64,000 nucleotides of DNA from Akkermansiaceae bacterium (lineage in GTDB: Bacteria; Verrucomicrobiota; Verrucomicrobiia; Verrucomicrobiales; Akkermansiaceae): assembly GCA_903934285.1 (NCBI GenBank), contig CAIZNN010000020.1, positions 1 to 64,000 on the forward strand, written 5' to 3'. The position numbers were made by a program, and so were the translations under genes. The notes under the pieces are model-generated. The model made no database searches. It was not told where the DNA came from and saw nothing but the letters and a program-made list of their open reading frames with translations. Shown here one piece after another: positions 1 through 64,000 of this stretch (positions are counted from its first letter, which is position 1; every line of letters begins with the position of its first letter).

Positions 1-68
1 CAGCCGGACCGGTCGTGGACGTTGAAGCCACGGCCTGTCTGAGCTGAAGCGTGCCGACTCATACGTAA

Positions 69-86
69 CATACACACCTGTGTATG
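69..86. repeat. Perfect 18-bp palindrome
   Basis: Two 8-base arms, CATACACA and TGTGTATG, surround a 2-base centre. The size and symmetry fit a dimeric repressor site, but no gene within 450 bp reads away from it inside the window. Its role is unknown. Confidence 0.45.
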
Positions 87-159
87 CTATCTACGCAAAA
101 CCGGCCAGCAGCTTCCGATGCCCACTCATAGAGCGCTTACGTTTCTTTCGCCTCTTTTG

Positions 160-240
160 TTCGGCGTTCGGCGTTCGGCGTTCGGCGTTCGGCGTTCGGC
201 GTTCGGCGTTCGGCGTTCGGCGTTCGGCGTTCGGCGTTCG
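160..240. repeat. 7-bp tandem repeat (TTCGGCG)n
   Basis: About eleven and a half near-perfect copies of TTCGGCG run without interruption. A 7-bp unit keeps no single reading frame constant and no gene covers it, so this is a non-coding microsatellite. It directly abuts the hairpin/direct-repeat element that follows. Confidence 0.9.
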
Positions 241-480
241 ATGTTCGCCTTTTCTTCCCGGACCGCTGCGCCTCAGGCCCAAGACAAAGAGAATTGATGA
301 TTGTCGATTGATGATTGTCGATTGATGATTGTTGATTTGTGATGTGAGCTTGGACACGAGCGTCCACCAAGCTCACTTCAACAATCCAAAATCAACATTC
401 ATCAATCGTCAATCAATTCGGAGATGTTCGATGTGCGCCTTTTCTTCCCGGACCGCTGCGCTCAAAGACAAGACAAAGAA
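240..480. repeat. Long imperfect hairpin flanked by direct repeats (MITE-like)
   Basis: Positions about 290-353 (tandem ATTGATGATTGTCG units, then GTGAGCTTGG) are nearly the reverse complement of 367-419 (CCAAGCTCAC, then ATCAA-rich sequence). The inner stem 344-353/367-376 is perfect. A shared block containing CTTTTCTTCCCGGACCGCTG lies on both sides (about 240-293 and 423-480) as a direct repeat. The structure resembles a non-autonomous mobile element or its scar. The stretch 480-556 continues with TCTTCTG-type 7-mers that recur near 58.7 kb. No gene is apparent in 1-556. Confidence 0.6.
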
Positions 481-556
481 GAGCTGCCGGACCGCGCATG
501 GCGCTTCTTGTTCCAGTCTTCTGTCTTCTGTCTTCTCCTCTTCTGTCTTCTTGCTT

Positions 557-3500
557 TTAGCGCCTCCGCCGCAGCAACCCCGCACACAGCAACAAACCCG
601 CCAGCGCACTGGATGGCTCGGGAACGGCGGTCCAGTTGAGATTCGTGCCGCTGGTGGTGAAATACCCCTCGCTACTTGTTAATGAGGTCATATTGGTGCT
701 GCCCGCATACCACTGGACATTGCCACTTGCGAAGGTGCTGGCAATGGAGATAGAGGAGCCGCTACCGTCCAAGCTAGTCTTGAAGATGTCAGACCAAGTT
801 TGGTTGCTGTTCCAGAAGGTCTCGCTGAAACTACTGCTGCCACCGAGAACCACCTTGAACACGGCGCCGCTGCCACTGATGGTGCCGCCTGTGACATTCA
901 CGGCATCATAACCCGTGCCACGGGTGTTTTGCGCGCTGGAGGCCAACTGCCACTCGAAGATCGACCCGGTGTTGTAGGTCAGTGTGCTGTTGAACTTTTG
1001 CGTGCCAACCAGACTTGCGACGCCGCTGCGATCACCTGGAGAATGGGTGCCCACCACACCGGTGCCGGTCGCTGCAATGGTCGTTGCGCCATTGATCGTT
1101 CCGGTGCCCGAAATCGTCGGAGTGCCACTGCTGCCGTCGCCGCCGACCGTGACCGCCGAACCACTTGCAAGCGATCCGGTCACGTTCAGGACACCCGCAT
1201 TGACTTTCGTCGTGCCGGTGTAGGTATTGGCAACACTAAGGGTCGTGGTGCCTGTGCCTGCTTGGATTACACTACCGCTGCCGGAGATAATCTTAGTTTG
1301 GGAGAGTGCATTGCTCCGGTTGAAAGTCAGAGTGCCGTTGTCAACAATGTTAGCAGTGCTGGCTATCTGGCCAGTCGTGCCGCCGCTGCCGAGTTGCAAC
1401 GTGCCGCCGCTGTTGATTGTAGTAGTTCCGGTATACGTGTTCGCGCCGGTCAGGATCCATGTGCCAGAGCCTTCCTTGGTCAACGTGCCAGCTCCAGCTG
1501 CGCTGGATGTGCCTCCATTGAAGACTCCGTCAAACTCGCAAGCTGTGGCCGATCCTCCCAATTTGAGCCCATATCCTGTGATTGACCCATAAAGAATGCC
1601 TATGTTGCTCAATACTATATTCCCATTACTGGCGACAACTGAACTACCACTGGCGCCGAGCCTGAGCAGTCCCGTGTAGGTGGCGCTAGTGCTCGAACTG
1701 TTGGTAAGAGCCCCTCCAGTAGAGATACCAGTTCCATTGATAGTGAGGGCTTCGGCCGTGCTCAGAGTGACCCCATTCAGATCGAGGACAGCACCCGAAG
1801 TAATTGCGGTTCTCCCCGCGTTCGTGCCAAGCGGAGAATTCGTGCTATCACCCGCTGCGCCCAATTTCACAACTCCTTCGGAGATCGTCGTTGCCCCCGT
1901 GTAGGTACTGCTCCCAGAGAGAGTCAATACGCCAGAACCGCTTTTGGTTAGTGTACCTGCCTGAACCGCATCAAGCGAGTCAGTAAAAGTTGTATCGATA
2001 GTACCAGTGATAAGCGTGTTGCCACTGCCGCCTATAGTTATATTGCGTGCACCACCATCGACCTCATCGCTTTTGATAACGCCTGAAAGCGTAAGTAAAT
2101 CACCCGTATTGTAGGATATGACTGAAGTCGTTGACTGCGTGAGCGTGATCGGCCCGCCGAAGGAGTTGTTACCGCTAACACTTCGCAGCGCCCCGGCGGC
2201 GGATATTCCCGTGCCTCCGATAGTGAGCGGCTCTGTACCTACGGCAACCCCGCCCTGAAGTTCCAAGGCTGCTCCATTGGCTACGGTGGTCCCTGCGGCA
2301 TCGGTTCCAAGCGCGGCACTATTCTGGATATTCAGTACTCCCACAACCACACTGGTAGCGCCGGTGTAGGTGTTCTCTCCGGAGAGCATCAGTGTACCCG
2401 CTCCAGCCTTGATAATTCCACCATCAGACTCAATGACTGATGAGATTGAGGTGTCTAATGTGGCGTTGGCGTTGGTGCTGTTGCCGATCGTGAAGGTTTG
2501 GATATCGTCGTTCAGGTTTAGCAAGCTAGCTGAAATAGTAGCTCCCTGCGGATTGTTTGTTGCGTCGTAGGTGAGGGCTGCGGTTGTGCCCGTGAGAGTC
2601 AGCTTGCTGGCGCTGTCGGAACCAATCACTTGAGCGGTCGTTGATGCTGTATCAATGCTGCCGGCGTTACCACCAAGCGTCAAGGATCCGATTGTCAGCT
2701 CTTTGCCGTTTAGATCGAGGGTGGTGGTCTGGCTGGCCGTAACACCTTTGATGGTGACATTATTGCCCGAATTGATGGCATTATTGACACCGATCTGCAG
2801 CGTGCCACCAGCAACAGTGGTCAGGCCGGTGTATGTGCTGGCGCCATTAAGGGTGAGGGTGTTAGTTCCAAACTTATCAAGGCCACTGGTGCCTTGGACC
2901 GCCAGTCCGTTGGCAAATGTGACGGCCTGACCGTTGGTATCGATGCGATAATTCGCGTTGTTGGAGGCGGTGAGACGATACGAATAGTCATTGGTGTTGG
3001 CGGAAGAATAGCGGAGCGTTCCACCATTAAAGATAATCGATGCGCCAGCCTCACTGGTGCCAAATGGATTGGAAGACTCAGCAACACCTGGAGTGAGATT
3101 CCCAAGTGTGATCGTTGTGGTCCCTGCATAAGTATTGGTGCCAGTGAGAACGAGGGCGCCATCGCCAGACTTGATCAAACTGCCACTGCCGTCAATCACC
3201 CCAGATAAAGTCAACCCCGCCGTAAGACTCGTCACTTTGATGGAACCGCTACCTCCACTGGCGAGGGTGAATTTCTTGGTGCTGGATGCATTGCTGCTCG
3301 GGGTGGCGTTCTCAATGGTGCCGGTTTGTCCTGATGAGCCCAGAATCACCGAACTCGTGCTGTTGCCCAGTCGCCCAGTGGAACCAGAGTCATTGATGGC
3401 TGTCGTCAGCAAGGTTCCCTCAGCCACAGTCAATTGCCCCGTAAAGGTGTTGGCGCCGTCCAAATACCAAGTTCCAGAGCCCGTTTTTGTGACGTTTAAG

Positions 3501-4075
3501 GGCGCGGAGCCATCGGCGATGGCGTTTTCAATGAGGTTGCTCTTCGTGTTAGAACCGGAAAGAGTCAATGTCTGGGTGCCTGACGAACCGGTGATAGTGC
3601 CCTTGAGTTGCAATATATCGTCAGTGCTGCTGTTGGTTAGCGTGAAGGTGCTACCCTGAAGAATCAGTGGCGCGCTAATTGTTTCTGTGCTGGTTGCGAT
3701 TGCACCTGTGATTTCACTAGTAATGGCGATTTTGCCACCAGCGGCCACCAGCAGGGAATTGCCACCAGTTGACCCGATGTAGTAGTCCCCGGCGCTGCCC
3801 GAAAAGGTAATTTCCTTAATGTTCTGGCCGGAGTCAATAAGGATGGCCGAGCCTTGGAGACCCCAAGTGTTAGTGATAGCAGCGTCGAATATAGCGGTGT
3901 CGGCGCTCCCAGGCACGGTAGAGTCGCCAACCCAGTTCGTGGCGGTGGACCAGTTGCCATTCCCTGTTGATCCGCCGTCCCATGTTATGTCAGTCGCCCG
4001 CACCGCTTGCGCGGCGAGGAGTGCAGCGATAGCGACGGCGAGGGAGGAAACGCGAGAGAGGCGAGGCGGCTTCAT
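557..4075 (-). CDS. PEP-CTERM protein with autotransporter-associated beta-strand repeats
   Basis: Exported surface protein of about 1172 residues. The chosen ATG (4073-4075) opens a signal peptide: basic MKPPRLSR, a hydrophobic stretch, then AQAVRA. The frame stays open about 110 bases further upstream, but that part has no signal features. The body is Gly/Thr/Ser-rich and carries at least seven passenger repeats of the form L-x-G-x-N-T-Y-T-G-x-T-T-x-x-x-G, a unit known from secreted beta-helical proteins. The C-terminus has VPEPSSALAGLL, a hydrophobic helix and RRRR, the PEP-CTERM sorting tag normally processed by an exosortase. No catalytic domain is visible. It probably forms a long beta-solenoid on the cell surface or in the matrix. 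Confidence 0.9.
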   Translation of the reverse strand: MKPPRLSRVSSLAVAIAALLAAQAVRATDITWDGGSTGNGNWSTATNWVGDSTVPGSADTAIFDAAITNTWGLQGSAILIDSGQNIKEITFSGSAGDYYIGSTGGNSLLVAAGGKIAITSEITGAIATSTETISAPLILQGSTFTLTNSSTDDILQLKGTITGSSGTQTLTLSGSNTKSNLIENAIADGSAPLNVTKTGSGTWYLDGANTFTGQLTVAEGTLLTTAINDSGSTGRLGNSTSSVILGSSGQTGTIENATPSSNASSTKKFTLASGGSGSIKVTSLTAGLTLSGVIDGSGSLIKSGDGALVLTGTNTYAGTTTITLGNLTPGVAESSNPFGTSEAGASIIFNGGTLRYSSANTNDYSYRLTASNNANYRIDTNGQAVTFANGLAVQGTSGLDKFGTNTLTLNGASTYTGLTTVAGGTLQIGVNNAINSGNNVTIKGVTASQTTTLDLNGKELTIGSLTLGGNAGSIDTASTTAQVIGSDSASKLTLTGTTAALTYDATNNPQGATISASLLNLNDDIQTFTIGNSTNANATLDTSISSVIESDGGIIKAGAGTLMLSGENTYTGATSVVVGVLNIQNSAALGTDAAGTTVANGAALELQGGVAVGTEPLTIGGTGISAAGALRSVSGNNSFGGPITLTQSTTSVISYNTGDLLTLSGVIKSDEVDGGARNITIGGSGNTLITGTIDTTFTDSLDAVQAGTLTKSGSGVLTLSGSSTYTGATTISEGVVKLGAAGDSTNSPLGTNAGRTAITSGAVLDLNGVTLSTAEALTINGTGISTGGALTNSSSTSATYTGLLRLGASGSSVVASNGNIVLSNIGILYGSITGYGLKLGGSATACEFDGVFNGGTSSAAGAGTLTKEGSGTWILTGANTYTGTTTINSGGTLQLGSGGTTGQIASTANIVDNGTLTFNRSNALSQTKIISGSGSVIQAGTGTTTLSVANTYTGTTKVNAGVLNVTGSLASGSAVTVGGDGSSGTPTISGTGTINGATTIAATGTGVVGTHSPGDRSGVASLVGTQKFNSTLTYNTGSIFEWQLASSAQNTRGTGYDAVNVTGGTISGSGAVFKVVLGGSSSFSETFWNSNQTWSDIFKTSLDGSGSSISIASTFASGNVQWYAGSTNMTSLTSSEGYFTTSGTNLNWTAVPEPSSALAGLLLCAGLLRRRR

Positions 4076-4199
4076 GGGGGTGGACTCTAAAAGGGGGGAG
4101 ATGGGAGGAACACCTGCTGGCAGGCGGAAAAAAATTACGCGGTAAAAAGGCAAATAAACGGGGGGCAGGTCAACAAAAAAATCCAAAATTAGGTATTTT

Positions 4200-4224
4200 T
4201 ACAAAAAAAGCCGCTCCGGGCTTG
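4200..4224 (-). terminator. Rho-independent terminator after the aminotransferase
   Basis: Read on the minus strand, AAGCC and GGCTT form a short stem around CGGAGC, followed by a run of seven T. It lies between the aminotransferase stop (4345) and the PEP-CTERM gene start (4075) and should separate their transcripts. Confidence 0.6.
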
Positions 4225-4257
4225 GCGAATGGGACCCCGGGGGCTGGTTGCGCGCCA

Positions 4258-4333
4258 GTCCCCGACACTCCAATTGACCCCACCCCAAATTCTTAATCCG
4301 TGTAATCCTCTTCATCCGTGGTCATCTTCGTCC
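4258..4333. repeat. Dispersed repeat copy (AATCCGTGTAATCC family)
   Basis: About 48 bases at 4258-4305 reappear inverted at 15443-15492, and 4302-4333 reappears inverted at 13369-13400. A related string lies near 49815-49850. This is a non-coding dispersed family. Confidence 0.7.
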
Positions 4334-4344
4334 CGCATTACCAT

Positions 4345-5610
4345 TCACGCCCAACACCGCCGCGCTTCCTCGCCGATGATGCGCAGGCCGTGGCGCACGG
4401 TGGCCTCGTCCATCGCATAGGAGACGCGCAGGCACTCGTGGCGATGCGGCCAGTCCGGGGCCTCGTCGCCGAAGAAGAAGTAATGGCCGGCGACGACGAG
4501 CACGCCGCGTTGTTTGAGGCGCTGGTAGAGTTGGCCGGCGGTGATGGGCAGGCCGGGAAACCACAACCACAGGAACAAGGCGCCCTCGCTGCGGTGCATG
4601 AACCACGCGAAATCATCGCCGAATTCCTCCAGCGCAGCCTGCCGCGCCAGCCGGCATTTTTCCGCGTAAAACGGCCTCACCACCTCGCGGCTGAGGCGCA
4701 GGATCTCGCCGGACTCAAGCAGCGGCAGGACGATTTGTTGGCCGATGTTAGGATTGGCCAGGCCGACGATGGCGCTCAGCGAGCCCAGCGCGCGGATGAG
4801 CGCCGGCGGGCCGAGCACAATGCCGGTGCGGGTGCCAGGCAGCCCGATTTTGGATAGGCTGAGGGTGAGCACGACGTGGTCGGCCCAATACGGGGTGGCG
4901 TCGGTGAAGATGATGCCGGGAAACGGCGCGCCGTAGGCATTGTCGAGGAGCAGCGGGATGCCGTGCGCCTTGGCCAAGCCCGACAGGCGGGCGATCTCCT
5001 CGTCGGTTAGAACATTGCCGGTCGGATTGGTCGGCCGCGACGCGCAAATCGCCGCGATGTCCGGGGTGACCACCAACCTATCGAAATCGACCCGGTATTT
5101 GAACTCATGTGGTCCGGTGGTTTCGATGAGCGGCGTGACCGCGCGGAACAATTCGCCTGCCACCCCTTGGTTGGCGTAGCCGATGTATTCCGGCACCAAC
5201 GGCAACAGAATCTTGCGGCGCGAACCGTCCGGCATCGGCCCGGCCAGCAGGTTGAGCAAAAAATAAAATGCGGTTTGCCCGCCACTGGTCACCGCCACGT
5301 TGTCCGGCCCGATGTCCCAACCAAACGTGCGCCGGAACAAGCCGGCCACCGCCTCGAGAAAGCGCGGATTGCCACGCGGCGGGTCGTAAGACGTCAGGGT
5401 GCGGTCGAGCCCGCCGGGCTCCGCCATCAATTCGGCCAGCCGCTGCTGCCACACCGCGTTGATTTCGGGAATGCGCGCCGGCTGGCCACCACCCAACATC
5501 TTGAGGTCCGGCCCGCCGCTGGCCAGGGCGTGGCCGAGGTCGTCCATCAACTCTTCGATACCGCTGCCACAGCCGAGGTGCCGGCCAAATTGGGAAAATT
5601 CGTATTGCAT
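4345..5610 (-). CDS. avtA: Valine-pyruvate aminotransferase (class I/II, AvtA-like)
   Basis: PLP-dependent aminotransferase of 421 residues, the usual length for AvtA, which moves amino groups between valine and pyruvate. The start MQYEFSQFGRHLG fits the family; upstream sequence in the same frame belongs to the intergenic promoter region. Family features include TSGGQTAFYFLLNLL in the cofactor domain, RPTNPTGNVLTDEEI around the conserved N-P-T-G, DNAYGAPFPG with the cofactor-contacting Asp and Tyr, and SLSKIGLPGTRTG holding the Schiff-base lysine. It is divergent from the peroxiredoxin gene. Substrate specificity is assigned from overall resemblance only. Confidence 0.85.
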   Translation of the reverse strand: MQYEFSQFGRHLGCGSGIEELMDDLGHALASGGPDLKMLGGGQPARIPEINAVWQQRLAELMAEPGGLDRTLTSYDPPRGNPRFLEAVAGLFRRTFGWDIGPDNVAVTSGGQTAFYFLLNLLAGPMPDGSRRKILLPLVPEYIGYANQGVAGELFRAVTPLIETTGPHEFKYRVDFDRLVVTPDIAAICASRPTNPTGNVLTDEEIARLSGLAKAHGIPLLLDNAYGAPFPGIIFTDATPYWADHVVLTLSLSKIGLPGTRTGIVLGPPALIRALGSLSAIVGLANPNIGQQIVLPLLESGEILRLSREVVRPFYAEKCRLARQAALEEFGDDFAWFMHRSEGALFLWLWFPGLPITAGQLYQRLKQRGVLVVAGHYFFFGDEAPDWPHRHECLRVSYAMDEATVRHGLRIIGEEARRCWA

Positions 5611-5624
5611 GTGCGGGTGCCGGG

Positions 5625-5652
5625 TTGACCGGCGGGCGTTAGCATCTATAGT
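5625..5652 (+). promoter_or_regulatory. Sigma-70-type promoter of the peroxiredoxin gene
   Basis: -35 TTGACC and -10 TATAGT are each one mismatch from consensus and 16 bases apart. A transcript would begin near 5659, leaving a leader of about 28 bases before the ATG at 5687. Confidence 0.65.
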
Positions 5653-5686
5653 GGCAACCCAACATTCAACCCCCAACCAACCAACC

Positions 5687-6178
5687 ATGTCCATTAACGT
5701 AGGCGATCGCGCCCCAGATTTCACCCTCGTGACCAAAACCGCCGAGGGCCCGCAGCTCGTCACATTGAGCGAGCAGATTGGCAGCGCCAATATCCTGCTG
5801 CTGTTTGTGCCGATGGCCTTCACCGGCGTGTGCACCCAGGAGATGTGTGATATTTCCACCGGCATCAAGGATTACGAGGCGCTGGATGCCAAGGTGTTCG
5901 GCATTTCCGGCGATAATCCCTTCGCCCAGGCCGCGTGGGCCGCCAAGGAAGCCATCACCATCCCCTTGCTCAGCGACTATGAGCACACCGTCGCCAAGGC
6001 CTACGGCGTCGCCTATGACCAATTCCTGCCCGAGGCCAACCTCATCATGGGCGGCGTCGCCAAGCGCTCCGCCTTCGTCATCGACAAACACGGCATCGTC
6101 CGCTACGCCGAAGTCCAGGACCATCCCAAGGACCTGCCCGACTTCGAGGCCATCAAAGCCACCCTCCGCGCGCTCTGA
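5687..6178 (+). CDS. Peroxiredoxin (AhpC/TSA family)
   Basis: Thiol peroxidase of 163 residues that should reduce hydrogen peroxide or organic peroxides in the cytoplasm. The thioredoxin-fold active site is PMAFTGVCTQEMC, containing the family P-x(3)-T-x(2)-C peroxidatic cysteine. A second cysteine five residues later matches the resolving position of the PrxQ/BCP type, although the rest also resembles AhpE-like one-domain enzymes. The start MSINVGDRAPDFTL is typical. A good promoter precedes it. The reductant partner is not visible nearby. Confidence 0.9.
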   Translation: MSINVGDRAPDFTLVTKTAEGPQLVTLSEQIGSANILLLFVPMAFTGVCTQEMCDISTGIKDYEALDAKVFGISGDNPFAQAAWAAKEAITIPLLSDYEHTVAKAYGVAYDQFLPEANLIMGGVAKRSAFVIDKHGIVRYAEVQDHPKDLPDFEAIKATLRAL

Positions 6179-7010
6179 GGCGCGGGACCGCCCATCCTGT
6201 GCCAATAAAATCCCGCCGGCCGTTAGCGACACGGCAAATGCCGTTGCCTCATCAGGGTTGCGGGAGTGCTCGGGTTTCCACTATGGCAGGATGCCTGCGC
6301 TTCCTCGCCCTGCGGTTCTGGGGAGCGCCGGCGTCCCGCCGGCTGTGTTCGGCATCCTGCCGAACACTCTTCACCCAGCCGGTTATCATCAACGGCGACG
6401 ACACCCAGCGCCGGTTCAAATCCCAAATCCGAAATCATAAATTCTAAACAAAGAACGCGGCGTCCCTTCTGCATGTTATTTCTCTTCCGTCTATAATTTC
6501 GTGCTTGGAATTTCGGATTTTCCACACAAATCACCAAATCACATGATTTGGATGGGGGTGGGGAGACCCGGGGACTTTGTCGCCCCGCTTAATGGATTTC
6601 CTCCTCACAATCAACGGGTTACGACGGCTAGAAATCTCTAACTGTCGCCATTCGATCACATTCTATCTACTGACAACCGTTAGAACAGATGCGCCTGTCC
6701 GCGAGGCGTCCGCCGCCTCAAAATCGCCGCTTTGCCAAGATTTTTCACCGAAATTCGTTGGCAAAGCGGACTGGATGGATATTTTCGCTTTTGAGGAGCT
6801 TTCCCATGAATCCGGCCGCAAACCACTGTCCCTTGCCCAAATTCGCACTTTGGAGCCTTGCGCTTGACTCGGTTCGCCAAATGTTCCGGCCTTGTGGCCC
6901 CCTTTTCCCCCGCAACCCCTTTTTCCCCGCCCTCCGGTCCGGCCACCGGCTCTTGCAACGGCCTTCACCGGGAAAGCAATTTCCTAGCAGTCAGCCAGTC
7001 AGTAAATCGA
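6179..7010. other. Gene-free stretch with inverted repeat
   Basis: No convincing gene in about 830 bp. It contains a 12-bp inverted repeat (6727-6738 CCGCTTTGCCAA and 6758-6769) with a 19-base loop, some GC-rich low-complexity sequence, and the first copy of an 80-bp direct repeat. Confidence 0.6.
6914..6993. repeat. 80-bp direct repeat, copy 1
   Basis: Starts around AACCCCTTTTTCCCCGCCC and ends in CAATTTCCTAGCAGTCA. A roughly 90% identical copy lies at 9311-9391 in the same orientation, so the pair brackets the beta-helix gene. Confidence 0.9.
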
Positions 7011-9236
7011 ATGAACCACAAAAAACCGTTCTTGCTTAGCGTTGCGTTGTTCTTGTGGTTTGCTGTCAGCCTGGCGAATGGTCTCAAGGCCGCCGAAATC
7101 AGCCCGGTCGCGGCGGCAAAGCCGGCAATCGGGGCGGGCGGAGCCCCCAAAGTCGCCCGGGGAACCCCGATCAAGGATCTGCGGTTGGCGACCGGCTTCT
7201 ACACGGTTCCCGCCGCGCCCTTTATCTGCGCTCCTGACGAGACGGTGGTCTGCATCATCCTGGGCTCCTCCACCGGCGAGGAAGCGCAGGCCCAGCTCGA
7301 CGCGGCCCGGGCCAAGAATCCGGCAGCCGTCCTGCTGGTGACCATCGCGGGCAAGATCACCATCGCCACGGTGCCCCTGAGCTTTGGCACCCGCACCTGC
7401 GTCTTCTTCCAGCCTGGCGCCCGGATCTCCGCGGCAGATCCATGTTCGGCCCCGGCGCTGGTGCGCATCCAGGATGCGGAGCTGCTCAGCCTGGCATCCG
7501 CGGCGCCGGCGTCCGGGAACACCCGGGGGATACTTGACGGCGCCGGGTCCGGGATCATCGGCATCCAGGTGGTCAACAGCGGCAAGGTGCATGTGGACGG
7601 CCTGGCCATTCGCAATTGCGGCGGTGGCGGCCTGGCCGTGACGGGTCGCGGGGCCGGGCGCTACGCCGATCCGGTATCCTTGACCCGTTCGACCATCAGC
7701 GGTGGCGCCGGCAACGGGCTCACGGTCCGCGACAGCGCCCAGTTCATTGCCCTCGACAACCGCATCAGCGGCAACGGCGGCGATGGCATGGTCGTCGATT
7801 CGGCCTCGGCCATCCTGGCCAACAACATCTGTGCCGGCAACCGCACCGGCATCATCGTCCTGGGCAAGGACATGACGATCAGCCGCAACCAGATCATCGC
7901 CAATGCCACTGGCCTGCGCCTGGACAAAAACAGCGACTGTACCTTGGTCTCCGAGAATGCCATCCAGGACAATCGCACGGGAGTCGAGATCCTGGGCACC
8001 AAGGCCACGGTCGAATCCAACAGCTTCGCCAACGACAAACAGGTCGTCATCGGCGGCAAGGACAATCTGCTCCAATCCAATCCTGGCCTGACCGCCGCTG
8101 CGGTGACGACCCCAGGGACCGACTACTTCCGGCCGCCGACCATCGCCGATACGCACAAAGATGACGTGGTGTGGAAGGGAAGCGGCCAGGCGCCGATGGG
8201 CCGTTTTGACCTGACCATCGCCTCGGGCAAGGATCCCATGGCCGGCACCGAGGTGACCCAGCGCCTGCAGGCAGCCCGCACGGCCAATCCCGGCAAGGTG
8301 CTGGTCGCCCGACTGGTCGGTCAATTCAAGGTGACCACCAAGGACGGCATCGCCCTGCCCGACCATACCTGCGTGCTACTCGATGGCTCGATCACCAACA
8401 ACCAGACCGACCGCTGCGACCAGATGGTGAAAATGGCCGGCAAAGGTTGCGTCTCCTTTTCCGGCGGCAGAGTGGTCAGCCGTTCGCTGGCGACCAGCGG
8501 CCTGAGCGGGGCCAAAGGCAACAACACCCTTTTGATCAGCGGGGTGCTGATTGATCTTGGCGCCGTCAATGGCCATCTCGGCACGAAATCGGTCAACGCC
8601 ATCAATTCCAAGCAGCATGGCGGTTCCTTTGTGGTCCGCGGTTGCGAGATCCGCGATTCCGGTTCGCGCGGCGTGTGGATCCATGTGACCAGCCGCGTGC
8701 ATGTCTTGGGCAACCGTTTCAAAGCCGGCGGCATGACTATCGATTTCGATGCCTTTGGCAATCACAGTTCGGCCTTGTACAACACCGTGACCGGAAACAA
8801 CTACCATTCGGCCATCTTCCTCGAAGAAGGCGTGAAACACAACACCGTGTTTGCCAACCACTGCCTGGACAACGAGTCGACGGCCATCTCGGTCCATTGC
8901 CAGGCGGTGACGGGCGTCACCGAGAAGAACACCATTGCCTGCAATCTTTTGGAGGACAATGGCCAGGGCAAGGACAAAAGCGGCGGTGCCGACCTCAGTT
9001 TCAGCGGCTTGGCACCCGAAAAGCGCTCGGCCGACAATTATGCCTTCAACAACCGGATCGTGCGCAACCATGGTCGCGGTGCCATCAACATCAAGGCAAA
9101 CACCAGCAACAACTACATTGCCCAGAGCGCGATTGTCGACTGCCCCACGACGGTGGCAAACTGGACCACCAAATCGGCGGGAGGCTCGTTTGCCGGCTGC
9201 ATCGGTTTCACAACGCCGCAACCGCGATGCCCTTGA
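7011..9236 (+). CDS. Secreted right-handed parallel beta-helix repeat protein
   Basis: 741-residue exported protein. The ATG at 7011 opens a signal peptide (MNHKKPFLLSVALFLWF to about AAE); the frame is open upstream, but that sequence is the direct repeat. Two beta-helix halves are visible, about residues 50-370 and 400-720, with N-x-I-x-x-N-x-x-G-I/V steps such as NRISGNGGDGMVV and NKISGN-like rungs, as in NosD or pectate-lyase-type repeats. Each half starts with a similar motif (a metal-free G-x-G-x-x-A-Q lead and a T-C-V block, HTCVLLDGSI against TRTCVFFQPG), suggesting internal duplication. No lyase catalytic site was recognised. A polysaccharide-binding or -degrading role is possible but unproven. 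Confidence 0.75.
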   Translation: MNHKKPFLLSVALFLWFAVSLANGLKAAEISPVAAAKPAIGAGGAPKVARGTPIKDLRLATGFYTVPAAPFICAPDETVVCIILGSSTGEEAQAQLDAARAKNPAAVLLVTIAGKITIATVPLSFGTRTCVFFQPGARISAADPCSAPALVRIQDAELLSLASAAPASGNTRGILDGAGSGIIGIQVVNSGKVHVDGLAIRNCGGGGLAVTGRGAGRYADPVSLTRSTISGGAGNGLTVRDSAQFIALDNRISGNGGDGMVVDSASAILANNICAGNRTGIIVLGKDMTISRNQIIANATGLRLDKNSDCTLVSENAIQDNRTGVEILGTKATVESNSFANDKQVVIGGKDNLLQSNPGLTAAAVTTPGTDYFRPPTIADTHKDDVVWKGSGQAPMGRFDLTIASGKDPMAGTEVTQRLQAARTANPGKVLVARLVGQFKVTTKDGIALPDHTCVLLDGSITNNQTDRCDQMVKMAGKGCVSFSGGRVVSRSLATSGLSGAKGNNTLLISGVLIDLGAVNGHLGTKSVNAINSKQHGGSFVVRGCEIRDSGSRGVWIHVTSRVHVLGNRFKAGGMTIDFDAFGNHSSALYNTVTGNNYHSAIFLEEGVKHNTVFANHCLDNESTAISVHCQAVTGVTEKNTIACNLLEDNGQGKDKSGGADLSFSGLAPEKRSADNYAFNNRIVRNHGRGAINIKANTSNNYIAQSAIVDCPTTVANWTTKSAGGSFAGCIGFTTPQPRCP

Positions 9237-9310
9237 TGCTGATGCGACCAATGGGACGTCCCCAGAAAAACAATGAAATCCCATTGTTTTGGCGGCTATC
9301 GGGTCCCAAT

Positions 9311-9391
9311 CAACCCCCTTTTCCCCGCCCTCCGGTCCGGCCACCGGCTCGTGCATCGACCTTCACCAGGAAAGCAATTTCCTAGCAGTCA
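9311..9391. repeat. 80-bp direct repeat, copy 2
   Basis: Second copy of the sequence at 6914-6993. It lies 75 bases beyond the stop of the beta-helix gene, in the same orientation as copy 1. Confidence 0.9.
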
Positions 9392-9478
9392 TGGCTCAAA
9401 ACTCCCGCCGTGGTCACTTTGACCATTCTATCGCAATTTGCATGGCTACACCACCACCCGGCGCATACACCGGCCAGC

Positions 9479-11281
9479 TCAGCCGGTGAAGTAGATATAG
9501 GCGCCGAGGATGCAGGCGAGGATCAGCAGCGATCCTAACACATCCTTCCAGTTCCAGCTCGCGCGGGTCTGCGCCTTGTCCTCGGCGCTGGCGGTGGCGA
9601 AGGTCAGGCCTTGGATTTGCGGCTGGTTGGGTTCCTCGGTTAGATAACTGACCGTCACCATGACCACGGCGGACACGACGGTGATGAGGATGCTGAAATA
9701 TTGGAAGTTGATGTTGTTGACGACCCACAGCAGCGAGCCGTGGTCGTACTGCTTGAACAGCCCGAGGGTGATCGGGGTGTCCACCGCCATGCGGAAGATG
9801 CCGACGATGAAGCCGACCACCATGGCCCAGAAGCAGCCATGTTTGTTGAGGCGTTTCCAGAACACGCCGAAGAAAAACACCACGAAAATCGGCGGGGCGA
9901 GATAGCCCTGCACCGACTGCAAATATTCATAGAGGCCGTGGGCGCCCTTGACCACCGGGATCCACAGCAGCGCGATGACCACCATCACCGCCGTGGCGAT
10001 GCGGCCCATCCGCACCAATTCCGACTGGCTCGCCTGGGGTCGCAGTTTTTCATAAATGTCCACGGTGAAGAGCGTCGAGCAGGCATTGAACACCCCGGCG
10101 AGCGAGCCCATCAGCGCGGAGAGCAGGCCGGCGACGACGATGCCGCGCAATCCGGCCGGCAACAGGTATTGAACCATCATCGGGAAGGCGCCCTGCGAAC
10201 CTTTTTCGGTGAAGGCGGCGGTCATTTCCGGGATCACGTCCTTCTTGACCAGCGCATAACAAATCAGCCCGGGAATGATGAACAGATAGACCGGAAACAA
10301 CTTGAGAAAGGCGGCGAAAATGCTCCCTTCCCGCGCGACCTTCTGGTTCGGCGCGCCCAGCGCACGCTGGACGATGTACTGGTCGGTGCACCAGTACCAC
10401 AGGCCGATGACCGGCGCGCAGATCGCCATCCCAAGCCACGGAAAGTTGTTATTGAAATACCACGCCTGCCGGACGACCTCCCCGGCCGCGTTGAACTCGC
10501 GGATTGGCGCCCACGAGGCGGACTGGCCGGCGGGCACCAGCGGTTTCCACAAGTTGAACATGTCCGGGCCGCAGATTTGCCGCAACTCGCCCCACCCGCC
10601 CAGCCGGTGCAGGCCGTAGAACGTCAGCACCGCCGAGCCGCCGATCAACACCACCACTTGCACCGCGTCGTTATAGGCCACCGCGCGCATCCCGCCGATG
10701 ACCGTGTACAGGCCCGTGAGGATGATCACCGCGATCGAACCGATCCAAAAGCTGTCGATGACGGTGCTGCCGAGGGTGATCTGCAGCTCTGGCAGCAGGG
10801 TGCCGAAGACGATCCCGCCGGCGAAAATGCCGACCGCGATTTTTGATAGAATGAAGGTGATGATGGACACCACCGAGAGCACATAGCGCGACCCCACTGA
10901 GAACCGGCGTTCGAGGAACTCCGGCATGGTGAACACCTGCGAGCGCATGTAAAACGGCACGAACACCCACGCCAGCACCAGCAGGCACCAGGCGTGCAGT
11001 TCATAATGGGCCAGCGCCACGCCGTCCTTGGCACCGGAGCCGGCCAGCCCGACAATGTGCTCGGAGCCAATGTTGGACGCGAAAATCGACGCCCCGATGA
11101 CCCACCAGCCGAGATTGCGCCCGGCCAGGAAATAGTCCGCCGCAGTATCCTGGTTTTTTCTCACAACCGACCAGGCCACCCCCAGCAGCACGGCGAAATA
11201 GGCGGCGATCATCAGCCAGTCGATGAGGGCCATGTGGCTGGTCACGACAGCCAGCGGCGTGCTCGGGAGGGTGAGTTGCAT
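9479..11281 (-). CDS. Sodium:solute symporter (SSS/SGLT family)
   Basis: 600-residue inner-membrane transporter with the LeuT-type helix arrangement expected for sodium-coupled sugar-type symporters. Recognisable features are DYFLAGRNLGWWVIGASIFASNIG near the N-terminus, the long amphipathic ADYF-GR block, and a late AGLLSALMGSLAGVFNACSTLF segment, which matches the sodium-binding region of helix 8. The ATG at 11281 is used; an internal ATG at 11233 (MALIDWLM) is also plausible. Sugar preference cannot be read from the sequence. Upstream lie two copies of a 12-bp GGGGTTTTGGGT repeat (11284-11312). Confidence 0.9.
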   Translation of the reverse strand: MQLTLPSTPLAVVTSHMALIDWLMIAAYFAVLLGVAWSVVRKNQDTAADYFLAGRNLGWWVIGASIFASNIGSEHIVGLAGSGAKDGVALAHYELHAWCLLVLAWVFVPFYMRSQVFTMPEFLERRFSVGSRYVLSVVSIITFILSKIAVGIFAGGIVFGTLLPELQITLGSTVIDSFWIGSIAVIILTGLYTVIGGMRAVAYNDAVQVVVLIGGSAVLTFYGLHRLGGWGELRQICGPDMFNLWKPLVPAGQSASWAPIREFNAAGEVVRQAWYFNNNFPWLGMAICAPVIGLWYWCTDQYIVQRALGAPNQKVAREGSIFAAFLKLFPVYLFIIPGLICYALVKKDVIPEMTAAFTEKGSQGAFPMMVQYLLPAGLRGIVVAGLLSALMGSLAGVFNACSTLFTVDIYEKLRPQASQSELVRMGRIATAVMVVIALLWIPVVKGAHGLYEYLQSVQGYLAPPIFVVFFFGVFWKRLNKHGCFWAMVVGFIVGIFRMAVDTPITLGLFKQYDHGSLLWVVNNINFQYFSILITVVSAVVMVTVSYLTEEPNQPQIQGLTFATASAEDKAQTRASWNWKDVLGSLLILACILGAYIYFTG

Positions 11282-11389
11282 GGTGGGGTTTTGGGTGGGG
11301 TTTTGGGTGGGGGGCTTGAAGCAGGTGCGGCGCAGTGTTCCAAGGCAGCGGTGCCCAAGTCAAGCGCAAGCACCATGGCAGGGCACGAT

Positions 11390-12048
11390 CCCGTCAAGTG
11401 CATAATGGCTGGCATTATGTTTCTTGCATGGCACGGGGGGCATGAAGCGAGGCCGGTGGCTGGGCGGCACGGCGGTCCGTTCCGTCAAGTGCGCGTCAAG
11501 TACATAATGGCTGGCATTATGTTTCGGCTTCGGGCCGGGGTGAACGTCTCCTCGACCAATGGGGGGCTGCCGGGCTAGGCCCCGCCGGTGAATGCACATA
11601 TTGAGCTTGGCACGGGGGCATGAGGCGAGGCCGGTGGCTCGGCGGCATGGCGGTCCGTTCCATCAAGTGCGCGTCAAGTGCATAATGGCTGGCATTATGT
11701 TTCTGCCTGGTTAGGCCGCGCCCGTGAATGCGCATGTTAAGCTTGGCATGGGCGGCACGAAGCGAGGCCGGTGGCTCGGCGGCATGGCGGTCCGTTCCGT
11801 CAAGTGCGCGTCAAGTGCATAATGGCTGGCATTATGCTTCTGCCGGGCTAGGGCGCGCCGGTGGATGCGCATATTGAGCTTGGCAGGGGGGCATGAAGCG
11901 AGGGTGGTGGCTCGGCGGTGGCTCGGCGGCGTGGCGGTCCGTTCGTCAAGTGCGCGTCAAGTACATAATGGCTGGCATTATGGTTCGGGCACGGGCCGGG
12001 GTGAAAGTCTCCTCGACCAGTGGGGGGCTGCCGGACTAGGCTGCGCCC
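11390..12048 (+). repeat. Tandem array of copied promoter and 5' gene-end units
   Basis: Five units (lengths about 100-180 bp) each carry the perfect palindrome CATAATGGCTGGCATTATG, at 11401, 11503, 11681, 11818 and 11964. Following the palindromes are promoter-like CTCGACC...TAGGC and a GTG start of the type GTGAATGCGCATGTTAAGC. The sequence after the GTG matches the first about 60 bases of the FGE-fold gene at 12049. The unit beginning at GTG 11724 encodes a 33-residue mini-frame that ends on the TAA inside the next palindrome. Earlier copies have TAGGCC or TAGGGC where the functional gene has TAGGCT, so only the last promoter keeps the final T. This fills the interval 11282-12048, which has no other gene. 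Confidence 0.85.
12013..12042 (+). promoter_or_regulatory. Promoter for leaderless FGE-fold gene
   Basis: TCGACC (-35-like) and TAGGCT (-10-like) are 18 bases apart. The -10 ends six bases before the GTG at 12049, the distance expected if transcription starts at the start codon. The same spacing recurs at other genes in the window. Confidence 0.5.
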
Positions 12049-13323
<1,275 letters not shown>

Positions 13324-13398
13324 CCCGCCCCCCCGCCGCTTGTCGGGCTTGCCCGGTGCAGCGGGATGAAGATGACCACGGATGAAGAGGATTACAGT

Positions 13399-13483
13399 AG
13401 AGTAGAGAGCAACGGGCGGCTTTCGCCAGGCCCGTTGCTCCCCCTCGTCAAACCGGACTTGCGGATTTCCCGCATCCGGCTTT
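13399..13483 (-). ncRNA. Group II intron 3'-end remnant (domains V and VI)
   Basis: On the minus strand 13450-13483 is exactly 34 nt and matches group II intron domain V: an AGC triad near the 5' end, GCCGGATGCGGGAAA, and a return strand AAGTCCGGTTT. It is followed by GACGAGGGGG and a long stem (13406-13440, GAGCAACGGG paired with CCCGTTGCTC), then CTCTACTCTAC, like domain VI and the 3' splice end. No reverse transcriptase reading frame is present, so this is a relic. Domain assignment is by eye. Confidence 0.55.
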
Positions 13484-13571
13484 CCTGCAAGTATTTCGTC
13501 ATAGGCGCTGAAGTCCAAGATTCTGGAGATATTGGTAGTGGCTCATCCCTTTCGGGCACCGAAACACCGTG

Positions 13572-14765
13572 TCATAGTAATTGCGAAAGGAAGGACAGTG
13601 CTGGCACGATTGTCGGTTGGCGGCGGGTAAAGCAATCTGCCATCACCGGCTGCAGGTTCATCACCACCTGGAAGGCATGCTCAGCCCCGGTGGCTTGCTG
13701 GAAATAGGTTAGCGCGGGTGAGAGGCGGTCTGCTGTGGCTTTGGCCTCGACGAGGAACCACGGATGGCCGTCGTTAGCCACCAAAAAATCCACTTCCCGT
13801 TGTTGTTTGTCGCGCAGGTAATGCAGCGAGAACTTGCCCAGTCCCATGTCAGTCCAGCCTTCGACGGCCTTGAGGAGGTGACAGGCCACCAGGGTCTCGA
13901 AGCGTTTCCCGCTATCAGTGATGCCCGACCAGTCGCGCAGATACCACTTTGGTTCCTTGCGCAAGGAGCTTGACACATTCCGGTGCCAGGGCCTGACCAA
14001 GAACCCGACATGCAGCGCGCACAGGGAGTCCACCCATGCCTTGATCGTATTGGGAGCCACCCCCACGTCGCGTGCCAGATTGGCCACCACCAATGGTCCG
14101 CCGCTGCGTTCTTCGAGCAACTTGCCCGTCACTTCCAGCAACCCCAGTTCTTGAATGCGCGTCAAATCCCGGATATCCTCTTTATACAACTGGCTGTGAC
14201 GCAAGGACTGCCACCTTCTGGAAAACCGCTCGCTCCCGGCAAGCATCGGCTCGGGAAAACCACCGAATTTCCACAGGGCTTGCCAGGCAGCGTCGGGCAG
14301 GCTTGCGGGATTTCTAACAATCCCATCGCCGGGCAGTTCCGTTGCCAGCAATTCTGCCACCGAAAACGGGTGCATGCGGAATGGAAAATACCTGCCCATG
14401 AGGCTGTCCCCACCGCGGCGGTAAGTATCCAATCGCGAGGAGCCGCTCACCACCACCCGGCACTGTTTTTCATACAAGTCGAAAAATCCCTTGAGAAAGG
14501 GCTTCCAGCGCGAAAACTTGTGCAATTCATCGAATACCAGCACCGCTGGCTCCTGCGCCAGCACATCCAAGCCCGCCGCGCTCGCCACTTCCGTCGCTCC
14601 CGCCGCAATCAGGCGCTTGTGGGCGGACACGTCCCAATCAAAATACACCGATCCGACCGCCCGGCAGCTTGTCGTCTTCCCCACCTGTCTGGGTCCGGCG
14701 ACAAAGGCCATCTGTCGGTGCTCTGCCAGATGCTCCGCCAGAATGCTGTCATATAAGCGTTTCAT
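13572..14765 (-). CDS. AAA family ATPase with DUF4143 domain
   Basis: 397 residues. An N-terminal P-loop ATPase has Walker A GPRQVGKTTSC (about residue 25) and Walker B AVLVFDELHKFSRWKPFLK, then the sensor-like VVSGSSRLD. A central helix-rich linker (DIRDLTRI) is followed by the C-terminal DUF4143 nuclease-like domain, with DFLVANDGHPWFLVEAKA resembling the D-x(n)-E-x-K signature. The family is widespread, often mobile, and mostly uncharacterised. ATG 14763-14765 (MKRLYDS) is chosen; a GTG seven codons upstream lies inside the palindrome. Intron scraps on both sides suggest movement. Confidence 0.85.
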   Translation of the reverse strand: MKRLYDSILAEHLAEHRQMAFVAGPRQVGKTTSCRAVGSVYFDWDVSAHKRLIAAGATEVASAAGLDVLAQEPAVLVFDELHKFSRWKPFLKGFFDLYEKQCRVVVSGSSRLDTYRRGGDSLMGRYFPFRMHPFSVAELLATELPGDGIVRNPASLPDAAWQALWKFGGFPEPMLAGSERFSRRWQSLRHSQLYKEDIRDLTRIQELGLLEVTGKLLEERSGGPLVVANLARDVGVAPNTIKAWVDSLCALHVGFLVRPWHRNVSSSLRKEPKWYLRDWSGITDSGKRFETLVACHLLKAVEGWTDMGLGKFSLHYLRDKQQREVDFLVANDGHPWFLVEAKATADRLSPALTYFQQATGAEHAFQVVMNLQPVMADCFTRRQPTIVPALSFLSQLL

Positions 14766-14770
14766 GCCAG

Positions 14771-14828
14771 CCAAAATAACGCACACTGCAGAATGGTCAA
14801 GACTATTCTGCAGTGCGCGTTATTTTGG
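14771..14828. promoter_or_regulatory. 24-bp inverted repeat at the ATPase start
   Basis: Arms 14771-14794 and 14805-14828 pair with a single mismatch around a 10-base loop. The inner arm end lies only five bases from the ATPase ATG on the minus strand. It may be an operator for autoregulation, a hairpin hiding the start codon, or a mobile-element end. Confidence 0.7.
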
Positions 14829-15939
14829 TCGGGCTTCGGGAAACCGGTGTTTCGGTGCTTCGGAAGAGCGGTGTTTCGGTAAGCCTTGGCTCGTTACGGA
14901 GCGCTGGCTTCAGCCGGCGCGTCTGGCCGGCTGAAGCCGGCGCCCCATAGTGCAGCCCAAGTTACTCTACGTTCCACACCCAAGCGCAGCACGGGTTCTG
15001 GTGCTAAAGAGGAAGATGAACCGCAGATGGACGATAGAGTAGAGAGCAACGGGCGGCTTTCGCCAATCCCGTTGCTCTCTGACTCCCGACGGTGTGGGCG
15101 ATGGACCACGCCAACTTTGCCCCCGTCCGCCGGGTCTCCCAAGTTCCTTTGCTTTCCTTTCCCTACGCGCTGTCTCCAGCCACCCCGAGGAGCCTGTCGG
15201 TTGCGTTCAAGTGTCGCTTCACCGACAGTGGCAGGCTTCGTCCAATCCGGAAGATTGGCCACTCCCACTTTGTGTAACGAGGCCGAATCGAGTTTATTTT
15301 CATTACGGCTCGCAGGTTCGCCGCGCCGGGCTTCGCCTTGGGGATTGCTCCTTTCAGCGCCGGTTTGGCTACATGTCGGACACTTATTTGACATGTTGAT
15401 CACATTTCAGATCACTAGGAAAGCCAGGCTTGGCCTGACGCACCGGATTACACGGATTAAGAATTTGGGGTGGGGTGAATTGAAGTGTCGGGATAGCTCG
15501 TGGGGAAGAAACCACTGATGAAGACTGAGAAGACTGGTTCCATTGATTGAAGATTTCTTCTGTGCTCAGTGGCCTCAGTGGCCTCAGTGGTTTCTTGCTC
15601 CCGATCCACCCCACCAAGTCACCTCATCCACCCCACCCCAAGTCTTCCTCTTCAATCCGTGAACCGGAGCGAAGCGGAGATAGGCCGCCTGACTCGATTT
15701 CAATCTTGCGGCCAAATCCGCGTAATCCACGGTGGTTTCAGGCCGTCAAACCCCAACGCTTGTCGGAAGGAAGAGTGCCATGTCATTTTCCGGCATGGTC
15801 GCTCAATTCAGCGTCAATTCAAAGCCGAGGTCAGGAAGTCTGCACCCACGGCCTGCCCTTGCTGCCAGTGCCTGATCTTCCTCACGAACCCTATCTAACA
15901 TCCGCAGCGGCCGCGCCGCAGCGCGTCATCCCGGAAAGA
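14829..15939. other. Gene-free stretch with REP-like hairpin and dispersed repeats
   Basis: No credible gene in about 1.1 kb. It holds a 13-bp inverted repeat (14906-14918 GGCTTCAGCCGGC with 14926-14938), the domain VI-like copy at 15036-15077, an inverted copy of the 4258 repeat at 15443-15492, three CTCAGTGGC 9-mers near 15560-15590, and further AATCCGTG-type fragments to 15735. Confidence 0.6.
15036..15077 (-). repeat. Second copy of the intron domain VI-like stem
   Basis: 42 bases that differ from 13399-13440 at about two positions and have the same orientation. No domain V precedes it on the minus strand. Together the two copies flank the ATPase gene as direct repeats. Confidence 0.75.
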
Positions 15940-17082
15940 TTAGAACTCCCCCTTGAACGCCCGGTCGAGAATCGATGGCAACAGGGCGTCCAGTTCTAGC
16001 GAAGTCGCGGCTTGCAGCCGCTTGAGCGCGTCCACCTCCGCTCTAACATTTCTCAAGATCGCTTGCACGGAACGGCTGGGGAGTGGAAATTTATAATTCA
16101 GGAAGTCCACTGGATTCAGCCGCCTGCGTCTCACATTCGTCCCGGTACTGGCTCCAGAAAGCTCCGGCCAAACCGCCGGGTTTCTGAAATAGACGTCCAG
16201 CACCTCCGGTAACACGAGATCTTCCCGAACCTCAAAAACCGGGAATTCAGTCGAGACGACCAATCCATCGCACTCTTCCGGAACGATAGCCAAAGCGCCT
16301 TCCCAAGCCATGAGTTTTGGATAGACGAAATTGCCTTTGCGCAGGCGCGTGAGACGCGGATAGGCGAATTCCATTCCTGTCTTCACCAGCGAGCGGAAGA
16401 CACCACGGCCAAAACAATACACCCCGGCAAATTGATAGGTCTCGTCGGCGCGGACCGAAACATCGCTGGGACGCATCTGCACCAATTCCCTCATGGGTGT
16501 TAGCTTTGACCCGGAGTCCTGAGCGATGATCGCCCGACACATCGCCTCTGCCTCTTCCGCCGCCGCCTTGCGCAATTGCTGCGCCTAGTGGATTTGCGCG
16601 GCGAGTGCCTCGATGCGCGCCACCACCCGCCGCTGCTCGGCCATGGGAGGGAGCGGGATTTCGTAGCCAAACACATGTGAAGGACGAATCGCCGCGTAGT
16701 TGGTCGATCCTTGCGCTTCGACTTGGTCGCGGAAGATTCGGGTGCGGATATAAAAGTCGAGGAACCGGCGGTCGAGTTCCGCCTCGTCCACTTCAAACAA
16801 GAAATAGTGACTGCTGACGACCGCTCCGCTGAGCAAGTCCGGGACCATGCCAAAGCCGCCGACTTTGGCATCGATCTCCGCCACCAGAAACTCACCCGCC
16901 CGGCAGACCTGTTGTTTCTTGGTTTTGATCGCCGCCCCTTCAACCTCGTCAGGTAGAACGATTCCCTGTGCATGGAGTTGAACCCGCGCCCGCTTGTAGG
17001 ATGTTAGATCATCAATCGTGATGAACTCCTTCCGGTGGCGGACCACCTCCCCGAGCTTGACCATGGGCCAGGCCTTGGTCAT
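15940..17082 (-). pseudogene. hsdS: Type I restriction enzyme specificity subunit HsdS, interrupted by in-frame TAG
   Basis: A DNA-recognition subunit with two target-recognition domains. The start ATG (17080-17082, MTKAWPMVKLGEVV) has a good AAGGAGG ribosome site. The N-terminal half ends PPMAEQRRVVARIEALAAQIH, then a TAG codon (minus strand, 16585-16587); the same frame continues AQQLRKAAAEEAEAMCR, the normal conserved linker helix, and runs to RAFKGEF. No frameshift is needed, so a single nonsense change (probably CAG or GAG to TAG) splits the gene. Two half-subunits could still assemble, since circular and half-S forms are known, but no ribosome site precedes the second half. Confidence 0.85.
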
Positions 17083-17176
17083 TTTGCCCTCCTTTCGCCA
17101 CAGGTCGGAAACAAACCCAATGGTCCGGTCACTGACCGGTGAATCTGTGCCGGGACCGCGGATGCCTGTAAAAGCC

Positions 17177-17419
17177 TCATCGGAACAACCTCCTGGCGAG
17201 GTCCTCGCGGGCTGTTTGAAAATGAGCGGCGACATCGCCGAGAATGGCGGCGAGGGTGCCGACGCGCAATGGGTTGTGGCGCGGGATGGTCACATGATGC
17301 TCGCCGTGCTCGGAGGTGGTGAGGCGCATGTGGCTGCCGGTCTGGCGGGTCATTTCGTAACCGAGGGTTTGCATCGCCTTTGCCAGGTCGTCGCCAGTCA
17401 CATCGCGGGGTAGTCTCAT
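17177..17419 (-). CDS. hicA: HicA-type toxin (mRNA interferase)
   Basis: 80 residues, typical HicA length. The fold has a dsRNA-binding-like core, with MQTLGYEMTRQTGSHMRLT containing the G-S-H motif whose histidine is catalytic, and HVTIPRHNPLRVGTLAAIL as the second half. It should cleave mRNA when free of antitoxin. It follows the HicB-like gene by 74 bases and precedes hsdS by 94 bases, all on the minus strand. The gene looks intact although the restriction genes around it are damaged. Confidence 0.88.
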   Translation of the reverse strand: MRLPRDVTGDDLAKAMQTLGYEMTRQTGSHMRLTTSEHGEHHVTIPRHNPLRVGTLAAILGDVAAHFQTAREDLARRLFR

Positions 17420-17493
17420 GCCATGACTTTTCGCTAGTGGTTAATGGGGCTTGTTTCGCCGGCATTTTGGGAAACGTGTGTCGGGCGGCGTAC

Positions 17494-17700
17494 TCACGCG
17501 GCCAAAATTTCCTCACGCACGATGTGCAGGCGCACGACGCTGGGTCCCTTGCCATCCTCGAAATGGCAGGCCACGGCGTCGCGGATTTGGTGGCGCAATT
17601 CGTCGAGGGTGTCGGCCTCGGTGAAGATGGATTCGCCCAAGGCGCGGGCGGTGAAGCCGCCTTCCGGGGCTTCTTCCACGAGAAAGATGATTTCGTTCAT
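17494..17700 (-). CDS. hicB: HicB-type antitoxin (short form)
   Basis: 68 residues with the partial RNase H-like HicB fold: MNEIIFLVEEAPEGGFTARA, then ESIFTEADTLDELRHQIRDAV. Homologues of this short type are often misnamed as 2-oxoisovalerate dehydrogenase and sit beside hicA. Its ATG overlaps the hsdM stop (ATGA at 17697-17700), so translation is coupled to hsdM. No separate DNA-binding domain is seen, so autoregulation may depend on another factor or on the host operon. Confidence 0.85.
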   Translation of the reverse strand: MNEIIFLVEEAPEGGFTARALGESIFTEADTLDELRHQIRDAVACHFEDGKGPSVVRLHIVREEILAA

Positions 17701-19123
17701 GAGCGGAGCAATGTTTGGATGCGGGCCGCAATCTCGCCGATTTTTGCTTCCTTGGCAAGGATACTCGCCGCCAATTCCGCCGGCGGCAGGTGGGTGATGT
17801 CGTCCTTGGCGCAGGGGTTCTTGCGGTCGAGGTTGCAGCCATTGGCTAACAATTCCTTGGCCGGGACCTTCCAGGCGTGGTCATTGGCCTTGCGTTTTGA
17901 CCGCCCGGCTGGCCCGGCCCCCCACCATGCGATGAGCGGCGCAAACTCCTCGAACTGGACCGGCTGGGTTTTGGTGTAGTTCTTGCGGCCCTCGGGCAAC
18001 GGGTGCTCGTAATACCACACGTCCTTGGTCGGGCCGTTGCGGTCGAAGAACAACAAATTCGTGGGGATGCTGGTGTAGGGCGCGAAGACGCCATTGGGCA
18101 GGCGCACGATGGTGTGCAGATTGAGTTGCAGGAACAACATCGCCGTCTCGGCGGTCTGTTTGTCTTCGGGGAAATTCCCCTGAATCCCCTTCTCCTCCTC
18201 GCCGCCGAACGGTGGGTTTGTTAGAATCGCGTCCACGCGGTCGCGCTCGCCGATGTCGTTGAGCTTGTGGCGCAGCGAATTGCCGGGGTCGATCTGCGGC
18301 GCGTCCAACCCGTGCAGCAACAAATTCATCTGGCACAGCAGATACGGCAGCGACTTCGGCTCGCCGCCAAACAAGCTGCGCTCCTGCAGCACCTTGCGGT
18401 CGGCCACGGTCCTGACTTGTTTTGATAGATGGCTGTAGGCCTCCACCAGAAACCCGCCGGTGCCCGACGCCGGATCAAGCACGGTCTCGCCCAGCCGCGG
18501 GTCGGTCACCGCCACCATCAGCCGCACCACCGCCCGCGGCGTGTAGAACTCGCCGCTGTCGCCCGCCGCATCGCGCATCTCGCGCAGCATCGATTCGTAG
18601 AGCGCGCCGAGCGTGTGCGATTCCTCGCTGGACGTGAAATGAATGCCGTTGAGTTTGTTGATGACGTCGCGCAGCAAATACCCGCTCTTCAGCCGGTTGT
18701 CCACGCCTCTGAACACGGTGGCAATCACATCGCGGCGGTCGTCGCCATTGGAACTGGTGAGTGTCCGCAGGTAGCGGAACAATCCCGCGCCACGCTTGCC
18801 ATCAGGCCGGACTGTCTCGTCGTTGTTGATGAAGGCTAACAATTCATCCCCGGTGATCCCATCCGCCTGCACCGCCCAATCGCGCCATCGATACGGCGGC
18901 TCAATCGCCGGCTTGAATTTCTTCCCAGCCAATTTCGCCTCCTGCTCGCGCTGGATCTCCAGGTCATCAAGGAACTTTAGAAACATGACCCAGGTGAGCA
19001 GGGGCAGGCGATCCAGATCGCCGTTCAGCCCCTTGTCCTTGCGCATGATGTCACGCGCGGATTTCAATAGGCTGCCGAGGGATTGGTGGTGGTTTGGGCG
19101 GGCGGAACCGGGTTGCGTGCCAT
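17697..19123 (-). pseudogene. hsdM: Type I restriction-modification methylase HsdM, frameshifted and internally deleted
   Basis: N6-adenine methyltransferase subunit. The long frame 17697-19067 (456 residues, TTG at best) begins mid-motif at KSARDIMRKDKGLNGDLDRLP. A short ATG frame upstream (19121-19123, MARNPVPPAQTTTNPS) reads straight into it if one base is shifted within ACCACCACCAATCCC, consistent with slippage. SAM motif LDPASGTGGFLVEA and catalytic NPPFGG are present. After AMLFLQL the protein jumps to NLHTIVRLPNGVFAP; homologues carry roughly 30-35 residues here (the GGR-AAVVLP region), so an in-frame deletion near 18120-18125 is likely. Activity is doubtful. Confidence 0.75.
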
Positions 19124-19422
19124 GGTCAAAAATCTTGGGTCAATTGTGGTTGTGCCGCGATGCGGGTTGGGTGCCGCATCGGTTGCGGGATTATCGTGAC
19201 ACCATTGCAACGGGCCGTAAATGGTGATCGCAACGAACAGATGCGTGGCGCGAATGGCCGTGGCGGCTAACCGGGCCTGCAGCCCGGCCTATCACATGGC
19301 AGGCCTGCGGCCCTCCGGCAATTGCTGGCTGCAAGCCAGGAATGTAGTAGATTGGGCTAGAGGCCCAATGACTGGAAATCTCGATGTGGTCGATATACAT
19401 GGCTGGAAAATGGCATTGTGGC
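19124..19422. other. Short gap with small hairpins
   Basis: No gene. It includes the palindrome CCGGGCCTGCAGCCCGG and several GGCCTGC/GCAGGCC-type stems (about 19280-19370), of the REP-like kind seen elsewhere in the window. Confidence 0.5.
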
Positions 19423-19851
19423 TCAGGCGACGTAAAGGATTTTTTGGAGTTCGGCCACCGCAAACCGCAGACTCTCCGAACCGCCGAATTTGCGGATGAT
19501 CTCATTCACATTCCCATGTTGCGAGATTGGCGGCAGTTTCAGCACATCCGGCAAAGTGAATTGGAGTTCCCCATCGGCGGCATATTTCTCCAAGAGTTCA
19601 GTCAGGATCTCCCGCGCCTCGGGCGCAAACTGTGCGAAGAAACCGTTTTCCTCCCGCCTCACCCGCTCCGCCCGCTGCCTCCGCGTCAGCAGCGGCGCGT
19701 TGAATGCCAGATGACAGAGCAGGTCGAACGGATCGGCATCGGGTTTGCCGGTCTGGAGGGCGAGGGATGGGAAGTCGATGCCGCGGCCGATGATTTGCTT
19801 GAACTCGACCATCGAGTTGACGAGGCGGACGAGCACGATGTTGCGGCAGCT
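19423..19851 (-). pseudogene. hsdR: Remnant of type I restriction endonuclease HsdR (C-terminal scraps)
   Basis: Homology begins abruptly near 19845 with NIVLVRLVNSMVEFKQIIGRG, the late SF2 helicase motif of HsdR. It jumps after a few residues to DPFDLLCHLAFNAPLLTRRQRAERVRR and runs to the normal C-terminus (ILTELLEKYA, VLKLPPISQHGNVNEIIRKFGG). The endonuclease and most of the helicase are gone, plus a segment between GRG and DPFDLL. No start codon of its own fits. The locus therefore cannot make a functional restriction complex. Confidence 0.85.
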
Positions 19852-19970
19852 TGGAGCTGCGGCACGACGAACAGGCGACAGGTGTCGGCTTAGGTGGACA
19901 CGGGAAAATGGCCGCGCTAACGGAGACAACCAGGAGCACGCGGAGAGATGAGCGCTAAGGCACTTCCAAA

Positions 19971-22637
19971 CTATTGGTTTTCGGTTAGTTCGAACGCCTG
20001 TGTGGTGTTGGCCGCCATCCCGGCCCACACAATCAAGGTGAACGTCCCGTCGTGATCGATATGGACCCCCTGCCTGAAATTTGGCCCGGCGGCTTGGGCG
20101 ACGCCATTGATTTTGAGCGCGGCGGTGGCCGCCCTGCTTTTCCAATGCTTGAGTTCAAAGCACAGGTTGTGGATCGGGTTGAGCTCGCTGGCGGCCAGTT
20201 CAAAGCGCAGCGGCGTCGCGCCCCAGTCGAAGCGGTATGCCCGGCGCGACCTGTCATAGCCCTGGCTGGTGGCCCCGGACACCTGTGCGACGGGCGGCGC
20301 GTCGAGCCATGACTTGGCCAGTTGTGCCAGCGCGGCGGGCGGTTGGTCGGTCATTCCCTCCATCAGGAGTTTTTCCTGATAGCTGACGTCGCCCTGCTGT
20401 TGTGCGCTGAGCGGCCAGAACAGATGCGAGATCGAGCTGTGTGCGGCGCGATCGGGGAAGCAGGCGTTGCGGCCCGACGAGTTGGCCTGGGCGGTTGGCC
20501 AGTGGTTCCACGAGGGAAACACCGAATACCACGTGCGCTCGCCACCGTAGATGTCACCACCCTCAAAATCCTGAATGGCAAACGGCGAATACTTGCCGGT
20601 GAAATGGATCTTCTGGACCACCTGCCCCTTATAGTTGGGCGTGGGTGGATTCGGGTTCCAATCATAAGAAGTGGCTTTGCCGGTGCGATCGACCAGGGTC
20701 ATCACCGGCGCCTTGCCGACCACGCTTTCGGGGTGCTGGCCCTCGCCCACGACCACGATCTGCTCATTCCATTCGAACCAGGAATTGGGGTTTGAGGAAT
20801 AACAACGCATGATCTTGCAGGCCACGCCGTCCGGATAGATATAATAATGCCAATCAACGATGTCACCCCAACCGTTGGCATCGTAATTGGCCCAATGGTG
20901 GTCCGGGTTTTCCAACCGGTAGCGCCAATGGACGACCACCCTGGCGGGGGTGTTTTCGATAATGCGCACATGCGAACTCCAGCAACCCTTGTCCGACATC
21001 GGCTCACAATCACCCGGCGCCGCTGCCGAAAAGCCGGTCTCGTTGAATTCATGGGTGAACCATTGGTTCGACTCGTTGACCATCATCGGAATGTAGCTCA
21101 CCCCCCGCCAGAAAACAAACTTGGTGGGCAACTCGTCGAAGCCCACCACCACGTCGGCATGCTCGCCAAAGCGCCACAGGTTGTCCCAGGTCTCGTAATA
21201 CGGCAGGCGCGTATATGCCGCGCCGAACTTGCCGCCGGTGGCGGGGACTGGCAGCGCGCGTTTTTGCATGTCGGGGGCGGCGACAATCGCCGGGCCCGGA
21301 TTGCCAGTGGCAAACGCGCTGGCGATCTGGGCGCCGGGCAAGGCCACCGGGTAAACCTTCACTTCATCGATGAGACCGTCGATGCCGAAGTCGCTGGGGA
21401 GCGTGTCATGGGTGCCTTCCGTCGGCGTTCTCAGGATGCCGGCCTTGCCCACCCGCAGCTCGGCGTCGGCCGTTTGCACGCCACCCTTGCCGATGGCTTT
21501 GTTAGCCACCTCCTTGCCATTGACGTAGAGCCGCATCATGCCGTCGTTCTTATCATAGGTGCCCGCCGCGTGATGCCACTGGAACAATCCCAGGTGGTTG
21601 GCATCGGCGTAGGGAGGTTTGTTAGGAACGCTGAGCTGCTGCCATGCGCCGTCAACCTTGACGTTGAACCCGGGATAGCCGTGACTGTCGATCCCGAGGA
21701 AATACCCGTCGTCGTCGCCTTGTTGGATGATGGGGGCCCAATTCCAAGGATAGGCGCCAAGCGCGAACCATGCTTCAAGGGTGAGGCTGGCTCCGGCCAG
21801 CGCCGGCGCCTTGGCCGCCGGCAGCGCGAGCACGCTATGGTAGCCATCGAATTGGAGGGCCGTGCCGGACACGCCCTGCTTCCAGAGGGTTTTGGGGCCG
21901 GCCACGGGCAGCCGGGTTTGCGTGAATTCCTCGGTGGCTTCGTCGCCCAGTCCCTCATCGAACTTGAACCAGAGGGATGGGGCGGCGGTGCCCGGGATTC
22001 TAACCGGGTTGCCGGCCACCTTGGCTGGCGTGGTGGATGGCGTGGCGGCTTGACGGCTGATTTCGACCACGCCATCGGGGTTCAATTGCAGGACCTGGGA
22101 GGCGCGGTTGGATGGATCGTTCCACTCATCGGCCTTGGCGGTGCCTTGCCGGATGACGCGTTGCAGCCGGCCAGCGGGGGTGATGCTGAACCATTCATCG
22201 ACAAAATGATTCGGGCTGACGTTGCCGTGCGGATTGCCGGCGGTGAAGCTGGCCAGGTAGCGCCAGTGGACGACGACCACCGCGGGCGTGTTCTCTATCA
22301 CCTCGACATGGGAATAGGTATTGACCCGGTCCGGCATCGGTGTGACGCCATCGCCGCTGCGAGGGATGATCTGCGCGAGATCCCACCGGCCCTTGGCCGT
22401 TTTCCAATAGGGCAAGTAGCTCGCACCCCGCCAAAACACCAGCTGGCCGCCGGCTTGGGTGAGTTGCACCACGATGTCGGCATCTTCGCCAGTGCGGGAA
22501 AAGGCTTCCCATGCCAAGCCCGTCTTAAGCTCGGTGTAATAGGCGCCAAAATCCAGTGCTGCGGCAACCACCGGGGTTGCCAAATAACAGAACAGGCCGA
22601 TGGCGATGCTGTGCGGATTGAGCGGGAGTAGTTTCAT
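19971..22637 (-). CDS. Exported LamG-domain protein with a duplicated flanking module
   Basis: 888 residues with a signal peptide ending about AAALDF. A LamG/concanavalin-like jelly-roll spans residues about 218-445 (LWFKFDEGLGDEA, LEAWFALG, WHHAAGTYD, RLYVNGKEV, GLIDEVKVYPVAL). On either side lies the same other module: residues about 31-130 (GAYYTEL, GEDADIVV, VFWRGASYLP, IENTPAVVVVHWRY) and about 470-600 (GAAYTRL, GEHADVVV, VFWRGVSYIP, IENTPARVVVHWRY). Such proteins occur with polysaccharide or sulfatase functions, but no catalytic site was recognised. It starts 21 bases after terC and may be co-transcribed. Confidence 0.8.
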   Translation of the reverse strand: MKLLPLNPHSIAIGLFCYLATPVVAAALDFGAYYTELKTGLAWEAFSRTGEDADIVVQLTQAGGQLVFWRGASYLPYWKTAKGRWDLAQIIPRSGDGVTPMPDRVNTYSHVEVIENTPAVVVVHWRYLASFTAGNPHGNVSPNHFVDEWFSITPAGRLQRVIRQGTAKADEWNDPSNRASQVLQLNPDGVVEISRQAATPSTTPAKVAGNPVRIPGTAAPSLWFKFDEGLGDEATEEFTQTRLPVAGPKTLWKQGVSGTALQFDGYHSVLALPAAKAPALAGASLTLEAWFALGAYPWNWAPIIQQGDDDGYFLGIDSHGYPGFNVKVDGAWQQLSVPNKPPYADANHLGLFQWHHAAGTYDKNDGMMRLYVNGKEVANKAIGKGGVQTADAELRVGKAGILRTPTEGTHDTLPSDFGIDGLIDEVKVYPVALPGAQIASAFATGNPGPAIVAAPDMQKRALPVPATGGKFGAAYTRLPYYETWDNLWRFGEHADVVVGFDELPTKFVFWRGVSYIPMMVNESNQWFTHEFNETGFSAAAPGDCEPMSDKGCWSSHVRIIENTPARVVVHWRYRLENPDHHWANYDANGWGDIVDWHYYIYPDGVACKIMRCYSSNPNSWFEWNEQIVVVGEGQHPESVVGKAPVMTLVDRTGKATSYDWNPNPPTPNYKGQVVQKIHFTGKYSPFAIQDFEGGDIYGGERTWYSVFPSWNHWPTAQANSSGRNACFPDRAAHSSISHLFWPLSAQQQGDVSYQEKLLMEGMTDQPPAALAQLAKSWLDAPPVAQVSGATSQGYDRSRRAYRFDWGATPLRFELAASELNPIHNLCFELKHWKSRAATAALKINGVAQAAGPNFRQGVHIDHDGTFTLIVWAGMAANTTQAFELTENQ

Positions 22638-22658
22638 ATATGGTACGGGAAGTCATTC

Positions 22659-23447
22659 TCAGATCTCGGCGGCGGGCGGTGGCGCGGCGCGGGTGCGGGC
22701 GCGCAGGTTGAGCATTTCCACACCGAGCGAGAAGGCCATGGCGAAATAGATGTAGCCTTTGGGGATTTCGAAGTGGAGGCCCTCGGCGATGAGTGCGGTG
22801 CCGATGAGAATGAGGAAGGACAAGGCGAGCATCTTCACCGACGGGTGACGGGAGACGAAGTTGCCAATCGGCGCGGCGGCCAGCATCATGATGCCCACCG
22901 AGATGATCACGGCGAGGGCCATGACCGAGAGGTGGTCGGCCATGCCCACGGCGGTGATCACCGAGTCGAGCGAGAAGATGATGTCGATGAGGGCGATCTG
23001 AACCAGCACCCCGGCAAAGCTGGCGGCCTTGTTAGTCAGGGCGGATTCGTCGCTGGCTTCCAGCTTGTGGTGGATTTCCTGGGTGGCCTTCCAAATCAGG
23101 AAGATGCCGCCGGCGAGCAGGATGAGGCCGCGGCCGGTCATGCCCAGCATGCCGGCGTGGGCCGGGGCGTCGGGCATCATTTTCCACAGTGCCGGGGCGA
23201 TGGGGATGGCAAACAGGGTGGCCTTGAGGCCGACGATCCAGGTGATGATGGAGAGCAGCAGCAGGCGGGTGAGCATCGCCAAGCCGAGGCCGAAGGTGCG
23301 GCCCAGTTTGCGTTGTGCCACTGGCAGGCGGTCCACCAGAATCGATAGAAAGACGATGTTATCGATGCCGAGGACGATCTCGAGCAGGGTGAGGGTGGCG
23401 AGGGCGACCCAGGCGTTAGGGTCGGCGAGCCAGGTGAAGTCAAGCAT
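22659..23447 (-). CDS. TerC family integral membrane protein
   Basis: 262 residues, about seven or eight transmembrane helices. The family signatures are EIVLGIDNIVFLSI near residue 22 and DIIFSLDSVITAVGMA near residue 155, each placing an acidic residue within a helix. Relatives take part in tellurite resistance and in manganese or calcium efflux and metal loading of exported enzymes. sufE lies upstream and the LamG gene downstream on the same strand. Confidence 0.92.
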   Translation of the reverse strand: MLDFTWLADPNAWVALATLTLLEIVLGIDNIVFLSILVDRLPVAQRKLGRTFGLGLAMLTRLLLLSIITWIVGLKATLFAIPIAPALWKMMPDAPAHAGMLGMTGRGLILLAGGIFLIWKATQEIHHKLEASDESALTNKAASFAGVLVQIALIDIIFSLDSVITAVGMADHLSVMALAVIISVGIMMLAAAPIGNFVSRHPSVKMLALSFLILIGTALIAEGLHFEIPKGYIYFAMAFSLGVEMLNLRARTRAAPPPAAEI

Positions 23448-23468
23448 GGGGCGGGCGGGGTGCGGGTG

Positions 23469-23891
23469 TTAGGACAGGCTGGTGGCGAAGGCGAGCGCGC
23501 GTTGTTTCATCTGGGTGGCCATCAGGGTGAGGGCGTTGGCGCGGGTGGGGGCGAGGTGTTCCTTGAGGCCGGTGCGTTCGATGAAACTCATGTCGGCCTG
23601 GAGGATGGCGTCGGGCGACTCGTCATCGAGGACGCGGATGAACAGTGCGATCATGCCCTTGGTGATGAGCGAGTCGGAATCGGCAAAGTAGCGGACCTTG
23701 CCGGCCTCGCTGACGGCATCGAGCCAGACCTGGGATTGGCAGCCTTTGATGAGGTGCTCCGGGGTCTTGGCAGTCCCGGCCAGCGGCGGCAGGCGTTTGC
23801 CGAGACTGATGACGTATTCATAGCGCTCGGTCCAATCCTGGAAGAGCTCGAGCTCTTCGAGCACTTGTTGTTGTTTTTCGGGGATCGTCAT
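23469..23891 (-). CDS. sufE: SufE family sulfur acceptor protein
   Basis: 140 residues. SufE accepts sulfane sulfur from the SufS cysteine desulfurase and passes it to the Fe-S scaffold. The essential cysteine is in LIKGCQSQVWL. The surrounding DWTERYEYVISLGKRLPPL and the late RANALTLMATQMKQRAL also match. ATG 23889-23891 (MTIPEKQQQ) is the normal start. The other suf genes are not in the window. It precedes terC by 21 bases. Confidence 0.9.
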   Translation of the reverse strand: MTIPEKQQQVLEELELFQDWTERYEYVISLGKRLPPLAGTAKTPEHLIKGCQSQVWLDAVSEAGKVRYFADSDSLITKGMIALFIRVLDDESPDAILQADMSFIERTGLKEHLAPTRANALTLMATQMKQRALAFATSLS

Positions 23892-23987
23892 GTGCGAGGC
23901 AATAGGAGCGCGGGACCGCCACTTGCGCAAGCGTGGAAACACGGGGTGGTGCCGGCCGGAGGTGGCGCCATGCGCGGTGGCACCCGC

Positions 23988-24947
23988 TCAAGTCGCGGCG
24001 GCCAGCCGTTGCAGGCAGCGTCCGGAGAGGACGGCCAGCGGCGGCAACAGCAAGCAGGTGAGGTAGAAAGGATTGGCCTGGCCGTGGCTGATGAGGCCAA
24101 ACGACAGCGGCAGCAAGAAAACCCAATCCAACAGCGGAAGGCCAGCCAGGAGCGCGGAGATCTGCATCGGGAGCGGGCGGCGATACCGCGTGAAGCAAAG
24201 CCCGAGCCAGGCCGCAAATGGCAGCAGGCCGAGCATGCCTAACAGCGGATCATGGCGCAGGAAAACCGCCGCCATGACGAGGCCGGACAGGGCGAGCGGG
24301 AGGCGGCCGTCCAACCGGTTTGCGGCAGGGGGGGGCGCCACGGATTCGGCGCGCGCGAGCCATGACAACGCCGCGATGTAGAGCATCAGGGCCAACGCCG
24401 GGGTGGCGATGAGCAGGAGTTGATGGGGAGTGCCGCCTGGGGAAGCGCCGGTCCACATTCCGCCCAGCGGCCATTCGATGAGAAACAACAGCGGCAGCAG
24501 CGCGCGGCATGAACCCATCATGAGCACGGCCCAAGCGGTCTGTTTGTGGTGGCGAGTGTAAATGAGGACGCACCCGACGATGAGCGCGGCCACCCCGCCG
24601 GATCCCGCGCTGGTGCAACCAGCCACCGCCACCCCTGCCAGCCCGCAGCAGATGGCCAACCCCAGATAGAGGCCGGACCCAAAGGCACCCTGCGGCAGCG
24701 CCCGCTCCGGCCGGTGCTGGGCATCCCAGTGGCGGTCATGCCAGTCATTGAGGAAGTTGCCAGCCACGTACAGGAGGATGGCGGCCACGGCGAGCTGTAG
24801 AGCCGCCGGCCAGTAGGTGGCGGGGGGCAGTGGTGGGCAGAACAACACGCCCAGCGCCACCCCGAGCCAGACATTGCACACCACGCTGGGGAGGTTGGCG
24901 ACGCGGGCGCTGGCGAGCAGCAGCAGGAGTTTACGGCGCAGGGGCAT
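23988..24947 (-). CDS. UbiA family prenyltransferase
   Basis: 319 residues with about nine hydrophobic helices. The first Asp-rich motif is clear, NFLNDWHDRHWDAQHRPERALPQG, which binds the magnesium-prenyl diphosphate; the second (usually D-x-x-x-D) is weak here (LPLLDWVFLLP), unlike canonical ubiquinone or menaquinone enzymes. It may transfer a prenyl group to a quinone, haem or other aromatic acceptor in the membrane. The gene is alone between a terminator and sufE. Confidence 0.82.
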   Translation of the reverse strand: MPLRRKLLLLLASARVANLPSVVCNVWLGVALGVLFCPPLPPATYWPAALQLAVAAILLYVAGNFLNDWHDRHWDAQHRPERALPQGAFGSGLYLGLAICCGLAGVAVAGCTSAGSGGVAALIVGCVLIYTRHHKQTAWAVLMMGSCRALLPLLFLIEWPLGGMWTGASPGGTPHQLLLIATPALALMLYIAALSWLARAESVAPPPAANRLDGRLPLALSGLVMAAVFLRHDPLLGMLGLLPFAAWLGLCFTRYRRPLPMQISALLAGLPLLDWVFLLPLSFGLISHGQANPFYLTCLLLPPLAVLSGRCLQRLAAAT

Positions 24948-24967
24948 GAGCCAGGCAAGTGGACCAC

Positions 24968-25002
24968 AAAAAACCTCGCGGACCGGGCAGCGGACCGCGA
25001 GG
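24968..25002 (-). terminator. Rho-independent terminator after the toroid genes
   Basis: On the minus strand CCTCGCGG (24995-25002) pairs with CCGCGAGG (24974-24981), followed immediately by six T (24968-24973). It lies 28 bases beyond the stop at 25031, so it ends the toroid-gene transcript before the UbiA gene. Confidence 0.88.
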
Positions 25003-25030
25003 CAAGCGCATGCAACGGCAGGGGAGGTGA

Positions 25031-26479
25031 TTAATTCACGTTGCCACCAGTGCCAGGCAGGAAGCGGTAATAGACTTCGAGCATGAGGGTGGCCAGACAG
25101 GTGGCGTAATGGACATTCATCGCCAAGCCGGCACCGGGCATCTTAAACGAGCCGTCGCCATTTTGGTTTTTGAGCACTTGTTCGCGGAACAGGGCGTTGT
25201 AGCGTTTCCATTGTTCGCCGCCGCGGTTCATCATCGCTTGCGCCGCATAGTAGTGGGTGTAGAGGTCGCCGGATGCCCCGCCGTAATCAAACGCATAGTT
25301 TTTCTCGATGAATTTGGCACCACTGCGCACGGTGGCGCGGGACCCTTTTTCCCACATCTGGAGGCAGAGCACCCCCGCCCCAGTGAGCTTGCCGCCGCCG
25401 TCACCCGGGCTGGAATAGCCGAAGGCGCCGGATGAGGAGGACAATTTTTCCACATACTCGGTGGCCCGGTTGACGCATTTTGCCATGTTGCGGAAATCCA
25501 TGCCGGTGTGCTTGCAGGCCTTGATGGCTTGGATTTGCCAGGCGGAGATGGACAGGTCGCCGCCGCGGGGGCCGGTTTCCTCGTAGCCATAATCCCAACC
25601 GCCGGAGGGATGTTGGCTATCGATGATGAGTTGGCCGGCTTTTTGGGTGACCTCCTGCAGGTTGGGGACATTGATTTTGAGTTGCTTGCAGAACGTGGTG
25701 GCCTCGGCCAGCGCGTAGGTGGCGATGCCTTGCTCATAGGGGAACTGTTTGCTGGCGGGATTGTCGGACAGCTTGCCATTGGTTTTCATCCCGAGATTGA
25801 CCAAGCTGGTGATGGCACGCAGGCAGGATTCGCCGAATTCCTCGGAGAGCGGGGTTTCGCAATGGCCGAGATAGGCGAGCAACGCCAGTCCGGTCATGGC
25901 CGTGCCGCCGGCCCACGCGCCGTCCTGGCTTTGGGTGCCTTTGAGCCAGCGCAGCGACTTGAGCACGGCGTCTTCGCACTCGGGGGTGCCGCCGGTATCC
26001 TTGAGCCGCGACAAGCGGTCGGCCTTGGAGCAGCGTTTTTTCATGGTGGCCGGGATGTTGCCGAAGCCGCCGCCGCCGCCGTCGCCATCGCCGGAACCCC
26101 AACCGTTGCCAAAATCATCGCCGTCGCCGAAGTTCACCGACGGGTTTGGGGTGTCGACGTCGGGCACTGGGATGGCTATCGGGGAGGTGGTGTTGGCGGC
26201 AATGACCTTGGCCATCGACGAAGAGGGCGAGGAGGGCCGGCGGTCCGTCGAGGTGTTGATCTTTTTCTCATTGAGGTCGGTCTCCTCGGTGAGAGTGGCC
26301 GCATAGGTGACAATGGTGGGGGTCTCCTTGAACAGCGAGGGCAACAGGATAAACCCCAACACCAAACCCATCAGGGTGAGGGTCAGAACCGCGATGACAA
26401 TGGAGGAGATGGACGAGTTGCGCCGTTGGGCTTCAAGGCGTGCGAGGGCTTCGGGGCTGAGTTGGGCATGCAGGCTCAT
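25031..26479 (-). CDS. Membrane-anchored squalene-cyclase-fold (toroid) protein, copy B
   Basis: 482 residues. A short cytoplasmic head (MSLHAQLSPEALARLEAQRR) precedes one transmembrane helix (about 27-49) and a Gly/Asp-rich linker (FGDGDDFGNGWGSGDGDG). An alpha/alpha toroid of prenyltransferase/squalene-oxidase repeats follows: SQDGAWAGGTAMTGLALLAYL, QFPYEQGIATYALAEA, HPSGGWDYGYEETGPRGGDLS. The acid catalytic D-x-D-D of true squalene-hopene cyclases was not found, so cyclase activity is not claimed. Such proteins are common in Planctomycetes and Verrucomicrobia with unknown function. It is strongly similar along its whole length to the neighbour at 26609. Confidence 0.85.
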   Translation of the reverse strand: MSLHAQLSPEALARLEAQRRNSSISSIVIAVLTLTLMGLVLGFILLPSLFKETPTIVTYAATLTEETDLNEKKINTSTDRRPSSPSSSMAKVIAANTTSPIAIPVPDVDTPNPSVNFGDGDDFGNGWGSGDGDGGGGGFGNIPATMKKRCSKADRLSRLKDTGGTPECEDAVLKSLRWLKGTQSQDGAWAGGTAMTGLALLAYLGHCETPLSEEFGESCLRAITSLVNLGMKTNGKLSDNPASKQFPYEQGIATYALAEATTFCKQLKINVPNLQEVTQKAGQLIIDSQHPSGGWDYGYEETGPRGGDLSISAWQIQAIKACKHTGMDFRNMAKCVNRATEYVEKLSSSSGAFGYSSPGDGGGKLTGAGVLCLQMWEKGSRATVRSGAKFIEKNYAFDYGGASGDLYTHYYAAQAMMNRGGEQWKRYNALFREQVLKNQNGDGSFKMPGAGLAMNVHYATCLATLMLEVYYRFLPGTGGNVN

Positions 26480-26608
26480 GTGGTTTTCGGGGTGCGGAGT
26501 GGGAATTTGTATCAGGGCGGCGGCAATGACCAGCATAATTCTTCGGCGGGTCCGGTGGGGGGATCGAGTGGCAGGGGTGGTTGGCGTTTTATGTGGTGGC
26601 AACATCGC

Positions 26609-28096
26609 CTAACGCACGCCAGCGCCGGTGCCCGGCAGGAAGCGATAATAGACTTCCAACATGAGGGTGCACAGACAGGTGCGGTAATGGACATCCTGCA
26701 CGTATTGGGGGGCGACGGCGCGCAGTGTCTTGCCGCCGCCGGGAGTTTTCCACGAGCCATCGGCGTTTTGATTCTTGAGGAGTTGATCGCGGAACAGGCT
26801 GTTGTAGCGTCTCCATTGTTCGCCGCCGCGATTCATCATCGCCTGCGCTTCATAGTAATGGCCGTAGAGGTCGGCAAACTCGCTGTTATAGTCGAACCTG
26901 GTGTTTTTTCCGATGTATTTGGCCCCGTTGCGGGCGGCGCTGCGCGAGCCGCGGTCCCACAACTGGAGCGAGAGCACGCCGGCGCCGGTGAGGGTGAAGT
27001 AGTCGGTGCCGGCCGGGGCGTTGGCGCTGGTGTAGCCGAAGCCACCCGCGCTGGACGCCAGCTTTTCGACGTAGGCCATGGCGCGGCTGGCGCATTTGGG
27101 CAGGTTGCGGAAATCCAGGCCGGTGTGTTTGCAGGCTTTGAGGGCTTGGATTTGCCAGGCGGTGATGGACAGGTCGCCGCCGCGGGCGCCCGATTCGTTA
27201 TAGCTGTAATCCCAGCCGCCGGAGGGATGTTGGTTGTCGATGATGAACTGGCCGGCCTTTTGCGCGGTTTCCTGCAGGTTCGGCACATTGATTTTGATTT
27301 CCTTGCAAAACGTGGCGGCCTCGGCCAGCGCGTAGGTGGCGATGGCGTGTTCATAGGGGAATTGTTTGGCGCCGGGATTGTCGGACAGCTTGCCATGGTT
27401 TTTCATGCCGAGATTGACCAGGCTGGTGATGGCGCGCAAACACGATTCGCCGAATTCCTCGGAGAGCGGGGTTTCGCAATGGCCGAGATAGGCGAGCAGG
27501 GCCAGCCCGGTCATGGCCGAGCCGCCGGCCCACGAGCCGTCCTGGCTTTGGCTGCTCTTGAACCAACGCAAGGCCTTGACCACCGCGTCTTCACAGGCAG
27601 GCGTGCCGCCGGTTTCCTTGAGTCGCGCCAAGCGGTCGGCTTTGGAACAACGCTTTTTCATGATGTCCGGAATGGTGCCGAAGCTGCCGCCGCCGCCGCC
27701 GTCGCCACCGGCACCCCAACCGCTGCCAAAATCATCGCCATCGCCGAAGTTTACCGAGGGGCTGGAGACGTCGATGTCGGGCACCGGGATGGCCACCGCG
27801 GAGATGGTGTTGGCGGCAATCACCTTGGCCATCGCCGAGGCCGGCGACGCGGGCCGGCGCTCCGTCGAGGTGCTGATTTTTTTCTGCTCCAGATCGGTCT
27901 CCTCGCTGCTGCTGGCCGCATAGGTGACGATGGTGGGGGTTTCCTTGAAGATGGCGGGCAGCAGGATGAACCCCAGCACCAAGCCCATCAGCATCAGGGT
28001 GAGGAAGGCGATGACCACCGACGAAATGGAAGAGTTGCGCCGCTGGGCCTCAAGCCGAGCAAGCGCTTCGGGACTGAGTTGGGCATGCAGGCTCAT
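26609..28096 (-). CDS. Membrane-anchored squalene-cyclase-fold (toroid) protein, copy A
   Basis: 495 residues with the same plan as the gene downstream: near-identical first 27 residues, a transmembrane helix, a linker containing FGSGWGAGGDGGGGG, and toroid repeats (SQDGSWAGGSAMTGLALLAYL, HPSGGWDYSYNESGARGGDLSIT). It differs by a 10-15 residue insert near the end (GGKTLRAVAPQYVQ) and small changes in the linker. Both copies sit on the minus strand with 129 bp between, apparently a recent tandem duplication. A promoter is visible upstream. The function is unknown; roles in hopanoid-like lipid or protein-complex assembly are guesses. Confidence 0.85.
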   Translation of the reverse strand: MSLHAQLSPEALARLEAQRRNSSISSVVIAFLTLMLMGLVLGFILLPAIFKETPTIVTYAASSSEETDLEQKKISTSTERRPASPASAMAKVIAANTISAVAIPVPDIDVSSPSVNFGDGDDFGSGWGAGGDGGGGGSFGTIPDIMKKRCSKADRLARLKETGGTPACEDAVVKALRWFKSSQSQDGSWAGGSAMTGLALLAYLGHCETPLSEEFGESCLRAITSLVNLGMKNHGKLSDNPGAKQFPYEHAIATYALAEAATFCKEIKINVPNLQETAQKAGQFIIDNQHPSGGWDYSYNESGARGGDLSITAWQIQALKACKHTGLDFRNLPKCASRAMAYVEKLASSAGGFGYTSANAPAGTDYFTLTGAGVLSLQLWDRGSRSAARNGAKYIGKNTRFDYNSEFADLYGHYYEAQAMMNRGGEQWRRYNSLFRDQLLKNQNADGSWKTPGGGKTLRAVAPQYVQDVHYRTCLCTLMLEVYYRFLPGTGAGVR

Positions 28097-28116
28097 GGGG
28101 ATTGGGAGTTGACGAC

Positions 28117-28146
28117 AGCCTAGCTCGGGATTGGCGCGCCCGCCAA
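28117..28146 (-). promoter_or_regulatory. Promoter of the toroid gene pair
   Basis: Minus strand -35 TTGGCG (28141-28146) and -10 TAGGCT (28117-28122), spacer 18. It predicts a leader of about 13 bases before the ATG at 28096. The hexamers match others in this window. Confidence 0.5.
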
Positions 28147-28234
28147 TGAATTGTGCGTGCTCACATGATGCAATGCCAACAACGGCGGGCGGCGGCGGAC
28201 TTTAGGGGAAAATGCAAGTTTTCCCACCGATGGG

Positions 28235-28263
28235 TGGACAAGCCGGGCGCGCCGGCTTAGGCT
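28235..28263 (+). promoter_or_regulatory. Promoter of the pseudopilin gene
   Basis: TGGACA and TAGGCT are separated by 17 bases. The -10 ends seven bases before ATG 28271, so the message would be leaderless and the earlier ATG at 28265 would lie upstream of the start site. Confidence 0.45.
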
Positions 28264-28270
28264 CATGCCC

Positions 28271-28987
28271 ATGCAAGTCCATCCACGTTCCTGCCCGCGC
28301 CAAGCCACCGGCTTCACTTTGATCGAGTTGTTAGTCGTGGTCACCATCATCGCCGTGCTGGCGACCATGGCGATGGTCGGCACCCCGAAGATCATCGAGA
28401 AGGCGCGCAAAGTGCAGGGCTTGTCGCAATTCCGCGAATTGGCGGTGGGTTTTGCCGCCTTCGAGGCCGACAACAACCGGCCGCTCATTCCGTCCGAGCA
28501 GTGCGCGGCAGGCCAGGACACGGTGTATGGCAACCCCGGCGGCGAATATTCCAACGGCATTGTGGTGGCAGTGCTCGGCGGCGTGGGTGAAAACCTGCCC
28601 TACCGCGCGTTGGATTATAACATCAAGGAGATCAATCCCAAGGAAGAGGTTTACATGATCTTCAAAGTCGCCGACAAAAAGCGCAACGGCGTGACTGCCA
28701 ATGGGCTGATTCACGACCCGTGGGGCCGGCCGTTGATGTTTGCGGTTAATGCCTTCAAATCCACCAATCCGAATGCGGTGCTGGTGGACGTCAACGCCAC
28801 CACTCCCGGCAAGAATGATTCCCGGCTGGATACCAACGGCCTGGCCGTGTATTCCGACACCCAACCGCGCGAGGAATCGTATGTGATTTGGAGTTACGGC
28901 AAGGACGGCAAAAAGGGCGGCGAAGAAAGCCGCAACAAAAAAATCCCGCCTTACAACGGCTCGGATGACGTGATTTCCTGGAAGTAA
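28271..28987 (+). CDS. Prepilin-type N-terminal methylation protein (GspG-like pseudopilin)
   Basis: 238 residues. The type IV prepilin cleavage motif is ATGFTLIELLVVVTIIAVLAT: the leader ends at Gly, Phe is methylated, and Glu5 is present, followed by a hydrophobic helix. The C-terminal part resembles the major pseudopilins of type II secretion found in many copies in Verrucomicrobia (GLIHDPWGRPLMF, ESYVIWSYGKDGKKGG), but no secretion gene cluster is adjacent. It would be cleaved by a PilD-type peptidase encoded elsewhere. ATG 28271 is preferred over 28265 on promoter spacing. Confidence 0.85.
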   Translation: MQVHPRSCPRQATGFTLIELLVVVTIIAVLATMAMVGTPKIIEKARKVQGLSQFRELAVGFAAFEADNNRPLIPSEQCAAGQDTVYGNPGGEYSNGIVVAVLGGVGENLPYRALDYNIKEINPKEEVYMIFKVADKKRNGVTANGLIHDPWGRPLMFAVNAFKSTNPNAVLVDVNATTPGKNDSRLDTNGLAVYSDTQPREESYVIWSYGKDGKKGGEESRNKKIPPYNGSDDVISWK

Positions 28988-29000
28988 TTGCAGCGCGCGC

Positions 29001-29030
29001 TTGCCGGGCAGGTGGCCGCGGCCCTAGCCT
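29001..29030 (+). promoter_or_regulatory. Promoter of the Gfo/Idh gene, leaderless type
   Basis: TTGCCG (29001-29006) and TAGCCT (29025-29030), spacer 18. ATG 29037 begins seven bases after the -10, the expected start point of transcription. Confidence 0.45.
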
Positions 29031-29036
29031 GCCGCC

Positions 29037-29960
29037 ATGCAGACTATTCGAGCCGGAGTCGCGGGCGCGGGCGCCATGGGGCGCAACCACGCCAGAGTGT
29101 ATTCGTTGTTGGACAACGCCGTGCTCACCGCCGTGTATGATGCCGACCCGGCGCGCGCCGCGGCAGTGGCGGCGGAATTTGGCGCGCAGCCGGTGGCGAG
29201 TTTGGAGGCCCTCGCCGCGGCGTGTGAGCTGGCCAGCGTGGCCGTGCCCACCGTGGCGCATCGCGAGGTGGGGTGCCGGTTGATGGAGTTGGGCGTCCAT
29301 GTGCTGATGGAAAAACCCATCGCTCCGACGGTGGCCGACGCCCAGGCGATGGTGGAGACTTCGCTCCGCACCGGTCGGGTGCTGCAAATCGGCCACATCG
29401 AGCGCTTCAACCCGGTGCTGCGGGAGTTGGAAAAAAAATTGTCGCACCCGCGGTTCATTGAGGCGCACCGCTTGTCGCCCTTTCCCAACCGCAGCATCGA
29501 TATCGGCGTGGTGCTCGATCTGATGATTCACGATTTGGAAATCATCCTCCACCTCGTGCGCTCGCCCATCGCCAGTATCGACGCGGTGGGCGTGGCGGTC
29601 CTGACCGGCCAGGAAGACATTGCCAACGCCCGCCTGCGCTTCGATAACGGCTGCGTCGCCAACGTCACCGCCAGCCGCATCAGTCCGGAGCGCCTGCGCA
29701 AGTTGCGGGTGTTTCAAGAAGATTGTTATCTCTCACTCGATTATCAGGAACAATCCGGCCACATCCATTGGAAGGAAGGCATGGAGATCAAGCGCGCGGA
29801 GGTGGCCGTCGAGCCGGGCGAACCGCTGCGCCTGGAGCTCGACGCCTTCGTCACCAGCGTGGCCGCCGGTGCCGCACCCGCCGTGAGCGGCCAACAAGGC
29901 ACTGCCGCCCTCGGCGTGGCCTTGGAAATCACCCGCTTGATCCACCTTGCGGGTCGTTAG
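29037..29960 (+). CDS. Gfo/Idh/MocA family oxidoreductase
   Basis: 307 residues, NAD(P)-dependent dehydrogenase. The Rossmann start is RAGVAGAGAMGRNHARVY; MEKPIAPTVADAQAMVE holds the E-K-P motif with the conserved lysine, and RSIDIGVVLDLMIHDLEIILHL supplies the conserved D-x-x-x-H of the catalytic region. The IGHIERFNPVL and HRLSPFP segments look like those of enzymes acting on UDP-N-acetylglucosamine in lipid A variants (GnnA-like), but no lpx gene is beside it here, so this is only suggestive. It may oxidise a sugar nucleotide or inositol-type substrate. Confidence 0.85.
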   Translation: MQTIRAGVAGAGAMGRNHARVYSLLDNAVLTAVYDADPARAAAVAAEFGAQPVASLEALAAACELASVAVPTVAHREVGCRLMELGVHVLMEKPIAPTVADAQAMVETSLRTGRVLQIGHIERFNPVLRELEKKLSHPRFIEAHRLSPFPNRSIDIGVVLDLMIHDLEIILHLVRSPIASIDAVGVAVLTGQEDIANARLRFDNGCVANVTASRISPERLRKLRVFQEDCYLSLDYQEQSGHIHWKEGMEIKRAEVAVEPGEPLRLELDAFVTSVAAGAAPAVSGQQGTAALGVALEITRLIHLAGR

Positions 29961-30339
29961 ATAGGGCCTCGGGCCATCACCCCGTTCGCTTCGAAGCGCC
30001 AAGCTGAAACCGCTCGGGGTGGGCCGGAGTGGCGCAAGCGGTCGCTGGATGGGAATTAGCGGCGGCGGTGCCTGCCGCCGGCAGCCGGAGCCGCAGGCCG
30101 TTTGACGTTGAACCCAAAACAGCGCGGCGGTGGTGGTGATCCCGGGGGTGGGCGGGTCTTGGCCGGGACGCTTCAGAAATCCGAACAACGTCAAGAGAAA
30201 TTAGATGCCGTCATGCACTTTTCTCTTGCGCGCGACGTGGAATTGGAATAGGTAACCCATTGCCTAGATGGGATGAACCGATCCCCGAAGTCCGTCCCCT
30301 TTCCGGCGTCAACCCCAATTGATAGAAAGACCCACGGCC
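29961..30339 (+). promoter_or_regulatory. Upstream region of the first Cys-heptad gene
   Basis: No gene. A 9-bp inverted repeat, CAAGAGAAA (30192-30200) and TTTCTCTTG (30220-30228), overlaps a promoter candidate TTGCGC (30226-30231), spacer 17, TAGGTA (30249-30254). The last 30 bases before the ATG, from CCCCAATTGATAGAAA on, are repeated ahead of the second paralogue at 35070. Confidence 0.45.
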
Positions 30340-33300
30340 ATGTCATTTCAACCAATTCTGAGGGGTCTGCGGCCTCTCATTGCGCGCGTCGCCCTGATTG
30401 CGGGCGTCTGCATCGGCGGCTTGGTCTGGCACCAGTCCTATGGCACTCCGGATCCTGACTTCAAGCTGGCCATCGATGATGCGTCGCCGCCGTCAGCGGA
30501 ACTCACGTTCACCTCTCCGGAGGATGGTTACTACTATCCGGAGTATTACGACGAGACGACCAAGCTGTGGGTCCCCATTCCCAATAACGAGCAATTCCTC
30601 AACGCGGGAGAACACAAGGTGTTTGTGCAAATCCCCGGCGATCCCTCGCCGGCCAAACTCATGCTCCGCATGGCCCGCGTCAAGGCCGCAATCCGGCCCA
30701 CCATTTTCCCGGTGGTCCCCACTTCCTGCCTGGCTGTGCCGCTGATCACGAGCTGCCCGGGAGGCCCCACCGTATGTCCCGCAGTTCCAACCACCTGCCC
30801 GGGAGTGGCACCCACCCACTGCGCTACACCCGAGCCGACCCGCTGTCCGCTGGTTCCAGATCCAACCCGTTGCCCGATGTCCCTGACCGATTGTGCCGCC
30901 GCCCGCACCCAGTGCCCAACCATCGTCAGTGTCTGTCCGGTGCGGGCCACGCTTTGCCCGAACACCCTGCGGATGACCACGTTCTGCGCGGGGAAGGTCG
31001 TCACCGTTTGCCCGCTCGCGCCCACCACCTGCGCCCCCGTCAACACCACCTGCCCGTTCAAGCCCACTTCCTGCCCGCCTAACCGCACCCAGTGCCCGGC
31101 CACCGTCACCGTCTGTCCGCCCGTGGTGAGCACCGTGTGCCCCCTCAATAACACGGTGTGCCCAGCCCAGCCGCTGACCACCTGTCCGCAGGTGACCACC
31201 CGCTGCCCGGCCCCGGTGACCACCTGCGTGACCATTCTCACGTCCTGCCCGGATGGACCGACGTTCTGTCCGTCGGGAGTGACGAGGTGTCCGGGGACGG
31301 CGACCCGTTGCCCGGTGCGGGCGACCTGGTGCCCGACCGCGGCCGACGCCACCAATTGCCCGCAGGTGCTCACCAAGTGCCCGGCGAGCCCGACCGTCTG
31401 CCCGAGTGTGGTGGATGCGACGCAATGTCCGCGAATCGTCACGCAATGCCCGCGGGTTCTCACGATGTGCCCGAATGACATGGGCACCGCGACACAGTGC
31501 TGGCAAGCGACGGTGACGCAGTGCGTGGCCCTGCAGACCGTGTGCCCGCCACTCGACACCCAATGCCCGGTGATCGTCAGTCCTGTCAATCCCTGCGGTC
31601 CCACCTATGCCATGGGGAATTTCACCCTCTGCCCGCGCACCCAAACGCATTGCCCGATCACCGTGACGGTTTGCCCGCAGGTCAACGCCCCGACGGAATG
31701 CCCCCGTGTTGATACCGTCTGCCCGCAAATCCCCACCCAGTGCCCGGTGGCCGCTGGTACCGCCTGTCCGCAAGTTGTAACCTACTGTCTGCAGCAGCCC
31801 GGCCAGCTGTGCGGCCAAACATTCTTCCCGCAGGTGCTCACCCAGTGCCCGGCGGGTGTGACCAACCCAACCCAGTGCAACCAGCTGCCGACCGTGTGCC
31901 CGCTGCTTGGCGTCGTCACCCAATGCCCGATCCAAACCACGGTGTGTCCGGCGGTGGTGCCAAGCACCACTTGCCCGCAGATTCCCACCAGTTGCCCCAC
32001 GGAAAACACCTATTGTCCGAAAAAGGCGACCTTCTGCCCAGTGTATGACACCCAGTGCCCGGAAAATTCAACGATTTGTCCGACGGCGTCCACCGCCTGC
32101 CCGCTGGATCCCACCCGCTGTCCGCTGGAGCTCACGGCTTGCACGAACCTGCAAAACCTTACGGACTGCGGCCAGCAAACCACGCTGTGCCCGGATCCGA
32201 CGGGGGCCGCCACCATGTGTCCGGAGATTGCCACCCAGTGCCCGCAGCAGGATACCCTGTGTCCCGCCGCGCAGACCCGTTGCCCGGTCTGGCAAACCAT
32301 GTGTGTCGCCACCCCGACCGTGACGGTTTGCCCGGAAAAGACCACCTCCTGCCCGCTCGTGTTGACGTTCTGTCCGCAGTCCCTGACCAAATGCCCGGAA
32401 CAACGCACCGAGTGCCCGGTCTTGGAAACCGGATGCACACTCAATGACCCGACCCAATGCCCGGTGGTCGAGACCACCTGTCCGACAGGCGTGACCTATT
32501 GTCCGGCAGGCCCCGGATGCGGTCTGACCTACTTGCCACAGGTGCCCACCACCTGCCCGGCCAGTCTATCCACCGTGTGCCCGGAGGTGGTCACCACTTG
32601 CCCGACCAAGTTGACCGAGTGCCCGTTGGGACTCACCACCTGCCCGAGTTCGGCCACCGTGTGCCCGGTCGAGCCGGTTGAGACCCAATGCCCGAGCGTC
32701 GTCACCGCCTGTCCGGTCGGCACGGCCACCCAATGCAATGCGTTGCCCACCGAGTGCCCACCCCTGGCCATCTCGACCGAGTGCCCGCGGATGTTCACCA
32801 ACTGTCCGCCGGTGGTCACCCAGTGTCCGGCAAACGCGACCGCCTGCACTGTCGAGCCGACGGCGTGCCCGCCGCAACCGACCCAGTGTCCTGTGGCGCA
32901 GACCGCCTGTCCGGAGGTTCTTACCCAGTGCCCGCCGGCTCAGGAAACGATGTGCCCGCATGTGACCACCACCTGCCCCGCGATCGTGTACACCCTGTGC
33001 CCGGCGGTGATGACAACCTGCCCGGCGGAATCAACCATGTGCCCGCCGCCTGACGGGAGCACCACCGCGTGCCCGATCGTCCAGACCGAATGTCCGTTTG
33101 TCCAGACCGAGTGCCCGAACCTGACCACCACTTGTCCGCAAAATCCCACCCACTGCCCGGTGCTCGATACGATGTGCCCGGAAACGGTGGTCAACACCCA
33201 GTGCCCGGTCCAGACCACCGTCTGCCCGGCGACGGGAGTAACCTATTGTCCGGATCTCATTCTCACCCAGTGCCCGGTGAGCCCCACCAAGTGTCCGGAA

Positions 33301-34638
33301 AATCCCACCCATTGTCCTGCGTCCGCAGTGCCTACGGGCTGTCCGCTTCAGTCGACGTTCTGCCCCCCGGGGACGGTGACGACTTGCCCGGCCACCGCCA
33401 CGGTATGTCCGGTCACGCCCGTCTCGACGGTGTGCCCGGAGATGGACACTTCATGCCCGACGGTGGTCACCAGTTGCCCGAGCCGGCCCACTGACTGCCC
33501 GGTGGATACGACCCACTGCCCGTTTGATCCGGCTGCCTGTGGCGGGCCCACCACGACCCCGACCGTGCCCACCGAGTGCCTGCCGACCTCGACCCAGTGC
33601 CCGGCGGTCAATACCCTGTGCCCGGTGGATCCGATTGCGTGCAAAGCGACCATGAGCCCCGGCACGCCCACCGTGTGTCCGGACCCGGCCCAGCCGACGC
33701 AATGCCCGCTCCAGACGACCCTGTGTCCGCCGAATGCGGTCCCGACCGAGTGCCCGGCCTTCATCCAGACCACTTGTCCGGAGGTTCCCACCGAGTGCCC
33801 GTTGACGTTCACCGCATGCCATCAGGTTTATACCCACTGCCCGGCCCCGGTGACCGCGTGTGTCAGCGGTGCTCCGACCCAGTGCGCACAAATCGCCACC
33901 GAGTGCGCGGGACTGGCCACCTATTGCCCGGTCCAGCCGGCCCCGACTCAATGCCCGCGTGCCGTCACCGCATGCCCGGTTGAGTTGACCACCTGCCCCG
34001 CGACGCCGGCCACCGAATGCCCGGTCAATTCGACCCAGTGTCCGAAGCTCACCACGGAATGCCCGCCCGACGACCCGACGAATTGCCCGACGGTGGTCAC
34101 CACTTGCCCGCTCAAGGACACGGAGTGCCCGGTTGGCACCAACCCGACAACCTGCCCGCTCATCACCACCCAATGTACGGCGGCGGGAGTGGTCACCCAG
34201 TGCACGGCTGATCTGACGACCTGTCCGGTTCCGACCAACCCGACTCTCTGCCCGAGTGGCGCGGCCGATACCACGATCTGCCCGATCCAACCGACCCAGT
34301 GTCCGACTCAGCCAGGGGTGTGCGAGCCCACGATCTACCCGGCGACTCCCACCGCGTGCGGGGGCATCACCAGTTGTCCGAACCAGGCCACCGTCTGTCC
34401 GAAACTCCAAACCGAGTGCCCGCCGGTCGACACGCAATGTCCGCAAATCATGACGCAGTGCCCGACGAGCCAGGTCACGGAGTGCGGCCCAACCCCCACC
34501 CAGTGCGGTTCGGTGCCGACCCAGTGCGGCATGCCCCTGACCCAGTGCCCGATCCTCGACACGATTTGCCCGTTCCAGCCCACCCTGTGCCCGAAGCATA
34601 CCACGGTCTGCCCGATCGACGCGGTCTGTCACCCGTGA
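30340..34638 (+). CDS. Giant cysteine-heptad repeat protein, paralogue 1
   Basis: 1432 residues. ATG 30340 is chosen because MSFQPxLRGLRPLI is shared with paralogue 2. A single hydrophobic segment (about residues 14-30) makes it exported or anchored with the bulk outside. Residues about 30-125 form a conserved non-repeat head (YYPEYYDETTKLWVPIPNN, FVQIPGDPSPAK). From about residue 128 to the end it is the heptad T-x-C-P-x-x-x, about 185 times by length, nearly all written ACC-nnn-TGC-CCG. Pro after each Cys rules out an ordinary coiled coil. Units are broken at intervals by C-G-P/Q-T-x-x-x-P inserts. I know of no named family. Disulphide-stabilised solenoid, fibre or metal/haem binding (Cys-Pro) are possibilities. 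Confidence 0.9.
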   Translation: MSFQPILRGLRPLIARVALIAGVCIGGLVWHQSYGTPDPDFKLAIDDASPPSAELTFTSPEDGYYYPEYYDETTKLWVPIPNNEQFLNAGEHKVFVQIPGDPSPAKLMLRMARVKAAIRPTIFPVVPTSCLAVPLITSCPGGPTVCPAVPTTCPGVAPTHCATPEPTRCPLVPDPTRCPMSLTDCAAARTQCPTIVSVCPVRATLCPNTLRMTTFCAGKVVTVCPLAPTTCAPVNTTCPFKPTSCPPNRTQCPATVTVCPPVVSTVCPLNNTVCPAQPLTTCPQVTTRCPAPVTTCVTILTSCPDGPTFCPSGVTRCPGTATRCPVRATWCPTAADATNCPQVLTKCPASPTVCPSVVDATQCPRIVTQCPRVLTMCPNDMGTATQCWQATVTQCVALQTVCPPLDTQCPVIVSPVNPCGPTYAMGNFTLCPRTQTHCPITVTVCPQVNAPTECPRVDTVCPQIPTQCPVAAGTACPQVVTYCLQQPGQLCGQTFFPQVLTQCPAGVTNPTQCNQLPTVCPLLGVVTQCPIQTTVCPAVVPSTTCPQIPTSCPTENTYCPKKATFCPVYDTQCPENSTICPTASTACPLDPTRCPLELTACTNLQNLTDCGQQTTLCPDPTGAATMCPEIATQCPQQDTLCPAAQTRCPVWQTMCVATPTVTVCPEKTTSCPLVLTFCPQSLTKCPEQRTECPVLETGCTLNDPTQCPVVETTCPTGVTYCPAGPGCGLTYLPQVPTTCPASLSTVCPEVVTTCPTKLTECPLGLTTCPSSATVCPVEPVETQCPSVVTACPVGTATQCNALPTECPPLAISTECPRMFTNCPPVVTQCPANATACTVEPTACPPQPTQCPVAQTACPEVLTQCPPAQETMCPHVTTTCPAIVYTLCPAVMTTCPAESTMCPPPDGSTTACPIVQTECPFVQTECPNLTTTCPQNPTHCPVLDTMCPETVVNTQCPVQTTVCPATGVTYCPDLILTQCPVSPTKCPENPTHCPASAVPTGCPLQSTFCPPGTVTTCPATATVCPVTPVSTVCPEMDTSCPTVVTSCPSRPTDCPVDTTHCPFDPAACGGPTTTPTVPTECLPTSTQCPAVNTLCPVDPIACKATMSPGTPTVCPDPAQPTQCPLQTTLCPPNAVPTECPAFIQTTCPEVPTECPLTFTACHQVYTHCPAPVTACVSGAPTQCAQIATECAGLATYCPVQPAPTQCPRAVTACPVELTTCPATPATECPVNSTQCPKLTTECPPDDPTNCPTVVTTCPLKDTECPVGTNPTTCPLITTQCTAAGVVTQCTADLTTCPVPTNPTLCPSGAADTTICPIQPTQCPTQPGVCEPTIYPATPTACGGITSCPNQATVCPKLQTECPPVDTQCPQIMTQCPTSQVTECGPTPTQCGSVPTQCGMPLTQCPILDTICPFQPTLCPKHTTVCPIDAVCHP

Positions 34639-35095
34639 CCTGACAACAGCCGGGCGGGCCGGTAATCCGCCCGCCTGACGAATTCATGGCGATCAGCCGG
34701 TGGCGCGAGCCTCCGGCTGATTTGCGTTCGTTGGGAAGTGGCGCGGAGTCGGCCGCGCGACCCCGGAGTCGCGCTGATCTGTGCGCTGCGGCGGGTGGCT
34801 GGGGGCCGGCTACGTCGCTTGACTTGGGTTTGGGGGGCGCCGATTGCGCAGACCGGCAGGGCTCGCGCATCGTTCGGAACGTCCCTCCATGTCGCCCGAA
34901 TGGCTCTCCATCGTTCGATATCTCGCACCGCAGGACCCATCTGGATAATAAATCCCGACGAAAAGACGAAATAATTAAACTTTATTCTTGCCATGACCCC
35001 GAAATCTCCGTAATTCCCATTTCGTCGAGTTGCATCGGGTGGTTCATGTCGCCCGTTTCCACGCCAAAAACCCCAATTGATAGAAAAACACAGCC
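34639..35095 (+). promoter_or_regulatory. Gap between the two Cys-heptad genes
   Basis: No gene in 457 bp. It begins with a terminator-like hairpin and ends with an AT-rich stretch (34940-34990), then a promoter candidate TTGCCA (34988-34993), spacer 17, TAATTC (35011-35016), and the leader CCCCAATTGATAGAAA that copies the one before paralogue 1. A small stem CGGGCGGG...CCGCCCG lies at about 34651-34675. Confidence 0.4.
34692..34721 (+). terminator. Hairpin after paralogue 1
   Basis: ATCAGCCGG and CCGGCTGAT form the stem, with GGCGCGAGCC-type pairing inside. It lacks a strong T-run. The matching hairpin after paralogue 2 shows it belongs to the duplicated unit. Confidence 0.5.
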
Positions 35096-38000
35096 ATGTC
35101 ATTCCAACCAAACCTGAGGGGCTTGCGCCCCCTGATCACCCGCCTCGTCCTGATTTTGGGCGTCTGTCTCGGCGGTTTAGTCTGGCTCCAGTCCAATGCC
35201 AATCCGGATGGCACTCCGGACTTCAAGGCTGCCATCGATAATGCGTCGCCGCCATCCGTGCAGCTCAGTTTTGAAGCCACGGAAGATTCCGAGTACTACC
35301 CGGAGTATTACGACGAGACCAGCAAGCAGTGGATTCCCATTCCTAACAACCAGCAGTTTTTCAACGCCGGCAAACGTGTCGCCTTCGTGCAAATCCCCGG
35401 TGAGCCCACTCCCAAAAGTCGGATACTGCGCATGGTCCGGGTGGACAAAGCGATCAAGCCGACGATTTTCCCGGCGTTCAACACGGTATGCCCGGCCAGC
35501 CAAACGGCCTGCCCTGCCAAGGCTACGGTTTGCACCGCGGGGGTCGTCACGATTTGCCCGGCCGCGGGTCAGGCGGCGGTGACCCAGTGTCCGATCCAGT
35601 TGACCCAGTGTGCTGTTGCCAAGACCCAGTGCCCCAGCGTGGCCACCACCTGTCCGATCCAGGTCACCACTTGCACGGCCAAGCCTTTGCCAACATTCTG
35701 CGGCGGCGCGATCACCCAGTGTCCGAAACAGGCCACCATCTGCGCCTCGGTGATCACCGTCTGCCCGCTGCAACCCACCACCTGCCCGAAGAGCGCCACC
35801 CAGTGCCCGGCGGTGGCCACCCAATGCCCGGCGGATGTGGCGACCATCTGCCCGCAGCTAGCCACCCAGTGCCCGAAACAATTGACTGCCTGCCCGCAGG
35901 CCATGACCAAGTGTCCGGTGCAGGTGACCGCCTGCATCACCAGCCTGACTTCCTGCCCGCAAGGACCGACCTATTGCCCGCAGCAGCCCACCCAATGCCC
36001 GACAAGCAAAACCGCTTGCCCGGTACTCCCGACGGTGTGCCCGAATAAGATCCAATCCACGGTCTGCCCGGCCAAGACGACCGCCTGCCCGGCATCGCCG
36101 ACGATTTGCGTGACGGCAACTGCTCAAACGGTCTGCCCAGTCAAACAAACCACTTGCCCGCAGAAGTTCACCATCTGCCCGGCTGATATGGGCGCTGTGA
36201 CCACCTGCGCCATTACTGCGGCCACCAATTGCACCGCTGTCCAGACCGTTTGTCCCACGGGGGTGGTCACGGCCTGTCCCACGGCCCAAACCCAGTGCCC
36301 GGTCCAAACGACGAATTGTCCGATGGATCAAACGAAGTGCCCGATCACGTCAACCGTCTGCCCGCAAGTGGCGCTTCCCACCGAGTGTCCGAAGGCTGCC
36401 ACGGTTTGCCCGCAAATCTCCACCGCATGCCCGCAGGCCGAAACTCATTGCCCGACCGCCATCACGGTGTGCCCGCAAGTCACAGGCTGCACCGATCCAA
36501 CCATAGCTCCCGGCACGGTCACTTCTTGTATCATGGCACCCACCCATTGCACGATCGAACAAACGCAATGTCCGCAGCAGCAGACCCAATGTCCGCCACT
36601 GCAAACGCAATGCCCGCAGGTCACAACCATCTGTCCGCTCCTGCCGTCGATTTGCCCGGCACCGACGATGTGCCCGATGGAGCCGACCCATTGCCCGTCC
36701 CAGGCGACCCAATGCCCTGCCGCCCAAACAACCTGTCCGGCGGTGGCCACCAAGTGCCCGAGCCAGGCGACCGCCTGTCCGGTTCTCATCACCGCATGCC
36801 CACAGTTTGAAACCACGTGCCCCATCGCTGGCAGCGTGACCGTCTGCCCGGTGGCAGCCACCACCTGCCCGGTGAAGTCCACCCAGTGCCCGTTGGAAAC
36901 CACGATCTGCACCACCAACCTGACCTCCTGCTCGGGCCAGCAGACGCTTTGCCCGGATCCCACTGGTGCGACCTCTTGCCCGCAAGTACCCACCGAGTGC
37001 CCGGTCAAGCCGACCTTCTGTCCGCAAGCCGCCACCCGCTGCCCGATCTATCAGACGATCTGCCCGGAAGTGATCCAGATCACCCAGTGTCCGGATAAAG
37101 CCACCGCCTGCCCGGCGGTGCCCACCTTCTGCCCGAATACCGACACCCAGTGCCCGGAAAAGGCCACCTTCTGCCCGGTGCGCACCACCCAGTGCACTAG
37201 CGAGACCACCCAGTGCCCGGTCATCACCACCCAGTGCCCGCAGGGGGCCACCTATTGCCCGGTCGAGGCCACCAAGTGCCCGAGCGAACCCACGCGCTGC
37301 CCGGTTGACCAACCCACAGCCTGCCCGGTTGCCCAGACCAATTGCCCGGTCGTTCAGACCAGTTGCCCGGGCGAGGCCACCAAGTGCCCGGCCGAGCCGA
37401 CCATCTGCTCGCCCGATCACGTTGCCACCCAGTGCCCGGCCTTCCCGACCGAGTGCCCGCAATTGGCCACGGCCTGTCCGGCGATTCCAACCGCCTGCCC
37501 GGTGCAGCAGACCCAGTGCCCGCAGGGGGTCACCTACTGCCCGCAAGAGGAAACCATCTGCCCACGCGTGCCCACCAAGTGCCCGGCCGTGACCACCCAG
37601 TGCCCGCAGTCCGTGACGACCTGTCCCACCCAGCAAACCTCCTGCCCGGCGGTGGCCACCGAATGCCCCATCGGGCAGACGCACTGCCCGGTCATCCCGA
37701 CCCAGTGCCCGGGTGACCAACCCACGGTTTGCCCATACCAAGACACCGAATGCCCGACCCAGACCACGCTCTGCCCAGTCGCCCAGACCAGTTGCCCGCA
37801 GACGACGACCATTTGTGCCTCCGCGACCGGCGGGGCGACGTTCTGCCCGCAGGTCACGACTCAATGCCCGGTCACCCAGACCGTCTGCCCGAGCAAGACA
37901 ACCGCCTGTCCGCAGTTGACCACTCAGTGCCCGATCGTGGCCACCTTCTGCCCGTCGGATCCGGTGCAAACCCAGTGCCCAATCAAGGAAACCGAGTGCC

Positions 38001-39871
38001 CGACCGGGACGGCCGGGGGGGCCACCTATTGCCCGGCAGTGCCCACCGCGTGTCCCGCCAGCCCGACCAAATGCCCGGCCGAGCCGACCCATTGCCCGGC
38101 GCAGCCCACTCCCACCCAGTGCCCGCTCGAGCAAACGGTTTGCCCGACCGGCGCCCTGACCGCTTGTCCTGGCACGCCCACCGAGTGTCCGACCACTCCT
38201 GTGGCCACCCAGTGCCCGACTTCGGCGACCTCCTGCCCGGCGGTGTCGACCCAGTGCCCGACCAGCGCCACCGAGTGCCCGGTTAGCCAGACCGAGTGCC
38301 CGCAAGTCCAAACGTCCTGCCCGGCAGCGGTGACCACCTGCGTGAACGAGCCCACCTATTGCTCCCCCGCCGGCACGGTAACCATCTGCCCGGTCACCGC
38401 GACCCAGTGCCCGCAGGAAACCACCAATTGCCCACAGGTCACCACCAATTGCCCGCAAACCACAACCGTTTGCCCGCAGCAGACCACCCAGTGCCCGCCA
38501 AACACGACCCAGTGCCCGCAGGCCCAAACCACCTGCCCGGCCAAGCAAACCGCCTGCCCGCAGGTGGCCACTGAATGTCCGCTGGCTCAGACCCAATGCC
38601 CAAGCCTGCAAACCGAGTGCCCGCGTGTCACCACCGAATGCCCGCGCCTCGTCACGGAGTGTATTCAGGAACCCACCCAGTGCGTGACTACCCCGACCGA
38701 ATGCGCCGCCGGGGCCGTCACCTACTGCCCGCAGACCATTACCGCGTGTCCGCAAACCTCCACCCAGTGCCCGGCCACCGCCACCCAGTGCCCGGTGAAC
38801 CAAACGACCTGCCCGGCAGTCCAAACGACCTGCCCGGCCAAACAAACCGAGTGCCCGGTGAGCCAAACAACCTGCCCTGCCGTCCAAACCGCCTGCCCGG
38901 TGAAGTCAACCGAGTGTCCGGTGGAACAGACCCATTGCCCGGCTTACGTCACCACCTGTGTCGCCAGCCCCACCGTCTGCCCGACCGCCCAAACCGAATG
39001 CCCCGCCCAGCAGACAACCTGCCCGAAAGTCGCCACCGCTTGCCCGGCTCTGCAAACCCAGTGCCCGGCCTATCAGACAAGCTGTCCGCAGGTTGCGACC
39101 CAGTGCCCGCAGGATCAGCCGACCCAGTGCCCGGTGAACGTCACCACCTGCCCGGTCACGGACACCCAGTGCCCGGTGAATGTCACGATCTGCCCGCGTC
39201 TCGCCACCCAGTGCACCGGGACCGCAACGACCGAGTGTGCATTGGAGCCCACCACCTGTCCCGTCGCGACCAATCCGACGCAGTGCCCGAGTGGCCCGGC
39301 GGATACCACCATCTGCCCGATCCAACCGACCCATTGCCCGACCCAGACGACCTATTGTCCGCTTAGCACAGCCTGCGGCCCCACCATCTATCCACAAACG
39401 GCCACCGAATGCCCGGTCCAGTCCACCGAATGTCCGGTCACTGCGGACGGCACCTGCGGCCCGACGATGTCCCCGGACAAGCCCACCGAGTGCCCGGTCC
39501 AGTCCACCACCTGTCCGCTCAAAACCACCGAGTGTCCGGCCAACCCGGCGATTGGTTGTGCCCCGACCTTTATGCCGGCCATCCCAACCGAGTGCCCGAG
39601 GGCCACCACCACCTGCCCGGCGATTCAGACCCAATGCCCGGTGCAAGCCACGGTGTGCACGGCAAATGTCACCGAGTGCCCACTGCCAGGGACCAACTGC
39701 GGGGCGACCATGACGCCGACCACGCCGACCGATTGCCCGGTGTACGCCACCTACTGCCCGATTACGACGGCATGTTACCCGACCATGTTCCCGAACACCC
39801 CCACCCAGTGCCCGACGGATCCCACCCGTTGCCCGCTTGATGCGACCGGAGTGTGTGTGCCGGTGCCCTGA
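35096..39871 (+). CDS. Giant cysteine-heptad repeat protein, paralogue 2
   Basis: 1591 residues with the same plan: MSFQPNLRGLRPLITR, a hydrophobic segment, the conserved head (EYYPEYYDETSKQWIPIPNN), then about 205 T-x-C-P-x-x-x units to the C-terminus. Irregular landmarks shared with paralogue 1 include LCPDPTGA(x)SCP and ADTTICPIQPT, so the two align in register and arose by duplication, then changed in repeat number. Six C-G/A/Y-P-T-x-x-P-x-x-P-T-x-C inserts cluster in the last 200 residues. Composition is dominated by Thr, Pro, Cys, Gln and Ala, with few basic or aromatic residues after the head. If exported, oxidation of roughly 200 cysteines would need a disulphide-forming system. Confidence 0.9.
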   Translation: MSFQPNLRGLRPLITRLVLILGVCLGGLVWLQSNANPDGTPDFKAAIDNASPPSVQLSFEATEDSEYYPEYYDETSKQWIPIPNNQQFFNAGKRVAFVQIPGEPTPKSRILRMVRVDKAIKPTIFPAFNTVCPASQTACPAKATVCTAGVVTICPAAGQAAVTQCPIQLTQCAVAKTQCPSVATTCPIQVTTCTAKPLPTFCGGAITQCPKQATICASVITVCPLQPTTCPKSATQCPAVATQCPADVATICPQLATQCPKQLTACPQAMTKCPVQVTACITSLTSCPQGPTYCPQQPTQCPTSKTACPVLPTVCPNKIQSTVCPAKTTACPASPTICVTATAQTVCPVKQTTCPQKFTICPADMGAVTTCAITAATNCTAVQTVCPTGVVTACPTAQTQCPVQTTNCPMDQTKCPITSTVCPQVALPTECPKAATVCPQISTACPQAETHCPTAITVCPQVTGCTDPTIAPGTVTSCIMAPTHCTIEQTQCPQQQTQCPPLQTQCPQVTTICPLLPSICPAPTMCPMEPTHCPSQATQCPAAQTTCPAVATKCPSQATACPVLITACPQFETTCPIAGSVTVCPVAATTCPVKSTQCPLETTICTTNLTSCSGQQTLCPDPTGATSCPQVPTECPVKPTFCPQAATRCPIYQTICPEVIQITQCPDKATACPAVPTFCPNTDTQCPEKATFCPVRTTQCTSETTQCPVITTQCPQGATYCPVEATKCPSEPTRCPVDQPTACPVAQTNCPVVQTSCPGEATKCPAEPTICSPDHVATQCPAFPTECPQLATACPAIPTACPVQQTQCPQGVTYCPQEETICPRVPTKCPAVTTQCPQSVTTCPTQQTSCPAVATECPIGQTHCPVIPTQCPGDQPTVCPYQDTECPTQTTLCPVAQTSCPQTTTICASATGGATFCPQVTTQCPVTQTVCPSKTTACPQLTTQCPIVATFCPSDPVQTQCPIKETECPTGTAGGATYCPAVPTACPASPTKCPAEPTHCPAQPTPTQCPLEQTVCPTGALTACPGTPTECPTTPVATQCPTSATSCPAVSTQCPTSATECPVSQTECPQVQTSCPAAVTTCVNEPTYCSPAGTVTICPVTATQCPQETTNCPQVTTNCPQTTTVCPQQTTQCPPNTTQCPQAQTTCPAKQTACPQVATECPLAQTQCPSLQTECPRVTTECPRLVTECIQEPTQCVTTPTECAAGAVTYCPQTITACPQTSTQCPATATQCPVNQTTCPAVQTTCPAKQTECPVSQTTCPAVQTACPVKSTECPVEQTHCPAYVTTCVASPTVCPTAQTECPAQQTTCPKVATACPALQTQCPAYQTSCPQVATQCPQDQPTQCPVNVTTCPVTDTQCPVNVTICPRLATQCTGTATTECALEPTTCPVATNPTQCPSGPADTTICPIQPTHCPTQTTYCPLSTACGPTIYPQTATECPVQSTECPVTADGTCGPTMSPDKPTECPVQSTTCPLKTTECPANPAIGCAPTFMPAIPTECPRATTTCPAIQTQCPVQATVCTANVTECPLPGTNCGATMTPTTPTDCPVYATYCPITTACYPTMFPNTPTQCPTDPTRCPLDATGVCVPVP

Positions 39872-39927
39872 CTAACTACAACCCCTTCGGTCGGCGATTC
39901 GTCCTCCGAACAACAAACCCATCCCGG

Positions 39928-39955
39928 TCAACCGGTGGCGAGAGCCACCGGTTGA
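39928..39955 (+). terminator. Hairpin after paralogue 2
   Basis: TCAACCGGTGGC and GCCACCGGTTGA form a 12-bp perfect stem around a 4-base loop (GAGA), 56 bases after the stop. It corresponds to the hairpin at 34692. Confidence 0.65.
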
Positions 39956-39988
39956 TTCGTGTGAAGGGCGATGCTGCGGGTTCTCTTC

Positions 39989-40169
39989 AAGGAGGGGCGG
40001 TCTCCGAACCGCCCAGTCCATGACATAGCCATGAATCGCCAACATCAATCCCTACGGATGCCAGGGCGCCCCACGGTTCCCTTTGCCCTAACCCAACTGC
40101 GACGGATGGTGCGATGGGCGATTCAATCACCTCGTAATGGCCGGGCGGTTCGGAGACCGCCCCCTCCTT
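39989..40169. repeat. REPIN/MITE-like inverted element
   Basis: Arms 39989-40014 and 40143-40169 are inverse copies (one extra C), and each arm alone folds as GGGCGGT-n6-ACCGCCC. Inner partial pairing continues (TGAATCGCC with GGCGATTCA). The element sits exactly between the convergent heptad gene and the operon on the other strand, filling most of 39872-40173. Confidence 0.7.
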
Positions 40170-40173
40170 GGGG

Positions 40174-41094
40174 TTACGGCCCGCTTGTCCCGGTCTGCGG
40201 TGCCACCGGACTTGTCTTGGGTGCCGCAGGTGCCGCAGGTGCCGCAGGAGTGGCAGGAGTGGCAGGAGTGGCAGGAGTGGCAGGAGTGGCAGGAGTGGCA
40301 GGAGTGGCAGGAGTGGCGGGAGTGGCAGGAGTGGCAGGTGCCGCAGGAGTGGCAGGTGCCGCAGGAGTGGCGGGAGTGGCAGGCGGCGGATTGAACCGGA
40401 AAGGCACTCCACGCCAGGCCTCGGCACCTGGCTGTGCCTGGTCCCGCTTGTGATAGGTCTTACAGTTAGCACACCAATAGTAGTCGTTAGGCGAAAGCCC
40501 CTCGGGCAGTGGCGGGATTGCCCCGGCCGCCTGCGGCGCGGCTTGCCCTGCGGGCGCCGGTGGCAGCGCCGCATCCACTGGTTGGCCTTGGGCGGGTTGG
40601 CGTTTGTGATAGGTCTTGCAGTTCGGGCACCAATAGTGGTCGGCCGGGTCGAGTCCTGCCGGGAGCGGTGGAATTGCAACCGCGGCCGCTGCGGCCGGGG
40701 GTGGTGCAACTCCGGCTGCGGGTGGTGGAGTTGCGCCGGCGGGTGGCGGCGCCTGGCCGGGTTGGAGTTTGTGATAGGTCTGGTGTTGCTCACACCAATA
40801 GTGTTGGTCGGGCGCAAGTCCGGCGGGCAGCGGGGGTCTGGCCGCCGCGGCGGGCGCCTTGGCTCCCAGATTGGTCAACCCGGAGATGGCTTCCTTCACC
40901 GCCTTGTCATAATAGGGTGAACCGGGTGCCGCCTGGGTTTCCTCGGAGCCAGTGTAAGAAATCACCGCGGCAGCCACCACTCCGGCCGCTGCCACCGGCA
41001 CCAGCCACGCCATGGCGGGTGCGACAATCGAGGTTGCTTTGTTTTCGCTAGGCATGGGTCTTAGGCTCTTCGATTTGCGCTCAACATAACTCAT
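40174..41094 (-). CDS. Anchored Pro-rich protein with three W-C-x-x-C/H-x-T-Y-H-K modules
   Basis: 306 residues. ATG 41092-41094 overlaps the stop of the upstream gene (ATGA). One hydrophobic helix (about residues 25-45) is followed by three copies of LPxGLxPxxxYWC-x-x-(C/H)-x-T-Y-H-K (residues about 88-112, 140-165, 193-218). In copies 2 and 3 the C-P/A-N-C pair could bind zinc; copy 1 has C-E-Q-H instead. The linkers and a C-terminal tail of (ATP)n from a 9-bp DNA repeat are Pro/Ala-rich. I do not recognise the family. As last gene of a coupled operon facing the Cys-heptad genes, it may recognise or carry thiol proteins, but this is inference. Confidence 0.8.
   Translation of the reverse strand: MSYVERKSKSLRPMPSENKATSIVAPAMAWLVPVAAAGVVAAAVISYTGSEETQAAPGSPYYDKAVKEAISGLTNLGAKAPAAAARPPLPAGLAPDQHYWCEQHQTYHKLQPGQAPPPAGATPPPAAGVAPPPAAAAAVAIPPLPAGLDPADHYWCPNCKTYHKRQPAQGQPVDAALPPAPAGQAAPQAAGAIPPLPEGLSPNDYYWCANCKTYHKRDQAQPGAEAWRGVPFRFNPPPATPATPAAPATPAAPATPATPATPATPATPATPATPATPATPATPAAPAAPAAPKTSPVAPQTGTSGP
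40234..40385. repeat. 9-bp tandem repeat in the C-terminal tail
   Basis: About fifteen copies of AGTGGCAGG or close variants (with GTGCCGCAG variants), read on the minus strand as Ala-Thr-Pro or Ala-Ala-Pro. Length can vary without frameshift. Confidence 0.9.
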
Positions 41095-43415
41095 TTTTCG
41101 CCGCTGGCAACCCGCCCGAACAAGCGGTCGATAACCCCAAAGGCTTGGTTGAAAACCGCCCGTTGCCCGGCGTCGGGCACCACCTTTTCGGAAATTCCCA
41201 TCGCCTGGTCGCTGTAGCGCTCGGCAGCGGCAACCACCAACACCCGCCGCTCGCCGTCGTCGAGGACCACCTCGCCGCTCGGCCAGGCCTCCGCGATGCG
41301 CGCCAAAGCCCCGGCATTCTTCACCAGGCCGGATTGTTTGATGCGCTCCACCGCTTGCGCCGCGGGAATTGTCTTGGCAAACATGAGCAGCAGCGGATCC
41401 TTCGCCCGGCTGGCAATCGCCCCCAACTCGTCCAATTGCCCCAGATCGTCCGGCTTGCGCACGATCAACGCCAGCGCGGTTCGGGCGCTCTCCGCCGTGC
41501 GCAGTTGCTTGTAGAGACCGTTGTCGGCATTCTTATCTAACAACTCAAACCCGGCGTACGCGCCGGTTCGCAGGACCCACTGGATGAACACCTCATAGCG
41601 CTGGTCATAGGGTTCGTTGCTGACGAAGCCAACCAGGTTGTGCCCCGGATCCTTGGCGTGGGCGCCAAACACGACCCACTCGCTTGGCTGGATCGGCTTG
41701 GGAAATGCCGCCTGCCGCTGTTCCTGCCACCGGCTCAGCGAGTGGGCCACCCCAACGCACCCCAGCGCCACCACCGCGGTGGCCAGCCACACCCGCGGCT
41801 CGCGGCGCCAGGCGAGGAAAACCGCCAGACCCGCCAGGGTGAGGATCGGCAGGATTCGCCGCGCCACCGCGCCAAATGCGCCGTCCTGGTGGTTGAGCCA
41901 ATTGACGGTGTTGAGCAGGTACTCATATTTGCCCGGATAGAAGATCTCAAAGTTGGAAAACACCGTGCTGTCAGCCCACGCCACCACCCGCCCCCGCCCG
42001 TAGTGCGATGCGGCCGACACACAAAATGTGCCGCTCTTCATCTTCGGATCGTCGTGCGGTGGCGGATAGAAATTGTTCACCGAGTAGATCGCGCGCACGC
42101 CTTTGGAATGCCCCACCTGATAGATGCAGCGGGTGGACCACGCGGTCGGCCGGATCGAGGTCGGGCCCCGCAGTTTGAACAGGGACATGCCGTGCCAGAA
42201 TGCCGAGGGCTGGCGCGGCGGGTAGAGCATCTGGTGGAAATCCTCGTCGAGATCAAAAAGCACGTCGTCCCTGTATTGGAAGCCGAACGGCTCGCACAAC
42301 TCGTTGATGTGCGAGGTGCCGCCGAACACGTTGGTGTGATCGCCGATGACGAACAGCCCGCCACCACCACGGACAAACTCGCGGATCAGGTCGATCTCAT
42401 CGGTGCTGAAGCGCCGGTCCGGATCATACACCACCAGGGTGCTCGCGCCGTCCAGGTCTTTGGCGGTGAGCGGCCCGCCAGCCTCGACCACCGGATAGAA
42501 CACGCTGAAAAAGCGCTTCATGCAGGCATAGTTGTAGCCTGAATCCGCGCCGTACCAGTCGCGGTCATAGGGCCGGTCGGTGCGCGACCACTGGGTGTGA
42601 TAGGTGCTGATGACAATCTTGCCGGTCTTGGGAGTGCCCGGCGGTTGCCAACACGCAATGCCGGCGAGCAGCAGAATGACTGGCGCGGCTGCCCAGCGCA
42701 AGGCGCGCGGCACTCCCGAGGGCGCCGTTTCGGCCATGGCCGGCGGCGCCAGCCAGCGCCCTAACAGAGCGCCCGCCGCCAACAGGAAGGGCAGATAGAT
42801 CAAGGCCCCCGCCGCTTCGTCCATGAACGGGCGGAAGGGCATCTCCTCGCTCTCGTAACCGACGAAATCGAACAGGGAGCTGGCCAACACCACCACACAG
42901 GCCATCCGCAGCATCGCGGCCGCCAGCAGCACGCCGGCGATCATGCCGAATTTGCGCAGCACGCCGGGAAGTGTGGTTTCCGCCCAACACAGCCACACCC
43001 CGCTGAGCACCAGAAACAGCCACGGCACTTTCAAACCCATGCCGTCGATCGACGCGGCGAACTCCAACGGACCGGCCATCGTCGTTAGATAAACCAGCCC
43101 GCCATGGGTCCCCACCGAGATCCCTGTTAGGCCAAGCAGTCCTGTCACCCCGCTGGCCAGAACCGGGATGCCATCCTTCCAGCGCATCGCGGCGTAATCG
43201 CCGGCACCCAGCGCCGCCCAGCCGAGCACCAAGGCCGCGAGTTGCAGCCACGCCACCTTTCCCAACACCTTGGCGGAGCCCGCGCCGGGTGCCGCCCTGC
43301 GGGTCACCCACCAGTCCGCCACGGCGCCACCGACCCAACAAGCGGCGGAGGGCCACGGGTGGAGTTGCGTCAGTGCCAGCGCGAAGGTCTTGGCCAGTAT
43401 CGAGAGAAAGATCAT
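41091..43415 (-). CDS. Membrane protein with exosortase-like bundle and glutamine-amidotransferase-like domain (gene 2 of operon)
   Basis: 774 residues. About seven helices in residues 1-250. In this part FAASIDGMGLK (about 119-129) stands where exosortases have the A-C-S-G-L-R active site, without the cysteine, while LRMACVVVLAS (169-179) keeps the following conserved arginine. An external domain (about 265-460) is like DUF4350/GATase1: DIDLIREFVRGGGGLFVIGDH. Further helices (about 500-545) and a second external domain follow. The ATG overlaps the upstream stop (ATGA at 43412-43415). I infer a catalytically altered sorting or assembly factor; the exosortase relation is by pattern only. Confidence 0.7.
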   Translation of the reverse strand: MIFLSILAKTFALALTQLHPWPSAACWVGGAVADWWVTRRAAPGAGSAKVLGKVAWLQLAALVLGWAALGAGDYAAMRWKDGIPVLASGVTGLLGLTGISVGTHGGLVYLTTMAGPLEFAASIDGMGLKVPWLFLVLSGVWLCWAETTLPGVLRKFGMIAGVLLAAAMLRMACVVVLASSLFDFVGYESEEMPFRPFMDEAAGALIYLPFLLAAGALLGRWLAPPAMAETAPSGVPRALRWAAAPVILLLAGIACWQPPGTPKTGKIVISTYHTQWSRTDRPYDRDWYGADSGYNYACMKRFFSVFYPVVEAGGPLTAKDLDGASTLVVYDPDRRFSTDEIDLIREFVRGGGGLFVIGDHTNVFGGTSHINELCEPFGFQYRDDVLFDLDEDFHQMLYPPRQPSAFWHGMSLFKLRGPTSIRPTAWSTRCIYQVGHSKGVRAIYSVNNFYPPPHDDPKMKSGTFCVSAASHYGRGRVVAWADSTVFSNFEIFYPGKYEYLLNTVNWLNHQDGAFGAVARRILPILTLAGLAVFLAWRREPRVWLATAVVALGCVGVAHSLSRWQEQRQAAFPKPIQPSEWVVFGAHAKDPGHNLVGFVSNEPYDQRYEVFIQWVLRTGAYAGFELLDKNADNGLYKQLRTAESARTALALIVRKPDDLGQLDELGAIASRAKDPLLLMFAKTIPAAQAVERIKQSGLVKNAGALARIAEAWPSGEVVLDDGERRVLVVAAAERYSDQAMGISEKVVPDAGQRAVFNQAFGVIDRLFGRVASGEK

Positions 43416-45850
43416 CGGGGGGTGGAATCAAACAGGTTTTTAAGGAAGGCGGTGTTGGCCGGGTCGTGGTTTTTATGGCCCTCGACGTTGCGGTTATGCA
43501 AAAACTCCGAGTCGCCGATGATAACCAGTTGGCCCTTGCCCACCGGCACCGACACCATCAGCGCCGCATTGTCGGGAGTGGCGCACAGCACCTTGGCGTT
43601 GGCCGGCACCTTGTCCAGCGGCCAGGCGCTCATGAACGAGACCGGTTGGCCGAATGCCGGACGGTCAAAAAACCGCCCGAGCGGTGTGTTGCCGATGCGG
43701 CAGCCGAGCGGTTCGAGCAAGCTGCGGCTGCCCCCGGCATCCAGATAACCGCAGCCCAGGAGCACGACGCCGCCGCGCTCCATGAAGCGCATCAGGTCGC
43801 GCCGTTCGCCGGGCGCAATCGGTCGCCGCGGCGCATTGAGGATGACGTACCGAGCCAGGTCGAGGGTGGCCGGACTCCAGTCATTGACGTCGATGGGCAT
43901 CAGGCCATGGCGCAGCAGGTTGATGGACACCCCGTGCAAGCCGGTATCCATGGCCGAGTGCTTCGAGGCGTTCGGCTGGTGCGAAAAATCGATCACCGCC
44001 AAGTGATCGCGGCTGAATTCCTTGTCGTAGCGCGGCAGGCCGCCGGTCCCGTGGGTCAGCGCGCTGACCAGGCCGGCACCGCACAAGGCCGCCATGCCGA
44101 CTGGTGCCGCCCGCCACCAAAACGCCAGTGCCGCCAGACCCAGCACCAGTGCCGCCGCGAGCCAGCGGCCCGCAACGCTCGCCGGAAACAACCACACGTC
44201 GGACTCGCCCAGCCAGCCGAGGCTGGCGCGGAGCAACTCGTAGGAGCGCGCCAGATTGTTGTTAAAGAAGCTGGAGGTGTCGCCAAACACCAGCACTTTG
44301 CCCAGGCCGTGACGCTCGCCTGCCACCAACACCAAATCACCTAACTGTTCGCGCGGTTGATATTTGAAATCGCCCAGATAGCCGCGATCCCCCTGCGGGG
44401 TTTCCAGGCCCAGATCGGAGTAGCCGAAGCGCCCGAACACCAAGGGTTGCGCCGCCCCGCCCAGCTCGAGCGACGCGCCCACCAAAATGCCCGGCCGGTT
44501 CTCGGCATCGTCGTGCAGCGTGGCAAAGGGCGTGCCTTGCGGAAACCGATAGGAATGGAACCAACCCTGCGGGAAAAACTGCGCCGAGTCATTGTTGAAT
44601 GAGATGTGGGTCGGTGCCAGCATCTGGTTGAGATGATTGATGCCCTTCTTGACCGAGCCGTCAGGGGAGGGGGTCTTCTCGTCCTTGATGAAGGTGTGGT
44701 CACCTAACATCCAGAGCTTGCCGCCCCGCGCCACAAAGTCCCAGATCCGCTGGCGCGTGTCCTTGCCGAGATCCAGGTCGAGGTTGGTTAGAACCAGGGT
44801 TTTTCCCGGATCGAGGGTGGCCGGGATATCCTTGACCACCTCCGCCTTGCAGCCGAACAAGCGCGCGTATTCCGGCAACATCCCGAACATCCCGCCGGCG
44901 GACTCGCCATAGCGCGTGTAGTCGGGCTTGGTGAAGCTCACCACGCCGCGCTCCACAAAGATCAGGTCACAGGCCGCCGGGGACCGCCACGCCGTGGGTG
45001 GTGTCACCGCCAGCACGGCCAGGGCCGCCACTGCGGCGACCGCTAATTGCCGCTTGCCGAGCGCCCATTCACCCCGCAGCGCGGCCCAGCCCGGCAGCGG
45101 GTCGGCGGCGGCGTCGGACTTGGGGGCCCTGGTGTAATGAAGCGCCAGATAGGCGGTTAGATGCGCCAGGAACAGAAACGCCGGGAACACAATCACGGCC
45201 ATGCCCTGCAAGCGTTTCCACAGTTCCGGAAAGCCAAAGGCGTCCCGGAACTTGAGCGTCCAGGCAAACTCCGCGGCGAAATCCACCTTGTCGAGCAGCA
45301 GCACCGCCGCCAGCGCGTTGAGCAACACCGCCACCAACACGAAACTCGCCGTGCGCAGCGGCGCCACTTTCGTGCCGTCCCAACTGAACAGCGACAGCGT
45401 CAGAAACAGCAGGAAACTGCCGAGATTCAGATAGGTGGGCCCCAGATGGAACGGTTGGCCGGCAATGGTTTGCGCGATGCGGTTGGCCGCCGCCGTCAGC
45501 ATCTCAAGCACGGGATGGCCGAGCGGCGAAACAAACAACCATAGATGCACCAGCGCATACGCCACCACTCCCAGTCGCAGCGCGCGGGGCACCGGCGCCA
45601 CCACCGTCCAGATCGCGAAATGCACCAGCAGCAATAGCATGGTCTCGGCCACCGCCGGCACCGGCAAGACAGCCCGCAACACCATCACCAATCCCAGCCC
45701 CAGCGCCAGCCAGCCGGCAGGCTTCGACGGCTTGAGGCAGAGCGGTAGCGCCAGCAACCCGTATATGAGGAACAAGCGCCCGGCCGGCGGCAGGTAGCCG
45801 ACCACGTCGAAAATCAGGCCCAGGGGTAGCAGATAGAGAAGTACGGACAT
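43412..45850 (-). CDS. Membrane protein with exosortase-like bundle and two GATase-like domains (gene 1 of operon)
   Basis: 812 residues from ATG 45848-45850 (MSVLLYLLPLGLIFDVVGY). Six to eight helices are followed by an external domain with FVARGGKLWMLGDHTF and VLVFGDTSSFFNNNLAR, then two helices (WLAAALVLGLAALAFWW) and a second such domain: MRFMERGGVVLLGCGYLD and KGQLVIIGDSEFLHNRN. Both carry the G-D-x-x-F signature of GATase1-like DUF4350 folds without a Cys-His-Glu triad. The N-terminal AGQPFHLGPTYLNLGSFLLFLTL recalls the exosortase helix, again without the cysteine. Its plan matches gene 2, so the pair may be an old duplication. It is likely in one operon with 41091 and 40174. Confidence 0.7.
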   Translation of the reverse strand: MSVLLYLLPLGLIFDVVGYLPPAGRLFLIYGLLALPLCLKPSKPAGWLALGLGLVMVLRAVLPVPAVAETMLLLLVHFAIWTVVAPVPRALRLGVVAYALVHLWLFVSPLGHPVLEMLTAAANRIAQTIAGQPFHLGPTYLNLGSFLLFLTLSLFSWDGTKVAPLRTASFVLVAVLLNALAAVLLLDKVDFAAEFAWTLKFRDAFGFPELWKRLQGMAVIVFPAFLFLAHLTAYLALHYTRAPKSDAAADPLPGWAALRGEWALGKRQLAVAAVAALAVLAVTPPTAWRSPAACDLIFVERGVVSFTKPDYTRYGESAGGMFGMLPEYARLFGCKAEVVKDIPATLDPGKTLVLTNLDLDLGKDTRQRIWDFVARGGKLWMLGDHTFIKDEKTPSPDGSVKKGINHLNQMLAPTHISFNNDSAQFFPQGWFHSYRFPQGTPFATLHDDAENRPGILVGASLELGGAAQPLVFGRFGYSDLGLETPQGDRGYLGDFKYQPREQLGDLVLVAGERHGLGKVLVFGDTSSFFNNNLARSYELLRASLGWLGESDVWLFPASVAGRWLAAALVLGLAALAFWWRAAPVGMAALCGAGLVSALTHGTGGLPRYDKEFSRDHLAVIDFSHQPNASKHSAMDTGLHGVSINLLRHGLMPIDVNDWSPATLDLARYVILNAPRRPIAPGERRDLMRFMERGGVVLLGCGYLDAGGSRSLLEPLGCRIGNTPLGRFFDRPAFGQPVSFMSAWPLDKVPANAKVLCATPDNAALMVSVPVGKGQLVIIGDSEFLHNRNVEGHKNHDPANTAFLKNLFDSTPR

Positions 45851-46090
45851 CGGTGGTGGCAACTTGGATAGCCCCGCTCTGAGGCCATCGTTGATCCGGA
45901 GGATAGTCCGCTTCGTGGCAAACGCAATTAAAAACCTCACCTTACCGGGCGCTGGCGCCGGCCCTGATTGGCAGGAGTGTTGGGCGGGTGCGGGCAGCGC
46001 GAGAGCTGTTGGAATGCGCCAATGACCCGCTGCCCGGTGAGGCCGCGAGGCGCGCCATCAAATCCGCTGCAAGCCACGGCGCATGCTCGC

Positions 46091-46564
46091 TCAGCGCTGG
46101 TTGAAGCGGGCCATTTCGCGTTGGGCTTCGCGCAGTTCGACTTGTGTTTTGAGGTCCTGGCGCTGATCGGAGTGGGTTTTGCCTTTGCCGACGCCGAGTT
46201 CGACTTTGACGCGGCGGTCTTTCCAATACATGCGCAGCAGCGGCAAGGTGCAGCCCTTGATGGTGGTGGCGGTGGCGAGCTTGAGGATTTCGCGCTTGTT
46301 GAGGAGGAGCCGGCGCGGCCGTTTGGCGGGGTGATTGAACCACAGCCCGGCGGTTTCCCACGGCTGGATGTCGCAACCGTACAAAAACACCTGGTTGTTT
46401 TCGACGCGCGCAAAGGCGTCGGAAACATTCACCTTGCCGGCCCGGATGGATTTCACCTCGGTGCCCTTGAGCTCCAAGCCCGCCTCGTATTTTTCCAGAA
46501 TGTGAAAATCGCGGCCGGCTTTCCGGTTCGTGGCGATGTCCGCATTCGTGGGGGTCCTGGCCAT
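46091..46564 (-). CDS. smpB: SsrA-binding protein SmpB
   Basis: 157 residues, the usual length. It binds tmRNA and helps rescue stalled ribosomes. Matching segments: ATNRKAGRDFHILEKYEAGL, LKGTEVKSIRAGKVNVSDAF and the basic tail GVGKGKTHSDQRQDLK. rpoZ ends 14 bases upstream on the same strand, so the two are probably co-transcribed. The tmRNA gene itself was not found in this window. Confidence 0.95.
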   Translation of the reverse strand: MARTPTNADIATNRKAGRDFHILEKYEAGLELKGTEVKSIRAGKVNVSDAFARVENNQVFLYGCDIQPWETAGLWFNHPAKRPRRLLLNKREILKLATATTIKGCTLPLLRMYWKDRRVKVELGVGKGKTHSDQRQDLKTQVELREAQREMARFNQR

Positions 46565-46578
46565 CGGCGCCGGGCGGC

Positions 46579-46782
46579 TTAGAGTGGGGGAGTTTCCACC
46601 AGCCGGATTTTGCCTTCGATGATTTCGGTGAGGGCAATGTCGGCCGCGCCCATGCTGGGGCGGGTGGGGATGAGCGGGGAGCGCCCGCTGTTCAATTGCC
46701 TGACGCGCTGGGAAACCAGGTTGACCAGCACCAAGGGGTCGGTGACAATTTCAGAGGCCTTTTCGACGAGCTCGCTTTTCAT
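46579..46782 (-). CDS. rpoZ: DNA-directed RNA polymerase omega subunit
   Basis: 67 residues from ATG 46780-46782 (MKSELVEKASEIVTDPLVLVNLVSQR). The segments VNLVSQRVRQLNSG and MGAADIALTEIIEGKI match short omega subunits of this phylum, which stabilise beta' in the polymerase. The frame is open for 16 further codons upstream, but that gives an unusual N-terminus. Confidence 0.85.
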   Translation of the reverse strand: MKSELVEKASEIVTDPLVLVNLVSQRVRQLNSGRSPLIPTRPSMGAADIALTEIIEGKIRLVETPPL

Positions 46783-46996
46783 GAGGGATCCGGGGAATGG
46801 CGAAACCGGCCGCACGCGCTCGGACAACACGGCGGTGTCTGGGAGCGGGGATGGGACGAGCTTCGCAAAAAAGATGCAGGGGTGAGAGGTGCGGAGCTAT
46901 CTCCGGACGGGGGACAAAGCAGAAATTTGCCGGCATGGCAAGCGTAATTCGGCAATCCACCGGATTTTTTTGGAATTCCGGCCTGCGCTTGCGGGC

Positions 46997-47026
46997 TTGC
47001 GGGGTGGCCGGCGATGGGCGTAGGTT
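46997..47026 (+). promoter_or_regulatory. Promoter for leaderless gene at 47033
   Basis: TTGCGG (46997-47002) and TAGGTT (47021-47026), spacer 18. The ATG begins seven bases after the -10. Confidence 0.5.
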
Positions 47027-47032
47027 TCGCGC

Positions 47033-47848
47033 ATGCAAGCCGTCCGAGCCGTTTGTGCCGCCAGTTTGATTCTCGTCGTTGGCGCGCTGGGTGGGCCGCC
47101 CGCCAAGGATGGTGGGGCCGCCGCCAGCGTTCTGAGCAGCGCCCAGAAAGCCGCCATCGGCCGCAAAATCTGGCAAAACGAATGCGCTGGCACGGTGGCC
47201 GGGCTAACCACTTGGAACGAGGGGGAAGAATTCCCGTCGCTGGGCCTCGGGCATTTCATTTGGTATCCGGCGGGGGTGAAGGGGCGCTTCAATGAGACCT
47301 GGCCGCAGTTTGTGGCGTTTGCCAAACAACGGGGGCTGCAGTTGCCGGCGGTGGCCATGGCGGAGGACTGCCCGTGGTCATCCCGGGCGGAGTTTCACAA
47401 GGCGGCCCAGGGGCCGCAAATGACCGGTTTGCGCCATTGGCTGGCGGCGCAGGTGGCGGTGCAGACCGATTTCATCATGGCCCGCTCGCGCGCCGCGCTG
47501 CCCAAAATCCTCGCCACCGCCCCGACCAGTGAACGGGCCCGCATCGCGGCGAACTACCACAAGGTGGCCGCCACGCCCAACGGGACCTACGCCCTGATCG
47601 ATTATGTGAACTTCAAGGGTGACGGCAGCCTCGCCAGTGAGCGCTACAACGGCGTGGGTTGGGGCCTGCTGCAAGTGCTCGCCGGCATGGGCGAGGTCGC
47701 AGCCGGGCAGGCGGCGGCGGCAGAGTTTGCGGCCTCGGCCAAACGGGTGCTATCCCGCCGCATCGCCAACTCCCCGCCGGCCCGCGGTGAGAAACGCTGG
47801 CGCGAGGGATGGCACAACCGCTGCGAGACCTATGCCCGGCCGCTGTGA
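47033..47848 (+). CDS. Exported protein of unknown function
   Basis: 271 residues with a signal peptide (MQAVRAVCAASLILVVGALG). The conserved-looking core is KIWQNECAGTVAGLTTWN, then GEEFPSLGLGHFIWYPAG, with charged and aromatic residues suggesting an enzyme; this resembles a lysozyme-type arrangement with a candidate catalytic Glu, but the likeness is weak. NYHKVAATPNGTYALIDYVNFKGDG and YNGVGWGLLQVL are also striking. The gene has its own promoter and lies between rpoZ (divergent) and ilvC. Confidence 0.75.
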   Translation: MQAVRAVCAASLILVVGALGGPPAKDGGAAASVLSSAQKAAIGRKIWQNECAGTVAGLTTWNEGEEFPSLGLGHFIWYPAGVKGRFNETWPQFVAFAKQRGLQLPAVAMAEDCPWSSRAEFHKAAQGPQMTGLRHWLAAQVAVQTDFIMARSRAALPKILATAPTSERARIAANYHKVAATPNGTYALIDYVNFKGDGSLASERYNGVGWGLLQVLAGMGEVAAGQAAAAEFAASAKRVLSRRIANSPPARGEKRWREGWHNRCETYARPL

Positions 47849-47989
47849 GGCGACCGCCTTTGCTAGAGGAAGTTTTCCAATTGGGCGCTTGACCTTGTGC
47901 TATCTTGCGCCAGGGTGCCGCGCCACAGTCGCCCCGATGGCTGTGATTCCCCCCGATTCCACCCTAACCCTACCCCTCATCGCCCCGCC

Positions 47990-49036
47990 ATGGCCGCAAA
48001 GATATACACCAACAAGGATGCCTCCCTCGCCCCCCTGAAAAAGAAAACCCTCGCCGTTATCGGCTTCGGGTCCCAGGGCCACGCCCACGCCCTCAACCTC
48101 AAGGACAGCGGCCTGAAAGTCATCATCGGACTCTACAAAAAATCCAAGTCCCGCGAGGTGGCCAAGAAGCTCGGGTTCGTGGTGATGGACACCGCGGAGG
48201 CGGTGAAAGCCGCGGATGTGATTTTCGTGGCGACGCCGGACACGGTGATTCCGGAAGTCTACCACAAGGATATCGAGCGCAATCTAACCAAGGGGAAAAC
48301 CCTGCTGTTCTCCCACGGCTTTGCGGTGCACTTCAAGACCATCACCCCGCCGAACTACGTCGATGTGATTTTGGTTGCGCCCAAGGGGCCCGGGCACACG
48401 GTGCGCTCGCAGTTTCTGGAGGGCAAGGGGGTTCCCGGGCTCATCGCGATCCATCAGGACGTCTCGGGCAAGGCCAAGGAAATCGCCCTCGCCTGGGCGC
48501 GCGGCATCGGCTGCACCCGCGGCGGGGTGTATGAAACCAACTTCCGCGAGGAAACCGTGACCGATCTCTTCGGCGAGCAATGCGTCCTTTGCGGCGGCGC
48601 CTCGGCACTGGTCAAGGCCGGCTTTGAAGTGCTCGTCGAGGCGGGCTATCAGCCGGAGATGGCCTACTTCGAGTGCCTCCACGAACTCAAGCTCACTGTG
48701 GACCTGATGAACGAAGCGGGCATCGCGGGAATGCGGTTCTCGATTTCCGAAACCGCGGAATACGGCGATGTCACCGTCGGCCCGAAAATCATCGATGCCT
48801 CGGTGAAAAAGCGCATGGCCGCGCAACTCAAGGCGATTGAAAGCGGCAAGTTTGCCAAGGAATGGACTGCGGAATATGCTGGCGGCAACAAACATTTCAA
48901 CGCCATGCGCAAGGCCGAGGCCGCACACCCGATCGAAAAAATCGGCGCCAAACTGCGCTCCACCATGAGCTGGATCAAACAGAAAAAAATCAAACCCGGC
49001 ACCAGCCAGGCCAGCTTCACCTCGTCCTCGAAGTGA
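47990..49036 (+). CDS. ilvC: Ketol-acid reductoisomerase
   Basis: 348 residues, class I length. It converts acetolactate or acetohydroxybutyrate to the dihydroxy acid, using NADPH and magnesium, in valine, leucine and isoleucine synthesis. Evidence is the nucleotide-binding [30 protein letters not shown], the metal-binding [16 protein letters not shown] with its Asp and Glu ligands, and the E-C-L-H-E-L-K block. ATG 47990 ([13 protein letters not shown]) is the normal start. No other ilv gene is adjacent. Confidence 0.96.
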
Positions 49037-49088
49037 CGGGTTCGCCTGGTGGCGGCGGGCGGTGAGCGTCGCTGGAATTGGGCTTTGA

Positions 49089-49112
49089 CACGACACTTTG
49101 GCAAGTGTCGTG
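49089..49112. repeat. Perfect 10-bp stem with TGGC loop
   Basis: CACGACACTT and AAGTGTCGTG pair around four bases, between ilvC and the methyltransferase gene. There is no T-run, so it is either a REP-like unit or a weak terminator of ilvC. Confidence 0.7.
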
Positions 49113-49168
49113 CCATGGCGCCGCGTTGGGCTCGACTTGTGGGCGGCGCGCAGATAGGGGTTGCGCCG

Positions 49169-49783
49169 ATGAAATCCCGTCCGCATGGAAACCCCGCGTC
49201 GTCAGGTCGGCCCGGCCCGCACGAGCGACTCGCCCGCGACAATCGCCACGTCCAGGCCTTGGAAAAAATCACGCCGGCGCTCGATGAGGACGAGTTGATG
49301 GCGATCGTGGCGGCGCAGGCGCTGCCGTTCGTGTTGGTGTTGGATTGCGTGCAGGACCCGCACAATCTCGGGGCGATTCTGCGCACGGCGGATGCTGCCG
49401 GGGTGCATGCGGTGGTCACCACCAAAGACAAAGCCGTGGGCATCACTGAAACGGTGCGGCGGGTGTCGGTGGGTGCCGCCGATCATGTCCCGTTTGCCCA
49501 GGTCACCAATCTGGCCCGCACCATGGAAAAACTCAAGGCCGCCGGCCTGTGGCTGGTGGGCACGTCCGATCGCGCCACCAAGTCGATCTATCAAATCGAT
49601 CTGAAAGGCCCGCTGGCCCTGGTGTTAGGTGCCGAGGAAAAGGGGATGCGCCGGCTCACCGAGGAGAACTGCGATTTTCTGGCATCCATCCCGATGGCGG
49701 GCAAGGTCGAGTGCCTCAATGTCTCGGTGGCAGCGGGGGTGTGTTTGTTTGAGGCGGTGCGCCAACGTCAGCCGGGGGTGTGA
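49169..49783 (+). CDS. TrmH/SpoU family rRNA or tRNA 2'-O-methyltransferase
   Basis: 204 residues. The SPOUT knot has VLVLDCVQDPHNLGAILRTADAAG (motif 1), LALVLGAEEKGMRRLTEENCD (motif 2) and IPMAGKVECLNVSVAAGVCLFEA (motif 3). Typical RlmB (23S G2251) is about 240 residues with an N-terminal RNA-binding domain; only a short Arg/Pro-rich head is here, so the target is uncertain. ATG 49169 (MKSRPHGN) follows a TAGGGG element by eight bases. The stop overlaps the next gene's GTG (GTGA). Confidence 0.85.
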   Translation: MKSRPHGNPASSGRPGPHERLARDNRHVQALEKITPALDEDELMAIVAAQALPFVLVLDCVQDPHNLGAILRTADAAGVHAVVTTKDKAVGITETVRRVSVGAADHVPFAQVTNLARTMEKLKAAGLWLVGTSDRATKSIYQIDLKGPLALVLGAEEKGMRRLTEENCDFLASIPMAGKVECLNVSVAAGVCLFEAVRQRQPGV

Positions 49784-50685
49784 ATCAGCCGGTGCATGTG
49801 AAACCACAATCCGGACACTCTGTGAAATCCATGCAATCCGTGGTTCAATTCGCCGGGGTCAAGCATCCAGCCGCGGCTGCCACTCTCAAAGAACCGGTGC
49901 GCATCGTTTCGGATTTGCATCTCGCCCATCGGGTGTCGCGCATCGCGCGGGTGTCCGCGCTGCGGCCCTTGGTGGCGGGCGCGGGGACGATGGTGTTCAA
50001 TGGCGACACTTGGCAGGAATTGACCCGCACGGTGGTGGCGCGCTCGGCGGAGATGTTAGATGAATTGCGCTGCCTGTGTGCGGCAGAAGGCTGCGAGACG
50101 GTGTTTTTATCCGGCAACCACGATCCCGGGTGGCCCGGGCCGGGCTGGCTGGAACTGGCCGGCGGGCGCATCGTGGTCACCCACGGCGATGCGTTGATGT
50201 TCGATGGCTCGCCGTGGAAGCGCGAGGTGCTGGCTGGCCGGCAGCAGGTGCTCGACTTGTGGCGCGAATACCCGGAGGCGGCCACGGATGTGGCTGCGCG
50301 GCTGCGGTTGGCGCGGGCGATGGCGCGCGCCCTGCCATCGCAAGAAGAACCGTTCGGGCGGCGGCTGTGGCAATTGGTTTGGGACGCGGCCTATCCGCCG
50401 CAACGGGCGCTGCGCATCCTGCAAGCTTGGTGGCGGCAGGACGAGGCGGGGCTGGAATTTTGCAAACGCTATTTTCCGCAGGCGGAGGTGCTCATCATCG
50501 GCCATTTCCACCGCCACGGTTGCTGGCGACGGGATGGCCGCTTGCTCATCAACACCGGTTCGTTCGTCAATCCGGGTCGCGCGCATTGGGCCGAGTGGCA
50601 GGCCGGGTGGCTGCGCCGCGGCGTGATCGATGAATCCCCCGGCGCCTGCCACCTCGGCAAGACGCTCAATGCCTGGCAGTTGTGA
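49780..50685 (+). CDS. Metallophosphoesterase (calcineurin-like)
   Basis: 301 residues if GTG 49780 is used (GTGA overlap with the upstream stop); ATG 49831 is an alternative. Metal-binding motifs are complete and in order: VSDLHLAH, FNGDTW, LSGNHDPGW, VTHGDAL and GHFHRHGCW. This resembles UDP-2,3-diacylglucosamine hydrolase or other small phosphoesterases, but specificity is not clear. The first about 25 residues (PQSGHSVKSMQSVVQFAG) are encoded by a dispersed AATCC-type repeat string, so the true N-terminus may be shorter. Confidence 0.85.
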   Translation: MNQPVHVKPQSGHSVKSMQSVVQFAGVKHPAAAATLKEPVRIVSDLHLAHRVSRIARVSALRPLVAGAGTMVFNGDTWQELTRTVVARSAEMLDELRCLCAAEGCETVFLSGNHDPGWPGPGWLELAGGRIVVTHGDALMFDGSPWKREVLAGRQQVLDLWREYPEAATDVAARLRLARAMARALPSQEEPFGRRLWQLVWDAAYPPQRALRILQAWWRQDEAGLEFCKRYFPQAEVLIIGHFHRHGCWRRDGRLLINTGSFVNPGRAHWAEWQAGWLRRGVIDESPGACHLGKTLNAWQL

Positions 50686-50694
50686 CGCGGCCGC

Positions 50695-51159
50695 TCACAC
50701 CGCCACTTGGAAAAAATCCCACAACACCTGGCGGTACACGTCGCGTTTGAATTCGGGTAACCAGTCGAGGTCGAATTCGAGCGGTTCGATCCAGCGGTAG
50801 GTGGAGAACTCGCGGGCCTGCTGGTTGACATTGACGCGCGGTGCCCCCGCGTGCAGTTGGCACAGGAAGTAGGTTTGCTCCTGGCCGTGATTGCCGTGTT
50901 TGAGGAGTTTTTTCGAGCGCACGTCGGCGGGATAGAGGTAGCGGTAGCCGGCGCGCCGGGCCAGCAGCTCATAATGCTGCGGTTCCAAGCCGACCTCCTC
51001 GCGCACCTCGCGGAACAACGCCTGCTCGGGGGTTTCGCCGGCGTCGATGCCGCCTTGCGGAAACTGCCAGGCCCCCGGAATCATCCAGCGCTCACAGATG
51101 AGCAACTGCCCTTCGGGTTTGACTAGCAGCGCCGCAACATTGGGCCGGAAACGAACCAT
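50695..51159 (-). CDS. Nudix hydrolase (RppH-like)
   Basis: 154 residues. The Nudix box GGIDAGETPEQALFREVREEVGL is intact (G-x5-E-x7-R-E-x-x-E-E-x-G). The N-terminal MVRFRPNVAALLVKPEGQLL and the WQFPQGG context are like bacterial RNA pyrophosphohydrolase or diadenosine polyphosphate hydrolase; the shape suggests RNA 5'-end processing. Its stop faces the convergent phosphoesterase stop nine bases away. Confidence 0.85.
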   Translation of the reverse strand: MVRFRPNVAALLVKPEGQLLICERWMIPGAWQFPQGGIDAGETPEQALFREVREEVGLEPQHYELLARRAGYRYLYPADVRSKKLLKHGNHGQEQTYFLCQLHAGAPRVNVNQQAREFSTYRWIEPLEFDLDWLPEFKRDVYRQVLWDFFQVAV

Positions 51160-51164
51160 GCCGC

Positions 51165-51193
51165 AACTTATTCCGGCCCACTCCCCCTGACAA
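51165..51193 (-). promoter_or_regulatory. Promoter of the Nudix gene, leaderless type
   Basis: Minus strand -35 TTGTCA (51188-51193), spacer 17, -10 TAAGTT (51165-51170). Only five bases separate the -10 from the ATG. Confidence 0.55.
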
Positions 51194-51268
51194 TCCTCAA
51201 CTTCGACGAATCGCCCATGATGATCCCGCTGGCCAGCGCGGGTTTTTCATGCCAGACTCCTTTTCATC

Positions 51269-51823
51269 ATGAAGGCCATCCTCATTCCCGCGCTTGCTTG
51301 CCTGCTGGTCACCACCGCCGCCCTGACCGCGCAAACCGCCCCGGCGGCCACGGCCCCGGCCGCTGGCACCACCGAGAAAACCCCCGAGCGGGAATCCGAG
51401 GGCAACCGCCGGTTCTGGCAGGCGAACCTGCCCGGTGGCCATTACATGGTGGCGCTCGATCACATCGCCGCCATCAGCCGCCACAGTTATGCGATTCCCG
51501 AGGCGGCCCTGCTCGTCGATGAAGTCACCATCGATACCAACGGCCAAGGGTTGGCGCGCTTTTACTTTTCCCGCCCGCTCACCGAAGGCGTCAACAACAA
51601 TGCCGCCAGCAACCTCACCGAGCGCGCCAAGGAATTGCTCGATTACGGCGGCCAACGCGCCGGGACCAATCTCCACAAAATGGTCATCAAAAAGTACCCG
51701 GAGACCACTCATGCCCGCACCGTCGAATACCGCCTGCTCACCGCCGACGAACTCGGCGCCCTCTATGCGAGCATCCGCTCCGCTTGGGAAACCGGCCGCG
51801 GCAGGATCTTCACGGTGAAGTGA
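51269..51823 (+). CDS. Exported protein of unknown function
   Basis: 184 residues. Signal peptide MKAILIPALACLLVTTAALTAQ is followed by an Ala/Pro/Thr-rich stretch and a compact domain of about 130 residues with YMVALDHIAAISRHSY, LARFYFSRPL and ERAKELLDYGGQR. No known fold was recognised. Monocistronic; the RlmI-type gene converges from the other side. Confidence 0.7.
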   Translation: MKAILIPALACLLVTTAALTAQTAPAATAPAAGTTEKTPERESEGNRRFWQANLPGGHYMVALDHIAAISRHSYAIPEAALLVDEVTIDTNGQGLARFYFSRPLTEGVNNNAASNLTERAKELLDYGGQRAGTNLHKMVIKKYPETTHARTVEYRLLTADELGALYASIRSAWETGRGRIFTVK

Positions 51824-51907
51824 ACGGCCGCCACCCCCGCTGGCGATGCGGCTCGTGCCGCCAGCCGCCAGAGCAGGGGGCTGTTATCTTTTCTCCCGGC
51901 CTTGGTT

Positions 51908-53068
51908 CTAACGCGCGGCGATGACTTCGACAGTGAAGCCTTTGAGGTAGCCGGTTTCGGGGATGGAAATGAGGATCGGGTGGTCGGCGCGCTGCGTGTG
52001 CTCGGCGATGAGACGGAGCGATTTTTTGGCATCGACGGAGGCGTCGACCAGATTTTCGAGGAAGAGTTCGCGGGAGGCGTGGTGGGAACAACAGAAGGTG
52101 GCGAGGACGCCGCCCTTGTCTAACAACTTGAGGGCGCGCAGGTGGATTTCCTTGTAGCCGCGCATCGCGTCGCTGAGGGTTTTTTTATTGCGGGTGAAGC
52201 TGGGCGGGTCGAGGATGATGAGGTCGTAGTCCGCTTTGGCGTGTTTGAGGAAATCAAAAACATTGTGCTCGAGCACCTCAATGTCCAGATGGTTGAGCGT
52301 GGCATTATGGCGGGCCGCCGCGCACGCGCCGGCGGAGACATCCACCGCAGTGACTTTGGCGGCCCCGGCCGCGGCGCAGGCGAGGGCGAAGCCGCCTTGA
52401 TTGGTGAAGCAATCGAGCACGCGGCGGCCCTTGGCGAGGCGGGCGACATCGGCGTGGGATTGGAGTTGGTCGAGGTAGAGGCCGGTTTTCTGGCCGTCGT
52501 AGAGGTCGATTTCGAACGCCAGTTCGTTGGAGTGGACGATGAAAGGGCCGGGGTTGTCGCCATGGAGCATTTCGATGCCGGGTTCCATGCCCTCGGCTTT
52601 GCGGAACGGGGAATCGTTGCGCAGAACGATGGAGCTGGGCGCGAGCAACGCGACCAGGGCTTGGCGGATGAGTTCGCGGCGCAGGTCCATGGCCAAGGTC
52701 AGGGTTTGGACGCTGAGGTGGGGGCCGTAGCGATCGATGATGAGGCCGGGCAGGCCATCCGATTCGCTCCAGACGAGGCGGCAGAGGGTTTCATCCAAGC
52801 CGCGCTGGCGGCGGTGCTCGATGGCTTGGCGGATGCGGCGGGTGAAAAAATCCAGGTCGAGGTCTTGGCGGCGGCGCGAGAAGCGGCGGGCGACGATTTG
52901 GGACTGCGGGTTGTAGATGGCGGAGCCGAGCGGGCGGTCGCGAAAATCTTTGAGGGTGATGACGTCGCCGGGTTGGGGATCGCCGAAGGTTTTCTTGATT
53001 TCGGTGGAGTAAATCCACTCGTGTCCGTGGAAAATGCGTGCGCGGGGTGCAATGATAAGGCCTGCCAT
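51908..53068 (-). CDS. rlmI: Class I rRNA methyltransferase, RlmI-like (PUA and SAM domains)
   Basis: 386 residues from ATG 53066-53068 (MAGLIIAPRARIFHGHEWIYSTEI). The N-terminal PUA-like domain (HEWIYSTEI, PGDVITLKDF) and a middle domain (VWSESDGLPGLIIDRYG) precede the SAM-binding fold: RVLDCFTNQGGFALACAAAGA, VTAVDVSAGA and the catalytic-like LIILDPPSFTRNKK. RlmI methylates C5 of a 23S cytosine (m5C1962 in E. coli), although members vary. Start choice avoids a 50-codon upstream extension without homology-like features. Confidence 0.88.
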   Translation of the reverse strand: MAGLIIAPRARIFHGHEWIYSTEIKKTFGDPQPGDVITLKDFRDRPLGSAIYNPQSQIVARRFSRRRQDLDLDFFTRRIRQAIEHRRQRGLDETLCRLVWSESDGLPGLIIDRYGPHLSVQTLTLAMDLRRELIRQALVALLAPSSIVLRNDSPFRKAEGMEPGIEMLHGDNPGPFIVHSNELAFEIDLYDGQKTGLYLDQLQSHADVARLAKGRRVLDCFTNQGGFALACAAAGAAKVTAVDVSAGACAAARHNATLNHLDIEVLEHNVFDFLKHAKADYDLIILDPPSFTRNKKTLSDAMRGYKEIHLRALKLLDKGGVLATFCCSHHASRELFLENLVDASVDAKKSLRLIAEHTQRADHPILISIPETGYLKGFTVEVIAAR

Positions 53069-53189
53069 GGGCGGAAATTTGGGGTGCAAGCCACGCGTTT
53101 GTCGAATCCGAAAACACGCGCAGGCAAACTCTTTTGCGATTTGCGCTTGATTCCGTCGCCGTTTGGCTCTACCCCAGTGGCCACCAATC

Positions 53190-53546
53190 ATGGGCCAACA
53201 ATCGAATAAAATCATCAAACGCCGTCGTCGTGCGGATTACTTGAAGCGCAAGCACGAGCAGGCGAAGCTTGGCGGGACGGTGAAACACAAGGCGGTTTCA
53301 ACCAAATCCGCCGCCACCAAGGCTGCCGCCACCAAAAAAACCGCAGCCAAAAAGGTAGCCAAAAAAGCCCCCGCCAAAAAGGTGGCTAAGAAGGTGGCCA
53401 AGGGCGCCGAAGCGGAAGTGGCCCTCGATACCGCCGTGGAAGAAACCGCTGCGGTGGATACCGCTGTGGAAGAAACCGCTGCCGTGGAAACTGCTGTGGA
53501 AGCCGTCGAGGAGACTGCCGCCGCGGTGGAAACCACCGTGGCCTGA
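53190..53546 (+). CDS. Histone H1-like Lys/Ala-rich protein with acidic repeat tail
   Basis: 118 residues from ATG 53190. The basic head IKRRRRADYLKRKHEQAKLG is followed by Lys/Ala/Thr runs (KKTAAKKVAKKAPAKKVAKK), like the tails of eukaryotic H1 or bacterial Hc1-type proteins. The last 40 residues are an acidic tail of VEETAAVDTAVEETAAVETA repeats. It may bind DNA or RNA. Its basic and acidic halves would partly neutralise each other. It ends just before a convergent terminator. Confidence 0.8.
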   Translation: MGQQSNKIIKRRRRADYLKRKHEQAKLGGTVKHKAVSTKSAATKAAATKKTAAKKVAKKAPAKKVAKKVAKGAEAEVALDTAVEETAAVDTAVEETAAVETAVEAVEETAAAVETTVA

Positions 53547-53589
53547 AGCGGGCGGGTTGACCCTGCGCGTTGGCTCAATTTTGCGAGCG

Positions 53590-53614
53590 GATGACCCCAG
53601 TTTCCGGGGTCATC
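53590..53614. terminator. Bidirectional terminator-type hairpin between convergent genes
   Basis: GATGACCCC and GGGGTCATC form a 9-bp perfect stem around seven bases. It lies between the H1-like gene (+) and the transporter (-), and its right arm contains the transporter stop codon. T-runs are weak on both sides. Confidence 0.7.
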
Positions 53615-54959
53615 CCAGATACCGCCACACCAAGTAGGCGTGGCACACCGCCACATGGACGACCATCATCGGGAACGCATGCTTGGTGTAGGTGAGGAAA
53701 CGGAATGGAATGCCGTTGCGCTCGGCAATGCCCGCCACGGTTAGATTGGCGCTGGCGCCCACCAAGGTGCCATTGCCGCCCAGGCAGGCACCCAGCGACA
53801 ACGCCCACCACAGCGGCATCAGCCCGTCGGGCCCGCCAAAGGTGGGGGCCATCGCCTTGATCAGTGGAATCATGGTGGCCACGAACGGGATATTGTCGAC
53901 GATGGCCGACAAAAACGCCGAGGCCCACAGAATGCCCAGCCCGGTGGCCTTGAGTTCGCCGCCGGTGACTACCACCAGTTGGTCGGCGAGCATCTTCAAG
54001 AAACCGGTGTGCTCGACGCCAGCGACCACCACAAACAGGCCGATGAAGAAAAACAGGGTGATCCATTCCACCTCGTTGAACACCGTGGTGACGCTCTCGG
54101 TTTGCGCTTCGGCCGACTTGCCTACATTGTCTAGCAACAACATCAGGGTGGCACCCATGATGCCGATGGTCCCCGACTCCAGGCCGAGGTGACGCGCCAG
54201 GATGAAGGACACCAGCACCCCGCTGATGACGATGAGGGATTTAACCAGCAGGACTTTGTCGGTGATCGCCGCGCGCTCGTCCAGCGCCATGATGCGCGCC
54301 TTCGCTTCAGGCGTGCTGCGCAGGCTCTTGCCCCAGAACAGGTGCATGGCCACGGTGTGCACCACAAGGACGACGAGGATGATGGGCGCCAGATTGGTGA
54401 CAAACGAATTGAATGACAGGCCGACCTGCGCGCCGATGATGATGTTGGGCGGGTCGCCGATGAGGGTGGCGGTGCCGCCGATGTTGGAGGCAAGCACCTG
54501 CGACAGCAGATACGGATAGGGCGGCACCTTCAGGTGCGAGCAAATCACCAGCGTCACCGGCACCACCAGCAGCACCGTGGTCACGTTGTCTAACAGGGCC
54601 GACACCACCGCGGTGACCACCGCCAGCAGCGCCAGAATCCCGGCCGGGTTGCCCTTGGCCAGCTTGGCGGCCCAGATCGCGAGGTATTCGAAAATGCCGC
54701 TTTTGCGCGAAATCGACACGATGATCATCATCCCGCAGAGCAGGCCGATGGTGTTGAAATCTATGCCGGCTATGGCATCCTTCTGGTCGAGAATGCCGCT
54801 GGCTATGATCAACACCGCACCGCACAGGGCCACGATCGCGCGGTTGAGCCGCTCGGTCATGATCGCGGCATAGGTGAAAATGAGCAGGCCGACGGCTACC
54901 CACATCGGCGACAGGCCGAAAATCAAGGCGACGGTGTCGGGCGGGTTTGCTGGGGTCAT
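53610..54959 (-). CDS. Ion transporter superfamily protein (NhaD/ArsB type)
   Basis: 449 residues with about 11-12 helices. Signatures are SALLDNVTTVLLVVPVTLVICSHL and SNIGGTATLIGDPPNIIIG near helices 4-6 and, in the second half, LSAIVDNIPFVATMIPLIKAM and GGNGTLVGASANLTVAG. These paired D-N-(V/I) and G-N/G-x-A-N loops are typical of NhaD sodium/proton antiporters and related anion transporters. The ion cannot be settled from the sequence. Confidence 0.85.
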   Translation of the reverse strand: MTPANPPDTVALIFGLSPMWVAVGLLIFTYAAIMTERLNRAIVALCGAVLIIASGILDQKDAIAGIDFNTIGLLCGMMIIVSISRKSGIFEYLAIWAAKLAKGNPAGILALLAVVTAVVSALLDNVTTVLLVVPVTLVICSHLKVPPYPYLLSQVLASNIGGTATLIGDPPNIIIGAQVGLSFNSFVTNLAPIILVVLVVHTVAMHLFWGKSLRSTPEAKARIMALDERAAITDKVLLVKSLIVISGVLVSFILARHLGLESGTIGIMGATLMLLLDNVGKSAEAQTESVTTVFNEVEWITLFFFIGLFVVVAGVEHTGFLKMLADQLVVVTGGELKATGLGILWASAFLSAIVDNIPFVATMIPLIKAMAPTFGGPDGLMPLWWALSLGACLGGNGTLVGASANLTVAGIAERNGIPFRFLTYTKHAFPMMVVHVAVCHAYLVWRYLG

Positions 54960-55128
54960 GGGTTAAGGGGCTTGGCTTCTTGTGGTGATCGCCGGGGGGG
55001 GGTGGCCATCCCCTGATGGGGCGGATTTTTCATGGGCAAAACGGACAAGCAAGGACAATCTTAGAGGCGATTGCAGCTCCAAGGCGCGGCGGTTGTGGGC
55101 TGTGGGCGGAGCAGCGGGAAACCAGGAC

Positions 55129-55157
55129 TTGTCAGCACCAGGGATGGGCCGTACAAA
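55129..55157 (+). promoter_or_regulatory. Promoter of the putative antiporter gene
   Basis: TTGTCA (55129-55134), spacer 17, TACAAA (55152-55157). It predicts a leader of about 12 bases before ATG 55176. Confidence 0.5.
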
Positions 55158-55175
55158 TCGTCGGCCCACTGTGTC

Positions 55176-56855
55176 ATGCCGCGTTTCTTATTCATCATCG
55201 TCGCCGCAGTCATGCTGCTTGCAGTTTCCAGCAGCGTGATGGGCGGCATCAGGGCCGAGCCCGCCTATCCGGCGGCGGGTGGCGGCACGGCGCAGTACGC
55301 GGCCTTTCCCAAGCCGTTGGACAGCTATGCCGGGGCGGCCGCCGGCTTGTTAGACGGGCTCAAGCTGCGGGTGGCCGCGGAGCCGTTCAATCTGGCAGCC
55401 AGCGTCATCTTCGTGCTGGCGATCGTGCACACCTTCGGGTGTGGGTTTTTCACCCGTCTGGCGCACCGGGTTGAGCATCTCCATCAGGAAGAATTGAAAA
55501 CCCGCGCCGTGCCAGGTGACGAGTGGCCGGATGGGGTGGCGGAGGTGTCGTTTCTGGGCAGCTTGTTTCACTTGTTGGGTGAGGTGGAGGCGGTGTTCGG
55601 GCTGTGGGTCATCGTGTTGGCGGCGGTCGCCACGCATTATTACAGTTGGTTAGATTTCAAGCTCTACCTCGGTGAGGACTGTGTGTTCACCGAACCGATG
55701 TTCGTGGTGGTGATCATGGCGATTGCGGCGAGTCGTCCCGTGTTGCGTGTTGCCGAGCAGGTGTTGGCGCTGGTCGCCGCGCTCGGCAAGGGCAGCCCCG
55801 CCGCATGGTGGCTGAGCGTGTTGGTGGTGGCACCGGTGCTCGGCTCGTTCATCACCGAACCGGCGGCCATGACCATCGGGGCGCTGCTGTTGGCGAAGAG
55901 GTTTTTCCCCCACAAACCGTCAGCCAAGCTGGCTTATGCCACGCTCGGTTTGTTGTTTGTGAATATTTCGGTCGGCGGCACGCTGACGAGTTTCGCCGCG
56001 CCGCCGGTGCTGATGGTGGCCGGGAAATGGGGTTGGGACACGCCGTATATGATCGTCACTTTCGGCTGGAAAGCGCTGCTGGGCATTGGCCTGTCGAGCG
56101 CGTGTTATTTGGGGATTTTCCGCGGTGAGTTGCGGCGCATCGGGCGCGCGGCGGCCCTTGCGGCGGTGGCCGCCACCCCGCCCGTGTCCTGGGAAGAGCG
56201 GGAGACGCCGGTGCCGGCATGGGTCACCGGGGCGCACCTGGGATTTTTAGCGTGGACGGTTTATGCCACGCACGACCCGGTGTTGTTTCTCGGCGGCTTT
56301 TTGTGTTTCCTCGCGTTTGTGATGAGCACCCGTCATCACCAGAATGCCGTCGCCTTGCGCAGCCCGCTGTTGGTCGGCTTTTTTCTTGCCGGGCTGGTGA
56401 TTCACGGCGGCTGCCAGGGGTGGTGGATAGAACCCATCATCATGCGGCTTCACGATCAGACGCTGATGTTGGGGGCCACCATTCTGACCGCCTTCAACGA
56501 CAACGCGGCCATCACCTATCTGGCTGCACAGGTCGCGGGCATTTCCACCACGGCCAAATACGCGGTGGTGGCCGGCGCGCTGGCCGGTGGCGGCTTGACT
56601 GTGATTGCCAATGCGCCCAACCCGGCGGGCCAAAGCATTCTGGCGCGGTTTTTCAAATACGGCATTTCGCCGCTCGGGCTGGCGCTCGGCGCGATGTTGC
56701 CCACCGTCATTGTCTATATGTGTTTGTTGGTGCTGCCCGGCGGCCCGGGGCGGGAACATCCGGCGCCACCCGCGCCGCGCTGCCCCACGCCGGCCATCGA
56801 GGCGGGCCGATCCGCTGGCACGCAACCAGCGCGGATCTTGCACCCGTCCGATTAG
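55176..56855 (+). CDS. Putative Na+/H+ antiporter (multi-pass membrane protein)
   Basis: 559 residues from ATG 55176. A signal-like first helix and about 11 further helices. Two inverted-repeat-like motifs: APVLGSFITEPAAMTIGALLLAKRFF with NISVGGTLTSFAAPPVLMVAGKW, then TAFNDNAAITYLAAQ with VIANAPNPAGQ in the second half. These resemble ion transporter superfamily loops and a group usually annotated as Na+/H+ antiporters. A Pro/Ala-rich tail is at the C-terminus. It is close to the NhaD/ArsB-type gene, in the divergent direction. Confidence 0.78.
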   Translation: MPRFLFIIVAAVMLLAVSSSVMGGIRAEPAYPAAGGGTAQYAAFPKPLDSYAGAAAGLLDGLKLRVAAEPFNLAASVIFVLAIVHTFGCGFFTRLAHRVEHLHQEELKTRAVPGDEWPDGVAEVSFLGSLFHLLGEVEAVFGLWVIVLAAVATHYYSWLDFKLYLGEDCVFTEPMFVVVIMAIAASRPVLRVAEQVLALVAALGKGSPAAWWLSVLVVAPVLGSFITEPAAMTIGALLLAKRFFPHKPSAKLAYATLGLLFVNISVGGTLTSFAAPPVLMVAGKWGWDTPYMIVTFGWKALLGIGLSSACYLGIFRGELRRIGRAAALAAVAATPPVSWEERETPVPAWVTGAHLGFLAWTVYATHDPVLFLGGFLCFLAFVMSTRHHQNAVALRSPLLVGFFLAGLVIHGGCQGWWIEPIIMRLHDQTLMLGATILTAFNDNAAITYLAAQVAGISTTAKYAVVAGALAGGGLTVIANAPNPAGQSILARFFKYGISPLGLALGAMLPTVIVYMCLLVLPGGPGREHPAPPAPRCPTPAIEAGRSAGTQPARILHPSD

Positions 56856-56899
56856 AATTTCCCGCGATGTTGGCGCGTCGCGGTGCCAACCGGACCGGC

Positions 56900-57949
56900 T
56901 CAATTCCACTTCACCAACTCGACGCGGCGGTTTTTGCTGCGGCCGTCGTCGGTGGTGTTAGGTGCGGCGGGGCTGGCGAAGCTGCAGCCAAACGGCAACA
57001 GGCGCTCCTTGGAGACGTGGAAGCGGGCCACCAGCGCCTCGACCACCGCGGCGGCGCGCCGGTTTGATAGATCGCGGTTGAACTCGAAGTCGCCCGCATT
57101 GTCGGTGTGGCCCACGACTAACAGTTTGAGCGTGCCGTCCGCTGCCAACAATTGGCCGATCTCTTGCAAGGTGGCGTCGGATTCGGGTTTGAGCTCGGTC
57201 TTGTTGAAATCAAACAGAATCCCGTAAAGGGCGACGCGCCCGGACTTGTCGATTTGTTGCTGCATGGCATCGGCCTTGACCACCACCATGCGGTTTTCCA
57301 TCGCCTTGGTTTCGAGCACATCGACGCGAGCCAGCACGGTGCCTTCGGCGATGCCCTTTTGCGGGTCTTTCCACGAGCCGGTGGTGGCACCGCAGAAAAT
57401 CGTCACATAGGTGTCGCCCGCGCCGTCGGCCGCCGGTTTTTTCAGGGCGGCGAAGCGGAAGTCGTCGCATCCGCCCAGCGTGTATTGTTGGATTCCGTAG
57501 TCGGTTTCGTTGGCATAGACCTGTTTGATGAAGCGGCCGTACCCGTTGTCGAGTTGATTGGTTTCGCCGGTGGGCGCGCCGTTGCTGGCACCTTCAAACA
57601 GCACCTCGAAACCGCGGCCCTTGAGGTCATCTTGATAGGCGCGCAGACACTCGAGCGTGCCGGCATCGCCAGGTTCACGATAGAACAACGTGGTCCGCGC
57701 GCCTTCCACCGTGAGCTTCTTCCAGTCCTTGAACTTTTGCGCGTCGTAGTCGAACACGATCCGCTCCAGCGGAATCGTGTGGGTGTCGAATTTCTTGGCG
57801 GTGGATTTGAGGATGATCGACCCGGCGATGCGCTTGAGTTGCGGGTGGTCCTTGGCACCGGCGGCGTCCTTTTGAAACTTCGGCTCGACTTGCGCCGACA
57901 CGGGCAGCGCCAACACGGCGCACACTAGGGGAAACACAATGAATTTCAT
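56900..57949 (-). CDS. OmpA family protein
   Basis: 349 residues from ATG 57947-57949, with signal peptide MKFIVFPLVCAVLALPVSAQ. An N-terminal region of about 190 residues (IPLERIVFDYDAQKFKDW, YREPGDAGTLECLRAYQDDL) resembles DUF4892-type proteins. The C-terminal OmpA-like peptidoglycan-binding domain has GILFDFNKTELKPESDATLQ, VVGHTDNAGDFEFNRDLSNRRA and the ending RSKNRRVELVKW. It anchors the outer membrane or envelope to peptidoglycan. Confidence 0.9.
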   Translation of the reverse strand: MKFIVFPLVCAVLALPVSAQVEPKFQKDAAGAKDHPQLKRIAGSIILKSTAKKFDTHTIPLERIVFDYDAQKFKDWKKLTVEGARTTLFYREPGDAGTLECLRAYQDDLKGRGFEVLFEGASNGAPTGETNQLDNGYGRFIKQVYANETDYGIQQYTLGGCDDFRFAALKKPAADGAGDTYVTIFCGATTGSWKDPQKGIAEGTVLARVDVLETKAMENRMVVVKADAMQQQIDKSGRVALYGILFDFNKTELKPESDATLQEIGQLLAADGTLKLLVVGHTDNAGDFEFNRDLSNRRAAAVVEALVARFHVSKERLLPFGCSFASPAAPNTTDDGRSKNRRVELVKWN

Positions 57950-58067
57950 GGCGGCTGGAGCGTCCCCCAATTGCCCCCTGCCAGGCAAGGGGAATTGATG
58001 AAACTTGTGCCGTTGCGGGCGCGCACCCGCCGAGTGGGCGCCGGCATGCCCGGCGGCGGCGCACAAC

Positions 58068-58628
58068 TCAGACCGGCAGCCGGTCCTGAAGCGTGGCCAG
58101 GGTGTCCTCGTCGAGCACCGGACGGGCGGTCTTTATCCAGTGTGCGGGCGGATCCGGCAGTGGGATCCAACTGCGGCAGCCGCCGAAGCGCGCCTCGTAG
58201 GGGAATTGCCACGGGCTGGCCAGCTCGCGCACCCGCACCAAGGCGAGGTGGATGCTGCCCGACGCCATGCCTTTGCCTGCCCAATCGAAGCGGTCGCGCA
58301 CGGTGGCGGCAGAGTAGATGTGAAACGGTTCGAGCGCCGCAACCTTGTCCCAATCAGTTAGGGTGACCGCCCACAGCGCTTCGGCATGGTGGGTGATGCG
58401 GATCGGATCGCCCAGCTGCCATTCCGGCAGCGGGGTGACGGTGCCTTCGCGAACTTGCTCACCCTGGACGTGAAAGCGGGTGGGGAAGAGGAAAAAAGAC
58501 TCGTGCGCGAAGGAAAATCCATCGCGTCCCTCGTGGATGCCGCCCTTGCGCAGGAGGATCGCCTGGCGCCCGCTGGCCAGCGCGTCGCAGACAACCTGCC
58601 ATTCTTTGAAGCCGGTGATTTCGTGCAT
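58068..58628 (-). CDS. DUF1802 family protein
   Basis: 186 residues starting MHEITGFKEWQVVCDALASG. The pattern AILLRKGGIHEGRDGFSFAHESFFLFPTRFHVQ is that of DUF1802, a small cytoplasmic family of unknown function. It ends about 120 bases before the OmpA start on the same strand. The upstream gap to the zinc-ribbon gene holds repeats. Confidence 0.8.
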   Translation of the reverse strand: MHEITGFKEWQVVCDALASGRQAILLRKGGIHEGRDGFSFAHESFFLFPTRFHVQGEQVREGTVTPLPEWQLGDPIRITHHAEALWAVTLTDWDKVAALEPFHIYSAATVRDRFDWAGKGMASGSIHLALVRVRELASPWQFPYEARFGGCRSWIPLPDPPAHWIKTARPVLDEDTLATLQDRLPV

Positions 58629-58629
58629 A

Positions 58630-58770
58630 ACAAAAGAGACAGAAGACTAAGGGACAGAACACAGAAGACAAGAGGAAAAAGTGCTGCACACGGTCCGCTG
58701 GCTCTTCATTCTCTTGTCTGGGAGCACCGCGGTCTTCTGTCTGGGAGCGAAGCGGTCTTCTGTCTTCATA
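58630..58770. repeat. TCTTCTG-rich imperfect palindrome with 23-bp tandem repeat
   Basis: Left part GAGACAGAAGACTAAGGGA... is nearly the reverse complement of the right part (...GTCTTCTGTCTGGG). The right half has two copies of a 23-bp unit GTCTGGGAGCNNNGCGGTCTTCT. Related 7-mers occur at 510-560, 58 kb away. Confidence 0.7.
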
Positions 58771-58999
58771 CGAGATCGCTGGCGGTGACGGAGGTTTGTT
58801 CGCGGGAGCCCAGGAGCTGGGCTTGGCGCACGACCTGAGTCGCCGTGTCATCAAAACGGAAACTGTGGCAATTGGGGCAAATGGCAGTGCCTCCCCCCAC
58901 GATCGAATTGCAGCCTTCGCAGACTTTGTAGGCCGTCGGATTGGCGGCTATCTTGGCGGCTGTCGCGGCCCGCGAACTGAGCGGCTTGATGGTTGGCAT
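58766..58999 (-). CDS. Small zinc-ribbon protein
   Basis: 77 residues from ATG 58997-58999 (MPTIKPLSSRAATAAK). Two knuckles, YKVCEGCNSIVGGG and AICPNCHSFRFDD, give four cysteines able to bind one zinc. Function unknown; the short basic head and zinc-ribbon suggest nucleic-acid or ribosome contact. rpsT lies 67 bases upstream on the same strand. Confidence 0.8.
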   Translation of the reverse strand: MPTIKPLSSRAATAAKIAANPTAYKVCEGCNSIVGGGTAICPNCHSFRFDDTATQVVRQAQLLGSREQTSVTASDLV

Positions 59000-59066
59000 G
59001 GCTGGATGAAAAAAGCGGCACCGGGAGGCCGGTCCGCTTGTTTCGATGAACCGAATCAACCCGCCA

Positions 59067-59330
59067 TCAGGCGAGACCAGCCAGTGCTTTGGCGGTCTTG
59101 CGCTTGAGGTTGGCGGCTTTGTTGGGGTGGATGAGGTTGCGCTTGGCGGCCTTGTCCACGGCGGAGGTGAAGGTGCTCGCGGCGGTGGCGGCAGCCGGTT
59201 GATCGCCAGCGGCGACGGCGGCGAGTGTCTTGCGGCGGAGTGTCTTCATCCGGGTTTTTTCCGCGCGATTGCGCTCGGTGCGGACTGCAGTTTGACGGAC
59301 GCGCTTAAGGGCGGATTTCGTGTTGGCCAT
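59067..59330 (-). CDS. rpsT: 30S ribosomal protein S20
   Basis: 87 residues, typical size, very basic. ANTKSALKRVRQTAVRTERNR, KTRMKTLRRKTL and DKAAKRNLIHPNKAANLKRK match S20, which binds 16S rRNA early in small-subunit assembly. A promoter lies 46 bases upstream. Confidence 0.96.
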   Translation of the reverse strand: MANTKSALKRVRQTAVRTERNRAEKTRMKTLRRKTLAAVAAGDQPAAATAASTFTSAVDKAAKRNLIHPNKAANLKRKTAKALAGLA

Positions 59331-59375
59331 GGTATTAGGGGAGCGTTTGCCGGACTTCGGAACGGCGGGCCACGA

Positions 59376-59403
59376 ACCGTAGTGGCTGGCGCTTGCCTGT
59401 CAA
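59376..59403 (-). promoter_or_regulatory. rpsT promoter
   Basis: Minus strand TTGACA (perfect -35, 59398-59403), spacer 16, TACGGT (59376-59381). It leaves a leader of about 38-40 bases before the rpsT start. Confidence 0.5.
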
Positions 59404-59422
59404 GCTCGGGTTTGGGGATTTT

Positions 59423-60016
59423 TCAGCGAGGGCGCCCCGAAGGCCTGCCGCGACTGGCGTAGCTGGGACCGGTGTGGGGGGTGGCGAGGGAACGGCGGAT
59501 GACAAAAACATCGGCGCCGAGACCCACACGGTTGTAGAGGTCGATGACATCGCGGCCACTCATGCGGATGCAGCCATAGGAGGCGGGGGTGCCCAGGCGG
59601 CGCTCTTCGGGCGTGCCGTGAATATAGATGCAGCGGGCAAAGGCGTGGCGGTTGTTGGGTTCCGTGCCGCGCAGCCAGAGGATGCGGCTCACGATCGGGT
59701 CGCGTCCAGGGGCATTGGGCCGGATCACTTCGCCGGTCGGGCGGCGGTGTTTGAAAACCGTGCCGGCAGGCATCCGGTCGCCGATCTTGCGGCTGATTTC
59801 CATCCGCCCCAGTGGCGTGCAATTGCTCCCGGCCCGATCACCAATACCAAATTTGGAGGTGGATACCTTGTACGTTTTGAGCGGCTTGCCATCGCGCACC
59901 AGCTGCAGGCGCTGGTCGCGGACGCTGACAATCATTTTTTGGTGTGTGTCCTTGCGGTCGTAGCCGCAGCCGGTGAAGCCGAGCGCCACGAGCACGCCGC
60001 AGCCGGCAGGCAGCAA
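59423..60016 (-). CDS. L,D-transpeptidase (YkuD) lipoprotein
   Basis: About 197 residues with an unusual start: no ATG lies near the signal. TTG at 60016 gives LPAGCGVLVALGFTGC with a lipobox-like F-T-G-C; the frame is open up to 60205 inside the upstream gene. The YkuD domain has QKMIVSVRDQRLQLVRDGKPLKTYKVSTS, IYIHGTPEERRLGTPASYGCIRMSGRDVIDLYN, with the catalytic S-x-G-C-I-R. It makes 3-3 crosslinks or attaches proteins to peptidoglycan in the periplasm. It begins about 30 bases after the GT2 gene and may be co-transcribed. Confidence 0.85.
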   Translation of the reverse strand: MLPAGCGVLVALGFTGCGYDRKDTHQKMIVSVRDQRLQLVRDGKPLKTYKVSTSKFGIGDRAGSNCTPLGRMEISRKIGDRMPAGTVFKHRRPTGEVIRPNAPGRDPIVSRILWLRGTEPNNRHAFARCIYIHGTPEERRLGTPASYGCIRMSGRDVIDLYNRVGLGADVFVIRRSLATPHTGPSYASRGRPSGRPR

Positions 60017-60047
60017 CCACCGCAGGGGGCCGACGCGGGGCCTGGGC

Positions 60048-61553
60048 TTAGGGCTTGTCGCGGAACGTGGATTCACTGGAGAAAATCGCGGCCGCAGGGA
60101 GCATGCGGGCGAGGGAGGACAGCGAGGTGTAGAAAAACCCCACGGGGAATGGCAACAGCAGGATCGCCGATGACCAGCGGCCTTGCATGGTGGCCTCCAC
60201 CACAACGAACAGGAAGAAGAAGCCGAACAGCAATTCCACGAATGGAGTGAGGGTCTTCATCGCCTTGTAGCTGCTGTTTTTCCAGTCTTGGCGCTTGGCT
60301 TGGTCGATGCCGTATTTGGGTGTGCGGATAAATGCCGACTCGTGGTTGCAAAGGGCTTCCACAACAGCTTTGGCGTTGCTGATGGACATGCCGATGCCCA
60401 GTGCCAAGAGCAGGGGCAGGTAGGGGATTTCCCTCCACCATGACCCGGGCCGCAGCGCCTTTTGGGAAACCAAATAGAACAGAATCACCGACACCGAGGA
60501 GAAAAAGAAAATCGGCACGTTGACAATATAGTAGCCGTATTCACCAAAGTCGGGCTGGCAGTGCTGGTTCGGATAGATGAGGAAGCACAGGCAGATGAGC
60601 ATCAGGTAGGCGAAATTCGAGGTGAGGTGGGCGGTGGCCTCCAACTTGATGAACAATGGCACCTCGCTCTTCCAGATAGCGGGCAGGACTTTCTTGCACA
60701 CCTGAATCGAGCCCTTGGTCCAGCGGTGCTGTTGGCTCTTGAAGCCGTCCATATCGACCGGCAATTCGGCCGGGGTTTCCACATCATTGAGGAAAATGAA
60801 GCGCCAGCCTTTGAGCTGGGCGCGGTAGCTCAGGTCCATGTCCTCGGTGAGGGTGTCGTGTTCCCAGCCGCCGGCATCGGTGATGCAGCATTTGCGCCAA
60901 ATGCCGCCGGTACCGTTGAAGGTGAAAAACCGGCCGGACCGGTTGCGGGCGGTTTGTTCGAGCTCAAGGTGACCATCCAGAAACATCGCCTGGATGCGGG
61001 TGAGCACATTGTAGGTCCGGTTGAGGTGGCCCCAACGGGTCTGGATCAGGCCTATGCGCTCATCGGTGAAATAGTGGACGGTTTTTTGCAGCAAGTCCGG
61101 GTTGGGCACGAAGTCGGCATCGAGGATGAGCAGGTATTCGCCCTTGGCGGTCTGGGTGCCGTTTTCCAGCGCGCCGGCCTTGTAGCCGGTGCGGTCGGTG
61201 CGGTGGATGTGTTCGGCGTCGAAGCCGCGGGCCTGGAGTCGGCCGATGCCCTGCCGGCAAATCTCCACGGTGTGGTCGGTGGAATCATCCAACAGTTGGA
61301 TTTGCAGCTTGTCCTGGGGATAATCGAGCTTGGCGACCGCGTCGAGCAGGCGATCCACGACATGCATTTCATTGAAGACCGGGAGTTGGACGGTCACCAG
61401 TGGCAGATCGGTGAAATGCCGGAGTGGCTGCGGGCGCTTGCGGGCGTGCTTCAGGTACAGGAAGACAATGGTCAGGCGATGCGAGCCGTAGCCCGCCAAC
61501 CCGAGCAACACAACGATGTAGCAGAAATACCAAAGGGGCGAGGACCAGTCCAT
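60048..61553 (-). CDS. Processive glycosyltransferase family 2 (cellulose-synthase-like)
   Basis: 501 residues from ATG 61551-61553 (MDWSSPLWYFCYIVVLLG). One N-terminal helix precedes the GT-A domain with LPVFNE, QLLDDSTDHTVE, ILDADFVPN (D-x-D), LTEDMDLSYRAQLKGW and SQQHRWTKGS (Q-x-x-R-W), the set of processive beta-glycosyltransferases. Three or four helices follow (LMLICLCFLIYP and beyond). It may make an extracellular polysaccharide or glycolipid. No BcsB or PilZ partner is seen. Confidence 0.93.
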   Translation of the reverse strand: MDWSSPLWYFCYIVVLLGLAGYGSHRLTIVFLYLKHARKRPQPLRHFTDLPLVTVQLPVFNEMHVVDRLLDAVAKLDYPQDKLQIQLLDDSTDHTVEICRQGIGRLQARGFDAEHIHRTDRTGYKAGALENGTQTAKGEYLLILDADFVPNPDLLQKTVHYFTDERIGLIQTRWGHLNRTYNVLTRIQAMFLDGHLELEQTARNRSGRFFTFNGTGGIWRKCCITDAGGWEHDTLTEDMDLSYRAQLKGWRFIFLNDVETPAELPVDMDGFKSQQHRWTKGSIQVCKKVLPAIWKSEVPLFIKLEATAHLTSNFAYLMLICLCFLIYPNQHCQPDFGEYGYYIVNVPIFFFSSVSVILFYLVSQKALRPGSWWREIPYLPLLLALGIGMSISNAKAVVEALCNHESAFIRTPKYGIDQAKRQDWKNSSYKAMKTLTPFVELLFGFFFLFVVVEATMQGRWSSAILLLPFPVGFFYTSLSSLARMLPAAAIFSSESTFRDKP

Positions 61554-61746
61554 GAGAATGAGAGGGATGAGGGGGGGGCAGTGGGGCGATTGTAGCTTGA
61601 GCGCAACCCGCAATTACCCAAAATGCAATGGGGCTAGTGATGGCACTGAAAAAATCGACGGACGAAGAAGCGAATCTGAAATCCGGCCGGACGTCAAGTG
61701 CGGATTTTTGCCCGCCGCCCCCCCCCATGCCCCATAACCCCATGCC

Positions 61747-62955
61747 TCACGACTCGCGCAGGCCCGCGGCGATGGGCAGGCGCGCGGCGCGCAACGCGGG
61801 CAACAGGCCGCCGCCGAGGCCAATGAGCGTGGCGAATGCGATGGCTTTCCCCAACAACATCGGGGTCACCCGGAAGGCGAAGGTGACCTGGCTGAACGAC
61901 TGCCAGTTGATGGTGGAGGCGCGGTAGCCATCGAAGAGCAGATAGGCGACCGCAGCCCCGAGCGCGCCGCCGAGGATGGACAGCAGCACCGACTCGACCA
62001 ATACCGAACACACCACCGGCCCGGCGCCAAAGCCCAGCGCCCGCAGCGTGGCGATCTCGCGGGTCCGTGCGGCCACCGCGCTATACATCGTGTTGAGCGC
62101 GCCGAACAGGGCGCCGAGAGCCATCAGGCTGGCGATGAAAACCCCGATGGTGGTGATGAACTTGGTGACCGCGGTGGATTGTTCCTCATAGAAATCCGAG
62201 AGCCGCGAAACCTTGACGTTGAGCTTGGGATCGCTGGTCAGGGCGTCCTTGAACGGTTGGAATGCCGCCGCGGAATCCAGCCTGACATAAACCGCCTGGA
62301 AGCTGTTATTGCGGTGATAGGCGGGTTGCAACACCGCCGTGTCCGCCCAGATCTCCGATTCGGCTAGACCGCCGTTGGCCGTGAAAATCCCCACCACTTC
62401 CCACACGTTCTGGCCAACCTTGATTTGCTTGCCGATATCCAGACCCGCGAACGCGCGCGCCGCGCCAGCCCCCACCATCACTTCATTGCGCCCGGTGGCA
62501 AAGCGCCGCCCCGCCACCAGCGTGATGTTGCCGCGCACATCGAAGGCACCCGGCTCGACGCCGCGCAATGGCACGTTGGCATCCGTGCCGGTCGAGCGTT
62601 TCGGCAGGTTGATGATGACAAACAATTCCGCCGAACTCAGCGGCCCCGCAGCATTGCGCGCGACGCCCGGGGCATCGGCAACCGTGCGCGTGGCGTCCCG
62701 CTCCAAGCCGCTGGTCATCTCACTGCTTGAACCGCTGCGCAGCACCACCGCCACCTCCGGCGACCCGGACACCGTCATCGCACGGCGAAATCCCTCCGCA
62801 ATCGCCAGCACCCCCACCAATACCCCCACCACCCCAGCGATGCCGATGGCGGCAGTCAGCGCCGCCGCCTTGCGCTGCGGCAACGCGCGGAGATTGAACA
62901 AGGCCACGGCAAATATCTGGGTCAGAACGGACATGGTGCGGGTGTGGGAATTCAT
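61747..62955 (-). CDS. FtsX/MacB-type ABC transporter permease (downstream)
   Basis: 402 residues from ATG 62953-62955. One N-terminal helix (AAIGIAGVVGVLVGVLAIAEGF), a large periplasmic MacB-like core (VAVVLRSGSSSEM, ELFVIINLPKR, GRNEVMVGAG), then three C-terminal helices including AARTREIATLRALGFG. It works with an ATP-binding subunit in mechanotransmission or export of lipids, peptides or lipoproteins. The upstream permease ends one base before this start (62957), so they are one operon. Confidence 0.88.
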   Translation of the reverse strand: MNSHTRTMSVLTQIFAVALFNLRALPQRKAAALTAAIGIAGVVGVLVGVLAIAEGFRRAMTVSGSPEVAVVLRSGSSSEMTSGLERDATRTVADAPGVARNAAGPLSSAELFVIINLPKRSTGTDANVPLRGVEPGAFDVRGNITLVAGRRFATGRNEVMVGAGAARAFAGLDIGKQIKVGQNVWEVVGIFTANGGLAESEIWADTAVLQPAYHRNNSFQAVYVRLDSAAAFQPFKDALTSDPKLNVKVSRLSDFYEEQSTAVTKFITTIGVFIASLMALGALFGALNTMYSAVAARTREIATLRALGFGAGPVVCSVLVESVLLSILGGALGAAVAYLLFDGYRASTINWQSFSQVTFAFRVTPMLLGKAIAFATLIGLGGGLLPALRAARLPIAAGLRES

Positions 62956-62956
62956 T

Positions 62957-64000
62957 CTAACCGCCCCGGCGCAGCGCGTCGGCGATTCTCAAGCGCATCG
63001 CCTGCCACGCCGGCAGCACGCCGGCGACGAGGCCCAGCGCCACGGCCAGCATGGCCCCGCTGACCAGACTGCTGGTCGGTAGGAAAAACACCGGCAACAA
63101 ACTGGGGATGGGATTGCCCGAGGCCACGATCAGCCAGGCCGCACCGAGACCGCTGAAACCGCCGAGTATCGCGATGCAACATGACTCTAACAAAACAAGG
63201 GCGAGCACCAGCAAATTGGAAAAGCCGATGGCCTTGAGCACGCCCAGCTCTTCGGTGCGTTCGCGCACCGACTGCCCCATGGTGTTGCCGGCGACCAGCA
63301 GGATCGTGAAAAACACCGCGCCGACCACCGCCATCACGATCGAGCCGATGTCGCCGATCTGCTGGGCAAAGCCCTGGGCGAACGCCCCCTCGGGCTCGGA
63401 TTTCGTTTCATAAGGCGAGTTGGCAAATTCCCCGTCAATCGCCGCGGCGATCTCCGCAGCCCGCGCGGGGTCGGCGATGCGCACGGTGTACCAACCCACT
63501 TGCCCCTTGTCGCGCTGCCGCGCCTCCTCAAAATAATCGTAGCGGAAAAACAACTGGCTGGTATCGGTGCTCTTGTTGATGCCGTCATAAATGCCCACTA
63601 TTTCCAATTCCCATTGGCTCTGGCCGGCCGGTGCCCCCCACATCGGCGATTGCAGCGGAATGCGCTCGCCGAGCCGCCACTTGAAGCGCTCCGCCGTGGC
63701 GCGTCCGACAATCGCGCCGCTGCGGGTGCGCAGCCAGGCTTGCCGCTCCGCCTCCTTGAGCACAAATTCCGGAAACATCCCGCAAAACGCCCCGGGCTCG
63801 ACCGGCATGTTAGGAAAGAAGTTCTTCGGGTCCTGATAGACGCCGCCGAACCAGGTCTGGTGGCACACCGCGTCGACGCCGCTGACGGCTTGGATGCGCG
63901 CCTTGTAGCTTTCCGGCAGCGTCTGGATCAACGAGACCTTGTGCCGCACGATGAGCCGGTCCAGGCCGGCCATGCTGACCCCGCCGCCCAGCGCTTGCTT
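62957..64000 (-). CDS. FtsX/MacB-type ABC transporter permease, partial at window edge
   Basis: At least 347 residues to the window end; the frame continues upstream of the internal ATG at 63971 (KQALGGGVS before MAGLDRLIV), so the N-terminal helix and start are outside the window. A periplasmic core (GVYQDPKNFFPNMPVEPG, GRATAERFKWRLGERIPLQS) is followed by helices (VGAVFFTILLVAGNTMGQSV, ERTEELGVLKAIGFSN). It pairs with the next permease; an ATPase gene is expected beyond the window. Confidence 0.88.
   Translation of the reverse strand, partial: KQALGGGVSMAGLDRLIVRHKVSLIQTLPESYKARIQAVSGVDAVCHQTWFGGVYQDPKNFFPNMPVEPGAFCGMFPEFVLKEAERQAWLRTRSGAIVGRATAERFKWRLGERIPLQSPMWGAPAGQSQWELEIVGIYDGINKSTDTSQLFFRYDYFEEARQRDKGQVGWYTVRIADPARAAEIAAAIDGEFANSPYETKSEPEGAFAQGFAQQIGDIGSIVMAVVGAVFFTILLVAGNTMGQSVRERTEELGVLKAIGFSNLLVLALVLLESCCIAILGGFSGLGAAWLIVASGNPIPSLLPVFFLPTSSLVSGAMLAVALGLVAGVLPAWQAMRLRIADALRRGG

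Follow-up and report, generated by a model that had tools for sequence, protein, structure and literature searches.

A T-x-C-P-x-x-x repeat family of PVC bacteria and its associated DUF4350 membrane protein pair, probable parts of a cell-surface system

Two adjacent genes in the window, by which we mean the whole 64,000-nucleotide stretch of Akkermansiaceae DNA analysed here, encode giant proteins (P1 and P2) that consist, beyond a common head, of a single unbroken array of the seven-residue unit T-x-C-P-x-x-x. The same unit is spread across the PVC superphylum and is usually encoded directly upstream of genes for two paralogous membrane proteins, A and B, which makes it probable that the arrays are the structural component of a new system of the cell surface. 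The repeat family and its operon appear to be undescribed so far, whereas the DUF4350/GldG-like domains of A and B belong to a known superfamily. What emerges is a new repeat family together with a conserved system of three genes, shared by two bacterial phyla whose envelopes, with the protein-rich, cysteine-rich walls of the PVC group, are an old puzzle, and with it a concrete gene set, a rule for the sequence and a rod geometry open to test. An earlier note on this DNA had recognized the repeat; it lacked the wide spread, the N-terminal cap, the superperiod of ~2.7 units and the operon with two GldG/DUF4350 membrane proteins.

P1 (30340..34638, forward strand) comprises 1432 amino acids from its ATG start and P2 (35096..39871, forward strand, ATG start) comprises 1591, with a gap of 457 bases between the two genes. 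A head of ~118 residues in P1 and ~120 residues in P2 is followed by 171 and 197 array cysteines, respectively. The two adjacent giant proteins described in the earlier note were thus both found as open frames, although the unit counts proposed for them (about 185 and 205) were slightly high. The note was also right that the non-repeat head is shared, but its length, put at about 95 residues, was measured as about 119-121, over which P1 and P2 are 67% identical. Within the head lies the export-type hydrophobic segment that had likewise been pointed out, a putative export or anchor helix at residues 11-33, predicted by AlphaFold2 in P2 (35126..35194, +) and placed by alignment to P2 in P1 (30370..30438, +), where it contains an invariant Cys. 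Residues 54-115 of P2 (35255..35440, +) are predicted to form a small β domain with a core pLDDT of about 83-89, and the aligned counterpart in P1 lies at 30493..30678 (+). A fold search of the P2 head against the PDB gave no significant match (best E 0.14).

The arrays themselves, at 30694..34635 (+) in P1 and 35456..39868 (+) in P2, open with the cap units RPTIFPVVPTSC, which has Phe in the Cys position, and KPTIFPAFNTVC, respectively. Internal caps restart the array four times in P1 and five times in P2; those of P2 (CGPTIYP, CGPTMSP, CAPTFMP, CGATMTP and CYPTMFP) are located near its C-terminus, in the part at 39374..39868 (+), where each restarts a short sub-array. Just 5' of the ATGs of both genes stands an identical 16-base leader, CCCCAATTGATAGAAA (30313-30328 and 35071-35086), while the remaining upstream DNA differs between P1 and P2; the leader is a possible shared promoter or regulatory site. 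An 845-aa open frame antisense to P2 (36350-38887, reverse strand) is an artefact of the GC-rich repeat codons and an example of how automatic gene calls can mislead in such arrays.

The repeat is strict. P1 and P2 together contain 370 Cys, 302 Cys-Pro and 356 T-x-C, and the spacing from one Cys to the next is exactly 7 in 268 instances, mostly 8, 9, 10 or 12 in the remainder, and never 14, so that no unit is without its Cys. Across the 3127 units of our working set, the position two residues before Cys is occupied by Thr in 97.4% and by Ser in 0.8%, and Pro follows Cys directly in 83%. Many arrays open with a common N-cap, T-x-x-P-x-x-x-T-x-C-P, which is a heptad with its Cys substituted, often by Phe, Tyr, Trp or Val. 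We propose as the rule of the family Thr at -2 of Cys, Pro at +1, a spacing of 7 and this N-cap, all of which are found in P1 and P2. Five of seven complete family proteins have an odd number of array cysteines (171, 197, 205, 207 and 163) and two an even number (186 and 190), and complete pairing inside one chain is therefore not required.

P1 and P2 are real proteins under purifying selection. A pattern of three consecutive units in frame had 133 matches in the window's own genome, all of them forward, against 0 for the reversed pattern used as a control, and it was absent from 238 of the 244 genomes of the window's family, the other six being the array genomes. Orthologues from four genomes of the same genus (G159, G166, G243 and G260, the last with two tandem copies) and from another genus of the family (G120) could be aligned along the array. 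Between P2 and the array of G159, dN is 0.274 and dS 0.956, a dN/dS of about 0.28 with silent change near-saturated, and Cys is retained at 190 of 192 aligned sites (99%). Even the irregular Cys spacings lie at identical places in orthologues in 25 of 33 cases. A Victivallaceae genome encodes the same amino-acid unit with AT-rich codons, which, taken with the dN/dS and the retention of Cys, indicates that it is the amino-acid unit that selection holds. Every unit retains its own identity, and the arrays are without ongoing homogenisation.

The working set, assembled from a scan of GTDB representative genomes and from genome searches, comprises at least 49 arrays among the matches listed. Among these, arrays are almost wholly restricted to the PVC superphylum, with carriers in Planctomycetota (Phycisphaerae, Sedimentisphaerales, Pirellulales and Brocadiia) and in Verrucomicrobiota, including Victivallales; the few array bins labelled Deltaproteobacteria, Nealsonbacteria or Omnitrophota reflect mis-binning or transfer. 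One Omnitrophota-binned contig (L158, 161-880, reverse strand), again a matter of mis-binning or transfer, carries a head-family array with 45% identity over the head and first units. One array of the set, with 9 units (L177), lies on a viral contig and is probably spurious. The 22 matching stretches on viral contigs were set aside, nearly all giving only short ORFs with few units or both-strand matches, and single pattern matches in Actinobacteria, Nostoc, Hymenobacter and others were read as short or other-frame coincidences. Several architectures were found, namely the head family of the window, GEVED/DUF7901 joined to an array in Phycisphaerae, arrays joined to LTD, and arrays with dockerin-like parts. 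These fusion partners (GEVED, LTD, dockerin-like) are of extracytoplasmic types and, together with the signal-like N-termini of most complete arrays, they predict that the arrays are exported. The fusion to a Lamin Tail Domain (LTD) is exemplified by a Victivallaceae array with AT-rich codons (L052, 3664-5253).

The membrane proteins associated with the arrays are encoded in the window on the reverse strand. Protein A (43412..45940, 842 aa) and its paralogue B (41091..43415, 774 aa), whose gene shares 4 bases with the end of that for A, are polytopic and match Pfam DUF4350 with 37.3 and 36.2 bits, respectively, against a cut-off of 30.4; their homologues reach 43-69 bits. In both, a series of ~7 TM segments at the N-terminus leads into a GldG/ABC_transp_aux-like DUF4350 domain, and a further pair of TM segments separates this from the second DUF4350 domain; neither an ATPase nor a recognisable transport motor was found in them. 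The profile for GldG of gliding motility and type IX secretion (TIGR03521) was not matched by A at its cut-off of 389.85, with a 16.8-bit partial match in one homologue. An assignment of B to the exosortase/archaeosortase group (TIGR04178) was rejected, as its N-terminal membrane part scores 15 bits against a cut-off of 23, the CSG catalytic motif is absent and hhalign gave a probability of about 0, a weak test with its one exosortase template; true exosortases are present elsewhere in the same genomes. Unlike the proteins of exosortase/PEP-CTERM systems, P1 and P2 have no C-terminal sorting signal or TM segment. A third gene of the module (40174..41094, reverse strand) encodes a protein with one TM segment, three zinc-ribbon-like YYWCxxCxxYHK repeats of the CxxC type and a Pro/Ala/Thr tail, and is kept directly after B in five head-family loci (L202, L203, L204, L205 and L216). 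Its Pro-Ala-Thr tail derives from a 9-bp tandem repeat (DNA repeat 40244-40383).

Of the 25 array loci where 1.5 kb or more of DNA beyond the array was available, 18 have A, and usually B, immediately downstream on the array's strand, and the same arrangement is found at further loci (L093, L123, L051, L208, L209 and L211-L214). The order ARRAY-A-B is found across Planctomycetota and Verrucomicrobiota, with gaps between array and A down to about 10 bases. In the window, A and B (41091-45940) are on the strand opposite to the arrays, convergent with P2 and not in one operon with them; in the head family, the module of A, B and the CxxC protein has become separated from the arrays and yet been retained. 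Besides A and B, no gene family was common to the array loci, and this holds for MoxR, vWA and ABC ATPase genes. Within the 244 genomes of the family, A is present in 6 of 6 array genomes, at 63-100% identity, compared with 2 of the 238 genomes in which no array was detected; of these two, G264 has a completeness of 82% and is split into 760 contigs. The chance of such a 6/6 overlap, given 8 carriers in 244, is about 1e-10 with relatedness ignored. A phylum-wide sample of 388 genomes gave A in six, comprising all three array genomes, two distant homologues and G522, a genome that the search with the array pattern had missed. There, a 3.3-kb contig holds a truncated C-terminal array end (L236, 3066-3338), directly upstream of A and cut by the contig end; it was found via A alone, that is, A predicted an array that had not been seen beforehand.

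The arrays also show a regularity above the level of the unit. Unit-to-unit similarity peaks at lags of 3, 5, 8, 11, 16 and 24, the spectrum averaged over 21 independent groups has its maximum at 2.69 units, and the best period falls within 2.6-2.85 units in 11 of these groups against an expected 12.7%. Marks of several kinds recur most strongly with periods in the range 2.67-2.82 units; in the Verrucomicrobial family the mark is the site of loop insertions (2.67), and in the other arrays the marks are Gly at +3, Glu at -3, loss of Pro and aromatic residues. A superperiod near 2.7 units is equivalent to about 18.8 residues per turn and about 134 degrees per unit. It is strong in many other PVC arrays and weak in P1 and P2 themselves, so that it would apply to the window proteins by homology. 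This superperiod would be matched equally well by a solenoid of ~19 residues per turn and by an extended rod, either polyproline-II-like or twisted (2.95 or 2.08 residues per turn). Phase counted by residues, as expected of a rod, or by units, as expected of a solenoid with loops, had its sole strong case in L094, which is confounded by block duplications. The solenoid suggested in the earlier note drew no support from AlphaFold2, which gave a pLDDT of 36 and no fold for a 19-unit array with 70 alignment rows and folded the head alone when head and array were modelled together, a failure that says little for such a sequence.

No sequence family covering the T-x-C-P-x-x-x unit was found in Pfam, NCBIfam or the PDB, in line with the earlier note, which named no known protein with this repeat. 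The best PDB relation of an array, from the A3 profile to granulin-2 (E 9e-4 over 53 Cys-rich residues), was taken as noise of Cys composition. We found no relevant publication on the motif in the literature searched, outside which most subscription journals fall, and an earlier description is possible. Cys/Pro/Thr-rich repeats cross-link tough extracellular material in hair high-sulphur KAPs, minicollagens and oocyst wall proteins, but these are eukaryotic, have different repeat lengths and no sequence relation to the arrays, and offer a functional analogy only. The OmcA/OmcB-type outer-membrane proteins of chlamydiae are Cys-rich envelope proteins from the same superphylum. Unlike the arrays, they are not fixed-heptad repeats, and their profiles in Pfam and NCBIfam did not match P1 or P2. 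The YTV-domain Cys-rich cell-wall proteins, exported envelope proteins reported only from Planctomycetales (PMC8567305), resemble what the arrays are predicted to be, Cys-rich exported envelope proteins of PVC bacteria. In contrast to them, the arrays occur in Verrucomicrobiota, Phycisphaerae and others and have a different unit, and searches that admitted E values up to 1-10 gave no match to the YTV Pfam profile for any tested array, P1 and P2 included. The YTV and chlamydial proteins are thus nearest in taxonomy and perhaps in role, not by sequence.

How could such arrays and the A/B pair work together? Archaeal DUF4350 proteins (arCOG01314) have been predicted to supply the GldG-like, extracellular part of a complex that serves secretion or membrane remodelling and is linked with S-layer-type proteins (PMC5898192). 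A and B are like these systems in having DUF4350 domains above the Pfam cut-off and unlike them in the ~7 TM segments at the N-terminus and the pair of DUF4350 domains of each protein, and the Cys array is new. The archaeal prediction and the tie between arrays and A/B lead us to favour a dedicated export or assembly pair for a rod-like surface polymer, which would assign a partner to DUF4350 membrane proteins that were hitherto merely predicted to act in secretion. P1 and P2 would be exported structural proteins that form long extended T-x-C-P-x-x-x rods with about 2.7 units per helical turn and serve as the substrate or partner of A and B. These 7-TM-type proteins, with their GldG-like DUF4350 domains probably extracytoplasmic, would most likely export, anchor or assemble the arrays on the cell surface, where the regularly spaced and never-lost Cys may tie one rod to the next, or rods to other thiols, giving a sheath or lattice.

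The computation establishes the repeat, its conservation at the protein level, its spread through PVC bacteria, the ARRAY-A-B operon and the joint occurrence of that operon with arrays; we infer the export route, the surface location, the rod conformation and the role of A and B, and we give the joint reading, that of exported rods built or anchored by A/B at the cell surface and Cys-linked into a sheath or lattice, slightly less than an even chance. Cross-linking through Cys would explain both the absence of Cys loss and the uneven numbers per chain. The disulphide nature of the link is its least certain part: the earlier note had proposed disulphide stabilisation, and neither DsbB nor VKOR has a match in the window genome, while VKOR was found in only 4 of 14 array genomes and the odd Cys numbers noted above weigh in the same direction. 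Thioredoxin_2 domains are present in the window genome and are uninformative. A bolder form of the reading, possible but on balance doubtful, is that ARRAY-A-B is an undescribed PVC-wide surface-assembly system in which the GldG-like pair would export or polymerise a giant heptad rod into a Cys-linked sheath. Such a rod would have a new architecture, with about 19 residues per turn and a Cys every ~134 degrees, unlike any known S-layer, pilus or wall, and a regular, genetically encoded, Cys-spaced rod would, if true, be of interest to materials scientists.

The missing DsbB and VKOR in the window genome leave room for metal binding or for modification of Thr or Cys, and the arrays could serve other ends in a few ways. 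First, they could be a metal or metalloid scaffold, an exported multi-thiolate binder of soft metals or polysulphide, with A and B anchoring the array or handling its cargo. Cys is the most invariant position, the thiols could remain reduced in a genome with no DsbB or VKOR match, and several source genomes are from lake water, sediment, groundwater and digesters, some of which are likely anoxic. However, metal sites typically have clusters of the C-x-C or C-x-x-C kind, not a single Cys every seven residues, a metal role would not account for the strict Thr and Pro, and no metal transporter or regulator is common to the array loci; we consider this function unlikely. Second, A/B or another enzyme could modify Thr and/or Cys in each unit, by glycosylation or a Thr-Cys thioether, to give a modified-thiol fibre of which the array would be the substrate. 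The strict T-x-C-P, in which Ser so seldom stands for Thr, and the dedicated membrane pair encoded alongside would suit this, as would the fact that DUF4350 is a flavodoxin-like domain from the GldG/IFT52 group and gave a very weak match to OST48 (E 0.12). It seems to us rather unlikely, considering that no recognisable glycosyltransferase or lanthionine-type enzyme is common to the loci and that no catalytic residues were identified in A and B.

Third, the ladder of cysteines could be a redox conduit or buffer on the cell surface, for the transfer or storage of electrons or as a companion to cytochromes. A planctomycete array of 12 units (L057, 2521-3237) ends in a C-terminal cytochrome-c-like domain and has A/B downstream, but this is one case in 49 arrays and its haem motif is CxCH, not CxxCH; P1 and P2 have no haem motif, cysteines seven residues apart need not touch, and we hold the proposal to be improbable. 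Binding of haem had been raised in the earlier note as well, and it finds no support in the window, where CxxCH is absent. Finally, the reading of P1 and P2 as a MINISATELLITE, or as a GC-rich 21-bp minisatellite read in one frame and non-functional as protein, for which the long antisense open frames inside P2 (36350-38887) might speak, has a negligible probability and is refuted by the conservation data, namely the conserved sense frame with its dN/dS of about 0.28 and near-saturated silent change, the AT-rich codons for the same unit in the Victivallaceae genome and the conserved operon.

Other features of the window lie apart from the arrays. Two tandem paralogues at 25031-28096 (reverse strand) each have one TM segment and squalene-hopene-cyclase-like α/α repeats, at sub-threshold scores. 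Three DNA repeats unrelated to the arrays were found, a perfect 7-bp tandem repeat of GTTCGGC in 11.7 copies (159-240), a 137-bp repeat in 3 copies (11567-11986) and a 6-bp repeat of CCGACA in 10.7 copies (12391-12454).
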